Origin: Pseudogemmobacter bohemicus
GTDB lineage: Bacteria > Pseudomonadota > Alphaproteobacteria > Rhodobacterales > Rhodobacteraceae
Length of the DNA stretch: 64,000 nt
Assembly (NCBI RefSeq): GCF_003290025.1
Contig: NZ_QNHG01000002.1
Span: forward strand, 124,001-188,000
Reading direction: 5' to 3'
Notes under the pieces: model-generated
What the model was told of the DNA's origin: nothing
Seen by the model: the letters and a program-made list of their open reading frames with translations, nothing else
Database searches by the model: none
Program-made: the position numbers and the translations under genes
In this document: piece by piece, positions 1 through 64,000 of the stretch
Layout: every line of letters begins with the position of its first letter
Numbering within the stretch: position 1 is the first letter of the stretch

Positions 1-532
1 CGGCCATCCGCGACGCACAGGCTTCGGGCGTCCAGGGAATTTTCCCGGTGGTGCCTCCGGTGGCCTGGACGATCCGCACATCCGCAAGGCCCGGATGGTC
101 CAGCGCCTCGGCCAGCGCCAGCATGGTGCGCCCCCAGGTGACCGCAATCGTATCGCCGGGCCGCGCGAAACGGGTCAGAACCTGCGCCCCGGCTGCGCCC
201 AGCCGTTCGATCAGCGAGCGCTCGCCGCCATCCGACGGGATCACCAGGCAATCCTGCAACCCGAAATGGTCCTTCAGCGCCCGCGCGATGGAGAGGCTGC
301 GAAAACGGTCCTGCTCGATCTCAATACTGACAATGCCCCGCGTCCGGGCGTCCTGGAGATAGGCATTGACCGAGGCCCGCGACAGGCCCATTTCCTGGGC
401 AATATCGCTTTGGGTCATGCCCTCTTCGTAATAAAGCCAGGCCGCCCATAAAAGCGGGTCATCGCCATAGCGCAGAGGCATGACGCCACTTTCAGCGCGG
501 ATCGCGGGCTTTCCGGCAACGCGCGGCGCCAT
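1..532 (-). CDS. SorC/DeoR-type sugar-binding transcriptional regulator, C-terminus outside window
   Basis: The minus-strand frame starts MAPRVAGKPAIRAES and runs off the left edge, so about 177 residues are visible. Near residues 27-60 it has the helix-turn-helix typical of SorC regulators (WLYYEEGMTQSDIAQEMGLS), and the start of the sugar-phosphate-binding domain follows (TIAVTWGRTM). The start overlaps the stop of the upstream dhaL as TGATG, so it is the last visible gene of the polyol operon and probably its own regulator. Family knowledge: SorC proteins bind a phosphorylated sugar and usually repress. A second start, MPLRYGDD at about 482, is possible. The paralogue eryD lies at 42.6 kb and has a similar N-terminus (AAWLHYAGGLTQ). 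Confidence 0.85.
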   Translation of the reverse strand, partial: MAPRVAGKPAIRAESGVMPLRYGDDPLLWAAWLYYEEGMTQSDIAQEMGLSRASVNAYLQDARTRGIVSIEIEQDRFRSLSIARALKDHFGLQDCLVIPSDGGERSLIERLGAAGAQVLTRFARPGDTIAVTWGRTMLALAEALDHPGLADVRIVQATGGTTGKIPWTPEACASRMA

Positions 533-1215
533 CAGGCAAGTCCTCGCGCCAGCAGATCATGCATCGCCTCGATCAGGATCACGGCCGAGACCGCGCCGGG
601 ATCGGTATGACCGAGCGAGCGCTCACCCAGCCGCGCGGCTCTGCCACGGGACGCGACCATCGCCCGGGTCGATGCCGCCCCTTCGCGTGCCGCCTCAAGC
701 GCCGCGCGCATCTGCGAAAGCGGGTCTTCGCCACGCTCGCGCGCCGAAAGCACCGCCCGCGCTGCCGGGGCCCAGGCATCCATCATGGTCTTGTCGCCGG
801 GACGGGCCTTGCCGCGCTCGGTGATCCCCTCGGCAAAGGCGGGGATCAGCAGCGGAAAATCCGCAACCGTGATCTGCGGGCTGTCGCCGCAAAGCTTTGC
901 CGCCCGCAACAGCGCGCTGGCGTAAAGCGGGCCGGTCGTGGCCCCGACCGCGCCGAGAAACTCATGCGCGGCGCTGGTGAAGATCTCGCCCGGGGGGCCA
1001 TCGGCCTGGCTGACCGCCCGCAAAACCGCACTGAAGCCCGCCGCCATAGACGATCCATGATCGGCGTCGCCAATCACCCCGTCCAGCATGCCCAGCTCAT
1101 CGCGCGCCGCCATCATCCGTTCAGAGATGATGCGAAACAGCGTGATGATCTGAGCCGGACCGAGGGCGTCGATTGCGGGTTCCATCCGGCCATCAGTAGC
1201 CAAACCCCCGGCCAT
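532..1215 (-). CDS. Stand-alone DhaL-domain protein (dihydroxyacetone kinase L subunit-like)
   Basis: This 227-residue protein is a complete DhaL domain, the ATP-binding half of dihydroxyacetone-type kinases. The metal-binding GDADHG is at about 49-54 and PGDKTMMDA at about 139-147, both as in active DhaL. The start at 1215 is chosen because GAGGG lies about 7 nt upstream; MEPAID at 1185 lacks a ribosome site. It begins 11 nt after the fused DhaK-DhaL gene, so the operon carries two DhaL domains for one DhaK. No DhaM-type PTS protein is visible beside it, so phosphate should come from ATP. It may be a second L subunit, a stabilising subunit, or part of a kinase for another ketose; the sequence alone does not decide. 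Confidence 0.85.
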   Translation of the reverse strand: MAGGLATDGRMEPAIDALGPAQIITLFRIISERMMAARDELGMLDGVIGDADHGSSMAAGFSAVLRAVSQADGPPGEIFTSAAHEFLGAVGATTGPLYASALLRAAKLCGDSPQITVADFPLLIPAFAEGITERGKARPGDKTMMDAWAPAARAVLSARERGEDPLSQMRAALEAAREGAASTRAMVASRGRAARLGERSLGHTDPGAVSAVILIEAMHDLLARGLA

Positions 1216-1226
1216 GGCAAGCACCC

Positions 1227-2957
1227 TCAGCCGAGGCGTCGCGTGATGGCATCCGCCAGCGTGGTCAGGATCAGACAGCACGAGGTCGCGCCCGCATCCG
1301 GCACCCCGCGCGAACGCTCCCCGAGGCGGCTGGCGCGGCCAAGCTTCGCCACCAGGTCGACCGTGGAATCGCGGCCCCGGATCGCAGCCCCGGACATCTG
1401 CACCAGCGCCGGAGCAAAGCCTTGAGCCTTCGCGGCTGAAAACGCCTCTACCGCAGGGACGAGGCAATCGACCAGCGTCTTGTCACCAACCTGGGCATTG
1501 CCGGTCTTGCGCACGCCCTTCAGCGCCGCCGCCAGCACCGCGTCAAACCCGTCGGCATCCAGCGCCGGGCGACCCGCGACTTCCGCCGCCATCGCCTCGA
1601 ACATGAAGCCGTAAAGCGGGCCCATCGAGCCGCCGATTTCGCTCATCAGCACGTCGGACAGGATCGCCAGTGCCGCATCAAGGCTGGCATCCGCCGGGAT
1701 CCGCTCTGCCGCGCGGCCAAAGCCCTTGGCCATGTTGATCCCGTGATCCCCGTCACCGATCAGCCCGTCGATTTCCGACAAATGCGCCTTGTTAGAGACG
1801 ATAACCGCCGCCACTTCGCGCACGATCCCGGCGCTGCCCGCCACCGGAACCGAAGCGCCGGTGATGCTGACATCCCTCGCCACAACCTGCCGCGCCGCGG
1901 CCTTTACGGCAGCGTGGCGGCTTTGTCCCGCGCCCGCAGCAGTGGCGGCCGCCACCTGACCCGTCATCATACCGGGCGCTTCGGCGCCAAGGTCGAGCAG
2001 CTCTTTCATCTCGGCATCCAGCGCCATGATCGTCAGCGTGGCGCCGACCATCTCCAGCGAGGTGAAGTAATTGCCGACAAAGGCCTTATGGACATGGATA
2101 CCCTTCGCATCCAGCTGGCTCTCAATCCGGTCGTAAAGAACGTAAAGCTCGTTGATCGGGGTGGCACCAAGGCCCGAGAGGAGGACCGAAACCTCGGCCC
2201 CCTCAGCGAGGCCATGATCCTCCAGCACGATCTGAAGCATATCATCGGCCACCGCATCTGCGGTTTTCAAAGGCTCCACCCGGACGCCGGGCTCACCGTG
2301 ATGGCCGATGCCAACTTCCATCGTGCCCGGCTCGATCCTGAAATTCGGATGGCCCACCGCAGGCAGGGTGCAAGGCCCGAGGCCCACGCCGACCGAGCGG
2401 CAGGCATCAATCGCCTTTTGCGCCGAGGCGATCACCTCGGCAAGGCTGCCACCCTTCGCGGCCTTCGCGCCGCCGATCTTCCACATGAAAATCTCGCCCG
2501 CGACCCCGCGACGGCGCTCGCGTTCGGACAAAGGCGCCGAGCAGACATCGTCATTGGCGACAACGGTTTCGACCTCGATCCCCTCGGGCGTCACCATCTC
2601 TTTCGCCATGCGGACATTCATATTGTCGCCCGCGTAATTGCCGTAAAGCACCGCAACCCCGGCGCCGCCATCGGCCGCACGGATCGCATCGGCAAAGCTC
2701 TTCGCGGTTGGCGAGGAGAAGAGTTCCCCCACCGCCACCGCATCGACCAGATTGCGCCCGGTATAGCCGATAAAGGCCGGCTCATGCCCCGAGCCGCCGC
2801 CGGTCACAATACCAACCCGCCCCGGCTGCGGCGCGGAGGTCGAGACGACGACCCGCGGATTGGCCGGGTCCAGCCGCACAAGGCCGCGATGGGCGCGCAC
2901 AAAGCCCGCCACGGTTTCATCGACAATATCGTCGGGATCATTGAGAAAACGCTGCAT
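1227..2957 (-). CDS. Fused DhaK-DhaL ATP-dependent ketose kinase (dihydroxyacetone/erythrulose kinase type)
   Basis: 576 residues. DhaK occupies about 1-335: TGGGSGHEP at 52-60 and GIGHHGEPG at 216-224, which carries the histidine that forms the covalent hemiaminal with the ketose. DhaL occupies about 375-576 with GDGDHG at 401-406 and GDKTLVDCL further on. The start MQRFLNDPDD at 2957 fits the family (MKKFLNDP-like) and has GAGGCGAGG just upstream. The gene follows the dehydrogenase by 7 nt. In mycobacteria such kinases next to a DthD-type dehydrogenase phosphorylate D-erythrulose (DerK). From context I infer D-erythrulose 4-kinase; dihydroxyacetone kinase is the alternative. All key residues are present. 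Confidence 0.9.
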   Translation of the reverse strand: MQRFLNDPDDIVDETVAGFVRAHRGLVRLDPANPRVVVSTSAPQPGRVGIVTGGGSGHEPAFIGYTGRNLVDAVAVGELFSSPTAKSFADAIRAADGGAGVAVLYGNYAGDNMNVRMAKEMVTPEGIEVETVVANDDVCSAPLSERERRRGVAGEIFMWKIGGAKAAKGGSLAEVIASAQKAIDACRSVGVGLGPCTLPAVGHPNFRIEPGTMEVGIGHHGEPGVRVEPLKTADAVADDMLQIVLEDHGLAEGAEVSVLLSGLGATPINELYVLYDRIESQLDAKGIHVHKAFVGNYFTSLEMVGATLTIMALDAEMKELLDLGAEAPGMMTGQVAAATAAGAGQSRHAAVKAAARQVVARDVSITGASVPVAGSAGIVREVAAVIVSNKAHLSEIDGLIGDGDHGINMAKGFGRAAERIPADASLDAALAILSDVLMSEIGGSMGPLYGFMFEAMAAEVAGRPALDADGFDAVLAAALKGVRKTGNAQVGDKTLVDCLVPAVEAFSAAKAQGFAPALVQMSGAAIRGRDSTVDLVAKLGRASRLGERSRGVPDAGATSCCLILTTLADAITRRLG

Positions 2958-2964
2958 CCTCGCC

Positions 2965-3723
2965 TCACTTAACCGTATAGCCGCCATCGACCAGCAGGTC
3001 GGCGCCGTTGATCATTGCCGCCTCACCCGAGACGAGGAACACCGCCGCCGCCGCGACTTCTTCGGGTTCGGCAAAGCGGCCAACCGGGATCTGCGCCTTC
3101 ATCGCATCCCCCTTTGGCCCGTCCCAGGCCTTGCGGCCCAGATCGGTCAGCACAACGGTCGGCGAGATCGAATTGACCGTGATGCCGTGACGGCCCCATT
3201 CCAGCGCCAGCGTCTTCGTCACCCCGATAATGCCGAATTTTGACGCGCAATAGGCCACATGGCCATCAATCGCCACCGATCCGGCCTGGCTCGCGAGGTT
3301 GACGATACGCCCGCCTTTGCCCGCTTTGATCATCCGCTGCCCGACCGCCTGCGCCATCAGGAAACTGCCGGTCAGATTGACGGCAATCGTGCGGTCCCAG
3401 GCGGTTTGGCTCAGCTCTTCCGCCGGGGCGAGATCGACAATCCCGGCGCTGTTGACCAGAATATCCGGCACATCGTACTCCGCCGTCACCGCATCCAGCG
3501 CCGCCGCGACCGAGGCCGCATCCGTCACATTGCAGCTGTAAGCCCGCGCCTCCGCGAAGCCTGCCGCCAGCGCCGATGCCGCCGCAAGGTTCATATCCAG
3601 CAGCGCCACTTTCGCGCCCCTGGCGGCAAAAGCGGTCGCAATCGCCGCGCCAATGCCGGAGCCCGCGCCGGTCACGACCGCGACTTTACCAAGCAGTGAA
3701 AAACCGAAATCGGGGGCGGCCAT
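2965..3723 (-). CDS. GolD/DthD-family SDR polyol dehydrogenase
   Basis: A 252-residue classical short-chain dehydrogenase. The Rossmann motif is GAGSGIG near residue 19, NSAGIV near 90, and the catalytic YCASK near 160 with a serine about 13 residues earlier (NLASQAGS). The pattern HVAYCASK, ISPTVVLT and C-terminal DGGYTVK matches my recollection of GolD/DthD enzymes, which oxidise D-arabinitol or D-threitol with NAD+. The start at 3723 follows GAGGTG. It lies between the transporter and the ketose kinase, so the expected role is polyol to ketose (D-threitol to D-erythrulose is the best guess). Another polyol, such as L-threitol or an arabinitol, cannot be excluded. Confidence 0.88.
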   Translation of the reverse strand: MAAPDFGFSLLGKVAVVTGAGSGIGAAIATAFAARGAKVALLDMNLAAASALAAGFAEARAYSCNVTDAASVAAALDAVTAEYDVPDILVNSAGIVDLAPAEELSQTAWDRTIAVNLTGSFLMAQAVGQRMIKAGKGGRIVNLASQAGSVAIDGHVAYCASKFGIIGVTKTLALEWGRHGITVNSISPTVVLTDLGRKAWDGPKGDAMKAQIPVGRFAEPEEVAAAAVFLVSGEAAMINGADLLVDGGYTVK

Positions 3724-3765
3724 GCGGCACCTCATCTGGCTGTCGAAGGGAAATTCGGGAGAGGT

Positions 3766-3792
3766 GCGCCGCCGGAACCGGCCCGGCGGCGC
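3766..3792 (-). other. Intercistronic GC-rich hairpin after the binding-protein gene
   Basis: Perfect 10-bp arms GCGCCGCCGG and CCGGCGGCGC around a 7-nt loop, directly downstream of the periplasmic binding-protein gene and before the dehydrogenase. There is no T-run, so it is more likely an mRNA-stabilising or attenuating hairpin that raises binding-protein level over downstream genes. A similar hairpin sits after the second transporter's binding protein at 33.4 kb. Confidence 0.6.
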
Positions 3793-3800
3793 GGGTTGTC

Positions 3801-4796
3801 TTACTGACGTTCCGCCAGCAGAGCGTCGACGTTTTCAGCCGTCACCGGCGTCCAGGGCACGTTATATTCCGCGTCCTTGCCGCCATTCCAGGGCATGTCA
3901 GGATATTTCTTCCAGATCGGCGACATCGGCTCATAGCCCGGGATCGCCGAGGCAATCGCCAGATCCAGCGCGCCCTGGGCCTGTGCCGCGCCATCCTGGA
4001 GGATCGAGGCCATATCGCCCGCCTTCACGGCATGAAGCGCATCGGTCACGCCGTCGATCCCGGCAATGGCGAAATCCCCGACATTGAGGTTTGCCGCCTT
4101 GATCGCCTCGATCGCGCCAAGCGCCATCTCGTCATTCTGGCCGATCACCCCGTTGATTGCGCTGCCGTGTTTGGTCAGCCAGTTCTCCATCAGGGTCTGC
4201 GCCTCGGCGCGGCTCCAGTTGGCGGTCTGCTGTTCCAGCACCTTCACATCCGGGCATTCAGCCAGCGCTTTCTGGTTGCCCTCCAGTCGCTGAATCTGCG
4301 CCGACTGGCCGATCGGCCCCTCGATGATCACCACATTGCCTTTGCAACCGATCTTATCGAGGATGTATTTTGCTTCCATATAGCCGGATTCAACATCGTT
4401 CGAGCCGACATAGGCGGTCAGCTTGTCGCTGTTTACCCGTGTGTTAGAGCCGAAAACCGGGATCCCCGCCTCGGCAGCGGCATCAACCGCAGCCGCACCG
4501 GCTTCGATATCAATCGGCACGAAGATGATGGCGCTGTAGCCCTCGGTGATCATGGTCTCGAACTGTTCCTGCTGGACCAGCGCGTCATAGCGGCCATCGA
4601 ACACGGTCAGCTCAACGAGGCCCTCTTTCACCGCCGGATGGTTCTCGGCCGCATCAGCCCAGATCTGCATGAACTCGGCATTCAGCCCGTAAACCGCCGC
4701 CCCGATGCGCGGCTTACCCTCGGCCAGGGCGGCACCTGCCACCAGCGCCAGCGCGCTTGCCGTCACCATCGTCTTCGCAATCGTCTTCCTGAGCAT
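3801..4796 (-). CDS. Periplasmic sugar/polyol-binding protein of ABC transporter (RbsB family)
   Basis: 331 residues with a Sec signal peptide (MLRKTIAKTMVTASALALVA, cleavage around AALAEG). The type 1 periplasmic-binding fold is evident from EGYSAIIFVPID, GIPVFGSNTR, GQNDEMALGAIEAI and AGIDGV. The start at 4796 has GGGAGG 7 nt upstream; the longer reading MGGYR lacks one. It is the third gene of an ATPase-permease-binding protein set read leftwards. The substrate is inferred, not seen: a four- or five-carbon polyol, because a polyol dehydrogenase and ketose kinase follow directly. Confidence 0.9.
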   Translation of the reverse strand: MLRKTIAKTMVTASALALVAGAALAEGKPRIGAAVYGLNAEFMQIWADAAENHPAVKEGLVELTVFDGRYDALVQQEQFETMITEGYSAIIFVPIDIEAGAAAVDAAAEAGIPVFGSNTRVNSDKLTAYVGSNDVESGYMEAKYILDKIGCKGNVVIIEGPIGQSAQIQRLEGNQKALAECPDVKVLEQQTANWSRAEAQTLMENWLTKHGSAINGVIGQNDEMALGAIEAIKAANLNVGDFAIAGIDGVTDALHAVKAGDMASILQDGAAQAQGALDLAIASAIPGYEPMSPIWKKYPDMPWNGGKDAEYNVPWTPVTAENVDALLAERQ

Positions 4797-4855
4797 CCGG
4801 TATCCTCCCATGGATGGCCTTTGTGAACTCTCTGCCGCGCCCGAAGTCGCGCGGC

Positions 4856-5848
4856 CTATTCCTGTTTGTTGCGCGAGCGGTCCAGCATCACGGCCGCCAC
4901 GATCAGCGCGCCTTTGATGACCTGCTGGTAGTAGGATTCGACCCCGAGCAGATCGAGACCGTTATTCACCACCCCGATCAGCAGCGCCCCGATCAGCGTC
5001 CCCGAGACCCGGCCCACACCGCCCGCAAGGCTGGTGCCGCCGATCACCACTGCGGCAATTGCGTCCAGCTCATAAGCCGTGCCCGCCTGGGGCAGCGCCG
5101 AGCCGGTCCGCGCCGCAAGGATCATCCCCGCCAGCGCCGCCAATGCGCCCGAGATCACATAGACCATCAGCCGGATCCGCATCACCGGCAGGCCGGAGAC
5201 CTTGGCCGCATGCGGATTGCCGCCCACCGCATAGACATGGCGGCCGAAACGGGTCTGGGTCAGCACCAGATGCGCAACCACGAACACGCCCAGCAGCAGG
5301 AAGATCGGAATCGGAATGCCGAAGGCGCTGCCGGTGCCGATCCAGCGGAACTCGGGCGTCAGCGCAGGGATCGGGCGGCCGCCCGAATAAAGCAGCGTCA
5401 GCCCCCGCGCCGCCGAGAGCATGCCCAGCGTCGCCACAAATGCAGGCACACCAAAGCGCGAGACGAAGACCCCCGAAACGCCGCCACAGGCCATGCCGAC
5501 CAGAACACCGATCAGAATCGCCGCCGCCGCAGGCCAGGGCGCGCCGGGGATGAAACTGGCCGAGGTCGTCGCGAAAGAGGCCGCCACCACCCCCGCCAGC
5601 GCCACGACCGAGCCGACCGAAAGGTCGATCCCGCGCGTCAGGATGACGAAGGTCATGCCGATCGCCAGGATCCCGTTGATCGAGGTCTGCCGCAATACGT
5701 TCAGAATATTGCGCATTGTCAGGAAGTTGTCGCTGATCACGGTCAGCACCGCGCAGCACAGAAGCAGCGCAAGGATGATGCCGTATTTCTGAATGAGCTG
5801 AACCGCCCCCTGGCCGCCCGCTCCGGTTTTCGTCACATCCATCGCCAC
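4856..5848 (-). CDS. ABC transporter permease, RbsC type
   Basis: 330 residues with about 8-10 hydrophobic segments and the branched-chain/ribose permease signatures LTRGIDLSVGSVVAL near 70-85 and VVIGGTSLAGGVGRVSGTL near 265. Such permeases form the inner-membrane channel with the RbsA-type ATPase encoded just upstream. A strong GGGAGGG lies 5 nt before the start at 5848. The C-terminus ends in a short basic tail (LDRSRNKQE). It is closely spaced with its neighbours (28 nt and 59 nt), which supports one operon. Confidence 0.92.
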   Translation of the reverse strand: MAMDVTKTGAGGQGAVQLIQKYGIILALLLCCAVLTVISDNFLTMRNILNVLRQTSINGILAIGMTFVILTRGIDLSVGSVVALAGVVAASFATTSASFIPGAPWPAAAAILIGVLVGMACGGVSGVFVSRFGVPAFVATLGMLSAARGLTLLYSGGRPIPALTPEFRWIGTGSAFGIPIPIFLLLGVFVVAHLVLTQTRFGRHVYAVGGNPHAAKVSGLPVMRIRLMVYVISGALAALAGMILAARTGSALPQAGTAYELDAIAAVVIGGTSLAGGVGRVSGTLIGALLIGVVNNGLDLLGVESYYQQVIKGALIVAAVMLDRSRNKQE

Positions 5849-5876
5849 AAATCCCTCCCTCTCGCGCCCGCCCGCT

Positions 5877-7355
5877 TCAAACCGCGAGATGCAGCAGTTT
5901 TTCGGCCGAAAGCTCGCTCCGGCCCAGTTCTCCGGTCATGCGACCGTCCTTCAGCACGATCACCCGATCCGCCATGCCCAAAAGCTCATCCGTCTCGGAG
6001 GAGACCATCAGCACGGTTCCGCCCGCGCGGGCGAAATCCGACATCACGCGATAGATCTCGCGCTTGGCGCCGACATCGACGCCTCGCGTCGGTTCATCCA
6101 GTAAAAGGATGCGCGGTGCGGTCAGGAACCATTTCCCCAGCACGACCTTTTGCTGATTGCCGCCAGACAGGCTGGAGACCCCAAGCGCATCGCTGGCCGT
6201 CTTGATCGACAATTCGCCGATCATCCGCGCCGCCGCCTCGCGCTCGCGCGCGGCGCTCATCACGCCAAGGTTTGAGACCCGCTCCAGCGTGGTGAGACAA
6301 AGATTGTCGCGCACCGAGCCCGACAGCACGAGGCCCGAGCCTTTGCGATCCTCGGTGACATAGGCGATCCCGAGCGCGATGGCGTCCTTGGGCGACAGGA
6401 TCCGCGCCTCGGTTCCGCCAATACGGATCTGCCCGCCATGGGTCGTGGACAGACCGAACAGCCGGTCGAGGATCTCGGTCCGCCCCGATCCCATCAGCCC
6501 GTAAATGCCGAGGATCTCGCCCTTATGCGCGGTAAAGCCGATGCCCGAGACACCCCGGTCTGCCGAGAGCGCCTCGACCTCCAGCACCTTTTCGGTGCCG
6601 GGGGTGTTTTCCTTGACGAATTCCTCATTCAGCGAGCGCCCGACGATCAGACGGATCAGCTCTTCCTTGTCGATGTCGCTGATCGCGCCGTCCTGGACGA
6701 ATTCGCCGTCACGAAACACCGTATAGCTGTCGCAGATCGAGAATATCTCCGAGAGCCGGTGGCTGACATAGATCACCGCCCGGCCATTTTCGCGCAGGGC
6801 CCGGATGGCGCGGAACAGCTGCTCCGCCTCCGCCTCGCCCAGTGCCGAAGTCGGTTCATCCAGAATGATCACCTCGGCGTCAAAAGACAGCGCCTTGGCG
6901 ATCTCGACCAGCTGGGTCTGCGCGACCGTCAGATCCATCATCAGCGTCTCGGCGCGAATACCAAAGCCGAACCCGTCCAGCAGGTCCTGGCTGCGCTTGT
7001 TCATCGTGGCAAAGTCGATGCGGCCCAGGAAGCCCACAGGCTCGCGCCCCAGCCAGATATTCTCGGCGACGCTCATGGCGGGGACCGGTGACAGTTCCTG
7101 CTCAACCATGGCGATTCCATTCGCAAGCGCATCGGCGGGCGACGTGAAGCTGACCGGCTTGCCGTTGCGGCTGATCGTGCCGCCATCGCGGGCCTGAATG
7201 CCCATCACAATCGTCAGAAAGGTGGATTTCCCGGCGCCATTGCCGCCGCAAAGGGCATGAACAGAGCCGTGTTCCAGCCGGAAGCGTCCATTGCGCAGCG
7301 CTGGCACGCCGGAAAAACTTTTGCGCAGGTTCTCAACGTCCAGAACTGGCTGCAT
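5877..7355 (-). CDS. Sugar ABC transporter ATP-binding protein, RbsA type (two ABC domains)
   Basis: 492 residues carrying two nucleotide-binding domains in tandem, as in ribose-type importers. Domain 1: Walker A GGNGAGKST near 37-45, Walker B VIILDEPTSAL near 160. Domain 2: degenerate A-loop GLMGSGRTEIL near 285, signature LSGGNQQKV near 390 and LLLDEPTRGVD near 412. This division, with a full first and a modified second Walker A, is normal for the family. It is the first gene of the minus-strand operon, starting about 35 nt inside the AT-rich operator region at 7.39-7.47 kb. Confidence 0.93.
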   Translation of the reverse strand: MQPVLDVENLRKSFSGVPALRNGRFRLEHGSVHALCGGNGAGKSTFLTIVMGIQARDGGTISRNGKPVSFTSPADALANGIAMVEQELSPVPAMSVAENIWLGREPVGFLGRIDFATMNKRSQDLLDGFGFGIRAETLMMDLTVAQTQLVEIAKALSFDAEVIILDEPTSALGEAEAEQLFRAIRALRENGRAVIYVSHRLSEIFSICDSYTVFRDGEFVQDGAISDIDKEELIRLIVGRSLNEEFVKENTPGTEKVLEVEALSADRGVSGIGFTAHKGEILGIYGLMGSGRTEILDRLFGLSTTHGGQIRIGGTEARILSPKDAIALGIAYVTEDRKGSGLVLSGSVRDNLCLTTLERVSNLGVMSAAREREAAARMIGELSIKTASDALGVSSLSGGNQQKVVLGKWFLTAPRILLLDEPTRGVDVGAKREIYRVMSDFARAGGTVLMVSSETDELLGMADRVIVLKDGRMTGELGRSELSAEKLLHLAV

Positions 7356-7389
7356 CTCCCCTCCCCAAGGTTCCGACAGCGACGATCAC

Positions 7390-7465
7390 GACATTATTCA
7401 TTCGAGTTCGACTTTTGTAATAGAGGTCATATCTGACCTTTGTCAATCATGTAGTGAATAATGTC
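7390..7465 (-). promoter_or_regulatory. Operator/promoter region of the polyol operon with two inverted repeats
   Basis: An AT-rich island in GC-rich DNA just upstream of the ATPase gene. Outer inverted repeat: GACATTATTCA at 7390-7400 against TGAATAATGTC at 7455-7465, 11-bp arms 54 bp apart. Inner one: AGGTCA at 7424-7429 and TGACCT at 7434-7439. Paired distant operators around a promoter fit a SorC-family tetramer that loops DNA, and the operon encodes such a regulator at its end. No clean -35/-10 pair could be assigned. Confidence 0.6.
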
Positions 7466-7506
7466 CGACCGGCTGCTTTTCCATTGCGACAAAGGGGCAT
7501 TGGGCA

Positions 7507-7707
7507 TTGTTGCAGAAGTCAGGCCGTTGCCGGACGCCCCCCCTTGCCGCGAAACGTCTCCGGGCGATGCAGGCGGCACGCGACCTGATCATGGATCGCA
7601 GCGGGTTGCTCCACACGCAGCTTGAGAAGGCCGTGGGCGAAGCACCCCACAAGGTTCGGGCACTGCGGGAAGCCAAGCAGAAGGCAGACAAGGCGTTCTC
7701 GCTCTGA
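7507..7707 (+). CDS. Small unrecognised ORF, possibly a gene fragment
   Basis: A 66-codon plus-strand frame with a basic, helical C-terminus (RALREAKQKADKAFSL) that looks more protein-like than the usual shadow frames, but the N-terminus (CRTPPLAAKR) does not, and no ribosome site precedes the start. I do not recognise the family. It lies between the polyol operon's operator and an IS5-type element, a region that looks like a recombination scar, so the tail of a broken gene is the likeliest reading. Confidence 0.2.
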   Translation: MLQKSGRCRTPPLAAKRLRAMQAARDLIMDRSGLLHTQLEKAVGEAPHKVRALREAKQKADKAFSL

Positions 7708-7954
7708 TCCAACCCTGAAGAGATCAAGGAAGCCGCATGTCGGACGCATCTGAAACCACACCTACGAAATGGGTGAAGGGTAAGCGCTTGGCGTGCATCG
7801 CGTCCGCTGCGTGGTCATGCTGGCCGACAAGCCTAGTGTAAGCACACCAGCGGAACTTCGCTTGCTCGCTCCATCAACTGATAGTAGCGTCATCCGTCAT
7901 AAGCGCAAATGGAGGGAAGAGATGGACGGTGTGGTGACCTCGATAGCTCCGATG

Positions 7955-8814
7955 GCTAGGTCATGTTGACAAATGGCGAAGCCATAGCCTGATGCAGGCA
8001 ACGTCTACGAAGCCGAGGAAACTGTCTGCGGTTTTGTCGTAGCGGGTTGCCAACCGACGGCTGTTTTTCAGCTTGTTGAAGCAGCGCTCGACCATGTTGC
8101 GCAGGGTGTAGATGGTCATGTCGACAGCCTTGCGCACCCTTCGGTTCTTTCGCATCGGTATCATGGGCAGGGCGTTGCGGTTCTCGATGTCTTCCCGAAT
8201 TTTATCAGAGTCATAGCCCCTGTCGGCGACCAGAACTGCTGGCTGCGGCAGGTTGTCGGCCATCACCAGATCATAGCCGGTGTAGTCGGAAACCTGCCCC
8301 GGCGTGATCTCAGTCCTCATCGGGAGGCCTGCGCCATTGACGCGGAGATGGATCTTGGTCGAGAAGCCACCTCTCGAACGGCCAAGAGCCTCTTTCGGAG
8401 TCCCCCTTTTGCGCCCGCAGCATGATGATGAGCGCGGATCACAGTGCTGTCGACCATCTGGAGCTTGTCTGGCGCGATCCCAGCGTGGTTCAGCGCATCC
8501 AGGATATCCTCCCACAGTCCCGCCAAAGTCCACCGGCGGAACTGACGGTAGACCGAGGACCACTTGCCAAACTCTTCGGGCAGATCACGCCATGGCGCAC
8601 CAGTCCTTGCGATCCAGAAAACTCCATCGAGAACAAGACGATGGTCCGCAGGTTTCCGCCCGTTAGGGTGCCGGACGGCACGAATGAAGCCCTCGAAGAA
8701 GGTCCACTCGTCGTCGGATATCAGGTTGCGTGCCAAGTTCATCTCCCACGTAGAGATGAGCTTGAATCATAGGACGAATGCCAGCGGAATCCCTTTTGTC
8801 AACACGACCTAGAA
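7955..8814. mobile_element. IS5-family (IS427-like) insertion sequence
   Basis: About 860 bp. Inverted ends: left AGGTCATGTTGACAAA from 7958, right (reverse strand) AGGTCGTGTTGACAAA from 8810, one mismatch in 16. CTAG occurs at both outer edges (7955-7958 and 8810-8813), either as part of a longer repeat or as the duplicated target; IS427-like elements prefer such sites. It carries one transposase split over two frames joined by -1 slippage. It looks intact. Confidence 0.85.
7961..8742 (-). CDS. IS5-family DDE transposase, made by -1 ribosomal frameshift
   Basis: The first frame starts at 8742 (MNLARNLISDDEW) and holds the N-terminal domain up to MVDSTVIRAHHHAAGAKGG. The second frame continues with GTPKEALGRSRGG through ITPGQVSDYTGYD and LVADRGYDSDKIRE to the C-terminal YDKTADSFLGF. 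The frames meet at AAAAGGGGG on the minus strand (complement of 8402-8410), where slipping back one base gives A-K-G-G-T-P. DDE residues are visible: D in VDST, D in ADRGYD and E in NMVERCFNKLK. Programmed -1 frameshifting at A-run/G-run sites is well known in this group, so the split is probably functional rather than a mutation. Confidence 0.85.
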
Positions 8815-8833
8815 ATCTAAAATGGCCGTTTGG

Positions 8834-9679
8834 TCACGGCAAAAGCATGTCCTGCAAGACTGCGTATCGGGTCGATCCCTTCGGAGCGAACGCCGCGATA
8901 GTGTAGCTCCCAGAAAGGGCCTGCGGCTCGGTCAGCCGCTTGAACACGGCCCATCGCTCCGCGCTGGTCATGTCTGGCGGCAAACCGGCATCACGGGACT
9001 TCTGATACCATGCTTCGGCCTCTGCGGTGTAAGCGGCATGTGCTGCGCTGTTCCCTCGGGGTTTCCGCTTACCCACGGCCTGCCATGTATCTGCCACCCC
9101 TTCCCAATACCCCGGTTCAAACATGATGCGGGTGGTCTCGGGGCTTGGCTTCATCCAGAGGCACCGCTTGCCCTCCCAGAAATGCGCCTCGGCTATGATC
9201 AGGCCCGCCGAAACAAGATAGTCTTTGGCTCGGTGAAACGATCTTTCCGCAGGGCGGTTCTCGCCCTCTTGCAGCTGGTCAAGCCAAGCTGGCACGGACC
9301 GGACGCACCATCGCTCATAACGGCCAAGGTCAGCATTCCACCGCGCGTTGCGAGACTGGTGGTGCCAAAACTCCGCATCCCGCAAGATGGCAACTGCCAG
9401 CGGCCCCCCGCCTTTGGCCAGTTTCGTGATGATCTTTTGCCAACCTTTCCGGCGAGGCACATGCGAGTGCATGAGCGGGGACTGAGGAACAATTGCCGCG
9501 CCCGTCTGGGTGAGGCTCACCGCCTTTGCGGTGGTGCTCGTGACCTGCCACAGCGGGAGAGCGGCCAATTCTTCAATGGTCTCTGCGGCGGCTTCATCCG
9601 CTGCGGCAACTGCATTATGCGGAGCAAGCCACGCCTGCAATTCGGCCTTGGCAGTGGGGGAATGCAGATGATCGGACAT
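8834..9679 (-). CDS. Winged-helix, replication-initiator-like protein of an integrated element
   Basis: 281 residues, not assigned to a named family. The middle (about 95-180) shows a pattern common in plasmid and phage replication proteins: a hydrophobic helix ending in FWHHQ, then RWCVRSVPAWLDQLQ, then RSFHRAKDYLVSAGLI and a beta wing ending GKRCLWMKP. The N-terminus is acidic and alanine-rich; the C-terminus is unassigned. It lies with another orphan gene between an IS and tRNA-Pro, which suggests cargo of an integrated plasmid or phage that lost its other genes. The replication role is inference from the pattern only. Confidence 0.55.
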   Translation of the reverse strand: MSDHLHSPTAKAELQAWLAPHNAVAAADEAAAETIEELAALPLWQVTSTTAKAVSLTQTGAAIVPQSPLMHSHVPRRKGWQKIITKLAKGGGPLAVAILRDAEFWHHQSRNARWNADLGRYERWCVRSVPAWLDQLQEGENRPAERSFHRAKDYLVSAGLIIAEAHFWEGKRCLWMKPSPETTRIMFEPGYWEGVADTWQAVGKRKPRGNSAAHAAYTAEAEAWYQKSRDAGLPPDMTSAERWAVFKRLTEPQALSGSYTIAAFAPKGSTRYAVLQDMLLP

Positions 9680-9789
9680 CGCTGTTTTCCTTGCATCGGG
9701 GGCGAGGATCAGCGACTCTTAGGCCGATCCTGTTGCATCGGGGTCAACAGGGGGCGTAGCCATGGCCGTGGCTCGCCCCCTTTCTCTTT

Positions 9790-10032
9790 TCAGGTCGCCG
9801 CCAGCTTCGCCCAAGTGTCAGCGTAAGCCCTGCGGAAGGTGGCTCGGGCTTTAAGCATGTCAGCAAGGGACGCCTTTCTCACACGCAAGAAAGCGGCAAG
9901 GCGATCCTCTCCCGCATCCATGCTCAGGGCGATCAAGTCCCCGGAGGCGCGGGGGGCACCGTTGAAAAGCGTTTCAGCGCGATCTTCGCGCCATGCTTTC
10001 GCAGTAAGCCAATGCGGATGCTTTTGGGTCAT
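9790..10032 (-). CDS. Small hypothetical protein (80 aa)
   Basis: An 80-residue soluble, mostly helical protein ([20 protein letters not shown]). No motif recognised. It reads in the same direction as the winged-helix gene, about 110 bp upstream of it, and starts about 180 bp from the 3' end of tRNA-Pro. Its placement suggests it belongs to the same element remnant. Confidence 0.45.
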
Positions 10033-10209
10033 TGAAATGCCCCCGACTCACCCCAAGGTGCCCGGTATGCGCCAGGGGATACCAGGGAGTTTTCCAGGGA
10101 GTTTTCGTCCCTAAACAGGGATTTTGGCTCCCTTTCGTTCCCTTTGACGCCTTCCAAGCCCCCGAAGGGACTTGCGATTTTTCGTTTGTTTTCAGGGGGG
10201 GGGGGTAAT

Positions 10210-10286
10210 TGGTCGGAGCGAGAGGATTCGAACCTCCGACCCCCTGCTCCCGAAGCAGGTGCGCTACCAGGCTGCGCTACGCTCCG
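10210..10286 (-). tRNA. tRNA-Pro (anticodon CGG), CCA encoded
   Basis: Read on the minus strand, the acceptor arms CGGAGCG and CGCTCCG pair fully. The D arm is GCGC/GCGC, the anticodon stem CCTGC/GCAGG encloses TTCGGGA (anticodon CGG) and the T arm is GGAGG TTCGAAT CCTCT. The discriminator A is followed by an encoded CCA at 10212-10210. An 11-G run lies 5 bp past the 3' end, and two orphan genes lie on that side, a common layout where elements integrate at tRNA 3' ends. Confidence 0.95.
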
Positions 10287-10854
10287 ACCATTGAGGCGGG
10301 GATAGCCTTCAGGGCGGAGTTTTGCAAGGGGGCATTCCGGGACGATAGAAGGAAAACAGCTCCGGTGTGCCGTCCGAAGTCAGATCGGCCCTCTTCCCCG
10401 CGAAAAGGGGCTGGAAAGGGTCTGATACGGCTCTGTGCGCGGACTGCCTTTCCGATTGCGGGGCGGGATTTAACCGGCACACAAGGTCGGGAGGGTTCCA
10501 CGGATTCTCGTAAGGGTGACTGCCGCTGGCGGGGTTCGACAAGGCGGTGTCCTGGGTTTTCCAGTGGCTGTGGGCTCCTCCAGCCGTGGCCCTCAGGACC
10601 AAACAAGGCGGGTATCGCATCCGTCATTCTCCCTTCAGAAAGACCAGATGGTCGCCTGACACTACGCCCGGGGTACAAATCCCAATGAAGCGGATGGCCA
10701 GCATTCTGCGGCCTGCCGATATGCCGACAATTCGACAGATCCGGCCCGCAAGAGGCTTCAATCAATGAGATCCGCCGGGCAGCAGTTCCGTCGGGACCGG
10801 GCAAGCCTTCTGTCCTGGGGCTGGATCCGGCACAGGCTTTGTGACCGAATCCGG
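10287..10854. other. Intergenic region without a recognisable gene
   Basis: 568 bp between tRNA-Pro and the TadG-like gene. Reading frames here have shadow-like composition and no ribosome sites. I see no clear repeat or terminator. It should contain the tRNA promoter near 10290-10340, which I could not place reliably. Confidence 0.5.
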
Positions 10855-12543
10855 TTATTGCAACATCGAGGTTCCACAGCTGTAATCGTCAAGGATCAGA
10901 TCGGCCTGAGCCACGCTGATCCCCAGCAGATCCAGCAGCGACTGTATGATCGCATCCACACCCAGCGACGCCAATACCCAAGCGATGCTGCTGATCACGC
11001 TGCTGAGGACAGAGAGCAGCGCGGCGAGCGCGGCGTTCACCACCGTGAAAAGCGGGCATATAAGCAGCGACAACAGCCCCCCTGCGCAGGCATTCGCATC
11101 CACCTGCGCCTGCAGATCGTCGCTGACGGTGTCAAGGAAGGTGCCCACATCCGCGACCAGCCCGGAAAGCGTCAGCGGATTGCGCACCGGCACCGGTTGG
11201 CGGAACTGGTCCAGGCGAATCGGCACGTCTTTCACGCCGCGCGCCAGTGAAACGCGACCCATATCGGCAGGAGCGACGCCTGGTCGGGAATCCAGAAGCC
11301 CGATCCGCAGCGCCAGCTCGACCGGGGCGGTTTCGGCGCGGAACAGGGCCAGCTGGTCCGAGGGCTCGCTTGCGCCGCAATTGAGGCTGAGCGCCACCGC
11401 ATCCGCCGTTCCCACGCCCACATTCAGCGCCACCCGCAACAGGGCGCCGTTGCCCTCGCCCAGCACATCGGCACCAAGCGCCACATCGACCTGCGAGACC
11501 GAGGCGCGCGGCGGTGGGTCGTCTCCGATCCGCCCGATACCGATCACCGGCGGCCGCACGAGGCCGATCTTAAGCCCGACATTGGCCAAAGGCGCGAGGT
11601 TGAGGCCGGTGCCGATATCCAGCCGCTCTTCGGGATCGGCGGCGAGGCCGAGAAAGGCCATCATCAGATCATAGGCATTCACCGTCACATCCGGCAGCAC
11701 ATCGCCGATCCGCGCCTCCAGCAGCGAGGGCGAGACGCTCATCACCTCGGCCAGGGTCACCGGCTGGCCACCATGCGGCAGCGGCGGCAGCGCGCCCGAA
11801 GGCAGGCCGCCCGCCTGGGACAGGCCGGAAAACAGCCGCGGCCCGGTCAGCGGCAGATGCAACACGTCGTTGAAGGTGAAAACCTCGGCCGCAAGACCCA
11901 GTGAAAGCAGCGACAGCAGCTCCTCGACCTTGACCCTGGTATTGGCCAGCCCCTCATAGCTGAGGACCGAGACATTCAGCCCGATCCCAAGGCCCGACAG
12001 CACGGGATCCAGGATCGATTCCCGCGTATTTACCCCCAGCAGCCGGTTGCGCAGGGTGAAAACCACCACCCCACCCTTCTGCCCTGCCACCGCCGAGCGC
12101 CGGATCACCACATTCTCGTCGCGCATCACCGGGCCAAGAAGCAGCGGCCGGTAGCGCGAGGGCACCTTGACCATCACCGCGCTGGCACCGGTCGGGCTGG
12201 CCTGGTCCGGATGCGGTACGAAGCCACCAACGGCCGTGAAACTGCCCAGCAGGATATCGGAATCCTGCAACTGGATCTGACCATAAAGCGCATTCACCGC
12301 CACCACCCGGCGGGCAATCGCGCGCACCCTGACCGGATCGGGCAGGAAACGCGCAGCACTATGCGCCGCCAGATCGGCCTGGGACTGGGTATAGCGTTTC
12401 TGCGCATTCAGCCGCACCGCATCGGTTGCCAGCCCGCCGATCAGCATCAGAAGCGGAAAGATCACCACGAAAAAGATCGTGACGCTGCCTGTCGTATCGG
12501 CAAGCCATCGGCGCAGAGCGCCCATATGCGGAAAGCGGATCAT
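10855..12543 (-). CDS. TadG-like pilus-associated protein
   Basis: 562 residues. The N-terminus has the TadE/TadG arrangement: a short basic stretch, then GSVTIFFVVIFPLLMLIGGLATDAVRL at about 20-46, the membrane anchor of prepilin-like Flp assembly proteins, followed by an alanine-rich helix (QSQADLAAHSAARFL). A long periplasmic part rich in leucine and valine follows, with paired cysteines near the end (ANACAGG, SLLICPLF, YSCGT). Proteins of this kind help assemble the Flp/Tad pilus at the inner membrane. No other tad gene is nearby, so it is an orphan copy. Confidence 0.75.
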   Translation of the reverse strand: MIRFPHMGALRRWLADTTGSVTIFFVVIFPLLMLIGGLATDAVRLNAQKRYTQSQADLAAHSAARFLPDPVRVRAIARRVVAVNALYGQIQLQDSDILLGSFTAVGGFVPHPDQASPTGASAVMVKVPSRYRPLLLGPVMRDENVVIRRSAVAGQKGGVVVFTLRNRLLGVNTRESILDPVLSGLGIGLNVSVLSYEGLANTRVKVEELLSLLSLGLAAEVFTFNDVLHLPLTGPRLFSGLSQAGGLPSGALPPLPHGGQPVTLAEVMSVSPSLLEARIGDVLPDVTVNAYDLMMAFLGLAADPEERLDIGTGLNLAPLANVGLKIGLVRPPVIGIGRIGDDPPPRASVSQVDVALGADVLGEGNGALLRVALNVGVGTADAVALSLNCGASEPSDQLALFRAETAPVELALRIGLLDSRPGVAPADMGRVSLARGVKDVPIRLDQFRQPVPVRNPLTLSGLVADVGTFLDTVSDDLQAQVDANACAGGLLSLLICPLFTVVNAALAALLSVLSSVISSIAWVLASLGVDAIIQSLLDLLGISVAQADLILDDYSCGTSMLQ

Positions 12544-12665
12544 CGCTGGCGGAATTGTCCGGAAGGGCTGCGGTCATTCGGAGGTAGTTTTCCCAGTCTG
12601 ACCGCAGCCCCCTGCTCCACCAAGAAGATTAAGCCGCTGTTTCTATTAAACTTTGAACGATCTGT

Positions 12666-14219
12666 TCAGTCAGCAGCAAGCCGGCGCACCCGCACCTTGT
12701 CGATGGCGCGGCCATTCATCGCGACGATCTCGAATTCCAGACCGTCGAAATCCAGCTTTTCACCCTCGACCGGCATATTGCCGTGGCGCCAGAGAATATA
12801 GCCGGCGAGCGTCGAATAGCGCTCGGTCTCGTCCTCAAGATCCGTCTCGAACAGCTGCGAGGCGCGGCGGATATCCATCCAGCCATCGACCAGCCAGGAC
12901 CCGTCCTCGGCGCGTTCCTCGGTCAGCGGCTCCTCATCCTCGTCGGGGAAGTCGCCGGCGATGGCCTCCAGAACGTCGGTGGGGGTCACGATCCCCTCCA
13001 GCGAACCGAATTCATCGACGATCACCGCCAGCTGCACCGGGGCGCGGCGCAGCTGCTCCATCAGGCGCAGGACCGAGACGCTTTCATGCAGCACCAGCGG
13101 CTCGCGCACCGAGCGCTCGACACTGATATGGCCATCGGTCAGAAGGTCGCGCATCAGGTCGCGGGCCAGCGCGACGCCTTCGAATTCGTCAAGGCTGCCG
13201 CGCGCGATCAGGAAACGCGAATGTTTCTGATCAAGGATCTGCTCACGGATCTTTGCCTCATCCGATTCAAGGTCGATCCAGTCGATCTCATTCCGGGGGG
13301 TCATCACCGAGGTTGCAGGCCGGTCAGTCAGGCCCAGCACGCCCTGGATCATCTCCTTCTCCTCCTGCGCGAACAGCTCCTGCTCGGCCGAGCGGTCGGC
13401 GATCACATCCGCCGTGCCACCCAGATCCTCACCCTTGCGACCGCCGAGGAGGCGCAGCACCGCCTCGGCGGTGCGGTCGCGCAGGTCGCCGGAGGTGATG
13501 TAACGTTCGCGATTGGCACGGCCGATCTGGTTCAGCGCCTCGATCCCCACCGAGAAGCCGATCGCAGCGTAAAGATAGCCTTTCGGGATGTGGAAGCCGA
13601 AGCCCTCAACGATCAGCGAGAAGCCGATCATCATCAGGAACCCAAGGCAGAGGATCACCACGGTCGGGTGTTTCGAGACGAAATTCATCAGCGTCTTCGA
13701 CATCAGCAGCATGACCGCCATCGCGACCAGCACGGCGATATACATAATGGACAGATGCTGAACCATGCCGACGGCGGTGATCACCGAGTCGAGCGAGAAA
13801 ACCGCGTCCAGCACCACGATCTGCAACAGAACCTGCCAGAAGGCGACCTGGACGACCGAGCCTTCCTTATGACCGGAATGGCCCTCAAGCCGCTCATGCA
13901 GCTCCATCGTGCCTTTGAACAGCAGGAACAACCCGCCGAAGATCAGGATCAGATCGCGCCCTGAGAAACCATGCCCGAATATGGTGAAAAGCTCATCCTG
14001 CAGCGTCACGATCCAGGCGATCGAGGCCAGCAGCACGAAACGCATCCCCAAAGCCAGCGACAGGCCAATGAGCCGGGCCTTGTCGCGCTGATGTGCCGGC
14101 AGTTTGTCGGCGAGGACGGCAATGAAGACGAGGTTGTCGATCCCCAGGACGATCTCAAGAACGATCAGCGTCGCGAGGCCGGCCCAGGCGGCCGGGTCTG
14201 ACATCCATTCAAATAACAC
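12666..14219 (-). CDS. TerC-family membrane protein with CBS pair and CorC/HlyC domain
   Basis: 517 residues, three modules. Residues about 10-230 form the TerC membrane part with 6-7 helices and acidic motifs [13 protein letters not shown] and [13 protein letters not shown]. Residues about 290-410 hold two CBS repeats ([35 protein letters not shown]). The C-terminal CorC_HlyC domain ends [14 protein letters not shown]. This is the E. coli YoaE/YegH layout, linked to metal (manganese) export or resistance. The length is typical. The long 5' region suggests RNA-level control, though I could not confirm the manganese yybP-ykoY riboswitch. Confidence 0.9.
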
Positions 14220-14826
14220 GAGGTTTGGCTCCGAAGTAAGAAAGCCGCGCGAGGGGAATCCCGGCGCGGTTGAGGAAAGAAATGCATGAGCGGGCCGCCG
14301 CGCGGCGGGGCCGGGCGTTCCTTTGGGCGTTCAGTAAAACGGAAGGCCTTCCAGCGAAGGCGGTGCGTCGTCGTATAGCGGCAGGCTGCGGGTCGGGACT
14401 TCGCCCGATACTACACGACCCGTCCCCGGCTGAAGCGGGCGCGGCGGCGGGTTCGGTCGGGGTGGTGCCCCGCCCGGCCGCCATGGGTGCATTGGTCATG
14501 GGCGCATTGCTACTGCGTCCCCGCATCCTCGCGGGGGCGCGGCATGCCGCACCGACTGACCTGCGCGCCTGCTGCGCTCTGACGTGACCGAGTTTCACCC
14601 GTGATCCCATATTTGCCGGCCCCGGAGCACGATCCGGCAGGTTACCCCCCGTTGCGCGCAAATCCGATGCGGCGGCCAGTTTTCTTCATGTCGCCGCCAG
14701 TCGCAAGCATTTCCACCCGGGATGGGCGGATTTGCCGGCACTATGGCGCTGCAGCCATGATCCGGATCAGGATTCCCCTAAAATTGTGAAGATTTTATAA
14801 TCTTCCGGCGTCGAAACGGGATCTGC
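14220..14826 (-). other. GC-rich 5' region of the TerC gene, no gene seen
   Basis: 607 bp between the TerC start and the end of the Mu-like element. It is extremely GC-rich with several self-complementary stretches, for example GTCGGG and CCCGAC facing each other around 14391-14412, and GGGGTGG/CCCCGCCC near 14457-14475. The 150-codon frame here has arginine/proline/alanine shadow composition and is not called. A structured leader is plausible but matches no riboswitch I know. Confidence 0.4.
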
Positions 14827-14872
14827 TGTTCTGTAACCAATTAATCCGCAGTGTTACCAATTAGGCCGCAAT
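14827..14872 (+). repeat. Right (gene-distal) end of Mu-like element with two transposase-site-like repeats
   Basis: Two tandem copies of a 21-bp site, overlapping by one base: TGTAACCAATTAATCCGCAG at 14832-14852 and TGTTACCAATTAGGCCGCAA at 14852-14872. The first begins 5 bp inside the proposed end, the same offset as at the other end. Related sites lie at 23098-23118 and 23177-23197. By analogy with Mu L and R sites they should bind the A transposase. Confidence 0.7.
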
Positions 14873-14920
14873 GGCTGGCTGAAGGCGGCTATTTCCGGGA
14901 TTTGCTGGTGTAGGCCAGGA

Positions 14921-15292
14921 TCAGCCGGTTGAGGTATACGGCGCGGCTCGATTGAAGCGCCGCCACCACCTGCTGATAGAGGACCGCGAGACCCAACGCT
15001 CGGCCGGAAACGTGGCGCGAACTGCGCTGACGATCTGATCATAGGTCTGGCTGCCGATCCGGTCGAGAATGAAGGCTCTTAGTTCCGGGTCAGCGTCGAT
15101 TCTGGGTGGGTGCCCACTGCGGTGCTGCGCCCGCCATTCGGCTGGATTTAAACCCGTGTTTAAGGGGGGATTAAATTGCCCCTGAAGTGCGGCTGAAAGC
15201 TCTGTCATGCCATTCTGCGCCCGCCCGATATCTGCGGCGACCGCCCGAGCGAGGCGGGCCAGCGGCGCTGTTCTGCGTGTTTGTTCGGTCAT
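14921..15292 (-). CDS. Phage helix-turn-helix protein, function unknown
   Basis: 123 residues. The C-terminal half (about 70-115) looks like a helix-turn-helix: ELRAFILDRIGSQTYDQIV followed by VSRSSISRWWRRF, a pattern seen in small terminase-like (Mu gp27 type) and other phage DNA-binding proteins. Its start overlaps the mor stop as ATGA, so the two are co-translated. It is the last gene before the element's right end. Whether it packages DNA, regulates, or is inert is unknown. Confidence 0.55.
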   Translation of the reverse strand: MTEQTRRTAPLARLARAVAADIGRAQNGMTELSAALQGQFNPPLNTGLNPAEWRAQHRSGHPPRIDADPELRAFILDRIGSQTYDQIVSAVRATFPAERWVSRSSISRWWRRFNRAAPYTSTG

Positions 15293-15645
15293 GCCACACG
15301 CCCTGCCGAGATGTAGTTGCGAACTGTCACATCCGTAGCCCGAAGGGTGCGGGCGATCTGGGCGGTGGAATACCCCTGCCAGTGCAACATGAGTGCAAGC
15401 CAGCGCCGCGCGAGCGGCACCCTGCGGATGTGGTTTCCGATCCGATGGTGGGCGACCATTCGTCCCATAGCCTCACGGCCAACAAGCGCCTCGACCCCGC
15501 CCCCATTCTGGGGGTTGGCGGAAATGTAGAGTTCTGCGCCTCCGAACCGCAGCAGGAACTGCATCGCCAGTTCCGGCCCGAGGCATTCGACAAAGGGCGC
15601 AACCTGTGCGGAAGCTTTGGGCATCGGGCTGGCGGGCAAGGACAT
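15289..15645 (-). CDS. Mor-family transcription activator of Mu-like phage
   Basis: 118 residues. FVECLGPELAMQFLLRFGGAELYI at about 18-41 corresponds to the Mor/C dimerisation region (I/LG..A..L..RFGG..LY.P), and the C-terminal YSTAQIARTLRATDVTVRNYI is the helix-turn-helix. In Mu, Mor switches on middle and then late transcription. The start at 15645 has GGAGG 5 nt upstream. It lies behind a strong terminator and downstream of the head genes, whereas in Mu mor precedes them, so the gene order here is rearranged. Confidence 0.75.
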   Translation of the reverse strand: MSLPASPMPKASAQVAPFVECLGPELAMQFLLRFGGAELYISANPQNGGGVEALVGREAMGRMVAHHRIGNHIRRVPLARRWLALMLHWQGYSTAQIARTLRATDVTVRNYISAGRVA

Positions 15646-15672
15646 GGGAACCTCCGGCAGGATGAGAAAAGA

Positions 15673-15706
15673 CCCGCATCCCGGAGAGTCACAGCCGGGA
15701 TGCGGG
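15673..15706 (-). terminator. Rho-independent terminator after the head-gene remnant
   Basis: Perfect 12-bp arms CCCGCATCCCGG (15673-15684) and CCGGGATGCGGG (15695-15706). On the minus strand the stem is followed by TCTTTTC. A second hairpin with arms TGGCGCTGGCTC and GAGCCAGCGCC lies just upstream at about 15711-15758. Together they separate the head genes from mor. Confidence 0.85.
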
Positions 15707-15781
15707 CGGGTGGCGCTGGCTCCGCCCCCAACGAACAGAGCCAGCGCCGGGCGGATCGGGACGGGACAGCCCGATCCGGGT

Positions 15782-16747
15782 TCAGTCAGCCAGTGAGCCA
15801 GGTTTCAGGCCGAGTTGTTCGCAGATTGCGAGAGCAACGGGACTGTCTGCTGCGACGGGCCGGATCTGGGATGGCGGCAACGCGCTGGTATGCGACGGCC
15901 TTTGCAGATGCGAGAAAACCGGGCCGGCGCTCTGAATGAAGGTATCAAAAGCCGCCTCATCCGAGTGGCAAAGAGCCAAAGCCCAGGGCTTCATGCCTGC
16001 CGTCAGGTAGCCATCACGCATTGCCTGATCGACCTTCGCCCCGGCGCGATCAGCCGTGATTGCGCGGCGCTCCTGCATACGTTCGACCAGCATGGACTGC
16101 ACCGCTGTAACCGGCATGTATTTGGCTGGGTCAGGCTCAGCGCCAAGCCGCTCTTTCAGCGCTGCCAGAATGTCTTCCGGTTTGGCCGTGAGTGGCAGGC
16201 CGGGAAGATCGGCCAGCGCCTGCCCGAAGCGAGCGAGATCGGGATTGGCGGTCGTTGCAATCCTGTCGAAGGGGGCGGGATTCATGCGGTCTTGCCTCGC
16301 TGGCCAGCGCCCGTGAGGCAGAGATTGGGGCTCTGAACCAGACCTGCGCCTTTCAGGCGGACAATCTGTCGGGTTTTCGGGTGGAACAGAAAGGACGGGC
16401 TGAGGGTGCGGTATTCCTTCCTCCCGATCATTTCATATGCGGTCGCGGTCCACTCGACGCGCTCCCGGATCCCGCTTTCGTCGGCTCGCAACTCCCTGAT
16501 CCGGCCAGCGGCGGGCACCGGGCCGTTGAGCCTTGCTTCGGCTTTGTCGTTCTGGTGCTGGTAATCGACCGGAAGATCGATGCCCGAGGCCTGGAATGCG
16601 AGAATCAGCCCCGAGGGGTCCGGCAGGTCAAAGCTGCGACCATCCCGCCCGGCAACGGGGCCGGACGGCGACAGGTGAACCCATTCAGGCACGAGAGCCA
16701 GCTGGCGGAAGCGCAAGGTGACAGGTGGCGGTCTCGAGGTCGTTCAT
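15782..16747 (-). pseudogene. Mu-like protease/scaffold (gpI/Z) gene, frameshifted
   Basis: One ancestral frame appears broken into three. The start at 16747 (MNDLETATCHLALPPA, behind GGGGAGG) reaches a stop near 16685. The shifted frame from about 16716 carries the protease core: VPEWVHLSPSGPVAGRDG, LPVDYQHQND, TLSPSFLF. It ends at 16282. A further frame from 16285 (MNPAPFDRIATT) holds the helical scaffold half. In related phages these are one polypeptide of about 350 residues that cleaves head proteins and acts as scaffold. The second junction (ATGA overlap) could be natural; the first looks like a single-base indel. The order gpT before protease is also reversed from Mu. Confidence 0.7.
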
Positions 16748-16761
16748 CCTCCCCGCCCCCC

Positions 16762-17656
16762 TCAGGCGATCCACGGGGTAACGATCAACTCTGCGGTCCC
16801 TTTCCAGACGTTCGACCCGCCATCGGGATTGAGAAGGGCATTGAGAATGTGCAATGCCTTCTGTTCCAGAACGGGCGGCACAACCAGGATTGTCGGCTGA
16901 ATACCGGGAATGCGATCCCCATCGGCGCGGAAGTTCATCATCGCAGCACGGGCGCCGGCATAGCTTTCCGTCGTCAGGTCCTGTTTCGATCCCCAGCCGA
17001 GGTGCCAGAGGCCGAAACCGGCATTGACCCGTGCCCGGACGCAATAGATGTATTCATCATTCATGAACAGATGATGGTCATTGCTGTCGGTGATCGACTG
17101 GAACTCGTATTTTGCGCGCTCCTGCCAGATGATGGGGCGAACCCCGCGCGACACATCGAGCAGGAACCAGGGCGCGCCCGAACCGCCATCGGTATTGGCA
17201 ACGGATTTGACCGCGCCATCCGAGCCGATCACCGGATGGTCAGTGTCGAAGTAGTTCTGACCATCGTAGCAGTTCGTGCTGAAGCCAGACTTCAGCAGAC
17301 CGAAAACCAGTTCGTCGGGATGGCGGCGGGCATTGTTGCCCATCTTCGAGAAGGCCGGTTTGAAGATCCCGAGCCGGTCATCCTCGATATCGGTGCGCTG
17401 CACCGCCACCGTCGATTCGAAGCGGCGGTTCGTGATGGTAAAGCTGTGGGCGGCAAGGTTGTGGATGATGCGTTCCGCCAGCCATTCGCGCATCGCCGGG
17501 AACTGTCCTAGGCCAGCCATAGGTTTCATCGCGGCTGGAACTGGGCACAGTCATCGCGATCTTGTCGAAATGTGACGGCGCGGCGAGACAGGCATCGGAA
17601 TAGACGGTTTTGAAGCCCTTGAAGGCGAGATCAAGGCTTTCCCGGTTGGCGAGCAT
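16762..17656 (-). pseudogene. Mu-like major head protein gpT, one-base frameshift
   Basis: The 5' part from 17656 (MLANRESLDLAFKGFKTVY) reads to ETYGW, then runs into PRTVPGDARM. The adjacent frame resumes exactly with LGQFPAMREWLAERIIHNL and continues to KGTAELIVTPWIA. In gpT proteins YGW is followed directly by LGQFP, so one extra C in the run at about 17513-17514 explains the break. Joined, the product would be about 298 residues, the normal gpT length. The start is set by AAGGG 8 nt upstream. Either decay or a sequencing error; decay fits the neighbouring frameshifted protease. Confidence 0.8.
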
Positions 17657-18280
17657 GAACATGTCCCTTGGTAACTGACGGGCTGAAGCCCGTTCAGGAC
17701 AAGGTGTAACAACGCGAGATAAGTCGGGATAAGCCACAACGGTTTGCGGGGGGCCGAGGTTGTAAACCGATGTCAGCAGATGCAGACGGCAGGGCCTCCC
17801 GATCCGGTTTCCCGGCAACCCTGCATGGCGCTCCGGTCGGCTGACCGTGATACGGCCGGGAGAATATCACCGCGTCACGCCTGCTCCTGCATGGTGCCAG
17901 AAGGCCTCACACTGCGCAACGGGGCTGATGCAGACGGCAGGGCCCCGCAGTCCGGTTGCCTGGAAACCCTGCATAGCGCTCCGATCAGATGATCGTGCTA
18001 CGGCCGCGAGAATATTACCGTGTCACGCCTGCCCGAAAAGCATGATCAGGATGCGTGAAAAAGGCAAGGTCGGTCACCCCGATCCAGAATTGCAAAATTA
18101 AATGGGTTTCCGGCAAAATTAAACGGGCTGCGTCCTGTTTTGGTATCCGGGTAGCCAAAATCGGAAGATGGCGTTCAACGGGCCTCTCCGGCGGGATTTG
18201 GGCGCGGTGCTGAGACGGACGCCAAAACGAGCAAGGGCGGGCAAATCGCCCGCCCTCTCTCCGATCACCTGCCGCTGGGA
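17657..18280. other. Noncoding segment between gemA and gpT
   Basis: 624 bp with no convincing gene. It contains a hairpin (ACGGGCT/AGCCCGT near 17679-17694) just upstream of the gpT ribosome site, two 108-bp imperfect direct repeats, and a short doublet GCAAAATTAAAYGGG at about 18091-18127. It replaces the lysis, terminase and portal genes expected here and so may include the deletion junction. Confidence 0.55.
17779..18034 (+). repeat. Two 108-bp direct repeats (17779-17886, 17927-18034) with conserved hairpins
   Basis: Aligned without gaps, the copies share about 91 of 108 positions, 148 bp apart. Each can fold into three hairpins: GCAGGG/CCCTGC; CGGTC-GGCT-GACCG in copy 1 against CGATC-AGAT-GATCG in copy 2, a compensatory G-C to A-T change; and GTGATACGG/CCGCGTCAC against GTGCTACGG/CCGTGTCAC, 8 of 9 positions pairing in each when U-G is allowed. 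Since the stem is kept while the sequence changes, a structured RNA or protein-binding element is plausible. Confidence 0.6.
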
Positions 18281-18703
18281 TCATGCCGCCCTGGCGGTCC
18301 TCGCCTTCCAGGCTTTCAGCGCGGTGATGATCTTGCGGGCCGCGTCCAGGGTGACAAAGCGCAGGCTGTCCACCTTATGGTATTTGCGGAGCCAGCCGAT
18401 CAACGCCTCGTCATCGCAGATCCGTTCGCGGCGAAGCTCACGCCAGAGTTCGCGGATCAGCTCAAGCTGGGCGAATGTTGCCATGCCAGGCCGGTTGCCA
18501 TAGCGAGGCGCGCCCGAGGCCAGCGGCCGGAAGCCGCAATATTCTGCGAAGCCCATCATCGCCTCGAAGCCTTCCCGATCCAGTTCAGTCGAACTGGTAA
18601 CGCCCGCAATGCGAACAAGGGCGGAACGGTAAAGGTCATCATCCCAGCCGAGCTTCGCTTTTGCGACATGCAGGAGGGTGATCTGTGCCCGGGAGATCGT
18701 CAT
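18281..18703 (-). CDS. gemA: GemA-like protein (Mu gp16 family)
   Basis: 140 residues matching the GemA/DUF1018 pattern: MTISRAQITLLHVAKAKLGW, DDLYRSALVRIAGVTSSTEL, then ATFAQLELIRELWRELR and a C-terminal basic helix ITALKAWKARTAR. In Mu, GemA changes host gene expression and DNA supercoiling and is encoded between the B region and mor. Its start overlaps the preceding stop (ATGA). The frame is intact, unlike the head genes behind it. Confidence 0.8.
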   Translation of the reverse strand: MTISRAQITLLHVAKAKLGWDDDLYRSALVRIAGVTSSTELDREGFEAMMGFAEYCGFRPLASGAPRYGNRPGMATFAQLELIRELWRELRRERICDDEALIGWLRKYHKVDSLRFVTLDAARKIITALKAWKARTARAA

Positions 18704-19017
18704 GCCCGCTCCTCCTCGACGCCAGCGGCCTTCAGCACTGCATCGGCAAGACCCTGCAACATGTCCCGGTCGCGATGAACGATGGTTTCCAGCCCAAGGG
18801 CTGCGAGATGGAACACGCCCTTGATCCGCCCCATGTCGCCACCATGCCGGGCGAAGTTGTTGAGGAAGAACATCAGCCCCGCTGCGCTGTCGAGCGCCTG
18901 GGTCATTTCGTCCAGCACATTGCCAAAGGTTTCAGCCTGGGCGCGCGGCACGGGCACGAATACGATCTGGCCTGCATGGCTCTGATCGGTATTGATCCGG
19001 TCATTCAACAAGGTCAT
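18700..19017 (-). CDS. Mu-like early-region hypothetical protein
   Basis: 105 residues, soluble, with two predicted helices (FGNVLDEMTQALDSAAGLMFFLNNFAR; DMLQGLADAVLKAAG). No function recognised. It is coupled on both sides by ATGA overlaps, so it is part of the early transposition operon. Small unassigned genes between B and gemA are usual in transposable phages. Confidence 0.65.
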   Translation of the reverse strand: MTLLNDRINTDQSHAGQIVFVPVPRAQAETFGNVLDEMTQALDSAAGLMFFLNNFARHGGDMGRIKGVFHLAALGLETIVHRDRDMLQGLADAVLKAAGVEEERA

Positions 19018-19343
19018 TGCACCGATCCTTTCTGTTCCAGATTGCTGGTGATGATCGCGCGACCGATGAACTGACAGGCCGCATCCATCATGCGCTCCGC
19101 CTCGATCGCATCCTCAATCAATTGGTCGATGTAATCGCGCATGCCCTTTGAGGCCGCAGCCTCGCGGACAGAGCGAAGCGCTTGTCTCTGGGCGCGTGTA
19201 TAGGTGAGACTGTTCAGGATATTTCGCCCGAACTCCTGCAAATTGGATGTGGTTGCCGGGATGACCATCACCGCGCCCGTGGGAGATTCCAGAATGGAAT
19301 CGTAAACTTCCGCCAGTTCCACTTTGATCATCAAAGACGCCAT
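19014..19343 (-). CDS. Mu-like early-region hypothetical protein
   Basis: 109 residues. The start at 19343 overlaps the mu B stop as TGATG. The N-terminus is hydrophobic (MASLMIKVELAEVYDSIL), the middle has YTRAQRQALRSVREAAASK, and the C-terminus is acidic and helical. No family recognised. Its place directly after B suggests an early accessory function. Confidence 0.6.
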   Translation of the reverse strand: MASLMIKVELAEVYDSILESPTGAVMVIPATTSNLQEFGRNILNSLTYTRAQRQALRSVREAAASKGMRDYIDQLIEDAIEAERMMDAACQFIGRAIITSNLEQKGSVQ

Positions 19344-20104
19344 CACTTGCCCCCCATCATCTTGATGGCCTGCCGCAGGTGCGGAATCGCGACCGTGCCG
19401 CCATCTGCGATCTGTTCCGCGCGCCGCGCGGCAATTGCCATGCTGCGCAGATTGCCTTTCGCCATGCCGAGATCAGCCAGTTCACGGACAAGCGCCTCGT
19501 CCTGCCAGATGCTCACCGCGAATCCGGTGCATTCGGCCCGGTTCGGTGCAGGGAGTCGGATATTGTGGGTCAGGCGGCTGATCAGCGTCTCGAAAGATGC
19601 CGTGCGCTGGATGCCGCCCTTGCCCATGAAAGTCGGGTTGCCGACAAGAACACAGCCGAAAGCATGGGCTGCGGGATCGCCTTCGCGCGCAGCATCGCCA
19701 CGGTCGTAAAGGTCTCGGATCGTTTCCAGCACACGCACCGCCAGCTTCTGCGCCTCGTCCACCATCAGCAGAACCTTGCGTCCGCCAGCCGAGAATGGAC
19801 GCCCGGCAAGCAGGCTCCACATGGCTTCCTCGGCATCGGCGCTGGACGAAGTGTCCGTATAATACTGCGCGAGGATCGAGCGCAGGAAGGCATTGACCTG
19901 CCCGGCCACCGTTTCCGTGGCGGTCAGGAACACCACGTCGATGCCCTGCGCTTCAAGTTCCGGGATTGCCTGCTTGATGGCATAGCTCTTGCCGATGCCG
20001 ACCGTGCCACGAAGGATCGCAAGCCCTGCACCTTCCGCCACCTCGCGGCAGACTTCGGAGAGCATTGCCCCCACGCCGGTTTCGATGTTACCATTTTCTT
20101 CCAT
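19343..20104 (-). CDS. MuB-like AAA ATPase, target-DNA activator
   Basis: 253 residues. Walker A ILRGTVGIGKSYAI near 35-48, Walker B VLLMVDEAQKL near 115, and an arginine-containing sensor stretch later (ETLISRLTHNIRL). MuB proteins bind target DNA as ATP filaments, deliver it to the A transposase and protect the element's own DNA from insertion. The start at 20104 has AAGGGGCG upstream; an upstream ATG at 20128 is weaker. It lies about 100 bp after A, as in other Mu-like phages. Confidence 0.88.
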   Translation of the reverse strand: MEENGNIETGVGAMLSEVCREVAEGAGLAILRGTVGIGKSYAIKQAIPELEAQGIDVVFLTATETVAGQVNAFLRSILAQYYTDTSSSADAEEAMWSLLAGRPFSAGGRKVLLMVDEAQKLAVRVLETIRDLYDRGDAAREGDPAAHAFGCVLVGNPTFMGKGGIQRTASFETLISRLTHNIRLPAPNRAECTGFAVSIWQDEALVRELADLGMAKGNLRSMAIAARRAEQIADGGTVAIPHLRQAIKMMGGK

Positions 20105-20203
20105 ATGACGCCCCTTACCCAAGGTCACGTTGCATTCAGAGAGGCTTGGTGGATGCCGCCACCGGCCTCTCGCCTTCCTGCCCGCTTCATGGACAGGTAT
20201 TCA

Positions 20204-22204
20204 TCATTCATCGCTCGGTATTCCTCGTTTCGCCGTTCGCGGGCTTCCGCCTCGCTGATCGGCGCGGCCGATGAAGCCGCCCTTGTCGATGGCATTGAAG
20301 CCCCAATTCACAGGCGCGTTGTGCTGGACCGGCCCGAGATCGGCGGCATCTGACAGCAGCTGCTGCACATCGACCTCTGCCGCTGTGGCCTTGCGTCGGG
20401 CGATTTCGGCTTTCTGAAGCCCGACCATCCCGGATTTCCGAACCGCGCCTTCGCGGTCGTTCAGCGCAAAGGTTTCCTCCGTCAGATGGTGAATGATGCC
20501 ATCCCGGAACAGGATGATCGGGCCATTCGAATCGCGCCAGGGCACAAGAACCGGCACCTGCTTCTCACCGATCAGTTCAGCCAGAACAGCCCCTGAATAT
20601 TTGCGTTTGCCAATAAGGATGGTGCCCTGGCGAACGTCACGGCGTTCTTCCCGGCTGAACACCAGGTCGAACATGTCGGGATCGTCAATCCGCTGCGCTT
20701 GCCAGCCTGTCGCCTCGGCCTTGTCACTGAGCATCGCCTTGGGGGATAGACCGGCCAGATCGCCTTGCTGGGCGGTGCCGTTGTATTGCGCAATGGCGAG
20801 GTGAAGGTCCTCGACCAATTGCTTCGCGCCACGATTGTAAGACGCAACGGCTTTTCCGCGCGATTTCAGGCGTGGTTTCAGTATGTTGCCGCCATTGTAG
20901 CCCGGAAGGGCGCTGATGAAGCCCCGGGTGATAACACCGAACGCCCCTTCAATCCGTGCCTTGCCCTCGGGGTGATAGGGGCGGCACCTGACCACACCCA
21001 GCCCGGAAATCTCGGCCATGGCGGCGAAGCGGATCACGGATTCGGCCAGAAAGCCGAACTCGCCGCCGTTGTCGATCATGAACTCATCCGGCATCCCGCC
21101 CCATGGGCAGCTCAGCACCTCATAGAGCGACAACGCGACATCCTGTTGGGTGATACCCTGTCCGGGGGCGGTGATCACCGGCGTGGCCCACATATAGCCG
21201 CTGGAACCGTCCATCCAAGCGATCAGCCACGCCTTGACACTGACCTGGCCCGCCAAAGCGGCATCGAAGGCAACATCGTGCAACTTACTGAATTTTGACG
21301 ACAAAGCCTCGGCTATGGTCAGGTCCACCGTGTGAACATCGCCCATGAGCACTTCCATCGGGCGAGCCGTCAGGCCGCGTCTGACGTGGAATTCATGCTT
21401 GTCGGTATAGGTCTTGTTATCGGCGGTGAAGGCGTGAACGGCTTTCATCTCGCAGAACTGGGCGCTCCACTTGGCATTGAGTTTGCAAAGCTGGGCCAGC
21501 TGCGCCTTGGGCAGTTCGACCCCGGCCTCCACCGTCAGCTTTTGAAGCTCGACCGCGCAGAGAGTGCGCACATTCCGTTCGGAGCGCCCCTTCGCCAGAA
21601 GGCCACGCACGACCCCGGCCAGTTTGCCAGAAATTTGATCCTGCACATCCTCTGGCAGGCCGCATCCCGTGTCCCATGCGCGGCTGATCCGCACCCGCCG
21701 CTGCCCGCGATCACTGCGGGAGCCGGGAACCAGGCCGGAAACATCGCCCTCCGCCGCGTTGAGCCAGTCATAAAGCGTCCGCTGCTTCACCTGAGTCCAG
21801 CTGTTGCCAATCTGGTGCGCGGGCAGCGCCGCCAGATCGCGGATCGCTTGTGCCCGTTCGGGAGAACCGGGCAGCGTCCGAAGGACAGGCGTGATGACCC
21901 GGTATTTGTCGGCTGCAATGTCAATCTGCCAAGGTTCGGCACGGCCTTTAAGGCGCTCTTCAATGGTCGTTGAAGGCAGGGTTTCAGAAAGGCCAAGAAG
22001 ACCGCGAAGCGCGGGAGAACTCCGGGGAACGTCGACGGCCAAGACAATGCCGCCTTTACCCGAACTCTGCCCAGAAAGCTTCACGGCGCACAGGTTAAAC
22101 CCGCGCCATGGCTTGCCCTGAATAGCACTTGAAAGCACACGATGTGCTGATTGTCTGGATATCTGTGCTGCTTTGGCAAAGTCAGATGTGGTGAGCAGGG
22201 TCAT
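20204..22204 (-). CDS. Mu-like DDE transposase A
   Basis: 666 residues, close to MuA's 663. N-terminal winged-helix part: TTSDFAKAAQISRQSAHRVL. The RNase H-fold core has the catalytic acids in MGDVHTVDLT, EFMIDNGGEFGF and EGKARIEGAFGVI (D-D-E, with the last spacing about 35-40 residues). The C-terminal part holds the Mu-transposase barrel (RRDVRQGTILIGKRKYSGAV) and the B-interacting tail. It overlaps the ner stop by ATGA. All catalytic residues are present, so transposition in cis may still be possible. Confidence 0.93.
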   Translation of the reverse strand: MTLLTTSDFAKAAQISRQSAHRVLSSAIQGKPWRGFNLCAVKLSGQSSGKGGIVLAVDVPRSSPALRGLLGLSETLPSTTIEERLKGRAEPWQIDIAADKYRVITPVLRTLPGSPERAQAIRDLAALPAHQIGNSWTQVKQRTLYDWLNAAEGDVSGLVPGSRSDRGQRRVRISRAWDTGCGLPEDVQDQISGKLAGVVRGLLAKGRSERNVRTLCAVELQKLTVEAGVELPKAQLAQLCKLNAKWSAQFCEMKAVHAFTADNKTYTDKHEFHVRRGLTARPMEVLMGDVHTVDLTIAEALSSKFSKLHDVAFDAALAGQVSVKAWLIAWMDGSSGYMWATPVITAPGQGITQQDVALSLYEVLSCPWGGMPDEFMIDNGGEFGFLAESVIRFAAMAEISGLGVVRCRPYHPEGKARIEGAFGVITRGFISALPGYNGGNILKPRLKSRGKAVASYNRGAKQLVEDLHLAIAQYNGTAQQGDLAGLSPKAMLSDKAEATGWQAQRIDDPDMFDLVFSREERRDVRQGTILIGKRKYSGAVLAELIGEKQVPVLVPWRDSNGPIILFRDGIIHHLTEETFALNDREGAVRKSGMVGLQKAEIARRKATAAEVDVQQLLSDAADLGPVQHNAPVNWGFNAIDKGGFIGRADQRGGSPRTAKRGIPSDE

Positions 22205-22389
22205 TTTTTCTGCCCGACCCGGTCTAGGGCTTTCGCGATCAAGAACGCCTTGCCGTAGTTTCCCTTATTGTGGCCAGATATAACAGCTCGCACTGATCTC
22301 AAGGAAAATCCGTTCTCAGCCGCCCACGAACGAACGGTTTTGCCTTCGCTCCATAGTCTTTCGACGACGCCAGATCGGGGCTTTGACAT
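22201..22389 (-). CDS. Ner-like small DNA-binding protein
   Basis: 62 residues from MSKPRSGVVERLWSEGKTV. The centre, SWAAENGFSLRSVRAVISGH, is a helix-turn-helix of the Ner/Nlp kind, which in Mu represses early transcription after induction. It sits divergently from the repressor and just before A, the canonical ner position. A 27-nt longer start at 22416 is possible. Confidence 0.75.
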   Translation of the reverse strand: MSKPRSGVVERLWSEGKTVRSWAAENGFSLRSVRAVISGHNKGNYGKAFLIAKALDRVGQKK

Positions 22390-22409
22390 TCTTACTGATC
22401 CGTGTAGGC

Positions 22410-22447
22410 TTGTCACATCATCAGCACAATATCAGCACAACAGCACA
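22410..22447. promoter_or_regulatory. Early control region with three CAGCACA repeats
   Basis: Between the divergent ner and repressor genes lie three same-direction copies: CAGCACAA at 22422-22429 and 22433-22440, and CAGCACA at 22441-22447, the last touching the repressor start. They are the likely operators for the repressor and/or Ner. TTGTCAC at about 22410 may serve as a -35 for the repressor. Confidence 0.5.
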
Positions 22448-23043
22448 TGTCAACACAAGATCAGAAACGTGAGCTAGGGTTGCGCCTGCGGCAGCTCCGT
22501 GGCGATCAGAGTCAGGAAGAGTTTGCGCAGGAGATCGGTCTTACGCGGGCGGCGTTGGCAAACTACGAAACTGGCAGAACGATGCCTAAGCGGGCGATGA
22601 TCAGGGCCATTTCTCAGCGCCTAGGACTGTCTGACGACTATCTTCTTAGCGGAGAGGTCCGTAACGAATTTGAGTTCAATCGTGCGCTTACCGGGAACTT
22701 TCGGCTAAACCGGAGTGTAGAGACGAGAGACGAACGGGCGGTTATTGAGGCCATGCGCGCGGTCGATCCCCAAACCGTCTCTGAGGTGATTGCTGCTCTG
22801 CTCCGTGACCTAGGTGAAAACGCAGAAAGTCGTGGTCGGCTCGGATCGGAAAAGGTTGGTGTAATTGTTCACCGCTTGCATGTCATCCACAGTGCAGGCG
22901 GTGAGTTCACCAAGGGAATGTCGCAAGAAGAGGCTGACGCTGCCACGCGCCAGTTGAAGGAAATCGCTAAAGAGAACGGCCAGATGCTCGCGAAGGAAGC
23001 CGCTGAAGAGGCGAAAGAACCCTCAATAAAAGGTGACAGCTAG
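22447..23043 (+). CDS. XRE-family repressor of the Mu-like prophage
   Basis: 198 residues. The N-terminal helix-turn-helix is LGLRLRQLRGDQSQEEFAQE followed by IGLTRAALANYETGRTMPK, a Cro/CI-type domain at about 10-65. The C-terminal half is charged and helical (KQLKEIAKENGQMLAKEAAEE-like) without a visible LexA-type serine protease motif. Base composition is lower in GC than neighbouring chromosomal genes. It is the only plus-strand gene of the element, which fits a lysogeny repressor facing ner. Confidence 0.82.
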   Translation: MSTQDQKRELGLRLRQLRGDQSQEEFAQEIGLTRAALANYETGRTMPKRAMIRAISQRLGLSDDYLLSGEVRNEFEFNRALTGNFRLNRSVETRDERAVIEAMRAVDPQTVSEVIAALLRDLGENAESRGRLGSEKVGVIVHRLHVIHSAGGEFTKGMSQEEADAATRQLKEIAKENGQMLAKEAAEEAKEPSIKGDS

Positions 23044-23097
23044 GGTTACAGGCCGACACCACATTGAGCAAAATCAATAGCTTACAGATTGCGGCAG

Positions 23098-23202
23098 TGT
23101 AACCAATTGCGCTGCAATCAAACAGCCTAACCAACTGAAATATAAAGGCTTTATGCGCGACAGCCGATTGCGGCAGATTGCGGATTAATTAGTTGCGCTT
23201 CA
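23098..23202. repeat. Left (repressor-side) end of Mu-like element with transposase-site-like repeats
   Basis: Site in plus orientation TGTAACCAATTGCGCTGCAA from 23098; site in minus orientation at 23177-23197 (minus strand CGCAACTAATTAATCCGCAA). A partial ATTGCGGCAG lies at about 23166-23175. The end dinucleotide CA is at 23201-23202, followed by CTGC. One inverted and one direct site resembles the mixed site orientation of Mu-type ends. Confidence 0.65.
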
Positions 23203-23215
23203 CTGCCGCAAAGAA

Positions 23216-23239
23216 AAAGGAGGGCCGGGGCCCTCCTTT
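23216..23239 (-). terminator. Terminator of the RND efflux operon
   Basis: AAAGGAGGGCC (23216-23226) and GGCCCTCCTTT (23229-23239) form a perfect 11-bp stem. On the minus strand it is followed by TTCTTTG. The Mu-like element ends only 13 bp beyond, so insertion spared the operon. Confidence 0.85.
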
Positions 23240-23258
23240 CAATCCTTCCAGCGCCGGA

Positions 23259-26200
23259 TCAATGCGCGGAAGAGGCACCGAACTGCTGCTCGACCTGCCG
23301 TTTATGCAGCGCGAAAGACGCATCCGAACGCGAGATCAGCGTGTAGAACATCGGCACCACGAACAGGGTGAACAGCGTCCCGACCAGGAGCCCGGTGAAG
23401 ATCACCAGACCCATGGCCTGACGGGCCGCAGCGCCCGCGCCCTCGGCGATGATCAGCGGCACCACGGCCAGCGCCATGGCGGCAGTGGTCATCAGGATCG
23501 GCCTGAGCCGGGTCTTTGCCGCCGCCACGATGGCCGCGCGCCGCGAAAGCCCGTGATCCTCGCGCTGCTGATTGGCGAATTCCACCATCAGAATCCCGTG
23601 TTTCGTGATCAGGCCTATCAGCGTGATCAGACCCACCTGGGTATAGATGTTCAGCGTGCTCGCCCCCATGTAAAGCGGCAGAAGCGCGCCGAAGATCGAG
23701 AGCGGCACCGACATCATAATGATGAACGGGTCGCGGAAGCTCTCGAACTGGGCCGCCAGCACCAGGTAGATCACGATGATTGCCGCGCCAAAGGCCAGCA
23801 TGATCGTATTGCCCTCGGTCTTTTCCAGCCGCGACTGGCCGGAATAGTCAATGAAGAACCCGTCGGGCAGCACTTCGGCGGCAATCTCCTCCAGCTTTGC
23901 CAGCGCGGTTCCGGTGGCAACGCCCGGCATCGGCATGGCCGAGATGGTCGCCGAGTTCAGCTGGTTGAACTGCTCGATGGACGAGGCGGCAACGCCGGGA
24001 TTCAGGGTGATCACCGCCGACAAAGGCAGCATCGCCCCCGAGGAAGACCGCACGAAGAAATCGTTCAGCCGTTCCGGGTTGTCACGCCAGTCGGCGGGCA
24101 CCTGGGTCACGATGTCATAGCTGTTCGAATCGCGGTCGAACTGCGCCACCGCGCCGCCGCCAACCAGCAGACCCAGCGTGGTGCCGATATCCGAGACCGA
24201 GACGCCCAGATTGGCCGCACGGTCGCGGTCGATGGTCACCCGCACCTGCGGCGCGTCAAAGGACATCGAGTTCTGCACCACGATGAAGAGCCCGGTCTGC
24301 ATCGCTTTCTGATAGACCTCATCCGCGATTTCGACCACGCGTTCGGGGTCATGGATGGATTGCAGGATCATCGAGATCGGCAGACCACCCCCCGCCCCCG
24401 GCAGCGAGGGCGGCGCGAAGACGAAGCTTTGCATCCCCGGCGCATTGTCGAGAACACCCTGGATCTCCTGCTTGATCTCTGCCTGGCTGCGCGTGCGGTC
24501 GGCCCATTTCTTCAGCACCCAGATATAGAAGCCGGTATCCGGCGTTCCCATGCCCGCAACCGAGAAATAGGTCTCGACCTCGGGAATATCCTTGGTGCGT
24601 TTGGTGATCTCGGTTGCAAAAGCCTGGGTGTAATCCAGCGTCGCATAGCGCGGCGCATTCATCAGGGCGAAAAGCGCGCCGCTGTCTTCCTCGGGCGCCA
24701 GTTCCGACGAGGTGTTCACCACCATGAAGCCGGTCGCGCCCAAAAGCGAGACCACCATCAGGAAAGTCACGGGCCGGTAATCCAGCGAAGAGGAAATCCG
24801 CCGCTCATACCAGTTCGAGACACCGTTCAGGGTCTTGTCGACGATCCGCTGGAACCGCCCCGGCTCGCCATGCGTCAGCAGGCGCGCGGACATGGTGGGC
24901 GTGATCGTCAGGGCGACAATGCCGGAAATGATCACCGATCCCGCCAGCGTCAGCGCAAACTCCGCGAAAAGCGAGCCGGTCAGGCCGCCGGTAAAGGCCA
25001 GCGGCGCCAGCACGGCTGCCAGGGTGATCGTCATCGCGACCACCGGGCCGGTGATTTCCTTCATCCCGAGAATCGCGGCCTTTGGCGGCGACAGCCCCTC
25101 ATCGATATGGCGGTGGATGTTTTCCACCACCACGATGGCGTCATCCACCACCAGCCCGATGGCCAGAACCATTGCCAGCAGCGTCAGGAGGTTGATCGAA
25201 TAGCCAAGCGCCAGCATGACCGCGCAGACGCCGATCAGCGACAGCGGAATGGTCACGATCGGCATCAGCACCGAACGGAACGAGCCGAGGAACAGCAGGA
25301 TCACCACCACCACGATCACCACCGCCTCGGCGATGGTCTTGAACACTTCCTCAATCGAGGCCGCGATGGTTTCGGTGCTGTCATAGACCAGGGTGATCTG
25401 CATCCCCTCGGGCAGGGTCGCCTGCAGGTCCGGCAGTTCCGCCAGCACATTCGAGGCCACATCAAGCTGGTTCTCACCCGGAGCCGGGATGATGCCGATA
25501 AAGGTGCCGGGCTGACCCTTGAAGGTCACGATGCCTTCCGGCTCCCCCGAGGAAAGCTCGATCGTTGCCACGTCGCGCAGACGGACCACGCCATTCTTCC
25601 CCTCGACCAGCGGCAATTCGCCAAAGGCCTCGGCATCCTGCAGCGTCGAGGCCAGCGTCAGCGAATAGACGAAATAATCGTTCTTCGTCTTGCCCGGCGC
25701 CGAAAGGAAGTTCGATGAACGGATCGCCGCCAGCACCTCGGCCGCGGTCACCCCGCGCGACGAGAGTTTCAGCGGATCCAGCCAGACGCGCATGGTGAAT
25801 TCCTGGCCGCCCAGGATCTCCATCTGTGCCACGCCCTGAATATTGGTTACGCGCGGGCTGACCACGCGTTCCAGATATTCGTTCAGCTGTTCGGGCGTCA
25901 TATTGGGGTTCAGCACCGCCAGATACATCAGCGCGAAGGTCTGGCCGGTGCCTTTCAGGATCACCGGGTCATCAGCCTCGGTGGGCAGCTGGCCGCGCAC
26001 CTGGTTGACCTTGGACATCACCTCGGTCAGCGCCACGTCCGGATCGGCGCCCAGTTTCATCTGCACCGTCACCGTCGAGGATGATTGCCGCGACGCGCTG
26101 GTGATGTAATCGACGTTTTCCGTGGTCGAAACCGCCGCCGCGATGGGCGAGGTGATGAAGCCCTGGATCAGCTCGGCATCGGCGCCGGCATAGACCGTCG

Positions 26201-26342
26201 AGATGGTGATCACCGATTCCTCGACCTCGGGATATTCCCGGACCGGCAGGTTCAGCACCGAGACGAGGCCGATGAACAGGATCATCGCACCAAGGACCGT
26301 GGAAAGGACCGGGCGTCGGATGAAGATTTCTGAAAAATGCAT
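23259..26342 (-). CDS. RND efflux transporter, inner-membrane pump (AcrB/MexF-like, HAE1)
   Basis: 1027 residues, the normal pump length. N-terminal cytoplasmic IFIRRPVLSTVLG, first porter loops with NVDYITSASRQSSSTVTVQM, and the TM4 proton-relay motif LAIGLVVDDAIVVVENIHRH with both aspartates. TM10-12 include ALVPLIIAEGAGAAARQAMG-like sequence and VPMFYTLIS at the end. RND pumps take drugs, solvents or metabolites from the inner membrane or periplasm and pass them through an outer-membrane channel, driven by protons. It follows its adaptor by 9 nt; no outer-membrane TolC partner is in the window. Confidence 0.95.
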   Translation of the reverse strand: MHFSEIFIRRPVLSTVLGAMILFIGLVSVLNLPVREYPEVEESVITISTVYAGADAELIQGFITSPIAAAVSTTENVDYITSASRQSSSTVTVQMKLGADPDVALTEVMSKVNQVRGQLPTEADDPVILKGTGQTFALMYLAVLNPNMTPEQLNEYLERVVSPRVTNIQGVAQMEILGGQEFTMRVWLDPLKLSSRGVTAAEVLAAIRSSNFLSAPGKTKNDYFVYSLTLASTLQDAEAFGELPLVEGKNGVVRLRDVATIELSSGEPEGIVTFKGQPGTFIGIIPAPGENQLDVASNVLAELPDLQATLPEGMQITLVYDSTETIAASIEEVFKTIAEAVVIVVVVILLFLGSFRSVLMPIVTIPLSLIGVCAVMLALGYSINLLTLLAMVLAIGLVVDDAIVVVENIHRHIDEGLSPPKAAILGMKEITGPVVAMTITLAAVLAPLAFTGGLTGSLFAEFALTLAGSVIISGIVALTITPTMSARLLTHGEPGRFQRIVDKTLNGVSNWYERRISSSLDYRPVTFLMVVSLLGATGFMVVNTSSELAPEEDSGALFALMNAPRYATLDYTQAFATEITKRTKDIPEVETYFSVAGMGTPDTGFYIWVLKKWADRTRSQAEIKQEIQGVLDNAPGMQSFVFAPPSLPGAGGGLPISMILQSIHDPERVVEIADEVYQKAMQTGLFIVVQNSMSFDAPQVRVTIDRDRAANLGVSVSDIGTTLGLLVGGGAVAQFDRDSNSYDIVTQVPADWRDNPERLNDFFVRSSSGAMLPLSAVITLNPGVAASSIEQFNQLNSATISAMPMPGVATGTALAKLEEIAAEVLPDGFFIDYSGQSRLEKTEGNTIMLAFGAAIIVIYLVLAAQFESFRDPFIIMMSVPLSIFGALLPLYMGASTLNIYTQVGLITLIGLITKHGILMVEFANQQREDHGLSRRAAIVAAAKTRLRPILMTTAAMALAVVPLIIAEGAGAAARQAMGLVIFTGLLVGTLFTLFVVPMFYTLISRSDASFALHKRQVEQQFGASSAH

Positions 26343-26351
26343 CCTGCCCCC

Positions 26352-27461
26352 TCACTCTGCCTGGGTTTCGGCTTTGGGCGTCAGATCAACCGAGTTGTCG
26401 ACTTTCACCCGCGCGCCCGAGGTCAGACGGTTCTGGCCCGAAGTCACGATCAGATCGCCCGCTTTGATGCCCTCGGTCACCTCGATACGCCCGCCCGAGC
26501 GGCGGCCGATTTTCACAAAGATCTGTTCGGCCTTTTGTTCCCCGGCAGTCTCGCCGGGACGGATCACATAGATCGTATCGCCGTAAAGCGAAGAGGTGAC
26601 AGCGGTTTGCGGCACCGCGATCACGCCTTCCTCTTTCGGCAGCGAGATGCGCACCCGCAGGAACTGCCCCGGCACCAGCTGGCCCGAGAGGTTCTCGACC
26701 TCGGCCCGGACCGAGACCATCCGCGTATTCGGATCGACGCGCGGCTCGATCCCGATAATGGTGCCGGTGGCCGAGAAATCGCCGACCTCGGTGGTCACCG
26801 TCACCGCGCCGCCCATTTGCAAGGCGGCAAGCTGTTGTTCCGGAACCGAAAAATCGACCCGCATTCTGGTCAGATCCTGCAGCGTCGCATAGATTTGCCC
26901 GGCCGAGACATATTGCCCGACCTCGACCTGCGGAATGCCGATCACGCCGGCAAAGGGCGCGGTCAGCGTCTTGCGGTCCAGCGCCGTCTGGGCCAGCGCC
27001 ACCTGGGCGGCGGCGCTTTCGACCTGGGCCTCGGCGCTTTCCAGCGTGGTCGCAGCGCCGACACCGCGATCCGACAGGGTGCGGGCGCGGCTTTCCTCGG
27101 CACGCGCCACTTTCAGCCCGGCCTGAGCTGCGCCGAGCTGCGCCTTTTCACTGTCATCGTCGATCAGGATCATCGGCTGACGCTCGGTCACCCTGTCATT
27201 GGCCGCGAAATGCACCGCGCGCACCAGCCCGCCGCTTTCAATCGCCAGATCAACGCCCTGGCGTGACAGCGAAGTGCCGATGGCGTCGATCCCCGGCTCC
27301 CATGTCACCGGCCCGACCGGCTCGGCATTGACCGCCACCGGAGGCGGCACCATGCCCCCCAGGAATTGCGCAATCATCTGATCGCGGAAGAATTTGAAAT
27401 AGACGATCCCGCCGACAATGAGACCCAAAAGAATGACTGCAATAATGAGCCGCTTGATCAT
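26352..27461 (-). CDS. RND efflux periplasmic adaptor (membrane fusion protein)
   Basis: 369 residues. An uncleaved N-terminal anchor (KRLIIAVILLGLIVGGIVYF) is followed by a lipoyl half-motif (ESGGLVRAVHFAANDRVTE), an alpha-hairpin (about 95-165), the second lipoyl half (LTAPFAGVIGIPQVEVGQYV) and beta-barrel/membrane-proximal domains. Adaptors of this group bridge the pump and TolC. It is first in a two-gene operon. No regulator adjoins; the divergent neighbour is the FMN riboswitch and ribH. Confidence 0.93.
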   Translation of the reverse strand: MIKRLIIAVILLGLIVGGIVYFKFFRDQMIAQFLGGMVPPPVAVNAEPVGPVTWEPGIDAIGTSLSRQGVDLAIESGGLVRAVHFAANDRVTERQPMILIDDDSEKAQLGAAQAGLKVARAEESRARTLSDRGVGAATTLESAEAQVESAAAQVALAQTALDRKTLTAPFAGVIGIPQVEVGQYVSAGQIYATLQDLTRMRVDFSVPEQQLAALQMGGAVTVTTEVGDFSATGTIIGIEPRVDPNTRMVSVRAEVENLSGQLVPGQFLRVRISLPKEEGVIAVPQTAVTSSLYGDTIYVIRPGETAGEQKAEQIFVKIGRRSGGRIEVTEGIKAGDLIVTSGQNRLTSGARVKVDNSVDLTPKAETQAE

Positions 27462-27690
27462 CGGTTACTCCTGCTGGCGCGGTTCGGTCGAAAGCCGGCA
27501 ATATCCCGGTCGCGAACCGCACTTAACTGAACTGTCCGGTTCGATTAGTCAATCAGACAAAGCTGTATCCGACTGACCGCGTTCCCCTTCCTTTGGCGGC
27601 AATGCTTATTTGTTCCTGTCCGGATCACAAGAGCGGGCATGCGCAGCGGGGGCCTTGATTTCATATTTTCTGTCATGTTAGCCCTTGGGT

Positions 27691-27815
27691 GTTCTCAGGG
27701 CGGGGCGAGATTCCCCACCGGCGGTTATAGCCCGCGAGCGCCTTTCCCCAAAGGAAAGGGTCAGCAGATCCGGTGAAATTCCGGGGCCGACGGTATAGTC
27801 CGGATGAAAGAGAAC
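27691..27815 (+). promoter_or_regulatory. FMN riboswitch (RFN element)
   Basis: All conserved blocks are present: GTTCTCAGGGCGGGGCGAG, then TTCCCCACCGGCGGT, AGCCCGCGAGC, GGTCAGCAGATCCGGTG, ATTCCGGGGCCGACGGT, ATAGTCCGGATGAAAG and the closing GAGAAC pairing with GTTCTC. It lies about 90 nt before the lumazine synthase start. FMN binding normally turns expression off. No clear T-run follows, so translational control is more likely than termination. Confidence 0.95.
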
Positions 27816-27903
27816 CTGTCTGATGGGAATCCGGCTTGGCCGGTCTGTCAGATGGGAGATTGCTCTGGGGCCGAAAACGTTAACTCAACGGATAGGTTCC
27901 GAA

Positions 27904-28368
27904 ATGGCTAAGAAATCCTCCTCCAAATCGCTGCGCATCGCGTTTATCCGCGCCCGCTGGCATGCCGAGATCGTCGATCAGGCGCTGAAAGGCTTTTCCG
28001 ATCGCGCGGCCAAGGTGCTCCCGGGCACCGAGATCGACGTCTTCGACGTGCCCGGCGCGCTGGAGGCGCCGCTGGTGGCGAAGAAACTCGCGAAAACCGG
28101 CAAATATGAGGGCATCGTGGTTGCGGCGCTGGTGGTCGATGGCGGCATCTACCGCCATGATTTCGTCGCCGGTGCGGTGGTTGACGGGCTGGTGCAGGTC
28201 GGGCTTGAGACCGAGGTGCCGGTCTATTCCGTCTCGCTGACGCCGCACAACTTCCAGCCGGTCGAGGTGCTGGAAGGCTTCTACCACGCGCATTTCGTCA
28301 AGAAAGGCGCCGAGGCTGCAGAAGCCGTCAAGGCGATGCGCGACCTCGAAGCCCGGATCAAGGGCTGA
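27904..28368 (+). CDS. ribH2: 6,7-dimethyl-8-ribityllumazine synthase, RibH2 type
   Basis: 154 residues from MAKKSSSKSLRIAFIRARWH. Lumazine synthase condenses 5-amino-6-ribitylamino-uracil with 3,4-dihydroxy-2-butanone-4-phosphate, the step before riboflavin. Features include FIRARWHAEIVDQ (family F.a.fN), DVFDVPGALEAPL and a VDGGIYRHDFVAGAVVDGL loop, with YRHDF in place of the usual TxHxxYV stretch, as in the decameric RibH2 of Brucella/Mesorhizobium. It stands alone behind an FMN riboswitch with no other rib gene, which matches the RibH2 situation in Rhizobiales. Its nearness to the erythritol locus may be accidental. Confidence 0.85.
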   Translation: MAKKSSSKSLRIAFIRARWHAEIVDQALKGFSDRAAKVLPGTEIDVFDVPGALEAPLVAKKLAKTGKYEGIVVAALVVDGGIYRHDFVAGAVVDGLVQVGLETEVPVYSVSLTPHNFQPVEVLEGFYHAHFVKKGAEAAEAVKAMRDLEARIKG

Positions 28369-28395
28369 TGATCAGAGGCTGATTTGGGCGGCTGA

Positions 28396-30045
28396 TCATT
28401 TCAGCCGCAGGCGGTTGCGGGATTTCAGACCCTCCCGCGCCCGCGCGATCTCCTGGCTCCGCCGCGCCTCGTCCCAATTGAGCGCGGCGGCAGCCACGCC
28501 GGCGGCCTGTTCAAGGCTCGCATCGGTCAGAATGCCGGTGACAGACAGCGCGGTGCGGCGTTTGACCAGATCCTCCAGATGCACAACCTGTTCATTGCGG
28601 ATGATCCAGCCGAGTTCCTGCAAGCTGTAACCCGGCGCATCGGAAAGCGTGATCGGACGCGGCCCTTCCGCCTTTGCCACATCCCGCGCCGTGGTGCCGT
28701 ACCGGGCGAACAGCGTCCTGACCCGGCCCTGGCCGGCGCCGGTTTCACCCGCGACCTGGGCAATCCAGCCCGCCTGATCAGCCGGATAATCGCGCCCGCC
28801 CCCAATGGCGAGGTCCTGGGTTGACACTTTCCGGGCAACCCCCAGCCGTTTCAGCACCACATCCGCCACCTCTTCCGAGAAGCCCCGGAAAGTGGTCCAT
28901 TTGCCGCCGACCAGCGAGATCACCGGCCAGGTCCTGGCGCCCTCGGCCTCAATCACCGGCGCCGAATGGTCGCGGCTGATCAGCCCGGGATTAGCCGCAT
29001 CCGAAGCCGGAAGCGGCCGGATTCCGGCATAGGCATAGACGATCTGATCCTTCGAGAACGAGAGCCCCGGCAGAAGCGAAGCAATAGCCTGCATGAAATA
29101 GTCGATCTCATCCTCTTCGCAGCGCACATCATCCGGATCGGCCGCCCGGATATCGGTCGATCCCACCAGCGCCCGGCCGAGATAGTCGAACACAAGGCAA
29201 ATCCGCCCGTCATCGGCCTCGAAATAGATCATCCTTCCTTTCAGCGCGGCAATCACCCCGGGATGATCCAGCAGGATATGCGAGCCCTTGGTGCCGCCGA
29301 TCAGCTTCGTCTCCAGACCCAGCTGCGCATTGACCCGGTCGATCCACGGCCCCCCCGCATTCAGCACGATCTTCGGGCGGAAGGCGCGTTCACCGCCGGT
29401 CGCATCGGTCAGCCGGATCACATCGCCCTGGGCGGCAAGGCCGGTGGTATGGTTCAGCACCTCTGCCCCTGGATTGGCGCCCTTGCCATCCATCAGGAGT
29501 TCCAGCACCAGCCGCTCGGGCATCCGGACGGTCGCGTCATAATAGGTGCCTGCGGCAACGATCTTCGGCGTCAGGGGCGGAATTTCCCGCAACGCGCGTT
29601 TTTTGGACCAGAGGCTGTGCTTTGGCATCACCCGCCGTTTCGCACCGTAAAAGTCGTAAAGGCTGAGGCCGATCTTCATCAGCACGGCCCCGCGCGAACG
29701 GGGCGCCGTGGTCGATCCGAACAGCGTCCGGATCGCCGCCGGGATGCCTTTGAACCAGGAGAAAATCGGGATCACCGTATGCAGCGGATGCACCACATGC
29801 GGCGCGTTCCGCAGCAGGAGATTGCGCTCCAGCGTTGATTGCGCGACCAGGCGGAACTCACCCGTTTCCAGATATTTGATGCCGCCATGAATCAGCCGCG
29901 ACGGCGCGGCGGAAGTGCCAGAGCTGAAATCGCCCTTATCGGCGATCACCACGCTGACCCCCTGTTCCGCCAGATCGCGGAAGGTGCCCGCGCCATTCAC
30001 GCCGGCACCAAGGATCAGCACGTCAATATCTTGTATATCAGTCAT
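28396..30045 (-). CDS. GlpD-like FAD-dependent polyol-phosphate dehydrogenase
   Basis: 549 residues. FAD-binding LILGAGVNGAGTFRDLAEQG near 8-27 and GDFSSGTSAAPSRLIHGGIKYLE just after are the DAO/GlpD signatures; VLNAGGPWID and LVGSTDIRA follow, with a GlpA/GlpD C-terminal helical cap. GlpD-type enzymes pass electrons from sn-glycerol-3-P-like substrates to quinone. It shares its operon with an FGGY kinase, so the product of that kinase, a polyol phosphate, is the likely substrate. It is only distantly like eryB (40.2 kb). The start at 30045 has GGTGG 7 nt upstream; 30051 is an alternative. Annotation as true glycerol-3-P dehydrogenase is possible. Confidence 0.85.
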   Translation of the reverse strand: MTDIQDIDVLILGAGVNGAGTFRDLAEQGVSVVIADKGDFSSGTSAAPSRLIHGGIKYLETGEFRLVAQSTLERNLLLRNAPHVVHPLHTVIPIFSWFKGIPAAIRTLFGSTTAPRSRGAVLMKIGLSLYDFYGAKRRVMPKHSLWSKKRALREIPPLTPKIVAAGTYYDATVRMPERLVLELLMDGKGANPGAEVLNHTTGLAAQGDVIRLTDATGGERAFRPKIVLNAGGPWIDRVNAQLGLETKLIGGTKGSHILLDHPGVIAALKGRMIYFEADDGRICLVFDYLGRALVGSTDIRAADPDDVRCEEDEIDYFMQAIASLLPGLSFSKDQIVYAYAGIRPLPASDAANPGLISRDHSAPVIEAEGARTWPVISLVGGKWTTFRGFSEEVADVVLKRLGVARKVSTQDLAIGGGRDYPADQAGWIAQVAGETGAGQGRVRTLFARYGTTARDVAKAEGPRPITLSDAPGYSLQELGWIIRNEQVVHLEDLVKRRTALSVTGILTDASLEQAAGVAAAALNWDEARRSQEIARAREGLKSRNRLRLK

Positions 30046-30808
30046 TCTCATCCACCAGGATCAGGGGAACACCCGCCGCGCGCAAATCGCGCCCGGTGTC
30101 ATCGGGAAGGCCACGGTCGACATAGACCGCATCGAATTCAGTCAGATCCGCAAAGCGGTGCAGCGCCAGTTTGCCGAATTTGGTATGGTCAAGCAGCAGG
30201 ACACGCCGCGCCGCCGCCTTCATCATCGCCTGTTTGACCCGCACCGCCCGTGCGTCCTGGATCAGCGCGGTCGCCCCGCTCGCCCCCGAGGCCGAACAGA
30301 TCACGAGGTTCGCATGCAGCCCCGCCAGCGCGGTCTCGCACAGATGGCCGATGAAGGCATTGTAGGTCGGGTGGTAATCGCCGCCGAGCGCGATCAGCGC
30401 CGGCCCCTCTGGCCCGGCAAGGCGTTGCATCATGCCAAGGCTGTTGGTGATCACCGTCAGCGGGTCGATCCTCGCCAGATGCGGGCCGATGGCCGCGACC
30501 GTGGTGGAATCGTCAAGGATCACCGCCTGGCCCGGCTGGATTTCGGCCATGGCTGCGCGGGCAAGCGCCGCCTTGGCCCGGGCCGCATGGGTCTCGCGCC
30601 AGGCGATATGGCTTTCATAGACACCCGAAGGCTGGGCCGAGACCGCGCCATGCAGTTTCCTGAGCACCCCCTGGCGGGCGAGGTCTTCGACATGGCGATG
30701 GATGGTCATGCGCGAAACGCCGAAGGCCTGGACCAGATCGTCGATCCGGACCTCGCCCTTTTCGATCACCAGGGCGGCGATCTCGTCGCGGCGTCTGGTC
30801 GCGCTCAT
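30038..30808 (-). CDS. DeoR-family transcriptional regulator
   Basis: 256 residues. N-terminal winged helix: RRRDEIAALVIEKGEVRIDD, LVQAFGVSRMTIHRHVEDL and RQGVLRKLHGAVS. The C-terminal sugar-phosphate-sensing domain shows ILDDSTTVAAIGPHL, LTVITNSLGMM and LLDHTKFGKLAL. The start overlaps the kinase stop (ATGA). It lies between the kinase and dehydrogenase genes and so probably senses a product of that pair. EryR of rhizobial erythritol loci is also DeoR-type, but which of the two DeoR genes here corresponds is unclear. Confidence 0.88.
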   Translation of the reverse strand: MSATRRRDEIAALVIEKGEVRIDDLVQAFGVSRMTIHRHVEDLARQGVLRKLHGAVSAQPSGVYESHIAWRETHAARAKAALARAAMAEIQPGQAVILDDSTTVAAIGPHLARIDPLTVITNSLGMMQRLAGPEGPALIALGGDYHPTYNAFIGHLCETALAGLHANLVICSASGASGATALIQDARAVRVKQAMMKAAARRVLLLDHTKFGKLALHRFADLTEFDAVYVDRGLPDDTGRDLRAAGVPLILVDEND

Positions 30809-32325
30809 GCCAGCGCTTCCAGCTGCGGCCAGAGCGACGCCAGCGACGCCGCCAGATCGCAATGCAGCCGGTAACGCCCGGCCATTTCGCGGCTGCGAGC
30901 CGGGTCGGGCTGCCAGGTCTTGCCCAGTGCGGCCAGGTCGCGCGGATCAGCGGTCGGGCTGTCGAACAGCCCCACGCCCGAACCCGCGCAAAGCGCCGCA
31001 GCCCAGGCGGCGGGCTCTTCGGTCGCGGTGACGGTAACGGCCATATCCAGCACATCGGCGAAGACCTGGGCGAAAAGCGGGTTGCGGGAAATGCCGCCGG
31101 TCAGCATCGCGGTCTCGGGCCGGAAGCCGTCGCGCAGGGCATCGACATGGATGCGGTGGTTGAAGGCGATCCCCTCGATCACCGCCCGCAGCATATCCCC
31201 CCGGTCATGCCAGCCCCTGAGCCCAAGGAAGCTGGCCGAGGCCCCGGCACCATGCGGCGAGCCGAAAAGATAGGGGTGGAACATCAGCGTCGAAGGGCGC
31301 TGGAAAGCCGCCTCGATCCCGGGCGTGATCAGGGCGTGAAAGCTCTCGCCCGCTGCCTCGGCCTTTGCCCGGTCATCGCCGCAAAGCGTATCAAGGAACC
31401 AGTCATAATTCGCGGCCGAGGCCGGCGAGATCGACATATTGTTCCACTCGCCCTTCCTCAGCCCATTGCGGCAGAACCAGCGCGGGTCGGTTTTGGCCAT
31501 ATTCGAGACGGTTTCATTGATCGAATAGGTGCCGGCGACAATCGCCACCCGCCCCGCGCCATGCCCGCCGATTCCAAGCGCCGAAGCCGTCACATCATGC
31601 AGCCCGGCGACCACCGGCGTGCCTTCGCGCAGCCCGGTCAGACGTGAGGCGGCCTCGGTCACATGACCGACCACGGCGTCGGGCAGCGAGACCGGCGGCA
31701 GCGCATGGGCCAGCGCCTCAAGCCCGAAAAGGCGCAGGATCCCGGGGTCATAGTCCTGGGTCTGCACATTGGTGAAACAGGTGCTCGCCTCGGTCAGATC
31801 GGTGCCGATCACGCCCGAGAGACAATAGCGCAGCCAGTCCTTGCAGGCGAGGATATGGCCGATTTTTGCGAAGCGTTCCGGCTCGTGGATCCGGATCCAG
31901 GCCAGCAAAGCGGTCGGGGCCGAGGCATGTGGCATCTGGCCCGACAGCTCCAGCGCGCGGGCCGAGATGCCGCTTGCCTCCCACTTGGCCACCTGCTCCG
32001 CCGCCCGGCTGTCGAGCGAGAGCACCCCGGGCCCAAGCGCGGCCCCGTCCTGATCGAGCAGATAGAGCCCGTCCCCATGCGCGGTCGCGGCCACCGCCGC
32101 GATATCCTCTGCGCGACCCGAAACCGCCAGCGCCTCAGAGATCGCCTCGGCCGTCGCCGCCCAGAGCTGGTTCATATCGCGTTCGACATGGCGCGGGCGG
32201 GGCATCAACTGCGGCAGGCGCCGCCGCGCCACGGCAAGCGGGCGCCCCCTGGCGTCGAACACCACCGCCTTGGTCACCGTCAGCCCATTGTCGATGCCTA
32301 AGAGGCAGGGACCGCGCTCGCGCAT
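30805..32325 (-). CDS. FGGY-family carbohydrate kinase (second polyol/ketose kinase)
   Basis: 506 residues. Phosphate-binding LLGIDNGLTVTKAVVFDARG near 8-27, ACKDWLRYCLSG, GLHDVTASALGIGG and MLTGGISRNPLFAQVFADV near 415-435 give the actin-like FGGY fold in order. It belongs near L-xylulose/erythritol-type kinases rather than glycerol kinase (no GQDQSTSS-like start). Start 32325 follows GGGAG. Its operon continues the transporter operon and ends with a GlpD-like dehydrogenase, which is the EryA-EryB logic repeated. The substrate is probably another tetritol or pentitol. Confidence 0.88.
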   Translation of the reverse strand: MRERGPCLLGIDNGLTVTKAVVFDARGRPLAVARRRLPQLMPRPRHVERDMNQLWAATAEAISEALAVSGRAEDIAAVAATAHGDGLYLLDQDGAALGPGVLSLDSRAAEQVAKWEASGISARALELSGQMPHASAPTALLAWIRIHEPERFAKIGHILACKDWLRYCLSGVIGTDLTEASTCFTNVQTQDYDPGILRLFGLEALAHALPPVSLPDAVVGHVTEAASRLTGLREGTPVVAGLHDVTASALGIGGHGAGRVAIVAGTYSINETVSNMAKTDPRWFCRNGLRKGEWNNMSISPASAANYDWFLDTLCGDDRAKAEAAGESFHALITPGIEAAFQRPSTLMFHPYLFGSPHGAGASASFLGLRGWHDRGDMLRAVIEGIAFNHRIHVDALRDGFRPETAMLTGGISRNPLFAQVFADVLDMAVTVTATEEPAAWAAALCAGSGVGLFDSPTADPRDLAALGKTWQPDPARSREMAGRYRLHCDLAASLASLWPQLEALA

Positions 32326-32341
32326 GAAACAGATCTCCCAT

Positions 32342-32358
32342 CCGCACGGGACGTGCGG
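32342..32358 (-). other. Hairpin in front of the FGGY kinase gene
   Basis: Perfect 7-bp stem CCGCACG-GGA-CGTGCGG just upstream of the kinase ribosome site, in the 81-bp gap after the DeoR gene. Beside it, GTTAACTTCACATCAAGTAATGTTAC at 32384-32410 has partly matching arms and could be a DeoR operator for an internal promoter. Confidence 0.4.
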
Positions 32359-32406
32359 TTCTCCGGAAATCACCGTCTCATATTGTTAACTTCACATCAA
32401 GTAATG

Positions 32407-33285
32407 TTACGTCACCACATCCTCGGCACTCAGCGGCGCGAGTTTCAGCCGCACCCCTTCGCGCAGAAGCTGGCTGGCAAGGCCCGGATCCAGCCCGTCA
32501 TCCACGATCACCAGATCAAAGTCGCGCAGGCTGGCCATCGCGTGCAGCGCGCGGCGGGTGAATTTCGAATTGTCGGCCAGCAGGATCCTGCGATCAGCGC
32601 AATCAAGCATGGCGCGTTTGATCTCGGCCATTTCCGGGCTTTGGTGAAAGGCCTGGCCATCGGTGATCGCGGCGGTGGACATGAAGGCCAGATCAACCCG
32701 CAGATCGCGGATGCTGGTGGTGGTCACCGGCCCCAGAAAGGCGTTGCACCAATTGTGCAGCTGACCGCCCAGGCCCAGCAGCGTGACATCGGGCGTCGCC
32801 CGCAGCGCATTCATCAGCGTCAGCGAATTGGTGATCGCGGTCAGCGGCACGCGGGTGGTCAGATGCGGCACCATCTCGAACACGGTGGTGCTGTCATCGA
32901 AGAACGAGGCCTGCCCCGGCTCCAGCTCGGCCGCCGCCATGGCGGCGATGGCGCGTTTCTCGGCCCCCTGGCGGGCGGTGCGCCAGACATCCGAGGCCTC
33001 GATCAGGCTGGTCGGCGCGGCGGAAACCACACCGCGCATCTTGCGCAAAAGCCCGCGCCCGGCCAGGTCGTCCAGGTCGCGATGCGCCGTCATCAGGCTG
33101 ATCCCGAAGCGCGAGGTCAGATCCTCGATCCGCATCGAACCCTCGGCGATCACCGTTTCCGCAATCAGTTGCCGCCGCGCGATCTGGCGGGCATGGCGGC
33201 TGTCAGAGGGAATGGCATCACCCCCCCCCAGCCGGTCGGGTCTCAGATCCTGCAAGGGATCGGACCAGTATTTATTCTCGGACAT
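32407..33285 (-). CDS. DeoR-family regulator with N-terminal extension
   Basis: 292 residues from MSENKYWSDPLQDLRP (GGGAGG 7 nt upstream). The winged helix begins only at about residue 38 (RQLIAETVIAEGSMRIEDLT, then RFGISLMTAHRDLDDL), so it carries some 35 extra residues that ordinary DeoR proteins lack. The sensing domain is normal (FFDDSTTVFEMVPHL, ITNSLTLMNAL, LLADNSKFTRRAL). It lies between the transporter and the second kinase. It may be the EryR counterpart. Confidence 0.87.
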   Translation of the reverse strand: MSENKYWSDPLQDLRPDRLGGGDAIPSDSRHARQIARRQLIAETVIAEGSMRIEDLTSRFGISLMTAHRDLDDLAGRGLLRKMRGVVSAAPTSLIEASDVWRTARQGAEKRAIAAMAAAELEPGQASFFDDSTTVFEMVPHLTTRVPLTAITNSLTLMNALRATPDVTLLGLGGQLHNWCNAFLGPVTTTSIRDLRVDLAFMSTAAITDGQAFHQSPEMAEIKRAMLDCADRRILLADNSKFTRRALHAMASLRDFDLVIVDDGLDPGLASQLLREGVRLKLAPLSAEDVVT

Positions 33286-33400
33286 ATCAGGCCTCCCGTC
33301 AGCCGGATAGCGCATTGCACCTGAAAGGCAAGCAACCGGCAAGCGAAGCGGAGGGAAGCCGGGCCGGGAAACACCGGCACCGGCAGGGAGCGGTCGGAAA

Positions 33401-33423
33401 GCGGGCCGGGGTGACCGGCCCGC
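33401..33423 (-). other. Hairpin after the erythritol-type binding-protein gene
   Basis: Perfect 9-bp stem GCGGGCCGG-GTGAC-like loop-CCGGCCCGC, directly downstream of the binding-protein stop. No T-run follows on the minus strand. The position mirrors the hairpin at 3766-3792 and suggests 3'-end protection giving more binding protein than downstream regulator and kinase. Confidence 0.6.
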
Positions 33424-33432
33424 CCGCAGAAA

Positions 33433-34380
33433 TCACTCCGACAGAACGAAGGGAGCGGTGTATTTGTCGACATTATCCGCAGTGATCAGCAGGCAGTCGA
33501 ACAGCTGCTTTTCCGAGGCCGCGCCGGTTTCACCGGTTTTGATGAACTTGTCGGCCTGAACCACGGCTTCGCGCGAGAAGATCGCGACCGGCTGGAGAAC
33601 GGTATATTGCAGCTCGCCGGCCTTGATCGCCTCGACCGCATCGGGCGAACCGTCGAAACCACCGACCTTGACCTGAGCCAGCTTGCCGGCCTCTTTCAGC
33701 GCAGCAACCGCACCCAGAGCCATTTCGTCATTGCCGGCGATCAGGCCGATAACGTCGGGATTGGCCTGCAGCAGCGACTGGGTCTTCTGGTAGCCTTGGG
33801 TGCGGTCCCAGTTGGCGACTTCCTGACCGGCTTTCACCAGGTCCGGATATTGGGTGATGACGGTTTCATAGCCGTTCGAACGGGTCGCGGCATTGTTGTC
33901 AGCCGGGTTGCCGAACAGCTCGACGAAGTTGCCTTTGTCGCCAACCGCCTCGACCCATTGCTGGGCGCCCAGAGCCGCGCCCTGTGCGTTGTTCGAGACG
34001 AGCTGACCTTTGGCCAGACCTTCCTGGTTGATCTCGGCATTCACGAGGAAGACCGGGATGCCGGCATCGACGGCTTTCTGAACCGCACCGATCGAGCCGT
34101 CGGCATTTGCCGGGTCGAGAATGATCGCCACCGATTTATTGGTGATGGCGGTATCGACCAGGGTGCTTTCGGTATTGGTGTCGCCTTTATGCGAGGAGAC
34201 ATTGGCGGTGTAGCCCAGCTCTTCCGCGGTCGCCTTGGCGATCTCGCCTTCGGTGTACCAGTAGGGGTTGGCGGGGTCATTGACGATGATGGTGATCAGG
34301 CCCTCGGCGGATGCGGCGAAAGCCATCATCGGCAGAGCGGCAGCAGCACCCATCAGCGCGCGGTGGGTCAGTTTAAGCAT
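33433..34380 (-). CDS. eryG: Periplasmic polyol-binding protein (EryG-like, RbsB family)
   Basis: 315 residues with signal peptide MLKLTHRALMGAAAALPMMA (cleavage near ASAEG). Ligand-binding fold: ITIIVNDPANPYWYTEGEIA, SVAIILDPANADGS, IPVFLVNAEIN, ELFGNPADNNAATR, LIAGNDEMALGAVAAL, VGGFDG. Start set by GGAGG before 34380. By position opposite eryABCD and by operon with ATPase and permease, it should capture erythritol, as eryEFG does in Rhizobium. The symbol rests on context, not on a substrate test. Confidence 0.85.
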   Translation of the reverse strand: MLKLTHRALMGAAAALPMMAFAASAEGLITIIVNDPANPYWYTEGEIAKATAEELGYTANVSSHKGDTNTESTLVDTAITNKSVAIILDPANADGSIGAVQKAVDAGIPVFLVNAEINQEGLAKGQLVSNNAQGAALGAQQWVEAVGDKGNFVELFGNPADNNAATRSNGYETVITQYPDLVKAGQEVANWDRTQGYQKTQSLLQANPDVIGLIAGNDEMALGAVAALKEAGKLAQVKVGGFDGSPDAVEAIKAGELQYTVLQPVAIFSREAVVQADKFIKTGETGAASEKQLFDCLLITADNVDKYTAPFVLSE

Positions 34381-34459
34381 GTGTAATCCTCCCAGGGGTT
34401 GCATGCAGTCTTGCGGTCTTGCCCGGTCAGTGCTCCCGCCCGGGCGAAGGTCGTGAGGC

Positions 34460-35497
34460 TCAGGCTTTCTTGCCGCCTTTGCCGTATTGGATCGAGTTCA
34501 TCAGCACCGCGAGCACGATCACCGCGCCGGTGAAGACGGTCTGCCAGTAGGACGAGACGCCGGTGATCACGAGGCCCGCCGACAGGAAGCCGATCACGAA
34601 GGCGCCCAGCATGGTGCCCAGAACGGTGCCGCGCCCGCCGGTCAGCGCCGCGCCACCGATCACCACGGCGGCAATCGCGGTCAGCTCATAGGTGGTGCCC
34701 GCAGTGGGGCCGGCCGAGGTCAGCTGCGACGACAGCACAAGGCCCGCAATCGCCGAGAGCACACCCGACAGCGTATAGACGGTGATCTTGACGAATTTCA
34801 CCGGCACGCCCGACAGTTCCGCCGCGCGCTCATTGCCGCCCGAGGCATAGAGCCAGCGACCGAATGCGGTGCGGCTCAGCACGGCCCAGGCGATGATCGC
34901 GCAGACGGCCAGCACCAGAACCGAGATCGGCACGCCGGCGATCCGCTCGGATCCCAGCCATTTGAAGCCGGTATTGCCCAGCTCGGGCGAGCCCGCCAGC
35001 CGGTTATAGGTCAGCCCGTTGGTCATCAAAAGCGCCACACCCCGCGCCACATACATCACGCCCAGCGTGGCGACGAAGGCAGGCACCTTGAGCCAGGCGA
35101 TCAGCACACCATTTACCGCACCAACCAGCCCGCCGACGACACAGGTGATCACCACCACCGCCCAGACGGGCGGGTAAAGGATGACGCCCATCGCCTCGAT
35201 CTCGACGCCCTGCATCAGCGCGCCGGCAATCACCCCGCACAGCGCCAGGATCGAGCCGACCGAAAGGTCGATGCCGCCATTCAGGATCACCAGCAGCATG
35301 CCGATGGCCAGAAGACCATAGATCGCCACCTGGCTTGCCATGATCAGGAAGTTCGACAGCGTGAAATAATTCGGTCTGAGCAGCGAGAAGACCACGATGA
35401 TCGCGATCAGCGCGAAGAAGGCACGGCCTTCCAGCAGCAGCTTTACGAGGCTGACGCCTTCGCCCTTCGGGGCCGCGGTTTTGGTTGTGTCGGACAT
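34460..35497 (-). CDS. eryF: ABC transporter permease (EryF-like, RbsC type)
   Basis: 345 residues with about ten hydrophobic segments. Typical stretches are VILNGGIDLSVGSILAL, VPAFVATLGVMYVARGVALL and VVIGGAALTGGRGTVLGTMLG. The N-terminal 25 residues are polar (MSDTTKTAAPKGEGVS), lying in the cytoplasm before the first helix. It forms the channel for the binding protein downstream. The longer frame from 35533 overlaps the ATPase gene and is not favoured. Confidence 0.9.
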   Translation of the reverse strand: MSDTTKTAAPKGEGVSLVKLLLEGRAFFALIAIIVVFSLLRPNYFTLSNFLIMASQVAIYGLLAIGMLLVILNGGIDLSVGSILALCGVIAGALMQGVEIEAMGVILYPPVWAVVVITCVVGGLVGAVNGVLIAWLKVPAFVATLGVMYVARGVALLMTNGLTYNRLAGSPELGNTGFKWLGSERIAGVPISVLVLAVCAIIAWAVLSRTAFGRWLYASGGNERAAELSGVPVKFVKITVYTLSGVLSAIAGLVLSSQLTSAGPTAGTTYELTAIAAVVIGGAALTGGRGTVLGTMLGAFVIGFLSAGLVITGVSSYWQTVFTGAVIVLAVLMNSIQYGKGGKKA

Positions 35498-35522
35498 TGT
35501 TCTGTTTCCCCGGACTTCGCTG

Positions 35523-37064
35523 TCAGGCTGCATGCTGCTCGCCAGAGGCGGCCATGATCATTTCCTTGGTGGCGTCAGCGCCGAATTCGGCCGTGATACG
35601 GCCTTTGTGCATGACGATGATACGGTGGGCGATTGACAGGCACTCGCTGACTTCCGAAGTGGTATAGACCACGGCGAGCCCGCGTTTCGCACCCTCGGCC
35701 AGCAGGCGGAACACCTCGGCCTTGGCACCGATGTCGATGCCGCGTGACGGCTCGTCCAGCAGGATCACCTGTGGGTTGGTCGCCATCATCTTGCCGATCA
35801 CCACCTTCTGCTGATTGCCGCCCGAGAGCGAGCCGATCGCCGCATCCGGGCCCGAGGTCTTGACCGTCACCCGTCTGATCGACTCGGCCACCAGCGTCTT
35901 TTCCACGCGGCGCGAGGTGAAGATCCCCCGTGTGAATGCCCCGATAGAAGCCAGGGACAGGTTCTGCCCCACCGACATCGTCTGCACCAGCCCGTCGCGC
36001 TGCCGGTCTTCCGGCACCAGCGCCAGCCCCTGCCCGATCCGCTCGGCGATGGTCAGATGCGAGACTTCCGCGCCCTTCAGCTCGATCCGGCCCGAGGCCT
36101 GGCGGTAACGGCCCGCCAGCGTCTCCATCAGCTCGGTCCGGCCGGCGCCCATCAGCCCGTAAATACAGACGATCTCGCCCGCTTTCACATCCAGCGACAG
36201 GTTGTCGACCACGTTATAGGCATTGCCGCCCGGATCCGGCACGACCATGTTCTGCACCGAAAGCGCCGGCCCGCCGAAATCGTAACCGGTGGGCGGGCTG
36301 CCGAGGTCGTAATTCTCGCCGACCATATTGCGCACGATCCAGTTCAGGTCGATCTCGGCGCGCGGCGCCCAGGCGGTCATCGCGCCATCGCGCAGCACCA
36401 CGGCGTGATCGGTGATCTGCAGCGCCTCTTCCAGATGGTGCGAGATATAGACGATGGAGACCCCTTTCGAGGTCAGATCATTGATCACCTTGAACAAAAC
36501 CTCGACCTCTGCGGCCGAGAGCGCCGAGGTCGGCTCGTCCATGATCAGGATGCGGCTGTCGACCGACAGCGCCCGTGCGATCTCGACGATCTGTTGCTGG
36601 CCAAGGCGCAGATCCTCGACCGGGGTAAGCGGGTCGATATCCTGCTCCAGCTCTTGCATCAGCTTGCGGGCCTGGCGCTCTTCCTCGGAGAAATTCACAC
36701 CGGTCGGGCCTTTGATCTCGCGGCCCATAAAGATGTTGTCGCGCACCGAGAGGTTCGGGGCCAAACTCAGCTCCTGGTGGATGATCGAAATCCCCAGGTC
36801 GCGCGCATGGGTCGAGTCCTGGAAATGCACCGCCTTGCCGTCGAGGATGATCTCACCCGCACTGGGCTGGATGACGCCCGAGAGGATCTTCATCAGCGTT
36901 GATTTGCCGGCACCGTTCTCGCCGAAAAGCGTGGTGACCTGGCCGCGATGGATGTCGAAATTCACACCTTTCAGCGCATGGACCGCACCGTAGGATTTCG
37001 CCACATGGCGCGCGGCGAGAACCACTTCGACGGCATCGGGGGTCTCGGAGGGGCTGCTCATCAC
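35523..37064 (-). CDS. eryE: Sugar ABC transporter ATP-binding protein (EryE-like, RbsA type)
   Basis: 513 residues with tandem ABC domains. Domain 1: FGENGAGKSTLMKILSGV (Walker A) near 48, LRLGQQQIVEIARALS (signature region), ILIMDEPTSALSAAE. Domain 2: GLMGAGRTELMETLAGR, LSGGNQQKVVIGKMM and ILLDEPSRGIDIGAKAEV. Starts at 37064 inside the stop of the DUF2291 gene (ATGA). Powers uptake of the polyol. About 20 residues longer than its paralogue at 5.9-7.4 kb because of N- and C-terminal tails. Confidence 0.9.
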   Translation of the reverse strand: MMSSPSETPDAVEVVLAARHVAKSYGAVHALKGVNFDIHRGQVTTLFGENGAGKSTLMKILSGVIQPSAGEIILDGKAVHFQDSTHARDLGISIIHQELSLAPNLSVRDNIFMGREIKGPTGVNFSEEERQARKLMQELEQDIDPLTPVEDLRLGQQQIVEIARALSVDSRILIMDEPTSALSAAEVEVLFKVINDLTSKGVSIVYISHHLEEALQITDHAVVLRDGAMTAWAPRAEIDLNWIVRNMVGENYDLGSPPTGYDFGGPALSVQNMVVPDPGGNAYNVVDNLSLDVKAGEIVCIYGLMGAGRTELMETLAGRYRQASGRIELKGAEVSHLTIAERIGQGLALVPEDRQRDGLVQTMSVGQNLSLASIGAFTRGIFTSRRVEKTLVAESIRRVTVKTSGPDAAIGSLSGGNQQKVVIGKMMATNPQVILLDEPSRGIDIGAKAEVFRLLAEGAKRGLAVVYTTSEVSECLSIAHRIIVMHKGRITAEFGADATKEMIMAASGEQHAA

Positions 37065-37717
37065 TGCACCGTCACCGCAACCGGAGTCACGCGCCAGGCT
37101 TTCGGATTGATAAGGGTGAAGGCGCCGGTGACCTCCAGCGTCTTGCCGGTCAGGTTCGCGGTGTCGATCCCGTCAAGCACCACCGCTTTCATCGCGCGGT
37201 TGATGGCCGAGCCGGCATCCTGATACTCGATCTGGTTCTTGAACTTGCCGAATTCGATATCGCCGGGCGCATCGCGCAGATCGGTGCCGTTGATCGCCGG
37301 GCCGGTCTGCAGGCGGATGCTGACGCCTTCGGGCATGCCGGCGACCGTCATCTCATAGACGCCCGACTTCGCCTCACCGGCGGTGCCGGTGAATGTCACC
37401 ATCATCACCACGCCGGTGGTGGCGGGGGTGCCATATTCCTTTGACGCCGCCGCCTTATCGGCCTGAACCGCCTGGGCGAGCGTCACCGCGTCAACCGCCT
37501 TCGCGATCACGAATTCCTGGATGCGGGGAAATTCCCCCTGGCCATATGTGTCCGGGGAAAAGGCCTGCTGGCGGGTATCCGCATCGGAACCGACCTTCAC
37601 AACCGTGGTATCCAGCGCAATCGCGGCGATCACCGCCAGGACGGCGCCGCCGATCCAATAGAGGCGACGGGCCTCTTTCCGCGGGGCGGTGGCGGCAGTT
37701 TCCAGGCTTTGGCTCAT
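37061..37717 (-). CDS. DUF2291 membrane-anchored protein of sugar ABC operon
   Basis: 218 residues. A short cytoplasmic N-terminus (MSQSLETAATAPRKEARR) leads into one transmembrane helix (LYWIGGAVLAVIAAIAL), then a periplasmic domain with FSPDTYGQGEFPRIQEFV and a C-terminal beta-rich part. DUF2291 proteins are recurrently found as first gene of RbsABC-type operons in Proteobacteria, including erythritol loci; a role in the transporter is assumed but, to my knowledge, not shown. First gene of the leftward operon; the promoter lies some 210 bp upstream. Confidence 0.85.
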   Translation of the reverse strand: MSQSLETAATAPRKEARRLYWIGGAVLAVIAAIALDTTVVKVGSDADTRQQAFSPDTYGQGEFPRIQEFVIAKAVDAVTLAQAVQADKAAASKEYGTPATTGVVMMVTFTGTAGEAKSGVYEMTVAGMPEGVSIRLQTGPAINGTDLRDAPGDIEFGKFKNQIEYQDAGSAINRAMKAVVLDGIDTANLTGKTLEVTGAFTLINPKAWRVTPVAVTVQ

Positions 37718-37929
37718 GTTCTGGTTCCCGGGAAAGTGGTGTCTGAGAGGGGCACAGACCGGCGCGCTGTCTTGCGGCTGGCACAGCTTGCATGGCCGCC
37801 GGCGGCGGGGGCCAGAACGTCCATGGGCATGACTTTTACTCCTCACCTTGCGACGGTCCCGGGTGTCACGCTCCTCAACGCGCTGGCTTTGGACCAGGGG
37901 ACTTTCGCTTTCGTCTGCGGTCCTGTGAT

Positions 37930-37954
37930 ATTATAGTGGTATTTAATCCGTCAA
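37930..37954 (-). promoter_or_regulatory. Candidate promoter for the transporter operon
   Basis: On the minus strand TTGACG (37954-37949) and TATAAT (37935-37930) lie in an AT-rich patch; their spacing is only 13 bp, so TAATAT two bases further (15 bp) may be the true -10. Nothing better is visible in the first 300 bp upstream of the DUF2291 gene. Confidence 0.35.
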
Positions 37955-38272
37955 GTAAGATATGAAACCAGGCAGGCACCGGGTTTGAAATTTCCGCGAA
38001 GCCAGGGTGTGGCAGGGCCGATTCCCCGCCACCAATGCCGGCGCAGCGAAGACTTTCCGGCGATGCTGCAACGGCATCCGATTCTTGCTGCAACACAGCA
38101 TAACCCGATATCAATATATTGATTTTATAGAATATATATGCTGGCTGGCGTGCGATTCCGCTTTTGGCCGAATTGCCGCATCGCGACCGGGCGCGCGGGA
38201 TATCGCGACGCCTGCCCAAGCAGGGCACCTTGTCGGCGCCCGAGCCTGCCCCTGTAAGATTACATGAAATAA

Positions 38273-38289
38273 TTTACGGTGTCCGTAAA
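38273..38289. promoter_or_regulatory. Palindromic operator candidate upstream of eryA
   Basis: TTTACGG-TGT-CCGTAAA, a perfect 7-bp inverted repeat within an AT-rich island 330 bp before eryA, followed by AATTCATTCACTATGATATG. The TTCATTC word also occurs in the operator of the polyol operon at 7.4 kb (TTATTCATTCGAG), whose regulator is an EryD relative. Confidence 0.5.
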
Positions 38290-38537
38290 AAAATTCATTC
38301 ACTATGATATGATTGTGGGATATATCTCTGCCCGGGTATCTGCCGGCTTGCCGGCCCCGGAATTTTCAGCCGAAACGGGGGAGGCCGCATCCTGCGATGC
38401 GGACGGGTCGGCGGGAGGAACTGATTGCGTATCGGCTTTCATATCGGGCGCGGGGCGATGCGGTCCCGGAACCTGCGGGCCTCCCCGTGGCTGGGTGTCG
38501 CGATGATCGCCGCAGCATCGGCCGGGTCCGGAGATCC

Positions 38538-38600
38538 GAGGCCCGAAAATCTCAGACCCGGAAATCAGAGACCGGAGAAATCTGAGGCCGGAAGATTTGG
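38538..38600 (+). repeat. Four imperfect 15-16 bp tandem repeats in the eryA leader
   Basis: Units GAGGCCCGAAAATCTC, AGACCCGGAAATCAG, AGACCGGAGAAATCTG and AGGCCGGAAGATTTGG follow each other without gaps and end 18 bp before the eryA start, just ahead of its GGAGG. A pattern AG(A/G)CC(C)GGAA-ATCTG is shared. Confidence 0.7.
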
Positions 38601-38618
38601 AACGCGGAGGTTTGGGTC

Positions 38619-40187
38619 ATGGCCGGCACTGACATTCTGATCGGAATCGATGCAGGCACCTCGGTGATCAAGGCGGTGGCCTTTAATCTCGCCGGTCGGC
38701 AACTGGCCTCGGCTGCGGTGCCGAATCGCTATGCGACTGCGGCTGACGGCTCGGCGACGCAGCCTCTGAACCAGACCTGGGATGATTGCGCCCGCGCCTT
38801 GCGCGAACTGGGTGAGCTGGTCACTGATCTCGCCGCCCGCACCGCCGCGCTGGCGGTGACCGGACAGGGGGATGGCACCTGGCTTGCGGGCAAGGGCAAC
38901 AGGGCGGTGGGGGATGCCTGGCTCTGGCTGGATGCCCGCGCGGCGCCGACGGTGGACCGTCTGGCAGCATCGGGCGCCAATCGCGCGCGCTTCGAGGCGA
39001 CAGGCACCGGGCTGAACACCTGCCAGCAGGGCACCCAGATCGCCCATATGCAGGCCTTCCGCCCCGAGCTGCTGGAAGCGGCCGAGGTGGCGCTGCATTG
39101 CAAGGACTGGCTTTATCTGAACCTGACCGGCGTGCGGGCGACCGACCCGTCCGAGGCGAGTTTCACCTTCGGGAATTACCGCAACCGGCACTATGATGAT
39201 CAGGTGATCGCGGCTTTGGGGCTGGAGCATCAGCGCCATCTGCTGCCGCCGATTGTCGAGGGCACCGAGACCACCCATCCGCTCAGCGCGGAGGCCGCAG
39301 GCGCAACCGGGCTCAGGGCGGGAATGCCGGTCAGCCTCGGCTATGTCGATATGGTGATGACGGCGCTTGGCGCCGGGGTCTATGGCGGCGGCGGTCAGGA
39401 TGTGGCCTGTTCGACAGTGGGATCTACCGGCGTGCATATGCGGGCTGTCCGCTGGCAGGATGTGCATCTGAACGACGAGGGCACCGGCTATGTGATCTGC
39501 CTGCCGGTGCCAGGCGTGGTGACCCAGGTGCAGACCAATATGGCGGCGACGCTGAATGTCGACTGGGCGCTTGGCCTTGCCGGCAATGCGCTGAAGGCCT
39601 TCGGGCATGAGGTCAGCCACAAAGAACTGGTCGCGCGCATCGACAGCTGGCTGTCGGAAAGCCAGCCTGGCCAGATCGTCTATCACCCCTATATTTCCGA
39701 GGCGGGCGAGCGCGGACCCTTTGTCGATGCCCGCGCCCGCGCCGGGTTCACCGGGTTTTCGCAATATCACGGCTTCCCTGATCTTTTGCGCGCGGTGACC
39801 GAGGGCCTCGGCCATGCGATGCGCGACTGCTATTCCGCGATGGGCAAACTGCCAGGAGAGCTGCGGCTGACCGGTGGCGCCGCGCGCTCGGGCGCGCTGA
39901 GGAAGATCTTCGCGGCCTCGGTTGATGCCCCTGTCAGGGTGTCTTCGCGCGATGAGGCCGGTGCCGCCGGTGCCGCGATGATGGCCGCCGTGGCCATCGG
40001 CGCCTATAAAACCATGGATGATTGCGTCAACGAATGGGTGATCCCGCTGCTGGGCGCGCCTGAGGCCCCCGATGCGGGTCTCGTTGAAGCTTACAGCCGC
40101 ATTTTCCCCGCCTATCAATCGGCGCGACAGGTTCTGGTCCCGGTCTGGGATCAGCTTTCCCGCGCCCGCCGCCCGTCAGGAGAATGA
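38619..40187 (+). CDS. eryA: Erythritol kinase
   Basis: 522 residues of the FGGY family. ILIGIDAGTSVIKAVAFNLAGR at about 6-26 binds phosphate; AVTGQGDGTWL, HCKDWLYLNLTGVRATDPSE and LRLTGGAARSGALRKIFA follow in family order. EryA phosphorylates erythritol to L-erythritol-4-phosphate. Identity comes from the gene set: eryB, eryC, eryD and two isomerases follow in the Brucella/Rhizobium order. GGAGG lies 8 nt before the start, and the stop is 1 nt from eryB. The second FGGY kinase at 30.8 kb is clearly different in sequence. Confidence 0.93.
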   Translation: MAGTDILIGIDAGTSVIKAVAFNLAGRQLASAAVPNRYATAADGSATQPLNQTWDDCARALRELGELVTDLAARTAALAVTGQGDGTWLAGKGNRAVGDAWLWLDARAAPTVDRLAASGANRARFEATGTGLNTCQQGTQIAHMQAFRPELLEAAEVALHCKDWLYLNLTGVRATDPSEASFTFGNYRNRHYDDQVIAALGLEHQRHLLPPIVEGTETTHPLSAEAAGATGLRAGMPVSLGYVDMVMTALGAGVYGGGGQDVACSTVGSTGVHMRAVRWQDVHLNDEGTGYVICLPVPGVVTQVQTNMAATLNVDWALGLAGNALKAFGHEVSHKELVARIDSWLSESQPGQIVYHPYISEAGERGPFVDARARAGFTGFSQYHGFPDLLRAVTEGLGHAMRDCYSAMGKLPGELRLTGGAARSGALRKIFAASVDAPVRVSSRDEAGAAGAAMMAAVAIGAYKTMDDCVNEWVIPLLGAPEAPDAGLVEAYSRIFPAYQSARQVLVPVWDQLSRARRPSGE

Positions 40188-40188
40188 C

Positions 40189-41694
40189 ATGACCGATATG
40201 ATTGACCTCTTCGTGATCGGAGGCGGCATCAACGGCGCCGGTATGGCGCGGGATGCGGCGGGCCGGGGGCTCTCGGTCGTGATGGCCGAAAAGGACGATC
40301 TCGCGCAGGGGACGTCTTCGCGCTCGGGCAAGCTGGTGCATGGCGGTTTGCGCTATCTGGAATATTACGAATTCCGCCTGGTGCGCGAGGCGCTGATCGA
40401 ACGCGAGGTGCTCTTGAACGCCGCGCCCCATATCATCTGGCCGATGCGCTTCGTGCTGCCGCATTCGCCGACCGACCGGCCTGCCTGGCTCGTCCGGCTT
40501 GGTCTGTTCCTTTACGACCATCTGGGGGGCCGTAAGAAACTCCCCGGCACCCGCACGCTGAACCTGCATCGCGACCCGGAGGGGGCGGCGATCCTCGATC
40601 AGTATAAGAAGGGCTTTGAATATTCCGATTGCTGGGTCGATGACGCGCGGCTGGTGGCGCTGAATGCGCTTGGCGCGGCGGAAAAGGGGGCGAAGATCCT
40701 GACCCGCTCGCCGGTGACCTCGGCGGTGCGGGAGAACGGCGGCTGGACGGTGACTGTCCGTAATCCCCAGGGCGAAGACCAGATTTTCCGCGCCAAATGT
40801 ATCGTGAATTGCGCCGGCCCCTGGGTGTCGGACGTGATCCAGAACGTCGCGCATACGAAATCGACGCGCGGCGTGCGGCTGGTCAAGGGCAGCCATATCA
40901 TCGTGCCGAAATGGTGGGCCGGGCAGAATGCTTACCTGGTGCAGAACCACGACAAGCGGGTGATCTTCATCAACCCCTATGAGGGCGATCTGGCGCTGAT
41001 CGGCACCACGGATATCCCCTGGGAGGGTCGTGCCGAGGATGTCGGGATCGCTGAGACCGAGATCGACTACCTGCTGAAATGCGTGAACCGCTATTTCAAG
41101 GAAAAACTGCGCCGCGAGGACGTGGTTCACGCCTATTCCGGTGTGCGACCGCTGTTTGATGATGGCAAGGGCAACCCCTCGGCAGTCACCCGCGACTATG
41201 TGTTCGATCTGGACGAGACCGGCGGCGCGCCGATGCTGAACGTCTTCGGCGGTAAGATCACAACCTTCCGCGAGCTGGCGGAGCGCGGGATGCACAAGCT
41301 GAAACACATCTTCCCGAAAATGGGACCGGACTGGACCGCGACGGCGAAACTGCCGGGCGGCGAGATGCCGAACGCCGATTATGAGAGCTTTATCAACAGC
41401 CAACGCGACGCCTTCCCCTGGATGCCGCGCGAGTTGATCCGGTATTACGCACGCCGCTATGGCAGCCGGATGAAGGATCTGATCGGGGCGGCTGGCTCGG
41501 TCGGGGGGCTGGGCCGGCATTTCGGCGGCGATCTTTATGAGGCGGAGGTGAAATACCTCGTCGCCAAAGAATGGGCGATGGAGGCGGAGGATATCCTCTG
41601 GCGCCGCACCAAGCACCGGCTGCATCTGACGGCGGCAGAAATCGCGGAATTCACCACCTGGTTCGATGGCTGGAAAGCAGGGGCGCGCGTATGA
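40189..41694 (+). CDS. eryB: Erythritol-4-phosphate dehydrogenase (FAD, GlpD-like)
   Basis: 501 residues. FVIGGGINGAGMARDAAGRG near 8-27 binds FAD; GTSSRSGKLVHGGLRYLEYY and FGGKITTFRELAERG are GlpD-family motifs; the C-terminal domain includes YYARRYGSRMKDLIGAAGSV. EryB oxidises L-erythritol-4-phosphate to L-3-tetrulose-4-phosphate. The start at 40189 has AGGAGA just upstream; the longer in-frame extension overlaps eryA. The stop overlaps the eryC start as ATGA. Confidence 0.93.
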   Translation: MTDMIDLFVIGGGINGAGMARDAAGRGLSVVMAEKDDLAQGTSSRSGKLVHGGLRYLEYYEFRLVREALIEREVLLNAAPHIIWPMRFVLPHSPTDRPAWLVRLGLFLYDHLGGRKKLPGTRTLNLHRDPEGAAILDQYKKGFEYSDCWVDDARLVALNALGAAEKGAKILTRSPVTSAVRENGGWTVTVRNPQGEDQIFRAKCIVNCAGPWVSDVIQNVAHTKSTRGVRLVKGSHIIVPKWWAGQNAYLVQNHDKRVIFINPYEGDLALIGTTDIPWEGRAEDVGIAETEIDYLLKCVNRYFKEKLRREDVVHAYSGVRPLFDDGKGNPSAVTRDYVFDLDETGGAPMLNVFGGKITTFRELAERGMHKLKHIFPKMGPDWTATAKLPGGEMPNADYESFINSQRDAFPWMPRELIRYYARRYGSRMKDLIGAAGSVGGLGRHFGGDLYEAEVKYLVAKEWAMEAEDILWRRTKHRLHLTAAEIAEFTTWFDGWKAGARV

Positions 41695-42623
41695 AACTGA
41701 CGCTTTCCTTAAACACCAACCCGCTGGTGAACCGTTTCGCGGAACCTGCGGACCTGATCGAGACGGTGGCGCGAGATCTGAAGATCCGCGACCTGCAGCT
41801 GACCCATGAATTCATCAACCCGTCCTGGCCCGCCCCGGTGATCCGCCGTCTGACGCGGGAAATGCAGGCGGCCCAGGCGCGGACGGGGGTGCGGGTGACA
41901 TCCGGCATGACCGGGCCTTACGGGCGGCTGAACCACTTTGGCCATCCGGATCCGGATGTGCGCCGCTACTATGTCGACTGGTTCAGGACCTTTGCCGATA
42001 TCACCGCCGATCTGGGTGGGGTTTCCGTAGGCACCCAATTCGCGATCTTCACCTATAAGGATTTCGACGACCAGGCGCGGCGCGAGGAACTCACGCAAAT
42101 CGCCATCGACCACTGGGCCGAGGTGGCCGAACATGCCAAATCCGCCGGGCTGAAATATGTCTATTGGGAGCCGATGTCGGTTGGCCGCGAATTTGGCGAG
42201 ACGATCCAGGAATGTATCGCGCTCCAGGACCGGCTGACGGCGGCGAATATGGCGGTGCCGATGTGGATGATGGCCGATATCGACCATGGCGATGTCACCA
42301 GCCCGAACCCCGATGATACCGACCCCTATGCCTGGGCGCGGGCGGTGCCGAAATACTCCCCGATCATCCATATCAAACAGTCGATGATGGACAAATCCGG
42401 CCACAAACCCTTTACCGCCGGGTTCAATGCCAAAGGCCGCATCCAGCCCGAACCGCTGCTGGCGGCCTTCCGCGAAGGCGGTGCGACAGATAATGAGATC
42501 TGCCTGGAGCTGAGCTTCAAAGAGCGGGAGCCGAATGACCGCCAGGTGATCCCGCAAATCGCGGAAAGCGTGGCCTTCTGGGCGCCGCATATCGACACCG
42601 GCATCCAGGATCTGCATATCTGA
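41691..42623 (+). CDS. eryC: L-3-tetrulose-4-phosphate racemase (xylose isomerase-like TIM barrel)
   Basis: 310 residues. Motifs of sugar-phosphate isomerase/epimerase barrels with metal-binding acids and histidines: LQLTHEFINPSWPAP, SGMTGPYGRLNHFGHPD, GLKYVYWEPMSVGRE, MMADIDHGDVTSPN, IHIKQS and ICLELSFKERE. Once called a dehydrogenase, EryC was shown in Brucella to racemise L-3-tetrulose-4-P to the D form. ATGA coupling to eryB. I am confident of the assignment because sequence class and position both agree. Confidence 0.92.
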   Translation: MKLTLSLNTNPLVNRFAEPADLIETVARDLKIRDLQLTHEFINPSWPAPVIRRLTREMQAAQARTGVRVTSGMTGPYGRLNHFGHPDPDVRRYYVDWFRTFADITADLGGVSVGTQFAIFTYKDFDDQARREELTQIAIDHWAEVAEHAKSAGLKYVYWEPMSVGREFGETIQECIALQDRLTAANMAVPMWMMADIDHGDVTSPNPDDTDPYAWARAVPKYSPIIHIKQSMMDKSGHKPFTAGFNAKGRIQPEPLLAAFREGGATDNEICLELSFKEREPNDRQVIPQIAESVAFWAPHIDTGIQDLHI

Positions 42624-42645
42624 CGCCCGTTTGAACAGGACAGAA

Positions 42646-43593
42646 ATGGCACCGCGCCGCGACATCGACCCGGAAGAAAGCCTCGCGATCCGCGCGGCCT
42701 GGCTGCATTATGCGGGCGGGCTGACGCAGGCGGCGGTGGCAAAGCGGCTGGGGCTGGCTTCGGTCAAGACGCATCGGCTGATCGCGCGGGCGGTGACGGA
42801 TGGCGCGGTCAAGGTCACGATTGACGGCGAGATCATCGAATGCGTGGAATTCGAGTATCAGCTTTCCCGCCGCTACGGCCTTGATTACTGCGAGGTGGCG
42901 CCGGACCTGGGCGAAGAGGGGATGCCTTTGCGCGCGCTCGGCATGGCTGGTGCGGGCTTTCTCCGGCGCGAGATCGAGCGTGGCGAGACGCCGGTGATCG
43001 GTCTGGGCCATGGCCGCACCATGCAGGCCACTGTGCGCCAGCTGCCCCGGATCAATGCGGCGGGCGTCAGCTTTGTCTCGCTTTTGGGCGGGCTGACACG
43101 GAACTACGCCGCCAATCCGCATGATGTGATGCACAGCCTGGCCGAGAAAACCGGTGCGAAATCCTTCGTGCTGCCAGTACCGTTCTTCGCCCGCTCGGCG
43201 GCGGATCGCGAGGTGCTGCTGTCGCAACCCGGCGTACGCGAGATTTTCGACATGTCTGCCAGCGCCGGGCTGAAACTCGTGGGGATCGGCACGGCGGATG
43301 CCGGGGCGGGGCTGGTCGCTTCGGGCATGATAGAGCCGCGCGAGATCGACGAGATCACCGCCGCCGGCGGCATGGGCGAGATGCTGGGTCACTTCTTCGA
43401 CCCGCTCGGGCGCGAGGTGGAAACCAGCCTGACCGCCCGCACGCTTTCGGTCGGCTTCCGGCCGGGGGCGGACCGCATCGTCGCCATCGCGGGCGGCACC
43501 GACAAACACCGCGCCATCCGCGCCGTGCTGGCCAGCGGGCGGCTTTCGGGCCTGATCACCGACGAGCCGACGGCGCGCGCGCTGCTGAACTGA
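42646..43593 (+). CDS. eryD: EryD, SorC-family erythritol regulator
   Basis: 315 residues. Helix-turn-helix AAWLHYAGGLTQAAVAKRLG followed by ASVKTHRLIARAV; sensing domain VIGLGHGRTMQATVRQLPR, FVSLLGGLTRNYAANPHDVM and VGIGTADAGAGLV. EryD represses the ery operon in Brucella and is relieved by erythritol (or a phosphate of it). The start at 42646 has AGGACAG upstream; a TTG at 42631 would add five residues. Placed inside the operon, it gives autoregulation. The related regulator at position 1-532 controls the polyol operon. Confidence 0.92.
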   Translation: MAPRRDIDPEESLAIRAAWLHYAGGLTQAAVAKRLGLASVKTHRLIARAVTDGAVKVTIDGEIIECVEFEYQLSRRYGLDYCEVAPDLGEEGMPLRALGMAGAGFLRREIERGETPVIGLGHGRTMQATVRQLPRINAAGVSFVSLLGGLTRNYAANPHDVMHSLAEKTGAKSFVLPVPFFARSAADREVLLSQPGVREIFDMSASAGLKLVGIGTADAGAGLVASGMIEPREIDEITAAGGMGEMLGHFFDPLGREVETSLTARTLSVGFRPGADRIVAIAGGTDKHRAIRAVLASGRLSGLITDEPTARALLN

Positions 43594-43605
43594 AAAGGGG
43601 CAAGA

Positions 43606-44385
43606 ATGGACCAGAAGACCTGGACGGGGAAAACCTGGATCGGCACCAACTGGAAGATGCACAAGGACTGGGCGGCGGCGAAGCGCTTTGCCGAGGGGTT
43701 GATCGCGTCTGACAAAGACCGCGATCCGCGCATCCAGCGTTTCATCATCCCGCCCTATCTTTATCTGCGTGAAATCAAAGAGATGCTGAAGGATACTTCG
43801 GTGAGGGTCGGCGCGCAGAACATGCATTGGGAATCGGAAGGCGCCTTTACCGGCGAGATTTCCCCGATGATGCTGAAGGATGCCGGGCTCGATATGGTCG
43901 AGCTGGGCCATTCCGAGCGGCGCGAGATGTTTGGCGAAACCGATGAGGGCGTCGGCCTGAAAACCGAAGCTGCGATCCGGCATGGTCTCACGCCGCTGAT
44001 CTGCATTGGCGAAACGCTCGAAGACCGCAATTCGGGCCGCGCAACCGAGGTGCTGGCGAAACAGACCCGCGCCGCGCTGGCGCGCCTTTCGTCCGAGCAG
44101 AAACAGGCCGAAATCCTGCTGGCCTATGAGCCGGTCTGGGCCATTGGCGTCAATGGCATCCCGGCAAAAGCCGATTACGCCGATCAACGCCAGGCAGAGA
44201 TCATCGCTGTCGCCACCGAGGTTCTGGGCCGCCGCGTGGCCTGTCTTTATGGCGGCTCTGTCAATCCCGGCAATTGCGAGGAGCTGATCCAGTGCCCGCA
44301 TATTGACGGTCTTTTCGTCGGTCGCTCGGCCTGGGAGGTCGAGGGCTATCTGGGTATCATGGCGCAAGTCAGCGCCAAACTGTGA
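43606..44385 (+). CDS. eryH: D-3-tetrulose-4-phosphate isomerase (EryH/TpiA2, triose-phosphate-isomerase-like)
   Basis: 259 residues. TIM motifs: [10 protein letters not shown] (N and K of the active site), [13 protein letters not shown] (catalytic His), [16 protein letters not shown] (catalytic Glu) and [10 protein letters not shown] at the phosphate-binding end. The divergent AYEPVWAIG is retained. In Brucella TpiA2 converts D-3-tetrulose-4-P to D-erythrulose-4-P rather than serving glycolysis. AAGGGGC precedes the start. Housekeeping triose-phosphate isomerase would be the alternative, but the operon position argues for EryH. Confidence 0.9.
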
Positions 44386-44395
44386 GGGAAACCAC

Positions 44396-44857
44396 ATGAA
44401 ACTCGCAATCGCAGGCGACAGCGCCGGTGAAGGTCTGGCGAAAGTGCTCGCCGAACACCTGAAGGGAAAATTCGAGGTCTCGGAAATCTCGCGCACCGAT
44501 GCGGGTCCGGATGCGTTTTACGCAAACCTCTCGGACCGGGTGGCCTCGGAAGTCATCGCCGGCAAATATGACCGCGCGATCCTTGTCTGCGGCACCGGCA
44601 TCGGCGTCTGCATCGCGGCGAATAAAGTGCCGGGCATCCGCGCCGCGCTGACGCATGACACCTATTCCGCCACTCGCGCGGCCTTGTCGAACAATGCCCA
44701 GATCATCACCATGGGGGCGCGCGTGATCGGCTCGGAACTCGCGAAAGCCATCGCGGATGCCTGGCTGGCCGAGACCGAAAACTTCGACGCCGCCGGCAAA
44801 TCGGCCAGCAATGTCGATGCCATCGACGCGGTTGATGCCAAATACAATAAGGGCTGA
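44396..44857 (+). CDS. eryI: D-erythrose-4-phosphate isomerase (EryI/RpiB-like)
   Basis: 153 residues. RpiB fold: [40 protein letters not shown] (active-site Cys), [20 protein letters not shown] (His, Asn), TMGARVIG and a C-terminal helical tail. Ordinary RpiB has SNDHAG near the start; here SGDSAG stands instead, consistent with a changed substrate. EryI turns D-erythrulose-4-P into D-erythrose-4-P for the pentose phosphate pathway. It is also where the product predicted for the 1-7.4 kb operon would enter. Confidence 0.92.
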
Positions 44858-44870
44858 GCCCCATTGAACA

Positions 44871-44950
44871 ACAAGCCCCCGGGGTCTATCCCCGGCCGGG
44901 CTTGTCGGGGCGCGAACCTCCTCCTCCTCCTCTCGCGCCCCGCTTCTTTT
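44871..44950 (+). terminator. Double hairpin and terminator between eryI and the phosphatase gene
   Basis: First stem ACAAGCCC (44871-44878) with GGGCTTGT (44898-44905). Second stem GGGGCGCGA (44907-44915) with TCGCGCCCC (44933-44941), followed by GCTTCTTTT. The second is a proper intrinsic terminator, and the phosphatase ribosome site GGGAGAAG comes right after, so the phosphatase may be read only by partial read-through. Confidence 0.75.
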
Positions 44951-44963
44951 GCGGGAGAAGACC

Positions 44964-45941
44964 ATGCTGCGCCTGCCTGCCGACCATGCGCCCGAAGGGA
45001 TGCTGCTTGAGGATTTTCTCACCGGCAAATCCGGGCCGGTTTCTGTGGTTCGCGCTTTCGCCCAGGCGCTGCCCGGCATTGCGGGGCGGCTGGCGGCGGG
45101 GCGGCTTTATTCCGATCCGGCGGCGGTGATCGGCATCAATGAAAGCGGCGACAAGCAAAAGGCGATGGATGACGCGGCGCATCACTATGTGCTGCCCTAT
45201 CTGCGCGCGGCGGGCGTACGGCTGGTCCTGTCCGAGGAAGCCGAAGAAATCGTCACGCTGAACCCGGAGGGGCTTTGGGATGTGTCGATGGACCCGATTG
45301 ACGGGTCGAACTCCATCGGGATCGGCGCGCCTTTGGGCATGTTTTTTGCCGTGTTCCCGGCGGGTGGTGCGGATTTCCTGCGCCCCGGGTCTGAGATCGT
45401 CGCGGCGGGCTATGCCTCGATCGGCCATTCGCTGGATTATGGGTTCACGCTGGGCCAGGGGGTGAACCTCTTCGGCTACGACCCCGAAGGCCGCGCCTTC
45501 CGCCAGACCCATGCCAATGTCACGCTGAAGCCCAGGGCCTCGACCATTGCCTATAATGCCTCGAACCAGCGGCATTGGGCGAAAGGGTTGCAGGACTGGG
45601 TCTGCGATGTCGAACTGGGTCGCGACGGCCCCCGCGGGCGCGATTTCAACATGCGCTGGCTGGCAGCGGCGGCGGGGGAGTTGCACCGTATCCTGATCGA
45701 GGGCGGTGCCTTTCTGTACCCCGCCGACAGCCGCAAGGGTTACGCGCATGGCCGGCTGCGCACACTTTATGAGGCCTTCCCGATTGCCTTCCTGATCGAA
45801 CAGGCGGGCGGCAAGGCCACGGATGGCGTCAACACGATCCTGACCCGCCTGCCTCAGGCGCATCACGAACATACGCCGCTGGTATTCGGCGCGGCGGAAG
45901 AGGTTGATATCATCCGCGATTACCTGACGCGCCCTGTCTGA
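44964..45941 (+). CDS. Class I fructose-1,6-bisphosphatase-like sugar bisphosphatase
   Basis: 325 residues. Class I FBPase metal site: LVLSEEAEEI (Glu pair) near 90 and VSMDPIDGSNSIGIGAP near 110, where ordinary FBPases have DPLDGSSNID; YGFTLGQGVNLFGYDPEGRA, GAFLYPADSRKGYAHGRLRTLYE and LIEQAGGKATDG near 275 complete the fold. These enzymes remove the 1-phosphate from fructose- or sedoheptulose-bisphosphate. The known erythritol route does not need FBPase, so sedoheptulose-1,7-bisphosphate, made from erythrose-4-P and dihydroxyacetone-P, is an attractive substrate (inference). Start 44964 by GGGAGAAG. It ends 10 bp from the convergent glutaminase gene. Confidence 0.85.
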   Translation: MLRLPADHAPEGMLLEDFLTGKSGPVSVVRAFAQALPGIAGRLAAGRLYSDPAAVIGINESGDKQKAMDDAAHHYVLPYLRAAGVRLVLSEEAEEIVTLNPEGLWDVSMDPIDGSNSIGIGAPLGMFFAVFPAGGADFLRPGSEIVAAGYASIGHSLDYGFTLGQGVNLFGYDPEGRAFRQTHANVTLKPRASTIAYNASNQRHWAKGLQDWVCDVELGRDGPRGRDFNMRWLAAAAGELHRILIEGGAFLYPADSRKGYAHGRLRTLYEAFPIAFLIEQAGGKATDGVNTILTRLPQAHHEHTPLVFGAAEEVDIIRDYLTRPV

Positions 45942-45950
45942 ACGCTGGCG

Positions 45951-46877
45951 TCAGAACACCGACCAGCCCATCCGGTGCGACAGCATCTCCAGCGCCTCTG
46001 ACCCCAGCAGGGAATTCCCGTTGGCGTTCAGCCCCGGCGACCAGACCGCGACCGAGGCCACCCCTGGCACAATCGCCAGAATTCCGCCTCCGACCCCGCT
46101 TTTCCCTGGGATACCAACGCGGTAAGCGAAATCACCCGAACCGTCATAATGGCCGCAGGTCATCATCAGCGCATTGATCCGCCGCGCCCGCACAGACGAG
46201 ATCACCGAGCGCCCGGTGACCGGATTGCGCCCCGCATTGGCCAGAAAGCCGCCGGCCCGGGCCAGTTGGGCGCAGCTCATGGTCACGGCGCAATGGTGGA
46301 AATAGACGCCCAGAACATGGTCGGGCGGGTTCATCAGATTGCCCCAGGAATGCAGGTAATTCGCCAGCGCTGCATTGCGAAACCCGGTCGCTTTTTCCGC
46401 CCGCGCCACCAAAGGATCGGCGCTGATGGTCTCATCATCCGAGACGAAGCGCAGAAAGCGCAGGATCTCGCCAATCGTCTCGCGCGGCGCGCGGGCATGG
46501 GCCAGCAAGGCATCCGCCACCACCAGCGCGCCGGGATTGATGAACGGATTGCGCGGGATGCCCTTTTCCTGCTCCAGCAGCACGATGGAGTTGAAGGCGC
46601 TGCCCGACGGCTCCCGCCCGACCCGGCGCCAGAGTGCATCGCCATACATGCCAAGCGCCAGCGTCAGGGTGAAGACCTTGGAAATCGACTGGATCGAAAA
46701 GGGCAGATCGGCCTCGCCGGCGGTGAAAAGCCCGCCCTCATTCAGCGCGACCGCGATGCCGAAATGCTGCGGGCTGACATGGGCCAGCGGCGGGATGTAA
46801 TCGGCGGGCTTGCCGCGCTCCTCGCGGGTGGCGAGGGTGGCGGTGATCTCGTTCAGGATGTCTTGCAGCTTGTCCAT
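45951..46877 (-). CDS. glsA: Glutaminase (GlsA/GlsB, beta-lactamase fold)
   Basis: 308 residues, the same length as E. coli glutaminase 2. Ser-Lys pair in [17 protein letters not shown] near 64-67; [31 protein letters not shown] and YVG-like loop replaced by [20 protein letters not shown] near 240-260, as in the family. It hydrolyses glutamine to glutamate and ammonia. Start 46877 ([11 protein letters not shown]) fits the family; the longer frame does not. It is 39 nt after the F390-synthetase-like gene, so it may be the distal gene of that operon, or independent. Confidence 0.92.
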
Positions 46878-46916
46878 GCGCCAAGCCTGCCCGTGGCCGC
46901 CGCCCTCTGGCAAGCC

Positions 46917-48200
46917 CTATGCGCGTTTCACGATTACACGGCGGCGCTTGGCATCCGGGCTTGCAGGCAGACCACGATGGACCTGCATCGCCGGCGCGCG
47001 GCATCCCAGCCCGGCAGCCAGTCGGGTAAGCGCGTGTTGCAGAGCCGGGCCGGCAATCTCCGGCACGCTGGTGTCAAGCCAGATATCCAGCCTCTCGCCC
47101 TGCTGGATCACCCGGTAATCGCGCACCGGCACCGGGAGGGTCGCCACCGCCTGGCGGATCGCGTCCGAGGGCACCAGGCGCGGGCGCCCATCCACGCCCG
47201 GCCACCACAGGATGTCATCGGCGCGCCCCTCGATCCGGGTCAGGCGCTGGCTGGCACAGCCGCAAGGGCAGGGATCGGGGTCGGGGATCAGCACATCATC
47301 CAGACGGTAGCGCAGGATCGGCAGGCTCTCCCGGGTAAAATCAGTGATCACCGGGCAAAAGGCGCCGGTCTCGTCGTCGATCACATCACGGTCGAAACGG
47401 ATATAGCGTTCGTTCAGATGCAGCGATCCATGGCGACAGCTATAGCCGAGAACGCCCTCGGTGCATTGATAGGCCTGATCGGGGCGCAGGCCGAAAACAG
47501 TCTCTGTTAAGGTCGAATCTTCGGGTGAGAGTACTTCGGCGACCGAGATGATCCGCTTCGGGGCGATCCCGATCTCGCCCCTCTGCTGCGCCTTTGCGAT
47601 CAGGCCCAGGATCTGCGCGGGCGCGATCAGCACGGTCGGATTCTGCCGGTTCAGCTCCGGCAAATGCGCCGGGAAATCCGACAAGAGATCATAGAAGCGA
47701 AACTGCATCAGCGCATTCGACAGGCTCTCATACAGCGCGTTATTCGCGCGCAGGAAAAACGCGATCCTTTGCCGCGACAAAAGCGGCGCCGGCCAGAACC
47801 GGCCGCACATGACGGCAGCCCAGAGCGCGCGCTCGCGCCCATTGGTCAGGAACAGCCCGCGCTGGCCCGAGGTCCCGGTCGAAAGCCCCACCGCCACGCC
47901 GCCGATCATGGGCGAGAAATCGCGGCTCTCCTCCGAGCGCAGCGCCACCTCCAGCGCATGATCGCGATGGATGCCGCAAGTGTTGATGCCGGTGAAATGC
48001 TCCATCAACCGGGCCTTGTTCATCAGCGGCCAGTCGGCAATCGGGCGGCTGGCATGGGCTGCGTAAAAGGGCGAGCGCGGCATGATGGTCTTGCGCAACC
48101 GCGCCATCCCGGCCGCCTGCCACGCCTCGATCTCGGTCCGCGAGCGAAAGCCGCGCCCGTAGCGGGCGGTAAGAAAGGCGCGAAGCGGCGGGGCATTCAT
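46917..48200 (-). CDS. F390-synthetase/PaaK-like adenylate-forming ligase
   Basis: 427 residues. GVAVGLSTGTSGQRGLFLTN near 110-130 is the AMP-binding P-loop; ISVAEVLSPEDSTLTETVFG, AYQCTEGVLGYSCRHGSLHLNE-like A5 region and YRLDDVLIPDPDPCPCGCAS (cysteine cluster) followed by RIEGRADDILWW are PaaK/F390-synthetase features. Such enzymes activate a carboxylate as acyl-AMP. It is last in the coupled cassette; its start overlaps the MBL stop (ATGA). Expected to activate the acid made by the upstream genes, but the substrate is unknown. Confidence 0.8.
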   Translation of the reverse strand: MNAPPLRAFLTARYGRGFRSRTEIEAWQAAGMARLRKTIMPRSPFYAAHASRPIADWPLMNKARLMEHFTGINTCGIHRDHALEVALRSEESRDFSPMIGGVAVGLSTGTSGQRGLFLTNGRERALWAAVMCGRFWPAPLLSRQRIAFFLRANNALYESLSNALMQFRFYDLLSDFPAHLPELNRQNPTVLIAPAQILGLIAKAQQRGEIGIAPKRIISVAEVLSPEDSTLTETVFGLRPDQAYQCTEGVLGYSCRHGSLHLNERYIRFDRDVIDDETGAFCPVITDFTRESLPILRYRLDDVLIPDPDPCPCGCASQRLTRIEGRADDILWWPGVDGRPRLVPSDAIRQAVATLPVPVRDYRVIQQGERLDIWLDTSVPEIAGPALQHALTRLAAGLGCRAPAMQVHRGLPASPDAKRRRVIVKRA

Positions 48201-49009
48201 GCGAAAGCCTCCGGACAATGCGAGGGCCAGAGGCTGATATCGGGGCGCTGCTGCGCCAGATCGCACAAGGCGGCAAAGGTGGCATGACAGGCGCCCGCAT
48301 CGCCCAGCCGGCGCAGGGTGATGTCCGGCGGCGGCGCGCGGTCGCGCAGGGCCTGGCGGCTCCAGGCGGCATCGGCGATCAGAAAGGCGGGGCCCGTGCT
48401 GGTCTGCGGCAGCAAGAGGCCGAATTGCCCATGTCCATGCCCGGGCAGGCTGACCGCCAACAGGCTGCCATCAGCGGCGAGATCGTAAAAAGGGAAAGGA
48501 AGCCCGGTGCCCAGGGCATCCGGCGCCACTGGGAAATCCTCGATAAACTGCGGATGCAGAGACTGAATCCGCTGCCTGAGCCGCTCGGGGCAACCGGCCT
48601 TCAACGTGGTGAGGCGGTTGCCCTCTTGCAGATGTTCCCAGGCTTTGCGCGAGGTGATGACCGGCGCTGGCGGAATGTCGAAAAGCCCCGCAACATGGTC
48701 GGCGTGAAGATGCGAAAGCAGGATGAGGCCTGGCCGCGCCCCGTGCTTTTCCAACAATGCGGGCAGGCGTTGATCCGGCGGCTGCTGCACGGGGGTCAGC
48801 CAGCGGTAGAGCCGCTCGGGAAAGGGGCGCGTCGCGTCAAAAAAAGCCGGGCCGTAGCCAGTATCGAACAGGATATCGCCCAGGGTCGGATGGCGGATCA
48901 GCACGGATCCGGCAGGGAAACGCATTGGCCACCAGCTCGCATCGCGGCGCGACAACCGCGCAGGCGCGCTACAATGGCCAACACGAAGGGGGATGATTTC
49001 AGGCAGCAT
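48197..49009 (-). CDS. MBL-fold hydrolase, N-acyl-lactonase-like
   Basis: 270 residues. Complete metallo-beta-lactamase metal set: LSHLHADHVAGLF near 100, PGHGHGQFGLL near 195 (His), LIADAAW near 220 (Asp) and LWPSHCPEAF at the C-terminus (His). The layout, including DILFDTGYGPAF, resembles AHL lactonases (AiiA class), which open lactone rings. The ATG at 49009 is preferred; an upstream in-frame GTG at 49015 is possible. Overlaps the SDR gene by 11 nt. Between a KAS III/SDR pair and a ligase, it may hydrolyse a thioester or lactone intermediate. Confidence 0.85.
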   Translation of the reverse strand: MLPEIIPLRVGHCSAPARLSRRDASWWPMRFPAGSVLIRHPTLGDILFDTGYGPAFFDATRPFPERLYRWLTPVQQPPDQRLPALLEKHGARPGLILLSHLHADHVAGLFDIPPAPVITSRKAWEHLQEGNRLTTLKAGCPERLRQRIQSLHPQFIEDFPVAPDALGTGLPFPFYDLAADGSLLAVSLPGHGHGQFGLLLPQTSTGPAFLIADAAWSRQALRDRAPPPDITLRRLGDAGACHATFAALCDLAQQRPDISLWPSHCPEAFA

Positions 49010-49973
49010 AGTCACGGATTCCCTCGGCCAATGTCACCTGCGGAACATAGCGCAGATCAGCCCGCGCCCTGGAGATATCCAGCGTCAGGCTGCGGCCCAG
49101 CGAGGCCACGGCCTGGCGGGTCAGCACCGGCTCGACCTGCGGCCGGACCAGGTGATGCAGGGTCTCAAGCCCGGTGGCGATCGCCATGGCAACGCCATAG
49201 GACAGATGCCTGCGGCGCGGCGAGAGGCCGAAGAGATCCGCCGCTGCACCGGCAAGCTGCGAGAACCGCCAGGTCTCGCCCGAGGTGATGTTGAACGCCC
49301 GCCCTCCCGCCGTTTCCGCATGATCCGCCGCCAGCACCATCGCCCGCGCCGCATCCGAGACATGGGTGATGTCGATCAGCGCCTCGCCGCCGGCAATCAG
49401 CGGCAGCGTGCCGCGCCGCATCGCCGTCAGCAGGCGCGGCATCAGCGCACGGTCTCCGCGACCATAGATCGCGCGGGGGCGCAAAGCGACCACCCGCATC
49501 GTGCCGGGCTGGTCGTATGACAGGGCCAGCGCCTCGGATTCCGCTTTGGTACGGGCGTAATGGCTGGCAAAGCGGGCGGGCAGCAGAGCATCCTCGGCCA
49601 GATCAAAGCGGTCAGTGCCATCGGCATAGATGCTGGGCGAAGAGGCAAAGATGAAACGCTGCACCCCGGACGCGCGCGCGGCCTCCAGCAGGCGGCGGGT
49701 TGCATCGACATTCAGCGCCTGGAAATCGGCGGCGCGGCCCCAGGCCGAAGACAGCGCCGCGCAGTGGAAAACAGTCTCTGTGCCGGCCAGAAACGGGGTC
49801 AGTGACCCCGGATCGCAGAGGTCAAGCGGCAGAAACCGCGCCCCTTTCTGCGCCAGATCCGCCCCGGCGGCGGCATCGCGCCCCTGGGCGGTGACGCTCA
49901 TCCCTGCGGCCAGCAACTGGCGCGCGATACCGCCGCCCAGACAGCCGGTCGCCCCTGTGATCAGCACCGCCAT
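48999..49973 (-). CDS. Extended SDR / NAD(P)-dependent epimerase-dehydratase, 3-beta-HSD/OleD-like
   Basis: 324 residues. GATGCLGGGIARQLLAAG at the N-terminus binds NAD(P); VFHCAALSSAWGRAADFQALN, FASSPSIYADG, SHYARTKAESEAL (catalytic Tyr-Lys near 145) and RAIYGRGDRALMPRL are family blocks. It lies between KAS III and MBL genes with an ATGA overlap. In olefin/beta-lactone pathways an SDR of this class (OleD) reduces the 2-alkyl-3-ketoacid made by OleA. I infer a similar keto reduction, without knowing the chain. Confidence 0.85.
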   Translation of the reverse strand: MAVLITGATGCLGGGIARQLLAAGMSVTAQGRDAAAGADLAQKGARFLPLDLCDPGSLTPFLAGTETVFHCAALSSAWGRAADFQALNVDATRRLLEAARASGVQRFIFASSPSIYADGTDRFDLAEDALLPARFASHYARTKAESEALALSYDQPGTMRVVALRPRAIYGRGDRALMPRLLTAMRRGTLPLIAGGEALIDITHVSDAARAMVLAADHAETAGGRAFNITSGETWRFSQLAGAAADLFGLSPRRRHLSYGVAMAIATGLETLHHLVRPQVEPVLTRQAVASLGRSLTLDISRARADLRYVPQVTLAEGIRDYAA

Positions 49974-50986
49974 CAGTAGCGCACCACCATACCGCCAAGC
50001 GACACCCCGGCAGAGGTGCCGACCAGCATCGCAAGATCACCCCGCTTCAGCCGCCCCGAAGTGATCGCATGATGCAAAGCCGTCGGAATCGAGGTGGCGA
50101 TCTGATTGCCGAGGCTGCCAAAGGTGCGGATCACCTTTTCCAGCGGCACGCCCAGCCGCGCCAGCCCATGATCCAGCGCCGGGCCCGAGGCCTGATGCGG
50201 CACGATACAGGCCAGATCGCGGTAGCCGATCCCGGCCTCGGCCATGAGCGCCTTGAGAAAACGCGGCAGATAGCGCGCCGAGATCCGGAAAGCGGTCTGG
50301 CCATCCATATGGAAGACATTGGTGCGGCCCAGCAATTCGGGGTCACGGGCACCGCCGTAACGGGTGCCGCCGCCCTCCAGCACGCAGGCGGCCTGACCTT
50401 CGGAATAGGTCTCGAAGCGGCTGGCCAGCACGCCCTCCCGATCATCGGCCCCCAGCACCACCGCCGCCGCGCCATCACCGAAAATCGCCGCCGTATCGGG
50501 TTCGGCCCAGTCCAGCCCGACCGAGGCGATATCGGCGGAAAAGACCAGCACACGCCGCGCCCGGCCGGCCGCGATCCGCAACGCGGCGAGGTCCAGCGCC
50601 TGGACAAAGCTGAGACAGGTCGCGTTCACATCATAGGAGGGCACCCCGGATTTCCCCAGGCCCAGCCGCGCCTGCACCAGCGTCGCGGTCGAGGGAATCG
50701 CCTGTTCCATTACCCCGCAGGCACCGAGAATCAGGTCCAGATCGCTGGCTTTCATCCTTGCCGCCCGCAACGCCTGCGCCGCCGCCTCGGCCGCCATCAT
50801 CGACGAGCTTTCGCCCTGGCCCGCGACATGGCGGACGGCAAGCCCATAGCGCGCCTCGGTGGTGCCATCGGCCCAGCCGAAACGATGGTCGATTTCGGCC
50901 GAGGTCAGGCGGTGGCGGGGCAGATAGGTTCCGGTGCCAAGGATGCGCATCGCGGCGGGGGTAACCCGGTTGGACAGACTCGGCAT
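49973..50986 (-). CDS. Beta-ketoacyl-ACP synthase III-like condensing enzyme
   Basis: 337 residues of the thiolase fold. The catalytic triad is complete: Cys in DVNATCLSFVQAL (about 124), His in CIVPHQASGPAL (about 264) and Asn in FGSLGNQIATSIP (about 294). The start at 50986 has AAGGTG upstream and gives a 12-residue tail before MRILGTGTYLP. It is not in a fatty-acid synthesis operon (no plsX, rpmF or himA nearby) but opens a coupled cassette under a TetR regulator, so a special acyl product is likely. A 13-bp operator lies only 12 bp before the start codon. Confidence 0.9.
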   Translation of the reverse strand: MPSLSNRVTPAAMRILGTGTYLPRHRLTSAEIDHRFGWADGTTEARYGLAVRHVAGQGESSSMMAAEAAAQALRAARMKASDLDLILGACGVMEQAIPSTATLVQARLGLGKSGVPSYDVNATCLSFVQALDLAALRIAAGRARRVLVFSADIASVGLDWAEPDTAAIFGDGAAAVVLGADDREGVLASRFETYSEGQAACVLEGGGTRYGGARDPELLGRTNVFHMDGQTAFRISARYLPRFLKALMAEAGIGYRDLACIVPHQASGPALDHGLARLGVPLEKVIRTFGSLGNQIATSIPTALHHAITSGRLKRGDLAMLVGTSAGVSLGGMVVRY

Positions 50987-50998
50987 GGCACACCTTAT

Positions 50999-51065
50999 TG
51001 AACATTGTTCACTAACTCTTGACCTGCGCCGGGCTTTCCGTCAAGAAGTTTCTGAACAACGTTCA
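50999..51065. promoter_or_regulatory. Two TetR-type operators between the cassette and its regulator
   Basis: Perfect 13-bp palindromes TGAACATTGTTCA (50999-51011) and TGAACAACGTTCA (51053-51065), consensus TGAACAWYGTTCA, sit 54 bp apart centre to centre. Between them CTTGAC and GTCAAG face each other (about 51018-51045) and can serve as divergent -35 elements (TTGACC plus strand, TTGACG minus strand). One protein can thus control both directions. Confidence 0.8.
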
Positions 51066-51092
51066 GTTGGCAATACCAGACGGAGGCTGACC

Positions 51093-51692
51093 ATGAGCCG
51101 ACCACAGCGCGTGCCGCGGGCAGAGCTGCGCCAGGCCATTCTGGAATCGGCGCGTGGCATATTGGACCGCGAGGGGGCGCCCGGCCTCTCCGCCCGCGCC
51201 ATCGCGCGCGAGATCGGCTATACGGCGGCCTCGATCTACAATGTCTTCGGCTCGATGTCCGACATCCTGATGGAGGTGAACCGCGACACCTTTGCCCGGC
51301 TGGAACAGCTGTTCGACAGCCTGCCCGCCACCGGCACTCCGGCGGCGCGGCTGCATCTGATCTGTCAGGCCTATATCTCCTTCATGCGCCGCAACCCGGC
51401 TTTGTGGAGCGCCCTTTTCGGCGGCATCCGGCAGCGCGAGAATTTCCCGGACTGGTATGGCGAGGCGATACGCGGGCTGATGGGGCGGCTGGCGCTGCTT
51501 TTATGCGAACATGCACCCGAGCTGGACCCGGAACGCGCCGGGCGGCTGACCGAACAGCTTTATGTTGCGGTGCATGGCGCCGTGGCGCTGGAGGTGGATC
51601 GCCGGCTCGACATCCTGACCGCGCAGAGTGCCAGCGAGATCGCCGCCTCGGTGCTGGATGCGATGCTCAGCCGATTGAAGCCGAAGGCCTGA
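51093..51692 (+). CDS. TetR/AcrR-family regulator of the cassette
   Basis: 199 residues. N-terminal DNA-binding domain: LRQAILESARGILDREGAPG, LSARAIAREIGYTAASIYNV and FGSMSDILMEV. The ligand domain is helical, with WYGEAIRGLMGRLALLL and QLYVAVHGAVALE. It resembles the group with a WHG/TetR C-terminal domain that binds acyl compounds or hydrophobic effectors. GGAGG lies before the start. The two palindromes upstream are its obvious targets. Confidence 0.9.
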   Translation: MSRPQRVPRAELRQAILESARGILDREGAPGLSARAIAREIGYTAASIYNVFGSMSDILMEVNRDTFARLEQLFDSLPATGTPAARLHLICQAYISFMRRNPALWSALFGGIRQRENFPDWYGEAIRGLMGRLALLLCEHAPELDPERAGRLTEQLYVAVHGAVALEVDRRLDILTAQSASEIAASVLDAMLSRLKPKA

Positions 51693-51695
51693 GCA

Positions 51696-52730
51696 GTGAA
51701 CGGGGCCTTTATTCTGGGTTCGGCGCGCTGCGGCTCGACGCTGGTATCCGATCTGATCCGGCTGCATCCGGAGCTGCTCAGCCTGTCCGAGGTGTTCTCG
51801 ACCGCCGGCGCCCGGGCCTTTCCGCATGGTCGCCTCACGGCGCGGCAATTCTGGCGCGGTCTGGCCCGGCCCACCCGGATCGGGACGCTGGCCGGCAACC
51901 CAAAGCGGGCGCCGCGCGAGTTTCTTTACGGCAGCCAGAAAGGTAATCGCCATGACCCGTTCCACTGCCCGCCGCTCCTCCAGGTGGCGCTGCCGCATCT
52001 GAGCGCGGCGCCCGATGATCTGTTCGACGCGCTGGCGGCGGAGGTGGCGGGCTATCCCCGGCAATCGGTGGCCGATCACTACCGACAGCTTTTCGACGGG
52101 ATGGCACGGCGGCAGAACCGCCGGGTCTGGGTCGAGCGTTCGGGCGGCTCGCTGGTTGCCACGCGGACCCTGGCGGCGCTGTTCCCTAAGGCGCGGCTGG
52201 TCCTGCTGACTCGGAGCGGGCCGGAGACTGTGCTCTCGATGTGCGATTATCCCGCGACCCGGCTGGCGGCGCGGATGTGGCACCGGCTGCGTGGTATCGG
52301 CATCGACCTGCTGGATCCCCTGCGCCATTACGGGCGCGGGCGGGTCTGGCCGGTCCTGCAGGCGCTGAGCTTTGCCATGCCGGTGACGCCGATGCTTGAT
52401 GACCCGGCAGAGCCGGAGCTGCTGGCGCGATTCTGGTCGGAAATGATGATCCGGGGCGCGCGGGAACTGGCGGCGCTGCCGGCTTCGCGCTGGCAGCCGC
52501 TGTCCTATGAGGCGCTGGTTGCGGCGCCGGAGCGCGAATTGACCGCGCTGGCGAAAGCTCTTGGCGTCGACGCCCCGGCCTCCTGGCTCAGCGAGGCAGG
52601 CGCCCTGCCGCTCCCGCGCCCCTCGCGGGCCGCGCAGCTGGCAGTAAAGGACCGCGCGCGGCTTGAAGCCGCCTGCGCTCCGGGTGAGGCTGCACTGGCT
52701 GCCCTGACCGCCAGTCGATCTGCGGCGTAA
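51696..52730 (+). CDS. Sulfotransferase-family protein
   Basis: 344 residues starting with GTG, 3 nt after the tetR stop. The 5'-phosphosulfate-binding loop ILGSARCGSTLVSDLIRLHP is at about 6-25 and the 3'-phosphate-binding stretch ALFPKARLVLLTRSGPETVLS at about 160-180. C-terminal FWSEMMIRGARELAAL and SYEALVAAPERELTALAKAL are also typical (YEDLV...P...L..L..FLG). Such enzymes move sulfate from PAPS to a hydroxyl or amine; some family members act as plain binding proteins. Coupled to the regulator of the KAS III cassette, it may tailor the same product. Confidence 0.8.
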   Translation: MNGAFILGSARCGSTLVSDLIRLHPELLSLSEVFSTAGARAFPHGRLTARQFWRGLARPTRIGTLAGNPKRAPREFLYGSQKGNRHDPFHCPPLLQVALPHLSAAPDDLFDALAAEVAGYPRQSVADHYRQLFDGMARRQNRRVWVERSGGSLVATRTLAALFPKARLVLLTRSGPETVLSMCDYPATRLAARMWHRLRGIGIDLLDPLRHYGRGRVWPVLQALSFAMPVTPMLDDPAEPELLARFWSEMMIRGARELAALPASRWQPLSYEALVAAPERELTALAKALGVDAPASWLSEAGALPLPRPSRAAQLAVKDRARLEAACAPGEAALAALTASRSAA

Positions 52731-52907
52731 ACCTGGACGAAACATGGCATTACGCGGGCGATAAGACCCGGTTTTAATTACTAGAATGCCCGGCTCCAAC
52801 GCTGTGAAAACCTCGTCTTAATCACGCTCCTGCTTTGCTGATCCTCGCGACGGGTGAGGGTTGGGTGGCCTGATGACCCCGCCGCTTTTGGTGGAAAGGG
52901 GTTTGTC

Positions 52908-53411
52908 ATGAATCGTGTCTCGGCCCGATTGCGGGTGGGGTTTCTTGTTCTTTGTGTTGCGGGCATTGTCGGGGTCCTTCCGCCCACCGGCCCGCGCGAG
53001 GCGGATGCGCAGGTGCGCCCGACCCATATGGGGGCCGTCAAGACGGGGACGGTAAAGGTCGTGCGCTCGGATCCCGGCGGACTGATCGGTGTGCGCAACC
53101 GCGAGGTTCAGCGTCTGCGCGCCAGCGGCGACCGTGTCGAGCTGCGCGGCACCTGCAATTCTGCTTGCACCATGTATCTCGGGCTGGACAATATCTGTAT
53201 CGACCGCCGCGCGAGCTTCGGCTTTCACGGACCCAGTTCTTACGGCAAGCCGCTGCCGGTACCCGAGTTCGAGCGCTGGTCGCAGATCATGGCGCAAAGC
53301 TACCGCGAGCCCTTGAAAAGCTGGTTCCTGGAAACGGCGCGGCACAATATCTCGGGCCAGATCCGGCTGAGCGGGACCGAGCTGATCCGCCTCGGCTACC
53401 CGGAATGCTAG
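52908..53411 (+). CDS. Exported ClpP/crotonase-fold-like protein (COG3904 type)
   Basis: 167 residues. A signal peptide (LRVGFLVLCVAGIVGVL, cleavage around ADAQV) is followed by VVRSDPGGLIGVRNREVQRL, where SPGG-like SDPGG forms the oxyanion region, and by RGTCNSACTMYLGLDN with the serine/cysteine of the family's C-SACT box, then SFGFHGP. Periplasmic proteins of this kind with a ClpP fold are common in Rhodobacteraceae; their substrates are unknown. AAGGGG precedes the start. It stands alone. Confidence 0.7.
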   Translation: MNRVSARLRVGFLVLCVAGIVGVLPPTGPREADAQVRPTHMGAVKTGTVKVVRSDPGGLIGVRNREVQRLRASGDRVELRGTCNSACTMYLGLDNICIDRRASFGFHGPSSYGKPLPVPEFERWSQIMAQSYREPLKSWFLETARHNISGQIRLSGTELIRLGYPEC

Positions 53412-53606
53412 CCAGTTGATCCAGGGGTCTACAGGGGGCCCACCCCCGGTGCGCGGTTCGGGCTGCAATGACGTTGTTTCAGGCCTCTGATTGTGAAGTT
53501 TTTATCGCAAGAATCATGTTTCGTAATCGTTTCCTGGCTCCCAGCTTCCGGCTCTCATCGTGATGGGTTCTTTGGACCCTGGTGCTTGTTGGAATGGATT
53601 TTCTCC

Positions 53607-53996
53607 ATGGAGACTACATTGGAGGTTCTCCCGGTTGGCGGTCGTGGCCGTCGGAACCGGAAGCGGCCTGATGAGGTGAAGGCCCCGATCGTGGCGGCGA
53701 CGCTGACGCCGGGTATCACGGTGCATGCCGTGGCGCGGCGTCATGGTGTTCCGGCGAACCACGTTTTTGCCTGGCGCATACTGGCGCGGAAAGGGCGGCT
53801 GGTGCTGCCAGCGCCGGAGGGTCCGGTGGAATTTGCCTCGTTGATGATTGGCCCCGTTGGTGATGGACCGCGTTGTGCCGTGGGCGCTGTGGAGCGGCCC
53901 GAGATCATCGCGGGCGCGGTGGCGATCCGTTTGGAAACCGGAGCCTCGGCGGAGCGGATTGCGTCGGTCGTGCGCGCCCTGGCTGCCAGCCCATGA
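53607..53996 (+). CDS. IS66 accessory protein TnpA
   Basis: 129 residues. The N-terminal helix-turn-helix region (RPDEVKAPIVAATLTPGITV, then HAVARRHGVPANHVFAWR) is the transposase-8-like domain found in IS66 TnpA. The C-terminus ends ASAERIASVVRALAASP, the usual place of the conserved RIxxVVRAL tail. The start METTLEVLPVGG is chosen at 53607. Its TGA overlaps the TnpB start (ATGA), the normal IS66 coupling. Confidence 0.8.
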   Translation: METTLEVLPVGGRGRRNRKRPDEVKAPIVAATLTPGITVHAVARRHGVPANHVFAWRILARKGRLVLPAPEGPVEFASLMIGPVGDGPRCAVGAVERPEIIAGAVAIRLETGASAERIASVVRALAASP

Positions 53997-54178
53997 TGTT
54001 CCCCTTGAACCAGGTGCGGATCATGGTCGCGACGAAGCCGGTCGACTTCCGGAAGGGGCATGACGGCCTGGCTGCACTGGTGTCGTCGGTGCGGCGCAAG
54101 GAACCGTTCACGGGCACGGGCACGGGCACGGTGTTTGTGTTCCGCTCGCGCCGGGCTGACAGGCTGAAGCTGCTTTAG
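53993..54178 (+). pseudogene. IS66 TnpB, cut by a nonsense codon
   Basis: 61 residues from MMFPLNQVRIMVATKPVDFR through KGHDGLAALV to RADRLKLL, then TAG where active proteins have a hydrophobic residue before WDGTGLV. Complete TnpB is about 115 residues. A GGCACG hexamer is repeated three times (FTGTGTGTVF), a small expansion over the usual FDGTVF. Non-functional. Confidence 0.8.
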
Positions 54179-54377
54179 TGGGATGGCACGGGTCTGGTGA
54201 TGGCCTGCAAGCCGCCGATTGCGAAGGGTTCGTGCCGAATACTGTCGAAGCGGTAGCTATGAGCACATCGCTCCTTACGGGAAGGCTTCGACCGGGTCAT
54301 AAGGCAACCCTGACGGCATAGAGGCGCAACCCGCATAGCGCCGCAGAAAGCAATCCCGCAACAGATCCGATACTCTG

Positions 54378-55172
54378 TTAACCTGATCTGCGCGCCAGCA
54401 ACACGAGGGCGTTCTGAGCAGGGGATACGCTGGCGGTTGTCAGCGAGTCGCGTACTATATAGTTTCTGACCAGTTTCTCCATTTTCCCCGCGTCAGCAAA
54501 TTGACTCACTGATGAATTGCCAAACTGGCTTTGTGTGCGGGATTTGAGAACACGCAGCTGTTGATCGATATCGAGATTACTGAACCCGGTTGGCAGACCA
54601 AGGGCCTTTTCGAAGACCTGACGCAGCGGCTTGTTGCCCATAATGGTAAACCATTTCGTATCCTCACTCGCTGAGGATTGCGCCAGTTTCCCAAGCTCTC
54701 TTTCCGTATTCAATGCAAGGCGGAAGGAGTCGTTTTTCTCTCCCACCGCCGCTTCGAACTGACGCGCATAATATTGATTCAGCAGGGCATCCGCAAAGCC
54801 ATCATCAAGGGTCTTTGGCACCTGGGTTCCATCCAGACCAAAGCTCGCGGCAAAGGCACGGTAGCTTTTATCGGCAAGCCTGTTGGACAGGTCACTCGCG
54901 GAATCAACGCCGTCGGAAAGGACCTTTCTGACAAAGGCCTTTGCGTTGATATCCTGCTCCAGCCCGAAGGCGGAGAGCGCGACCTTCAGCAACCGGCGAT
55001 CAGAAACCAGATCCTCGGCAGAGGTTACGGTTCCGATCTTATCGCGAAAATACTGCGCCTCGCGCTGATTCACCTGGGACTGCTGGAATGCCTTTTCCTG
55101 CGCTGGCAGGGTTCGTTTGAGCAAGAGCCAGCCGCCATAACCATCGGCCGGCAGAACTGGCTGAAAGCTCAT
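54378..55172 (-). CDS. DUF1217 flagellar-locus protein
   Basis: 264 residues, rich in helices: SQVNQREAQYFRDKIGTV, VSDRRLLKVALSAFGLEQDI, KSYRAFAASFGLDGT and YYARQFEAAVGEKND. DUF1217 proteins occur beside flagellar genes in Rhodobacteraceae and may be cell-envelope or rod/hook-associated; no enzyme motif is visible. The start at 55172 lies 2 nt after the flbT stop. Last gene of the flaF-flbT unit. IS66 debris follows it, so its downstream flank has been reshaped. Confidence 0.75.
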   Translation of the reverse strand: MSFQPVLPADGYGGWLLLKRTLPAQEKAFQQSQVNQREAQYFRDKIGTVTSAEDLVSDRRLLKVALSAFGLEQDINAKAFVRKVLSDGVDSASDLSNRLADKSYRAFAASFGLDGTQVPKTLDDGFADALLNQYYARQFEAAVGEKNDSFRLALNTERELGKLAQSSASEDTKWFTIMGNKPLRQVFEKALGLPTGFSNLDIDQQLRVLKSRTQSQFGNSSVSQFADAGKMEKLVRNYIVRDSLTTASVSPAQNALVLLARRSG

Positions 55173-55173
55173 C

Positions 55174-55578
55174 TCAACCCCCACCCGTTGCCATGAGTCG
55201 GCTCTCGCGGGGCAAAAGCCCCCGAAGCGCCTTGAGAACCTGATAGTGCTGCTCTTCCAGCACGGCCTGGCTTGCCAGCGTCAGCAAGCGGCGGCTGTCG
55301 GGATCGGTCAGCACCTGGCTGAGCTGCTCGATCCCGCGCAAGAGCTGCGACCTCGTGTCCCCAGGAACTGCATCACCGGAAAGCACCAGCTGGGCGATAT
55401 AGCAGACCCGGCGCACCGGCGTATTGGCCTCTTCCGGATGCAGGGCATCACGCAACCGGAGAATATTCGCATTGGGCGTCATCACGGCAAGACGCGAGCG
55501 CTTGTCGCCGTTTTCGATCACCGCACCATTGATCAGGACCCGTTCATGCGGCCCCAGTTTCAGAACCAGCCCGGTCAT
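55174..55578 (-). CDS. flbT: Flagellin synthesis regulator FlbT
   Basis: 134 residues: LVLKLGPHERVLINGAVIEN at the N-terminus and DPDSRRLLTLASQAVLEEQHYQ-like C-terminal region are FlbT hallmarks. In Caulobacter FlbT binds flagellin mRNA and limits its translation until the hook is complete. Start overlaps the flaF stop (ATGA). The C-terminal tail RLMATGGG is short. Found with flaF in nearly all alphaproteobacterial flagellin loci. Confidence 0.92.
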   Translation of the reverse strand: MTGLVLKLGPHERVLINGAVIENGDKRSRLAVMTPNANILRLRDALHPEEANTPVRRVCYIAQLVLSGDAVPGDTRSQLLRGIEQLSQVLTDPDSRRLLTLASQAVLEEQHYQVLKALRGLLPRESRLMATGGG

Positions 55579-55946
55579 GTGGCTGCTCCTTCACCACGCA
55601 GGCCCCGCAGGACAGCCTTGTTGATTTCGATAAGCACGCCGGCATCAGCACTGTTCTGACGGATTTTCCGGCTATGTTCGGCGGTGAAGCGATAGAGATA
55701 AAACAGGCGCGCCCGCAGCAGATCGGGAAGGCCATTGCCCGGCCCGGCGACATCGGCGGCGAGAGTCGACCAGAGTTTTTCGTTGCTGAAAACAGCCTCG
55801 AGAAAACCGCTGAGATCTTCCTTGCGCCGCTGATCTGCGGCAACCAGACGCTGGGTGATGCGCGCGATAACCTCGTATTCGGCCATGCGCGGCGTGCGGA
55901 TCGGCGCGGTGGGCTGTGCATAGGCAAGGTTGGAGCTGAGAGTCAT
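55575..55946 (-). CDS. flaF: Flagellin secretion/assembly protein FlaF
   Basis: 123 residues. MAEYEVIARITQRL (family YE-I-A-R-T motif), NEKLWSTLAADVAGPGNGLP and LFYLYRFTAEHSRKIR match FlaF, which is needed for flagellin synthesis and export and acts opposite to FlbT. It begins 68 bp after the flagellin stop, beyond a hairpin. Confidence 0.92.
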   Translation of the reverse strand: MTLSSNLAYAQPTAPIRTPRMAEYEVIARITQRLVAADQRRKEDLSGFLEAVFSNEKLWSTLAADVAGPGNGLPDLLRARLFYLYRFTAEHSRKIRQNSADAGVLIEINKAVLRGLRGEGAAT

Positions 55947-55982
55947 TCTGACAGGTTCCGTTATTGAGGTAATTCAATAGGA

Positions 55983-56008
55983 TGGCCGGGACCCCAAGGC
56001 CCCGGCCA
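55983..56008 (-). terminator. Hairpin after the flagellin gene
   Basis: TGGCCGGG (55983-55990) and CCCGGCCA (56001-56008), perfect 8-bp stem, 6 bp after the flagellin stop and followed on the minus strand by TCCTATTGAATT. A weak terminator or mRNA-stabilising end that separates highly expressed flagellin from flaF. Confidence 0.6.
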
Positions 56009-56014
56009 GGGGCC

Positions 56015-57571
56015 TTAACGGAACAGTGACAGCAGGTTCTGCGGTTGCTGATTGGCGATGGAAAGCGCCTGGATGCCCAGCTGTTGCTGGACCTGAAGCG
56101 CCTGGAGACGGGCCGAAGCCTCCTCCATATCGGCATCGACAAGCGTGCCGATCCCCGCAGTCATCGCATCGGTCAGAGACGAGACAAAGCTGGTCTGGGT
56201 GTCGATCCGGCCCTGGGCCGAGCCGAATTCGGCGGCGGCATCAATGGCCTTATTGATCATGGTCTCGATATTGGTCAGCGCGGCGCGCGCGCCTTCGGCG
56301 GTGGTCACGTCGATTGCATCAAGACCGAACAGCCCGCCCGAAGCCTTGCCATTCACGGTGCCGGAGCTGGCCGCAATCGCACGGGCGGTATCGGAAGAGT
56401 TGTCGATATTCAGCTGCCAGGCGCCGGTTGAGCTCTGGCCAACTTTGGTGGTGAGACCGGGCACATCGCCGGCATCGATTGCGATCTTCAGGCCGCGCAC
56501 GACATCCTCGGTGGTTTCGCCCTTGCCTGCGATATAGCTATAGGCGACGCCACCGACATTGAGCGTGTAACCGTCGCCATCTTTGACGGCATTGCCACCA
56601 AAGACATAGGTTTCGGCTCGTTGCCCGATGGTCGCGACCGAACCGGCGACGGTGCCCTGACCAGCGGTCGGGATGGTCGGTGCGGCCATGCCGGCGACAT
56701 GTTCAACGGTCACCTCCTCGAAAGCCCGGCTCGACTGAATATCGACGTTCGCGGTACCGTTCAGAACCGCCGTTACGCCCTCAAGGCCCAGCTTGTTGAC
56801 CTCGCTGATCATGCGGGTCGCTGATTCGGCCGCCGTCATCGCGACGCCTGTATCATTGGTGAAGGTGACGGTCTGGCCGTTGATCTTCAGCGTTGCCGAA
56901 GCACCGATCGCCAGCGCAGCACCGGCCAGGCGGGCCGAATTTGCGCCATTGGTGATGCTGGTTACAGCGGTGCCGGCCTTGTCCACCGGAGCGCTGATAT
57001 TGCCGGTGATCACTGCAACCCCTGCCAGGATCTGCGGCGACCCGGTGGAAACGCCCAGGGTGCCGTTGCTGGCACTGAGGTCCTGACGGGCAACCGTGAT
57101 ATCCGAGGTGGTGACACCCGAATCCGACCGATCCAGCGAGGCGAGGAATTTCACATCATCGGTGCCGGAAACCAGATTCAGGCCGCTGAACTGGGCGCCG
57201 CTGACGATACCGGCGATCTGATTACGCAGCGCGTCGATATCGGTTTGCAGCTTTTCGCGCGGCACATTCTCGCTTTGTGCCGAGACGATTTTCTCTTTCA
57301 TATTGTTGAGAAGGCCTTCGATCTTCTCCGATGCCTCGCGGGCGACCGAGAGCGAGGACGAGCCGAGTGCGAGGCTGTCCGAGATGCCCTTGAACCCTTT
57401 CACGTCGGATTCCATCACCTTCGAGATCGACCAGACCGCAGCATTGTCGCGTGCGGTGGCGACGGTCTTGCCGGTGGAAATCTCCGACTGGACCTTGTTC
57501 ATATTGCCATTGATGGATTTGAGGGTCTGCAGCGCGACCATTGCGCTGGAATTCGTCAGGATGGACGACAT
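56015..57571 (-). CDS. fliC: Flagellin
   Basis: 518 residues. The conserved N-terminal D0/D1 (MSSILTNSSAMVALQTLKSI, then NMNKVQSEISTGKTVATARDN) and C-terminal D1/D0 (MTAGIGTLVDADMEEASARL, then QALQVQQQLGIQALSIANQQ) frame a variable middle of some 270 residues with two HVAG- and TVTF-type beta modules. It is longer than the compact 390-residue flagellins common in alphaproteobacteria because of this insert. The start at 57571 is favoured over the much longer upstream frame, which lacks flagellin sequence. Exported by the flagellar type III system. Confidence 0.95.
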   Translation of the reverse strand: MSSILTNSSAMVALQTLKSINGNMNKVQSEISTGKTVATARDNAAVWSISKVMESDVKGFKGISDSLALGSSSLSVAREASEKIEGLLNNMKEKIVSAQSENVPREKLQTDIDALRNQIAGIVSGAQFSGLNLVSGTDDVKFLASLDRSDSGVTTSDITVARQDLSASNGTLGVSTGSPQILAGVAVITGNISAPVDKAGTAVTSITNGANSARLAGAALAIGASATLKINGQTVTFTNDTGVAMTAAESATRMISEVNKLGLEGVTAVLNGTANVDIQSSRAFEEVTVEHVAGMAAPTIPTAGQGTVAGSVATIGQRAETYVFGGNAVKDGDGYTLNVGGVAYSYIAGKGETTEDVVRGLKIAIDAGDVPGLTTKVGQSSTGAWQLNIDNSSDTARAIAASSGTVNGKASGGLFGLDAIDVTTAEGARAALTNIETMINKAIDAAAEFGSAQGRIDTQTSFVSSLTDAMTAGIGTLVDADMEEASARLQALQVQQQLGIQALSIANQQPQNLLSLFR

Positions 57572-57946
57572 TTGATTTTCCTCTGGCTGCCCTGGGTGCT
57601 TTGCACAGGGGCGAAAGCGCCGCCCTTTCGGGCGACAGTTCCGGCGTTCTGGCCGTTGCCGGGGGGCGACCCTCAGCGCCATCCCCACATCGGGATGCAA
57701 TTGCAGCTTCGCAGCACATCCCTGCCAATTTGTTAATTCCGCATACCCGTTCACGGGTGAATAGAGCGGATTTTACGCGATTGCTCTCCACCTGTTCCCG
57801 GTCTTTTGCGACCTCGGAAATATGCCCGGCCATCAGAATAATGCAGGAAACTCAGACCATAGAATGGCGTCACACGGGATTGGCGCCGGGATCAGGAACC
57901 CAGCGACACGGGCTGACATCAGTCTTCGATACCAGTCACTGCTCTC
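57572..57946 (-). promoter_or_regulatory. Flagellin upstream region
   Basis: 375 bp without a gene. It contains an AT-rich patch near 57725-57780 (minus strand GGAATTAACAAATTGGCAGG) and a CCCGTTCACGGG palindrome at 57747-57758. TTGGCAGGGATGTGC resembles a sigma-54 promoter but has 9 instead of 10 bases between GG and GC, so I do not call it. Confidence 0.35.
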
Positions 57947-58261
57947 TCAGATCCGCCGCGACCGGCCGGCCTCATCAGACTGTACCCGCCCACGCTGGCC
58001 GCGTGAATCATAGGTCGAAAACGAACCCGGACGGCTGAGCCGGCCTTTTGCCGCAGCCACGCCGCGCGCCGCCGCCTCGAACAATCCGACATTCGCATCC
58101 GCCATCGCCCGGATGAGATCAAGCGATTCGGTATCCTCCCCGGGCAAGGCGTCAATCGCGGCGCCGGTCTCCTGGGCCAGCACCTCCAGCGCATCAAAAT
58201 CGCCCTCCAGCAGGGCGCGGCGTGTCTGTTCCAGCAGGTCGATCAGGCGTTCAGAGTGCAT
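57947..58261 (-). CDS. FlgN-like flagellar helper protein
   Basis: 104 residues, nearly all helix in the first 75 (MHSERLIDLLEQTRRALLEG, then DFDALEVLAQETGAAIDALP), with a basic, disordered C-terminus (SRGQRGRVQSDEAGRSRR). Length, helical pattern and position behind the FlgJ-like gene fit FlgN-type chaperones for hook-associated proteins, but no diagnostic motif is seen. It overlaps the preceding gene by 11 nt. Confidence 0.55.
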   Translation of the reverse strand: MHSERLIDLLEQTRRALLEGDFDALEVLAQETGAAIDALPGEDTESLDLIRAMADANVGLFEAAARGVAAAKGRLSRPGSFSTYDSRGQRGRVQSDEAGRSRRI

Positions 58262-58538
58262 TCACATCGCCTCCCATCGCGCGAAACAGCGTTTCGGCGA
58301 GGCCGATTCCGCCGCGCTCCACCATCAGTTTCGCCTGTTCGGCCCGCAGAAACGATCCGAATTGCTCTTCGCCAATACCGCCGCCAAAGCTCTCGGAAGC
58401 AGCCCCAAGGCCGCTCCGGGCTAGCATTTCGGTCAGAAAGACCACCTCCATCTCCTGGGCTTTTTCCATCAGGCGATTCGGGTTGGTATTCGGTTTCAGG
58501 GCCCGGAACTGACCCGCCACGAACTGGATTTCTGTCAT
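58251..58538 (-). CDS. FlgJ-type rod-binding protein (single domain)
   Basis: 95 residues from MTEIQFVAGQFRALKP. The rod-binding motif is clear: LMEKAQEMEVVFLTEMLARS, GIGEEQFGSFLRAEQAKLMV and ERGGIGLAETLF. It lacks the C-terminal muramidase of enterobacterial FlgJ, as usual in alphaproteobacteria, where this form is also called CheL. It caps the growing flagellar rod. Divergent from fliK. Confidence 0.85.
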   Translation of the reverse strand: MTEIQFVAGQFRALKPNTNPNRLMEKAQEMEVVFLTEMLARSGLGAASESFGGGIGEEQFGSFLRAEQAKLMVERGGIGLAETLFRAMGGDVNAL

Positions 58539-58646
58539 AAGATCGAGTCCTTTTATGTTGAATTTTCCAACTCTGGGGCTGTTCCGGTAAACATCCGGTA
58601 ACCCGATGCTGGCAAAAACGAGGGGACTCAGAAGAGATTCCCGCAT

Positions 58647-60620
58647 ATGCAGACCGTTCAGACCAGCCTGCCGCTTCTTCGGATGCTATCGCCTGCCGGC
58701 CCCGGCCAGGGAGGTGGAAAGACCGCCGAAAGCGGCCAGCACGGCGCAGAGCTTTTTGCCCTGCATCTTGCACGCGACGCGGCAGAGGCACCGCCGCTCC
58801 CCGAGATCGCACCGGGGCCCGGATCGGGGCAGTCGCCAGAGACGGCCGACACCACAAATGCCGCCGACGAAGACGTCGCCGGGGAAGAGTTTTCGGCCAG
58901 CGCAGCACAGGATACGGATCAGCCAAAGGTCACTTTGCCGCCTTTCGCCCTGGCACCGGGCTATACGCTGGCGTCTGCACCTGCTCCCGAAGGGGAAGGA
59001 GACGAAAGAGCTGCCGAAATCGCGCACCCCCCGGATGCACAGGAATCGCTCGCCGCAGCGGCAAACGATCCGGTGTTCTTCAGCAAAGGAAAGCCAGCCG
59101 GTTCGGCGGTCGCAGCCAATGCCCCTGCCCTCGGCGCGCCGGTTCAGATACCCGATACTGAAAGATCTGCGCGCCCGGCCAACCCGGCCGGAACGGCTGC
59201 GCCTGGTCAACCCAACCAATTGGCTGACGGCTTTCGTGACGGGACCAGCGCCCCCCCTCTCAATACGTCGCCAGGACCTTCCGATTCACCACCGGGCGCG
59301 GCTGATGTCCCCCGATCAAACGCCGGAAGTCTTCGCGAGGCTCCGTCCGGAACAAGTGTCCCGCTCCCGGTTGCGGCACCGCCCGCCAGCCTGCCGCCTG
59401 CCGCGCCGCCGGAAGGTTACCTCTGGCTATTGGAGGAATCGGTGCCTTCTGTCAGCGAGATTGCGGCGAAGGGGGTTGCACCCGAAACGCGCCTTCTCTC
59501 CGGCACCGCACTGACAGATATCGCGCCGCGTTCTGGAATCGCACCACCGTGGTCCCAGATTGGCCCGCCGGAGAGCGCGCGGGCGGTGCCTGCCAGTTTG
59601 CCATTCGAAGCGTCGAAATCACCGGATATCGGGGGCCACCTGCCGGTTTCGGAAAGCCCCGATGCGCCGCAGCCATCCGGTCATGCCGCCGCAAAGCCCG
59701 CGCAGATGCCCACCTTGACAGGTGATCCTGAGGTCAGCGTCGAAACGGCCCCACGCTCTCCGGCGCCGACCTCGGAAACTCAGCCCAAAGCGCATCATAT
59801 GGCTGCTGCCTGGCCCCCCGCCGCAACACCGTCTGAACTTCCCCGCCAGCCGGCCATCGCCGGGGATGTCAGCAGAGCCTTTGAAGCCAGGGCCCTGGGT
59901 GCCCGGGCCGAGATCCATTCCGCCAGAACCGCACCGATATTCCCCAATGACCCGGCGGCCCAGCCCGGCGGCGATGAGGCGCAAGCAACCGAGACCCGGG
60001 AACCCGGTCGCAGCGCCACATTCCCCGCGCCTGTATTGGCGGGCACGACGACATCCGCCACTGCCGGATCCGGAGCAGCCCCTGCATTTGACCCCTCTGC
60101 CGCTTTCCAGCCGATCAATGCCGAAGCCGGTCCGGTAACGACTCTTAATATGCCGACGGGACGCGATATCACAGCGCATCACATGGTGCCGGTGTCACGC
60201 CCTGAAATGCCCGCTCAGATCCCGACGCAGATCAGCCATGCCCTTGTCAGCGCCAGCGGCCCGGTGACCGAGCTGCGCCTCTCTCCGGATGAACTGGGGA
60301 CGATCCGGATCGAGCTGAAAACAGACCGCGAGAAAGTAACCGTCACCCTTTTGGCGGAGCGGCCGGAAACGCTTGACCTCTTGCGGCGCCATTCCGACCG
60401 CCTGGTGGCCGAGTTCAGGGCGGCCGGTTTCAGCGAAATGAGCCTTGGATTCGGCAATCTCGCTGCGGGCGAACAGAGCAACTCACAGGCCGGCCCAGGT
60501 ACGGCTGGGCATGAGGCACCCGAGACACCGCCCCTGAGCGCCGACATTTCCGCCTCCCGCGCGCCTGACATCGCCGAGCTCCGCCTTGCTCCGCAAACCT
60601 CGCTTTATCTCAGACTGTAG
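58647..60620 (+). CDS. fliK: Flagellar hook-length control protein FliK
   Basis: 657 residues. A long proline-, alanine- and serine-rich N-terminal ruler region (to about 520) is followed by the Flg_hook domain: ASGPVTELRLSPDELGTIRI, ELKTDREKVTVTLLAERPET and LLRRHSDRLVAEFRAAGFSE. FliK measures hook length and switches export from hook to filament proteins. The low-complexity part explains why other frames are also open. Ends 8 bp before flgD. Confidence 0.85.
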   Translation: MQTVQTSLPLLRMLSPAGPGQGGGKTAESGQHGAELFALHLARDAAEAPPLPEIAPGPGSGQSPETADTTNAADEDVAGEEFSASAAQDTDQPKVTLPPFALAPGYTLASAPAPEGEGDERAAEIAHPPDAQESLAAAANDPVFFSKGKPAGSAVAANAPALGAPVQIPDTERSARPANPAGTAAPGQPNQLADGFRDGTSAPPLNTSPGPSDSPPGAADVPRSNAGSLREAPSGTSVPLPVAAPPASLPPAAPPEGYLWLLEESVPSVSEIAAKGVAPETRLLSGTALTDIAPRSGIAPPWSQIGPPESARAVPASLPFEASKSPDIGGHLPVSESPDAPQPSGHAAAKPAQMPTLTGDPEVSVETAPRSPAPTSETQPKAHHMAAAWPPAATPSELPRQPAIAGDVSRAFEARALGARAEIHSARTAPIFPNDPAAQPGGDEAQATETREPGRSATFPAPVLAGTTTSATAGSGAAPAFDPSAAFQPINAEAGPVTTLNMPTGRDITAHHMVPVSRPEMPAQIPTQISHALVSASGPVTELRLSPDELGTIRIELKTDREKVTVTLLAERPETLDLLRRHSDRLVAEFRAAGFSEMSLGFGNLAAGEQSNSQAGPGTAGHEAPETPPLSADISASRAPDIAELRLAPQTSLYLRL

Positions 60621-60628
60621 GATAAGAC

Positions 60629-61288
60629 ATGCAAGTCAATGCGTTGAACGCCGCGTACGGATCCTCCCAGGCATCCTCTGGCAATTCCGCCATCTCGTCG
60701 GATTTCACGACGTTCCTCAAGATGCTCACGGTTCAGATGCAGAATCAGGACCCGATGAATCCGATGGAATCCACCGATTTCGCGGTGCAGCTGGCCACCT
60801 TCTCCGGTGTCGAGCAACAGGTGCAGACCAATCAGTTGCTCAGCGCCATGGCGGGGGAGTTCTCGCTGATGGGTATGGCTCAACTCGCCGGCTGGGTCGG
60901 CCAGGAAGCAAGGGCGGCGGCGGATGTGGTCTGGTTCGGCGGCAGTCCGGTGACGCTTTCACCGAACCCGGCTTCGACCGCAGACCAGGTGGTGCTGGTT
61001 GTGAATGACGAGCGCGGCAATCTGGTCTCACGCGAAGAGCTGCCGGTTTCGGCCGAACCCTATCAATGGCTTGGGGCGGATGCGGCCGGTAACCGCCTGC
61101 CGGATGGCCGCTATATCCTGACCCTGGAAAGCTGGCGCGAGGGCGAAATGCTGGGCGAGGATTCGGTCGAATATTACGGGCGGGTCGTCGAGGCCAGGGG
61201 AGGCACCACCGGCACAATGCTGGTTTTTGAGGGTGGAATCGAGGTTCCCTCCAGCTCCGTCACCGCGCTGCGTCTGGCCCAGAACTGA
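60629..61288 (+). CDS. flgD: Flagellar hook cap protein FlgD
   Basis: 219 residues. N-terminal FlgD motif DFTTFLKMLTVQMQNQDPMN, PMESTDFAVQLATFSGVEQQ and VQTNQLLSAM at about 25-75; then a Tudor/FnIII-type pair (VTLSPNPASTADQVVLVVND, GADAAGNRLPDGRYILTLES). It scaffolds hook assembly. Only fliK and flgD lie in this direction; the other hook genes are outside the window or elsewhere. Confidence 0.95.
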   Translation: MQVNALNAAYGSSQASSGNSAISSDFTTFLKMLTVQMQNQDPMNPMESTDFAVQLATFSGVEQQVQTNQLLSAMAGEFSLMGMAQLAGWVGQEARAAADVVWFGGSPVTLSPNPASTADQVVLVVNDERGNLVSREELPVSAEPYQWLGADAAGNRLPDGRYILTLESWREGEMLGEDSVEYYGRVVEARGGTTGTMLVFEGGIEVPSSSVTALRLAQN

Positions 61289-61302
61289 CTGGCCCAGCAC
61301 TG

Positions 61303-61325
61303 AACTGCTCTGTCAGAACAGTTTT
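61303..61325 (+). terminator. Terminator at the flgD/ubiB convergence
   Basis: AACTG-C-TCTG-T-CAGA-A-CAGTT forms a near-perfect symmetrical stem followed by TTT on the plus strand. It overlaps the last codons of ubiB. Works for the fliK-flgD transcript. Confidence 0.65.
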
Positions 61326-62854
61326 GCGAGCAGCACGGCAACGCCAAGCACACCAAGCGTCATCGCGGCCGAGAGCGCCAGCACGGTTGCCCAACCAAAA
61401 CCCTGAACCGGCCGCTGCATCTGGTTGCGTTCGTCAAGGGCGACAAGCCGCGCCTCGGCCAGCGCCGGAAGCCGTGGCAGAAAACGCGCCAGGACGCGGC
61501 TGGTGCGCCAGAGATCGCGCAGCACTGCCTTGGGCCCGATGCTGGTGCGGATATAGGATTCGACCACAGGCCGGGCGACTTCCCACATGTTCAGATGCGG
61601 GTCGAGGCTGCGGGCCACACCTTCGACCACAACCATCGTGCGCTGCAACAGGATCAGCTCGGTCCGGGTCTCCATCCCGAAGCGCTCGGTCACCTCAAAA
61701 AGGTAAGCCAGCAGCCGCGCCATCGAGATCCGGCTCGCTTCCATACCAAAAATCGGCTCGCCCACTGCGCGCAGCGCGCGGGCGAATTCGTCGATATTGC
61801 GGTCGGCCGGAACATAGCCGGCCTCGAAATGCACCTCGGCGACGCGGCGATAATCCTTCTGGATGAAACCCATCAGGATCTCGGCATAGACACGGCGGGT
61901 ATATTCGTCGATCCGCCCCATGATCCCGAAATCATAGACGATCAGATCGCCGTTCGGCGCGACCTTCAGATTGCCCTGATGCATATCGGCATGGAAAAAC
62001 CCATCGCGCAGCGCATGCGACAGGAACAGCGTCAGCACCCGCCGGCCCAGTTCGGCGCGGTCGATTCCGGCGGCATCAATGGCGGCGATCTCATTGAGAC
62101 CGATCCCCTCGGCCCAGTCGATGGTCAGCACCGTCCGACCCGAGAGATCCCAATGCGGGCGCGGCACGACAAGCCGGTCGTCCTTTGCAGTATGTTCAGC
62201 AAATTCAGCGGCTTCGGCGCATTCCAGCCGCAGATCCAGCTCGCCCTGCACCACTCCGTCGAAATGCGCGACCACATCCGAGGGCCGCAGCCGGCGCGAG
62301 AACGGCGCCAGCCGCTCCATCCATTTCGCGGCGTAATAGAAGGCGTCGATATCCTTGCGGAAGGCACGCTCGATCCCCGGGCGCAGCACTTTCACCGCCA
62401 CTTCCGCGCCGCTGTCACGCAGCCTGGCATGGTGGACCTGGGCGATCGAAGCCGCCGCAACCGGCTCGGACAGCTCGGAATAAAGCTCCTCCGCCGGGGC
62501 ACCGAATTCAGCGGCGATGATCGCACGCGCCTGGTCCATCGGGAAGGGCGGCAGCTTGTCCTGCAGGTATTTCAGCTGATTGGCCAGTTCGGCACCGACA
62601 ATATCCGGACGGGTCGAGAGCACCTGGCCCAGTTTGATATAGGCCGGCCCAAGCGCGGTGATCGCCCGCGTCACCGGCGGCAGCGCCGGATCGCCCTTCA
62701 GCCCGAGGAAGCGGAACGGCCGCCCCAGCAGGCGCGCGGCAAAGCGCAGCCGTGGCGAGACCTCCATCGCCTCCAGCGCCACGACCATCGCCCCGGTGCG
62801 TTCAAACGTCGCGCCGGTGCGGATCAGCCGCCAAATGTTATGCGGTCCGCGCAT
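61313..62854 (-). CDS. ubiB: UbiB-family protein (ubiquinone biosynthesis, atypical kinase fold)
   Basis: 513 residues. The KxGQ motif AYIKLGQVLSTRPDIVG near 92-108 and AAASIAQVHHARLRDSGAEV are ABC1/ADCK signatures; FFHADMHQGNLKVAPNGDLI holds the DxxxxN and the following YDFGIMGRI the metal-binding DFG. C-terminal two transmembrane helices (GWATVLALSAAMTLGVLGVA). UbiB supports coenzyme Q synthesis at the membrane, possibly by extracting lipid intermediates. Coupled to ubiE, one nt apart. Confidence 0.95.
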   Translation of the reverse strand: MRGPHNIWRLIRTGATFERTGAMVVALEAMEVSPRLRFAARLLGRPFRFLGLKGDPALPPVTRAITALGPAYIKLGQVLSTRPDIVGAELANQLKYLQDKLPPFPMDQARAIIAAEFGAPAEELYSELSEPVAAASIAQVHHARLRDSGAEVAVKVLRPGIERAFRKDIDAFYYAAKWMERLAPFSRRLRPSDVVAHFDGVVQGELDLRLECAEAAEFAEHTAKDDRLVVPRPHWDLSGRTVLTIDWAEGIGLNEIAAIDAAGIDRAELGRRVLTLFLSHALRDGFFHADMHQGNLKVAPNGDLIVYDFGIMGRIDEYTRRVYAEILMGFIQKDYRRVAEVHFEAGYVPADRNIDEFARALRAVGEPIFGMEASRISMARLLAYLFEVTERFGMETRTELILLQRTMVVVEGVARSLDPHLNMWEVARPVVESYIRTSIGPKAVLRDLWRTSRVLARFLPRLPALAEARLVALDERNQMQRPVQGFGWATVLALSAAMTLGVLGVAVLLAKLF

Positions 62855-62855
62855 C

Positions 62856-63605
62856 TCAGACCTTCCAGCCCGAATGCAGCGCCGCGATCCCCATCGAGAG
62901 GTTGCGGTATTTCACCAGATCGAACCCGGCCTTGCGGATCATGTCGGCAAAGACCTCTTGCGCGGGGAATTGGCGGATCGACTCCACCAGATATTGATAG
63001 GAATCACGGTCTCCTGTCACCATCTGGCCCATCGGTGGGATGATGTTGAAAGAGTAGAGGTCGTAAATCTTCTGCATCATGTCATTCGGGATCTGGCTGA
63101 ATTCCAGCACCATCAGCCGCCCGCCGGGTCGCAACACGCGATAGGCCTCGGACAAAGCATCCTGAATCCGCGTCACGTTCCGGATGCCGAAACTGATCGT
63201 ATAGGTGTCAAACGAGTTCGCGGCGAAGGGCAGCGCCATCGCGTCGCCCACCACCCAGTCGAGGTGATCGGCCATGCTGGCAGCCTCGGCGCGCTCGCGC
63301 CCGGCGATCAGCATGTTTTCGGTCATGTCGCAAACCACCGCCGAAGCGCCGGGCGCGCGGCCCAGATAGCGGAAGGCCACATCGCCGGTGCCGCCCGCCA
63401 CATCCAGCAGCCTTGTGCCCGGGCGCGGCGCCAGCCAGTCCATCATCGCATCCTTCCAGATACGGTGGATGCCGACCGACATCAGGTCATTCATAATGTC
63501 ATATTTCGAGGCGACCGAGGAAAAGACGCCATGAACCAGGCCCGCCTTCTCCTCCTCCCGCACGTCGCGAAAGCCGAAATGGGTGGTTTTGTCCTGGTCT
63601 GACAT
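62856..63605 (-). CDS. ubiE: Ubiquinone/menaquinone C-methyltransferase UbiE
   Basis: 249 residues from [23 protein letters not shown]-binding [20 protein letters not shown] near 68-87, [40 protein letters not shown] and [15 protein letters not shown] are UbiE family blocks. It methylates the benzoquinol ring carbon in ubiquinone synthesis. The start fits the usual 250-residue length; the longer frame does not. Divergent from mutM, 147 bp apart. Confidence 0.96.
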
Positions 63606-63752
63606 GGTTTTCGTCCGGTTTGCGCAACGGGTAGCGGCTCTGCCCCGGGGGATATACCGCAAGAGCGCCCGGGGAAACCAGTCAATCCGCGCAGCCTCTT
63701 GGAGCCGGGCGCTGAAACGCCTAGATTTCCGCGATCAGCCGGAGCGACCAGA

Positions 63753-64000
63753 ATGCCAGAACTGCCCGAAGTGGAAACCGTGCGGCGCGGCCTTGAGCCG
63801 GTGATGACCGGGCAGCGGATCGTCACCGCGCAGGTGAACCGGCCCGATCTGCGCTGGCCCTTTCCGCCGGGGATGGCCGGGCGGCTGACCGGCGCGCGGG
63901 TCGACGCGCTGCGGCGGCGGTCGAAATATATCCTCGCCGATCTCTCGACCGGAGAGACGCTGCTCATTCATCTTGGCATGTCCGGGCGGATGCTGATTTC
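63753..64000 (+). CDS. mutM: Formamidopyrimidine-DNA glycosylase MutM, C-terminus outside window
   Basis: 82 codons visible. The N-terminus [20 protein letters not shown] is the unmistakable Fpg start with catalytic Pro2 and Glu3; [20 protein letters not shown] and LGMSGRML with the conserved lysine follow. It removes 8-oxoguanine from DNA. The rest, including the zinc finger, lies beyond position 64000. mutM next to ubiE-ubiB is a common alphaproteobacterial arrangement. Confidence 0.96.

Follow-up and report, generated by a model that had tools for sequence, protein, structure and literature searches.

The 64,000-nucleotide stretch of DNA analyzed here (the window) carries an erythritol locus of the Rhizobium leguminosarum type, reportedly described by Yost in 2006, within a Paracoccus-like genome. 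Genes on the minus strand run in the order DUF2291, eryE, eryF, eryG, DeoR1, kin2, DeoR2 and glpD2, and the divergent arm consists of eryA-B-C-D-H(tpi)-I(rpiB) (Table 1). The initial annotation placed a DeoR regulator, an FGGY kinase, a second DeoR regulator and a GlpD-like dehydrogenase after the transporter, an order borne out by the coordinates and by Pfam domains that all lie above the Pfam cut-offs. Each of these four open reading frames is intact from ATG to stop. The short overlaps described for the last two joints are also present: the kin2 stop and the DeoR2 start have an ATGA in common, and the overlap between DeoR2 and glpD2 is 14 or 8 bases long, according to which ATG is chosen. 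The gaps at the eryG-DeoR1 (147 bases) and DeoR1-kin2 (81 bases) joints are not tight.

Table 1. Coordinates of genes and predicted regulatory features in the window.
Feature	Coordinates	Strand	Basis or remark
glpD2, GlpD-like FAD dehydrogenase, predicted threitol-4-phosphate dehydrogenase	28396..30051	-	DAO + DAO_C
DeoR2, regulator	30038..30808	-	HTH_DeoR + DeoRC; linked to operator-like site before kin2
kin2, FGGY kinase, predicted threitol kinase	30805..32325 (from its ATG)	-	FGGY_N + FGGY_C
Promoter-like TTGATG-17-GACGGT, overlaps operator	32372..32400	-	Pattern match
Predicted DeoR2 operator, TAAC-N16-TTAACA	32384..32409	-	Exact pattern + matrix score
DeoR1, DeoR/GlpR-type regulator	32407..33285	-	HTH_DeoR + DeoRC
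9-bp GC hairpin after eryG, possible attenuator or mRNA 3' stabilizer	33401..33423	-	z -2.76
eryG, substrate-binding protein of shared transporter	33433..34404	-	Peripla_BP_4; 82% to R. johnstonii pRL12
eryF, permease	34460..35533	-	BPD_transp_2
eryE, ATP-binding protein	35523..37064	-	ABC_tran
DUF2291 lipoprotein, head of eryEFG	37061..37717	-	
eryA, erythritol kinase	38619..40187	+	FGGY_N/C; 68% to R. johnstonii
eryB	40189..41694	+	DAO, DAO_C; 78% to R. johnstonii
eryC, tetrulose-phosphate racemase (shared step)	41691..42623	+	AP_endonuc_2; 83% to R. johnstonii
eryD, regulator	42631..43593	+	Sugar-bind; 67% to R. johnstonii
eryH (TpiA2), isomerase (shared step)	43606..44385	+	TIM; 65% over compared part of R. 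johnstonii
eryI (RpiB), isomerase (shared step)	44396..44857	+	LacAB_rpiB

Regulators and transcription signals around kin2

DeoR1 and DeoR2 are 42.7% identical, and both have the HTH_DeoR and DeoRC domains of DeoR/GlpR regulators. A DeoR1 ortholog precedes the pair in only 31 of the 69 loci that keep glpD2, and DeoR2 is present in only 15 of them, so neither regulator is essential to the route. The two DeoR proteins had been taken to imply two effectors, and two signals are indeed suggested.

Upstream of kin2 lies an operator-like site whose exact pattern (derived from sites including this one) occurs once in 64 kb, compared with 0.14 expected. With a leave-one-out matrix, this site scored 35.0, compared with 11.7 for the best unrelated site in the window. 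In a discovery set of 30 loci, the operator preceded kin2 in all seven loci with DeoR2 and in none of the 23 without it. The exact pattern, fixed on these first 30 loci and then applied to 40 later loci, was present in two of eight loci with DeoR2 and in none of the 32 others. Scored with the matrix, all eight later DeoR2 loci reached at least 8.7, the weakest (L188, 8.7) being marginal, and 31 of the 32 loci without DeoR2 scored 2.2 or lower. The exception (L224, 17.4) has a diverged pair (54%/48%) and a DeoR-like gene downstream. Additionally, a promoter pattern picked after looking at the sequences, TTGA[TC]G-17-[TG]A[TC]GNT, was found upstream of kin2 in 10 of 15 DeoR2 loci (the five others being L020, L095, L100, L187 and L188) and in none of 54 loci without DeoR2. 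DeoR2 probably controls kin2-deoR2-glpD2 from this predicted operator, which overlaps the promoter.

These signals bear on whether the four genes are a mere tail of the eryEFG operon, co-transcribed with it and induced by erythritol alone. Strand and order are kept in many loci and the last two joints are tight, as expected of such a tail, but we consider it rather unlikely given the conserved hairpin after eryG, the DeoR2-linked operator and promoter before kin2, and the occurrence of the pair elsewhere in the locus or genome. Stems of at least 8 bp were found in 23 of 30 and 11 of 17 homologous gaps downstream of eryG, compared with shuffle means of 0.47 and 0.40. A consensus scan of positions 27700-38700 listed neither this hairpin nor the kin2 promoter, and the one promoter-like and six terminator-like sites that it did list were not above shuffles. 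The claim of one uninterrupted leftward operon is thus weak, and is not supported as it was stated in the initial annotation. After the hairpin, a DeoR1 promoter candidate, TTG[CG][CT]-N17/18-TA, was present in 12 of 30 gaps compared with 0.68 in shuffles (largest 6), although this pattern was picked after looking and several matches came from near-identical relatives; the case for a separate DeoR1 promoter is weak.

Family and lineage of kin2 and glpD2

The kinase and the dehydrogenase had been described as distant homologs of EryA and EryB, and this was correct: kin2 is 30% identical to EryA, and glpD2 is 29.7% identical to EryB. Both fall under the cut-off of every NCBIfam model that they matched, including the GlpK equivalog for kin2 (111 vs 590.35 bits) and the GlpD equivalogs for glpD2 (259.6 vs 360 and 233.3 vs 352). 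kin2 is a broad FGGY relative, with scores of 211 bits to XylB and 178 bits to LsrK. With its DAO and DAO_C domains, and with Y55, H233, R317, R332 and K354, which we take to be the phosphate and substrate residues of GlpD, all kept and only R54 replaced, glpD2 has the features of a GlpD-fold polyol-phosphate dehydrogenase.

Two substitutions fall at positions whose roles we presume from GlpK (R83/E84) and GlpD (R54). The GlpK residues R83/E84 were absent from kin2 in 61 of 61 sequences, and among the 12 FGGY kinases of the genome, only kin2 and EryA have Gly-Asp at these positions. As an argument about substrate, this motif is indirect. It also occurs in one diverged relative (L131). Lysine replaces R54 (E. 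coli GlpD numbering) in all 49 glpD2 ortholog sequences, as well as in 7 of 23 sister enzymes.

In phylogenetic trees, the kin2 and glpD2 sequences grouped in their own clades beside, not inside, EryA and EryB. Support was 0.854 for the kin2 clade and only 0.105 for the glpD2 clade, and 0.947 for glpD2 together with its sister; in the kinase tree, kin2 grouped with EryA and four sister kinases in one clade (0.983) when an E. coli kinase was taken as the root. The nearest relatives of the pair belong to a separate kinase/GlpD cassette. In the same genome, a DeoC/LacD-type aldolase gene separates the kinase gene of the sister cassette from its GlpD-like gene. An origin of kin2-glpD2 by duplication of eryAB is ruled out by the 30% identity and the trees. 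The earlier view that the pair repeats EryA-EryB is not supported if a duplication is meant.

Distribution of the pair and a possible threitol branch

The kin2 gene adjoins glpD2 in 68 of 69 distinct loci. The exception, genome G064 (L098), has a glpD2 (57%) but no adjoining kin2, and neither EryC nor eryG; ten ORFs in its surroundings, scanned for domains, included no polyol genes, and the named domains besides glpD2 were PD40/DPPIV_N, DUF475/TerC, Exo_endo_phos and LysR. EryC was found in all 15 genomes with the pair, counting the genome of the window. Across three samples assessed by Fisher tests, EryC was present in 27/27 glpD2 genomes vs 49/125 overall in Paracoccus, 30/30 vs 57/247 in Rhizobiaceae and 10/11 vs 17/295 in the family sample. 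Pooled without removing overlap between samples, this amounts to 67 of 68 glpD2-bearing genomes, a co-occurrence inflated by shared ancestry and linkage. Conversely, glpD2 was absent from 7/17 (family), 22/49 (Paracoccus) and 27/57 (Rhizobiaceae) genomes with EryC. Nine genomes have EryC although the pair is not at the ery locus: six Paracoccus genomes in which it is on a different contig, and which also carry eryG at 82–85%, and three Rhizobiaceae genomes in which it lies ~243 kb from eryC; these unlinked cases represent perhaps two lineages. The order eryH-eryI-kin2-glpD2 occurs on one strand in seven loci (L097, L099, L101, L102, L201, L203 and L205).

We propose, with confidence that is about evenly balanced, that kin2 and glpD2 constitute a second kinase-first entry branch for tetritols, most likely for threitol. 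A polyol, most likely threitol, would be imported by EryEFG and phosphorylated by kin2 at a terminal hydroxyl, giving threitol-4-phosphate. The carbon beside the phosphate-bearing carbon would then be oxidized by glpD2, as GlpD and EryB do, to erythrulose-1-phosphate. For L-threitol and GlpD-like stereochemistry, this would be L-erythrulose-1-phosphate (D-3-tetrulose-4-phosphate), which is the product of EryC and the substrate of EryH, so that EryC would be bypassed; D-threitol would give the EryB product, and EryC would then be used. EryH and EryI would complete the conversion to erythrose-4-phosphate. The stereochemistry worked out here agrees with EryC as a D- to L-erythrulose-1-phosphate epimerase, as given in the available portion of PMC10733421. 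Since the predicted DeoR2 operator and promoter lie just before kin2, the branch could be induced apart from eryEFG. More tentatively, and with somewhat less than even confidence, we suggest that kin2 and glpD2 are an L-threitol kinase and an L-threitol-4-phosphate dehydrogenase, acquired as one cassette from another kinase/GlpD lineage, which would join the erythritol pathway downstream of EryC, at EryH, under separate control by DeoR2. The choice of L- over D-threitol presupposes that the stereochemistry of GlpD is conserved, and R54K could alter it.

The initial annotation suggested that the transporter may import several tetritols or pentitols, each with a kinase-first route. The distribution agrees with a second kinase-first route that uses the same transporter and downstream enzymes, but pentitols seem less probable substrates than threitol, since the pair has no ketose-1-phosphate aldolase as a constant neighbor. 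On a pentitol or other polyol, kin2 would form a pentitol phosphate and glpD2 a pentulose-1-phosphate, to be split by an aldolase encoded elsewhere, with the ery transporter shared. EryA and the transporter of S. meliloti also serve adonitol and L-arabitol (in the part of PMC3599248 available), and both the breadth of kin2 and the aldolase of the sister cassette count in favor of such a route. A class II aldolase gene directly beside glpD2 in three loci (L009, L199 and L213) leaves room for it. pRL120196 is given as fructose-bisphosphate aldolase in the accessible text of PMC5118466. However, no isomerase or aldolase was a constant neighbor of kin2-glpD2 among the stretches compared. Of the 57 stretches that carry ery genes, 14 contain a class II fructose-bisphosphate aldolase gene, compared with none of the 13 that lack them, so the aldolase does not follow the pair. 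EryC, needless for a pentitol route, accompanies glpD2 almost throughout, and the pair adjoins eryH-eryI in the loci listed above. We therefore regard a pentitol or other polyol route of this kind as unlikely.

The Gly-Asp motif common to kin2 and EryA, their joint clade with the sister kinases, and the common transporter and locus could also point to a second erythritol route, with kin2 acting on the other end of erythritol or being a second erythritol kinase, a paralog used under other conditions, and with glpD2 feeding the same pool. Such a route would be redundant, as 55 of the 57 stretches with ery genes have eryA or eryB, and an operator of its own, linked to DeoR2, points to a different signal; with the pair also being of another lineage than eryAB, we consider this quite improbable. 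A plain glycerol pathway (kin2 as glycerol kinase, glpD2 as glycerol-3-phosphate dehydrogenase), named initially as an outcome that would refute the annotation, is favored by family membership and by there being only three EryB/GlpD-like proteins in the genome at E 1e-20 (EryB, glpD2 and the sister enzyme), but was rejected as the main reading and is very improbable, given the sub-cut-off scores, the loss of R83/E84, a separate GlpK elsewhere in the genome that exceeds both NCBIfam glycerol-kinase cut-offs (669.3 vs 498 and 645 vs 590.35), and an EryB above the GlpD cut-offs (848.2 vs 352) that could serve glycerol.

If the threitol branch is correct, kin2 and glpD2, a pair that occurs widely in rhizobia and Paracoccus-like bacteria, would gain a function, and what is probably a misannotation would be put right: six records examined presently name the genes "(FGGY-family) carbohydrate kinase" and "glycerol-3-phosphate dehydrogenase/oxidase". 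The erythritol locus would then serve tetritols in general, through two entries and a single exit.

Comparison with known systems

The R. leguminosarum-type locus, eryEFG / eryABCD-eryR-tpiB-rpiB in the available part of Geddes 2013 (PMC3599248), resembles the window in having eryABCD, an eryEFG-type transporter and tpi/rpiB; the main text of that paper nowhere mentions DeoR, a dehydrogenase or threitol. On pRL12 of R. johnstonii 3841, eryABCD, eryH (in part), eryEFG and the DUF2291 head gene match the window at 52–83% identity, eryI lying beyond the compared stretch, and DeoR1-kin2-glpD2 likewise follows eryG. The window differs in having DeoR2 between kin2 and glpD2, and pRL12 in having a DeoR gene, EryR by position, between eryD and eryH. 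No EryR was found beside eryH/eryI in the window, where eryD (ending at 43593) directly adjoins eryH (starting at 43606), and EryR of pRL12 had no match of its own there.

The pair is like the GlpK/GlpD glycerol pathway in combining an FGGY kinase with a GlpD-fold dehydrogenase, and unlike it in scoring below curated cut-offs and in having Gly-Asp for R83/E84 in the kinase and Lys for R54 in the dehydrogenase. The Brucella erythritol pathway EryA-EryB-EryC-EryH-EryI (Barbier 2014, as cited in the accessible text of PMC5992420) has the same kinase, FAD dehydrogenase, racemase and two isomerases as the window, whereas kin2 and glpD2 would give a second entry into those isomerases. In the D-/L-threitol and erythritol routes of M. 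smegmatis (Huang 2015, as cited in the available parts of PMC10733421 and PMC12780249), tetritols are funneled into erythrulose phosphates and erythrose-4-phosphate, as in our proposal. Erythrulose is formed first in those routes and then phosphorylated, whereas our prediction has the kinase act before the GlpD-type enzyme, an order that would make the branch the kinase-first equivalent of the threitol routes of mycobacteria.

Locus layout and probable regulation before kin2

The erythritol locus lies in a genome of 5.6 Mb on 16 contigs and has two arms, one rightward and one leftward (see table). The last four genes of the leftward arm are as the initial annotation placed them, down to their joints: kin2 and deoR2 share a common ATGA, and deoR2 overlaps glpD2. 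Wide spacers separate eryG from deoR1 (147 bases) and deoR1 from kin2 (81 bases). A GC-rich hairpin follows eryG, and across loci perfect stems of at least 8 bp within 70 bases were present in 23 of 30 eryG-deoR1 gaps (0.47 in shuffles) and 11 of 17 eryG-kin2 gaps (0.40), with shuffles preserving dinucleotides where successful and composition otherwise. Because its T-run is short (TTT), the window hairpin could attenuate or stabilise more than stop.

Features of the locus and of compared loci (L, locus; G, genome; G000, the window's own)
Feature	Position	Strand	Contents or description
Rightward arm		+	eryA, eryB, eryC, eryD, eryH (TIM), eryI (LacAB_rpiB)
Leftward arm		-	DUF2291, eryE, eryF, eryG, deoR1, kin2, deoR2, glpD2
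deoR1	window 32407-33285	-	DeoR-type regulator
kin2	window 30805-32325	-	FGGY kinase
deoR2	window 30038-30808	-	DeoR-type regulator
glpD2	window 28396-30051	-	GlpD-like FAD dehydrogenase
RibH-like gene	window 27823-28368	+	DMRL synthase, PF00885; convergent to glpD2
L092	G000 C3:575000-594900		Sister cassette: SorC-type regulator, aldo/keto reductase, GlpD-like (46%), DeoC/LacD-type aldolase, FGGY kinase (37%), GMC oxidoreductase
L140	G000 C1:1208500-1228400		Genuine GlpK; no EryB/GlpD-like match nearby
L224	G317 C1:424000-443000		Diverged pair (kin2 54%, glpD2 48%), DeoR-like gene downstream, operator-like site upstream
L098	G064 C1:78500-98400		glpD2 (57%) without kin2 or ery genes, amid PD40, DUF475 and LysR genes
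Class II aldolase gene	L009 15714-16775		Fructose-bisphosphate aldolase

The pattern TAAC-N16-WTMAC occurred upstream of kin2 in 7/7 loci with deoR2 and 0/23 without, the loci from which it was built. Among 40 loci fetched later (one, L215, without deoR2, being an already-seen record), the exact pattern was present in 2/8 with deoR2 and 0/32 without, whereas with a matrix built on the seven sites all eight deoR2 loci scored 8.7-34.1, and 31 of the 32 others at most 2.2. The exception, at 17.4, was the diverged pair of L224, which may have a different substrate. A post hoc promoter-like pattern, TTGA[TC]G and [TG]A[TC]GNT separated by 17 bases, overlapped the motif in 10 of 15 deoR2 loci and appeared in none of 54 upstream stretches without deoR2. 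The exact operator pattern has a single site in the window (0.14 expected), which ranks first by a matrix built without it (35.0 versus 11.7). We conclude that kin2-deoR2-glpD2 is probably a separate unit under DeoR2, with read-through from eryEFG possible.

The RibH-like gene is the sole match in its genome at E 1e-3. Homologues occur in 13 of 70 pair-locus stretches, ten of them convergent and near glpD2, and in L097 one sits between eryC and eryD; possible roles are flavin supply or a divergent enzyme on C4 phosphates.

Spread of the pair and its association with eryC

The nearest relative among the compared loci is Paracoccus sp. IB05 (glpD2 94%). In six annotated plasmid records, the kin2-glpD2 pair follows eryEFG (Rhizobium johnstonii 3841 pRL12, Sinorhizobium sp. 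B11, Paracoccus sp. TOH and P. seriniphilus) or stands alone without it (Paracoccus sp. AK26 and Shinella sp. HZN7); among genome contigs it also turned up in Gemmobacter, Tabrizicola, Rhodobacter and Zobellella. Across 69 distinct glpD2 loci from 70 stretches (L215 and L010 being the same record), kin2 was a same-strand neighbour in 68, deoR1 preceded the pair in 31, and deoR2 lay between its genes in 15. At least 56 of the 69 had an ery gene within the stretch, a lower bound as stretch lengths were unequal; L024, scored without one, still shows an eryG end at the contig edge.

With EryC as a marker for erythritol genes, 27 of 125 genomes of Paracoccus (the genus of P. fontiphilus) contained glpD2 (at least 66%, leaving out two matches at 46-48%), 49 contained EryC and 27 both; the 49 include a fragment with a stop in G341, and in G647 EryC is fragmentary, lying where a contig begins. 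Among 247 sampled Rhizobiaceae genomes, searched at a strict E-value with weaker matches falling outside the listing, the counts were 30, 57 and 30. In the family sample of 295 genomes around the window's own, they were 11 (at least 57%, leaving out 26 genomes with only weaker matches at 34-47%), 17 and 10. The sole exception, G064, has glpD2 without adjoining kin2, EryC or eryG. Fisher tests run on the three samples ignored shared ancestry, and cases in which pair and eryC are unlinked are more telling than these counts. Six Paracoccus genomes (G002, G003, G005, G007, G009 and G309) carry the pair on another contig, with no ery gene in the stretch examined around it, and all have EryC and eryG (82-85%). 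Three others with pair and eryC on separate contigs (G351, G378 and G399) were excluded from this count. In Rhizobiaceae G521, G596 and G656, 242-244 kb separate the two. In seven loci, eryH-eryI directly precedes the pair on the same strand.

Enzyme lineages and active sites

The pair's enzymes fell outside the EryA and EryB clades in trees rooted on E. coli. GlpD2 and its sister group formed one clade (0.947) separate from EryB, in which glpD2 by itself had support of only 0.105, and kin2 joined four of six sister-type kinases (0.991, 0.996), with EryA next (0.983). Since a sister cassette, presumably a polyol route, exists in the window's genome, kinase plus GlpD-like dehydrogenase is a recurrent cassette. 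We read its partner as the consumer of a ketose-1-phosphate, which would be the aldolase in the sister cassette and EryC/H/I at the ery locus. Presence of a class II fructose-bisphosphate aldolase gene goes with the ery locus and not with the pair, because the gene was found in 14/57 ery-bearing stretches (L009, L010, L095, L101, L102, L187, L199, L213, L215, L216, L218, L219, L221 and L223) versus 0/13 without ery genes; it is directly beside glpD2 in L009, L199 and L213.

For active sites we assume the usual residue numbering and roles (GlpK R83/E84; GlpD R54, Y55, H233, R317, R332 and K354). Kin2 strings, some of them truncated copies of one protein, had Asp at the E84 position in 61/61 and Gly at R83 in 60/61. 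EryA had Gly-Asp in 17/17, sister-type kinases had Asp in 1/6 (the diverged L131), and Gly-Asp was absent from the remaining ten FGGY kinases of the window's genome and from E. coli GlpK, LsrK and XylB. GlpD2 retains Y55, H233, R317, R332 and K354; the R54 position is Lys in 49/49, compared with Arg in 36/36 EryB and 16 Arg and 7 Lys among 23 sister enzymes. EryB may serve glycerol too, as it is the sole protein found close to canonical GlpD in this genome.

Predicted substrate and comparison with known pathways

GlpD-type enzymes oxidise the carbon adjoining CH2-O-P, as established for GlpD. By Fischer/CIP bookkeeping, L-threitol-4-phosphate has the same geometry at C3 as sn-glycerol-3-phosphate at C2 and L-erythritol-4-phosphate at C3. 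Its oxidation at C3 would leave the S centre of L-erythrulose-1-phosphate, and oxidation of D-threitol-4-phosphate would give the EryB product. For either threitol, two enzymes would be enough, the two encoded; a pentitol would instead yield a pentulose-1-phosphate and require an aldolase. We infer that the pair most likely acts on threitol.

In Brucella, according to the available part of PMC5992420, EryB oxidises L-erythritol-4-phosphate, EryC then racemises, and EryH and EryI isomerise to erythrose-4-phosphate; the accessible text of PMC10733421 has EryC converting D- to L-erythrulose-1-phosphate. The pair is not described in that text or the accessible text of PMC12780249, nor mentioned in the available portion of Geddes 2013. 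A search of the available literature, with Yost 2006, which could cover the pair, outside its scope, returned neither a threitol kinase nor a bacterial route by way of threitol phosphate. The gene pair is already known from public genomes, where it is generically named.
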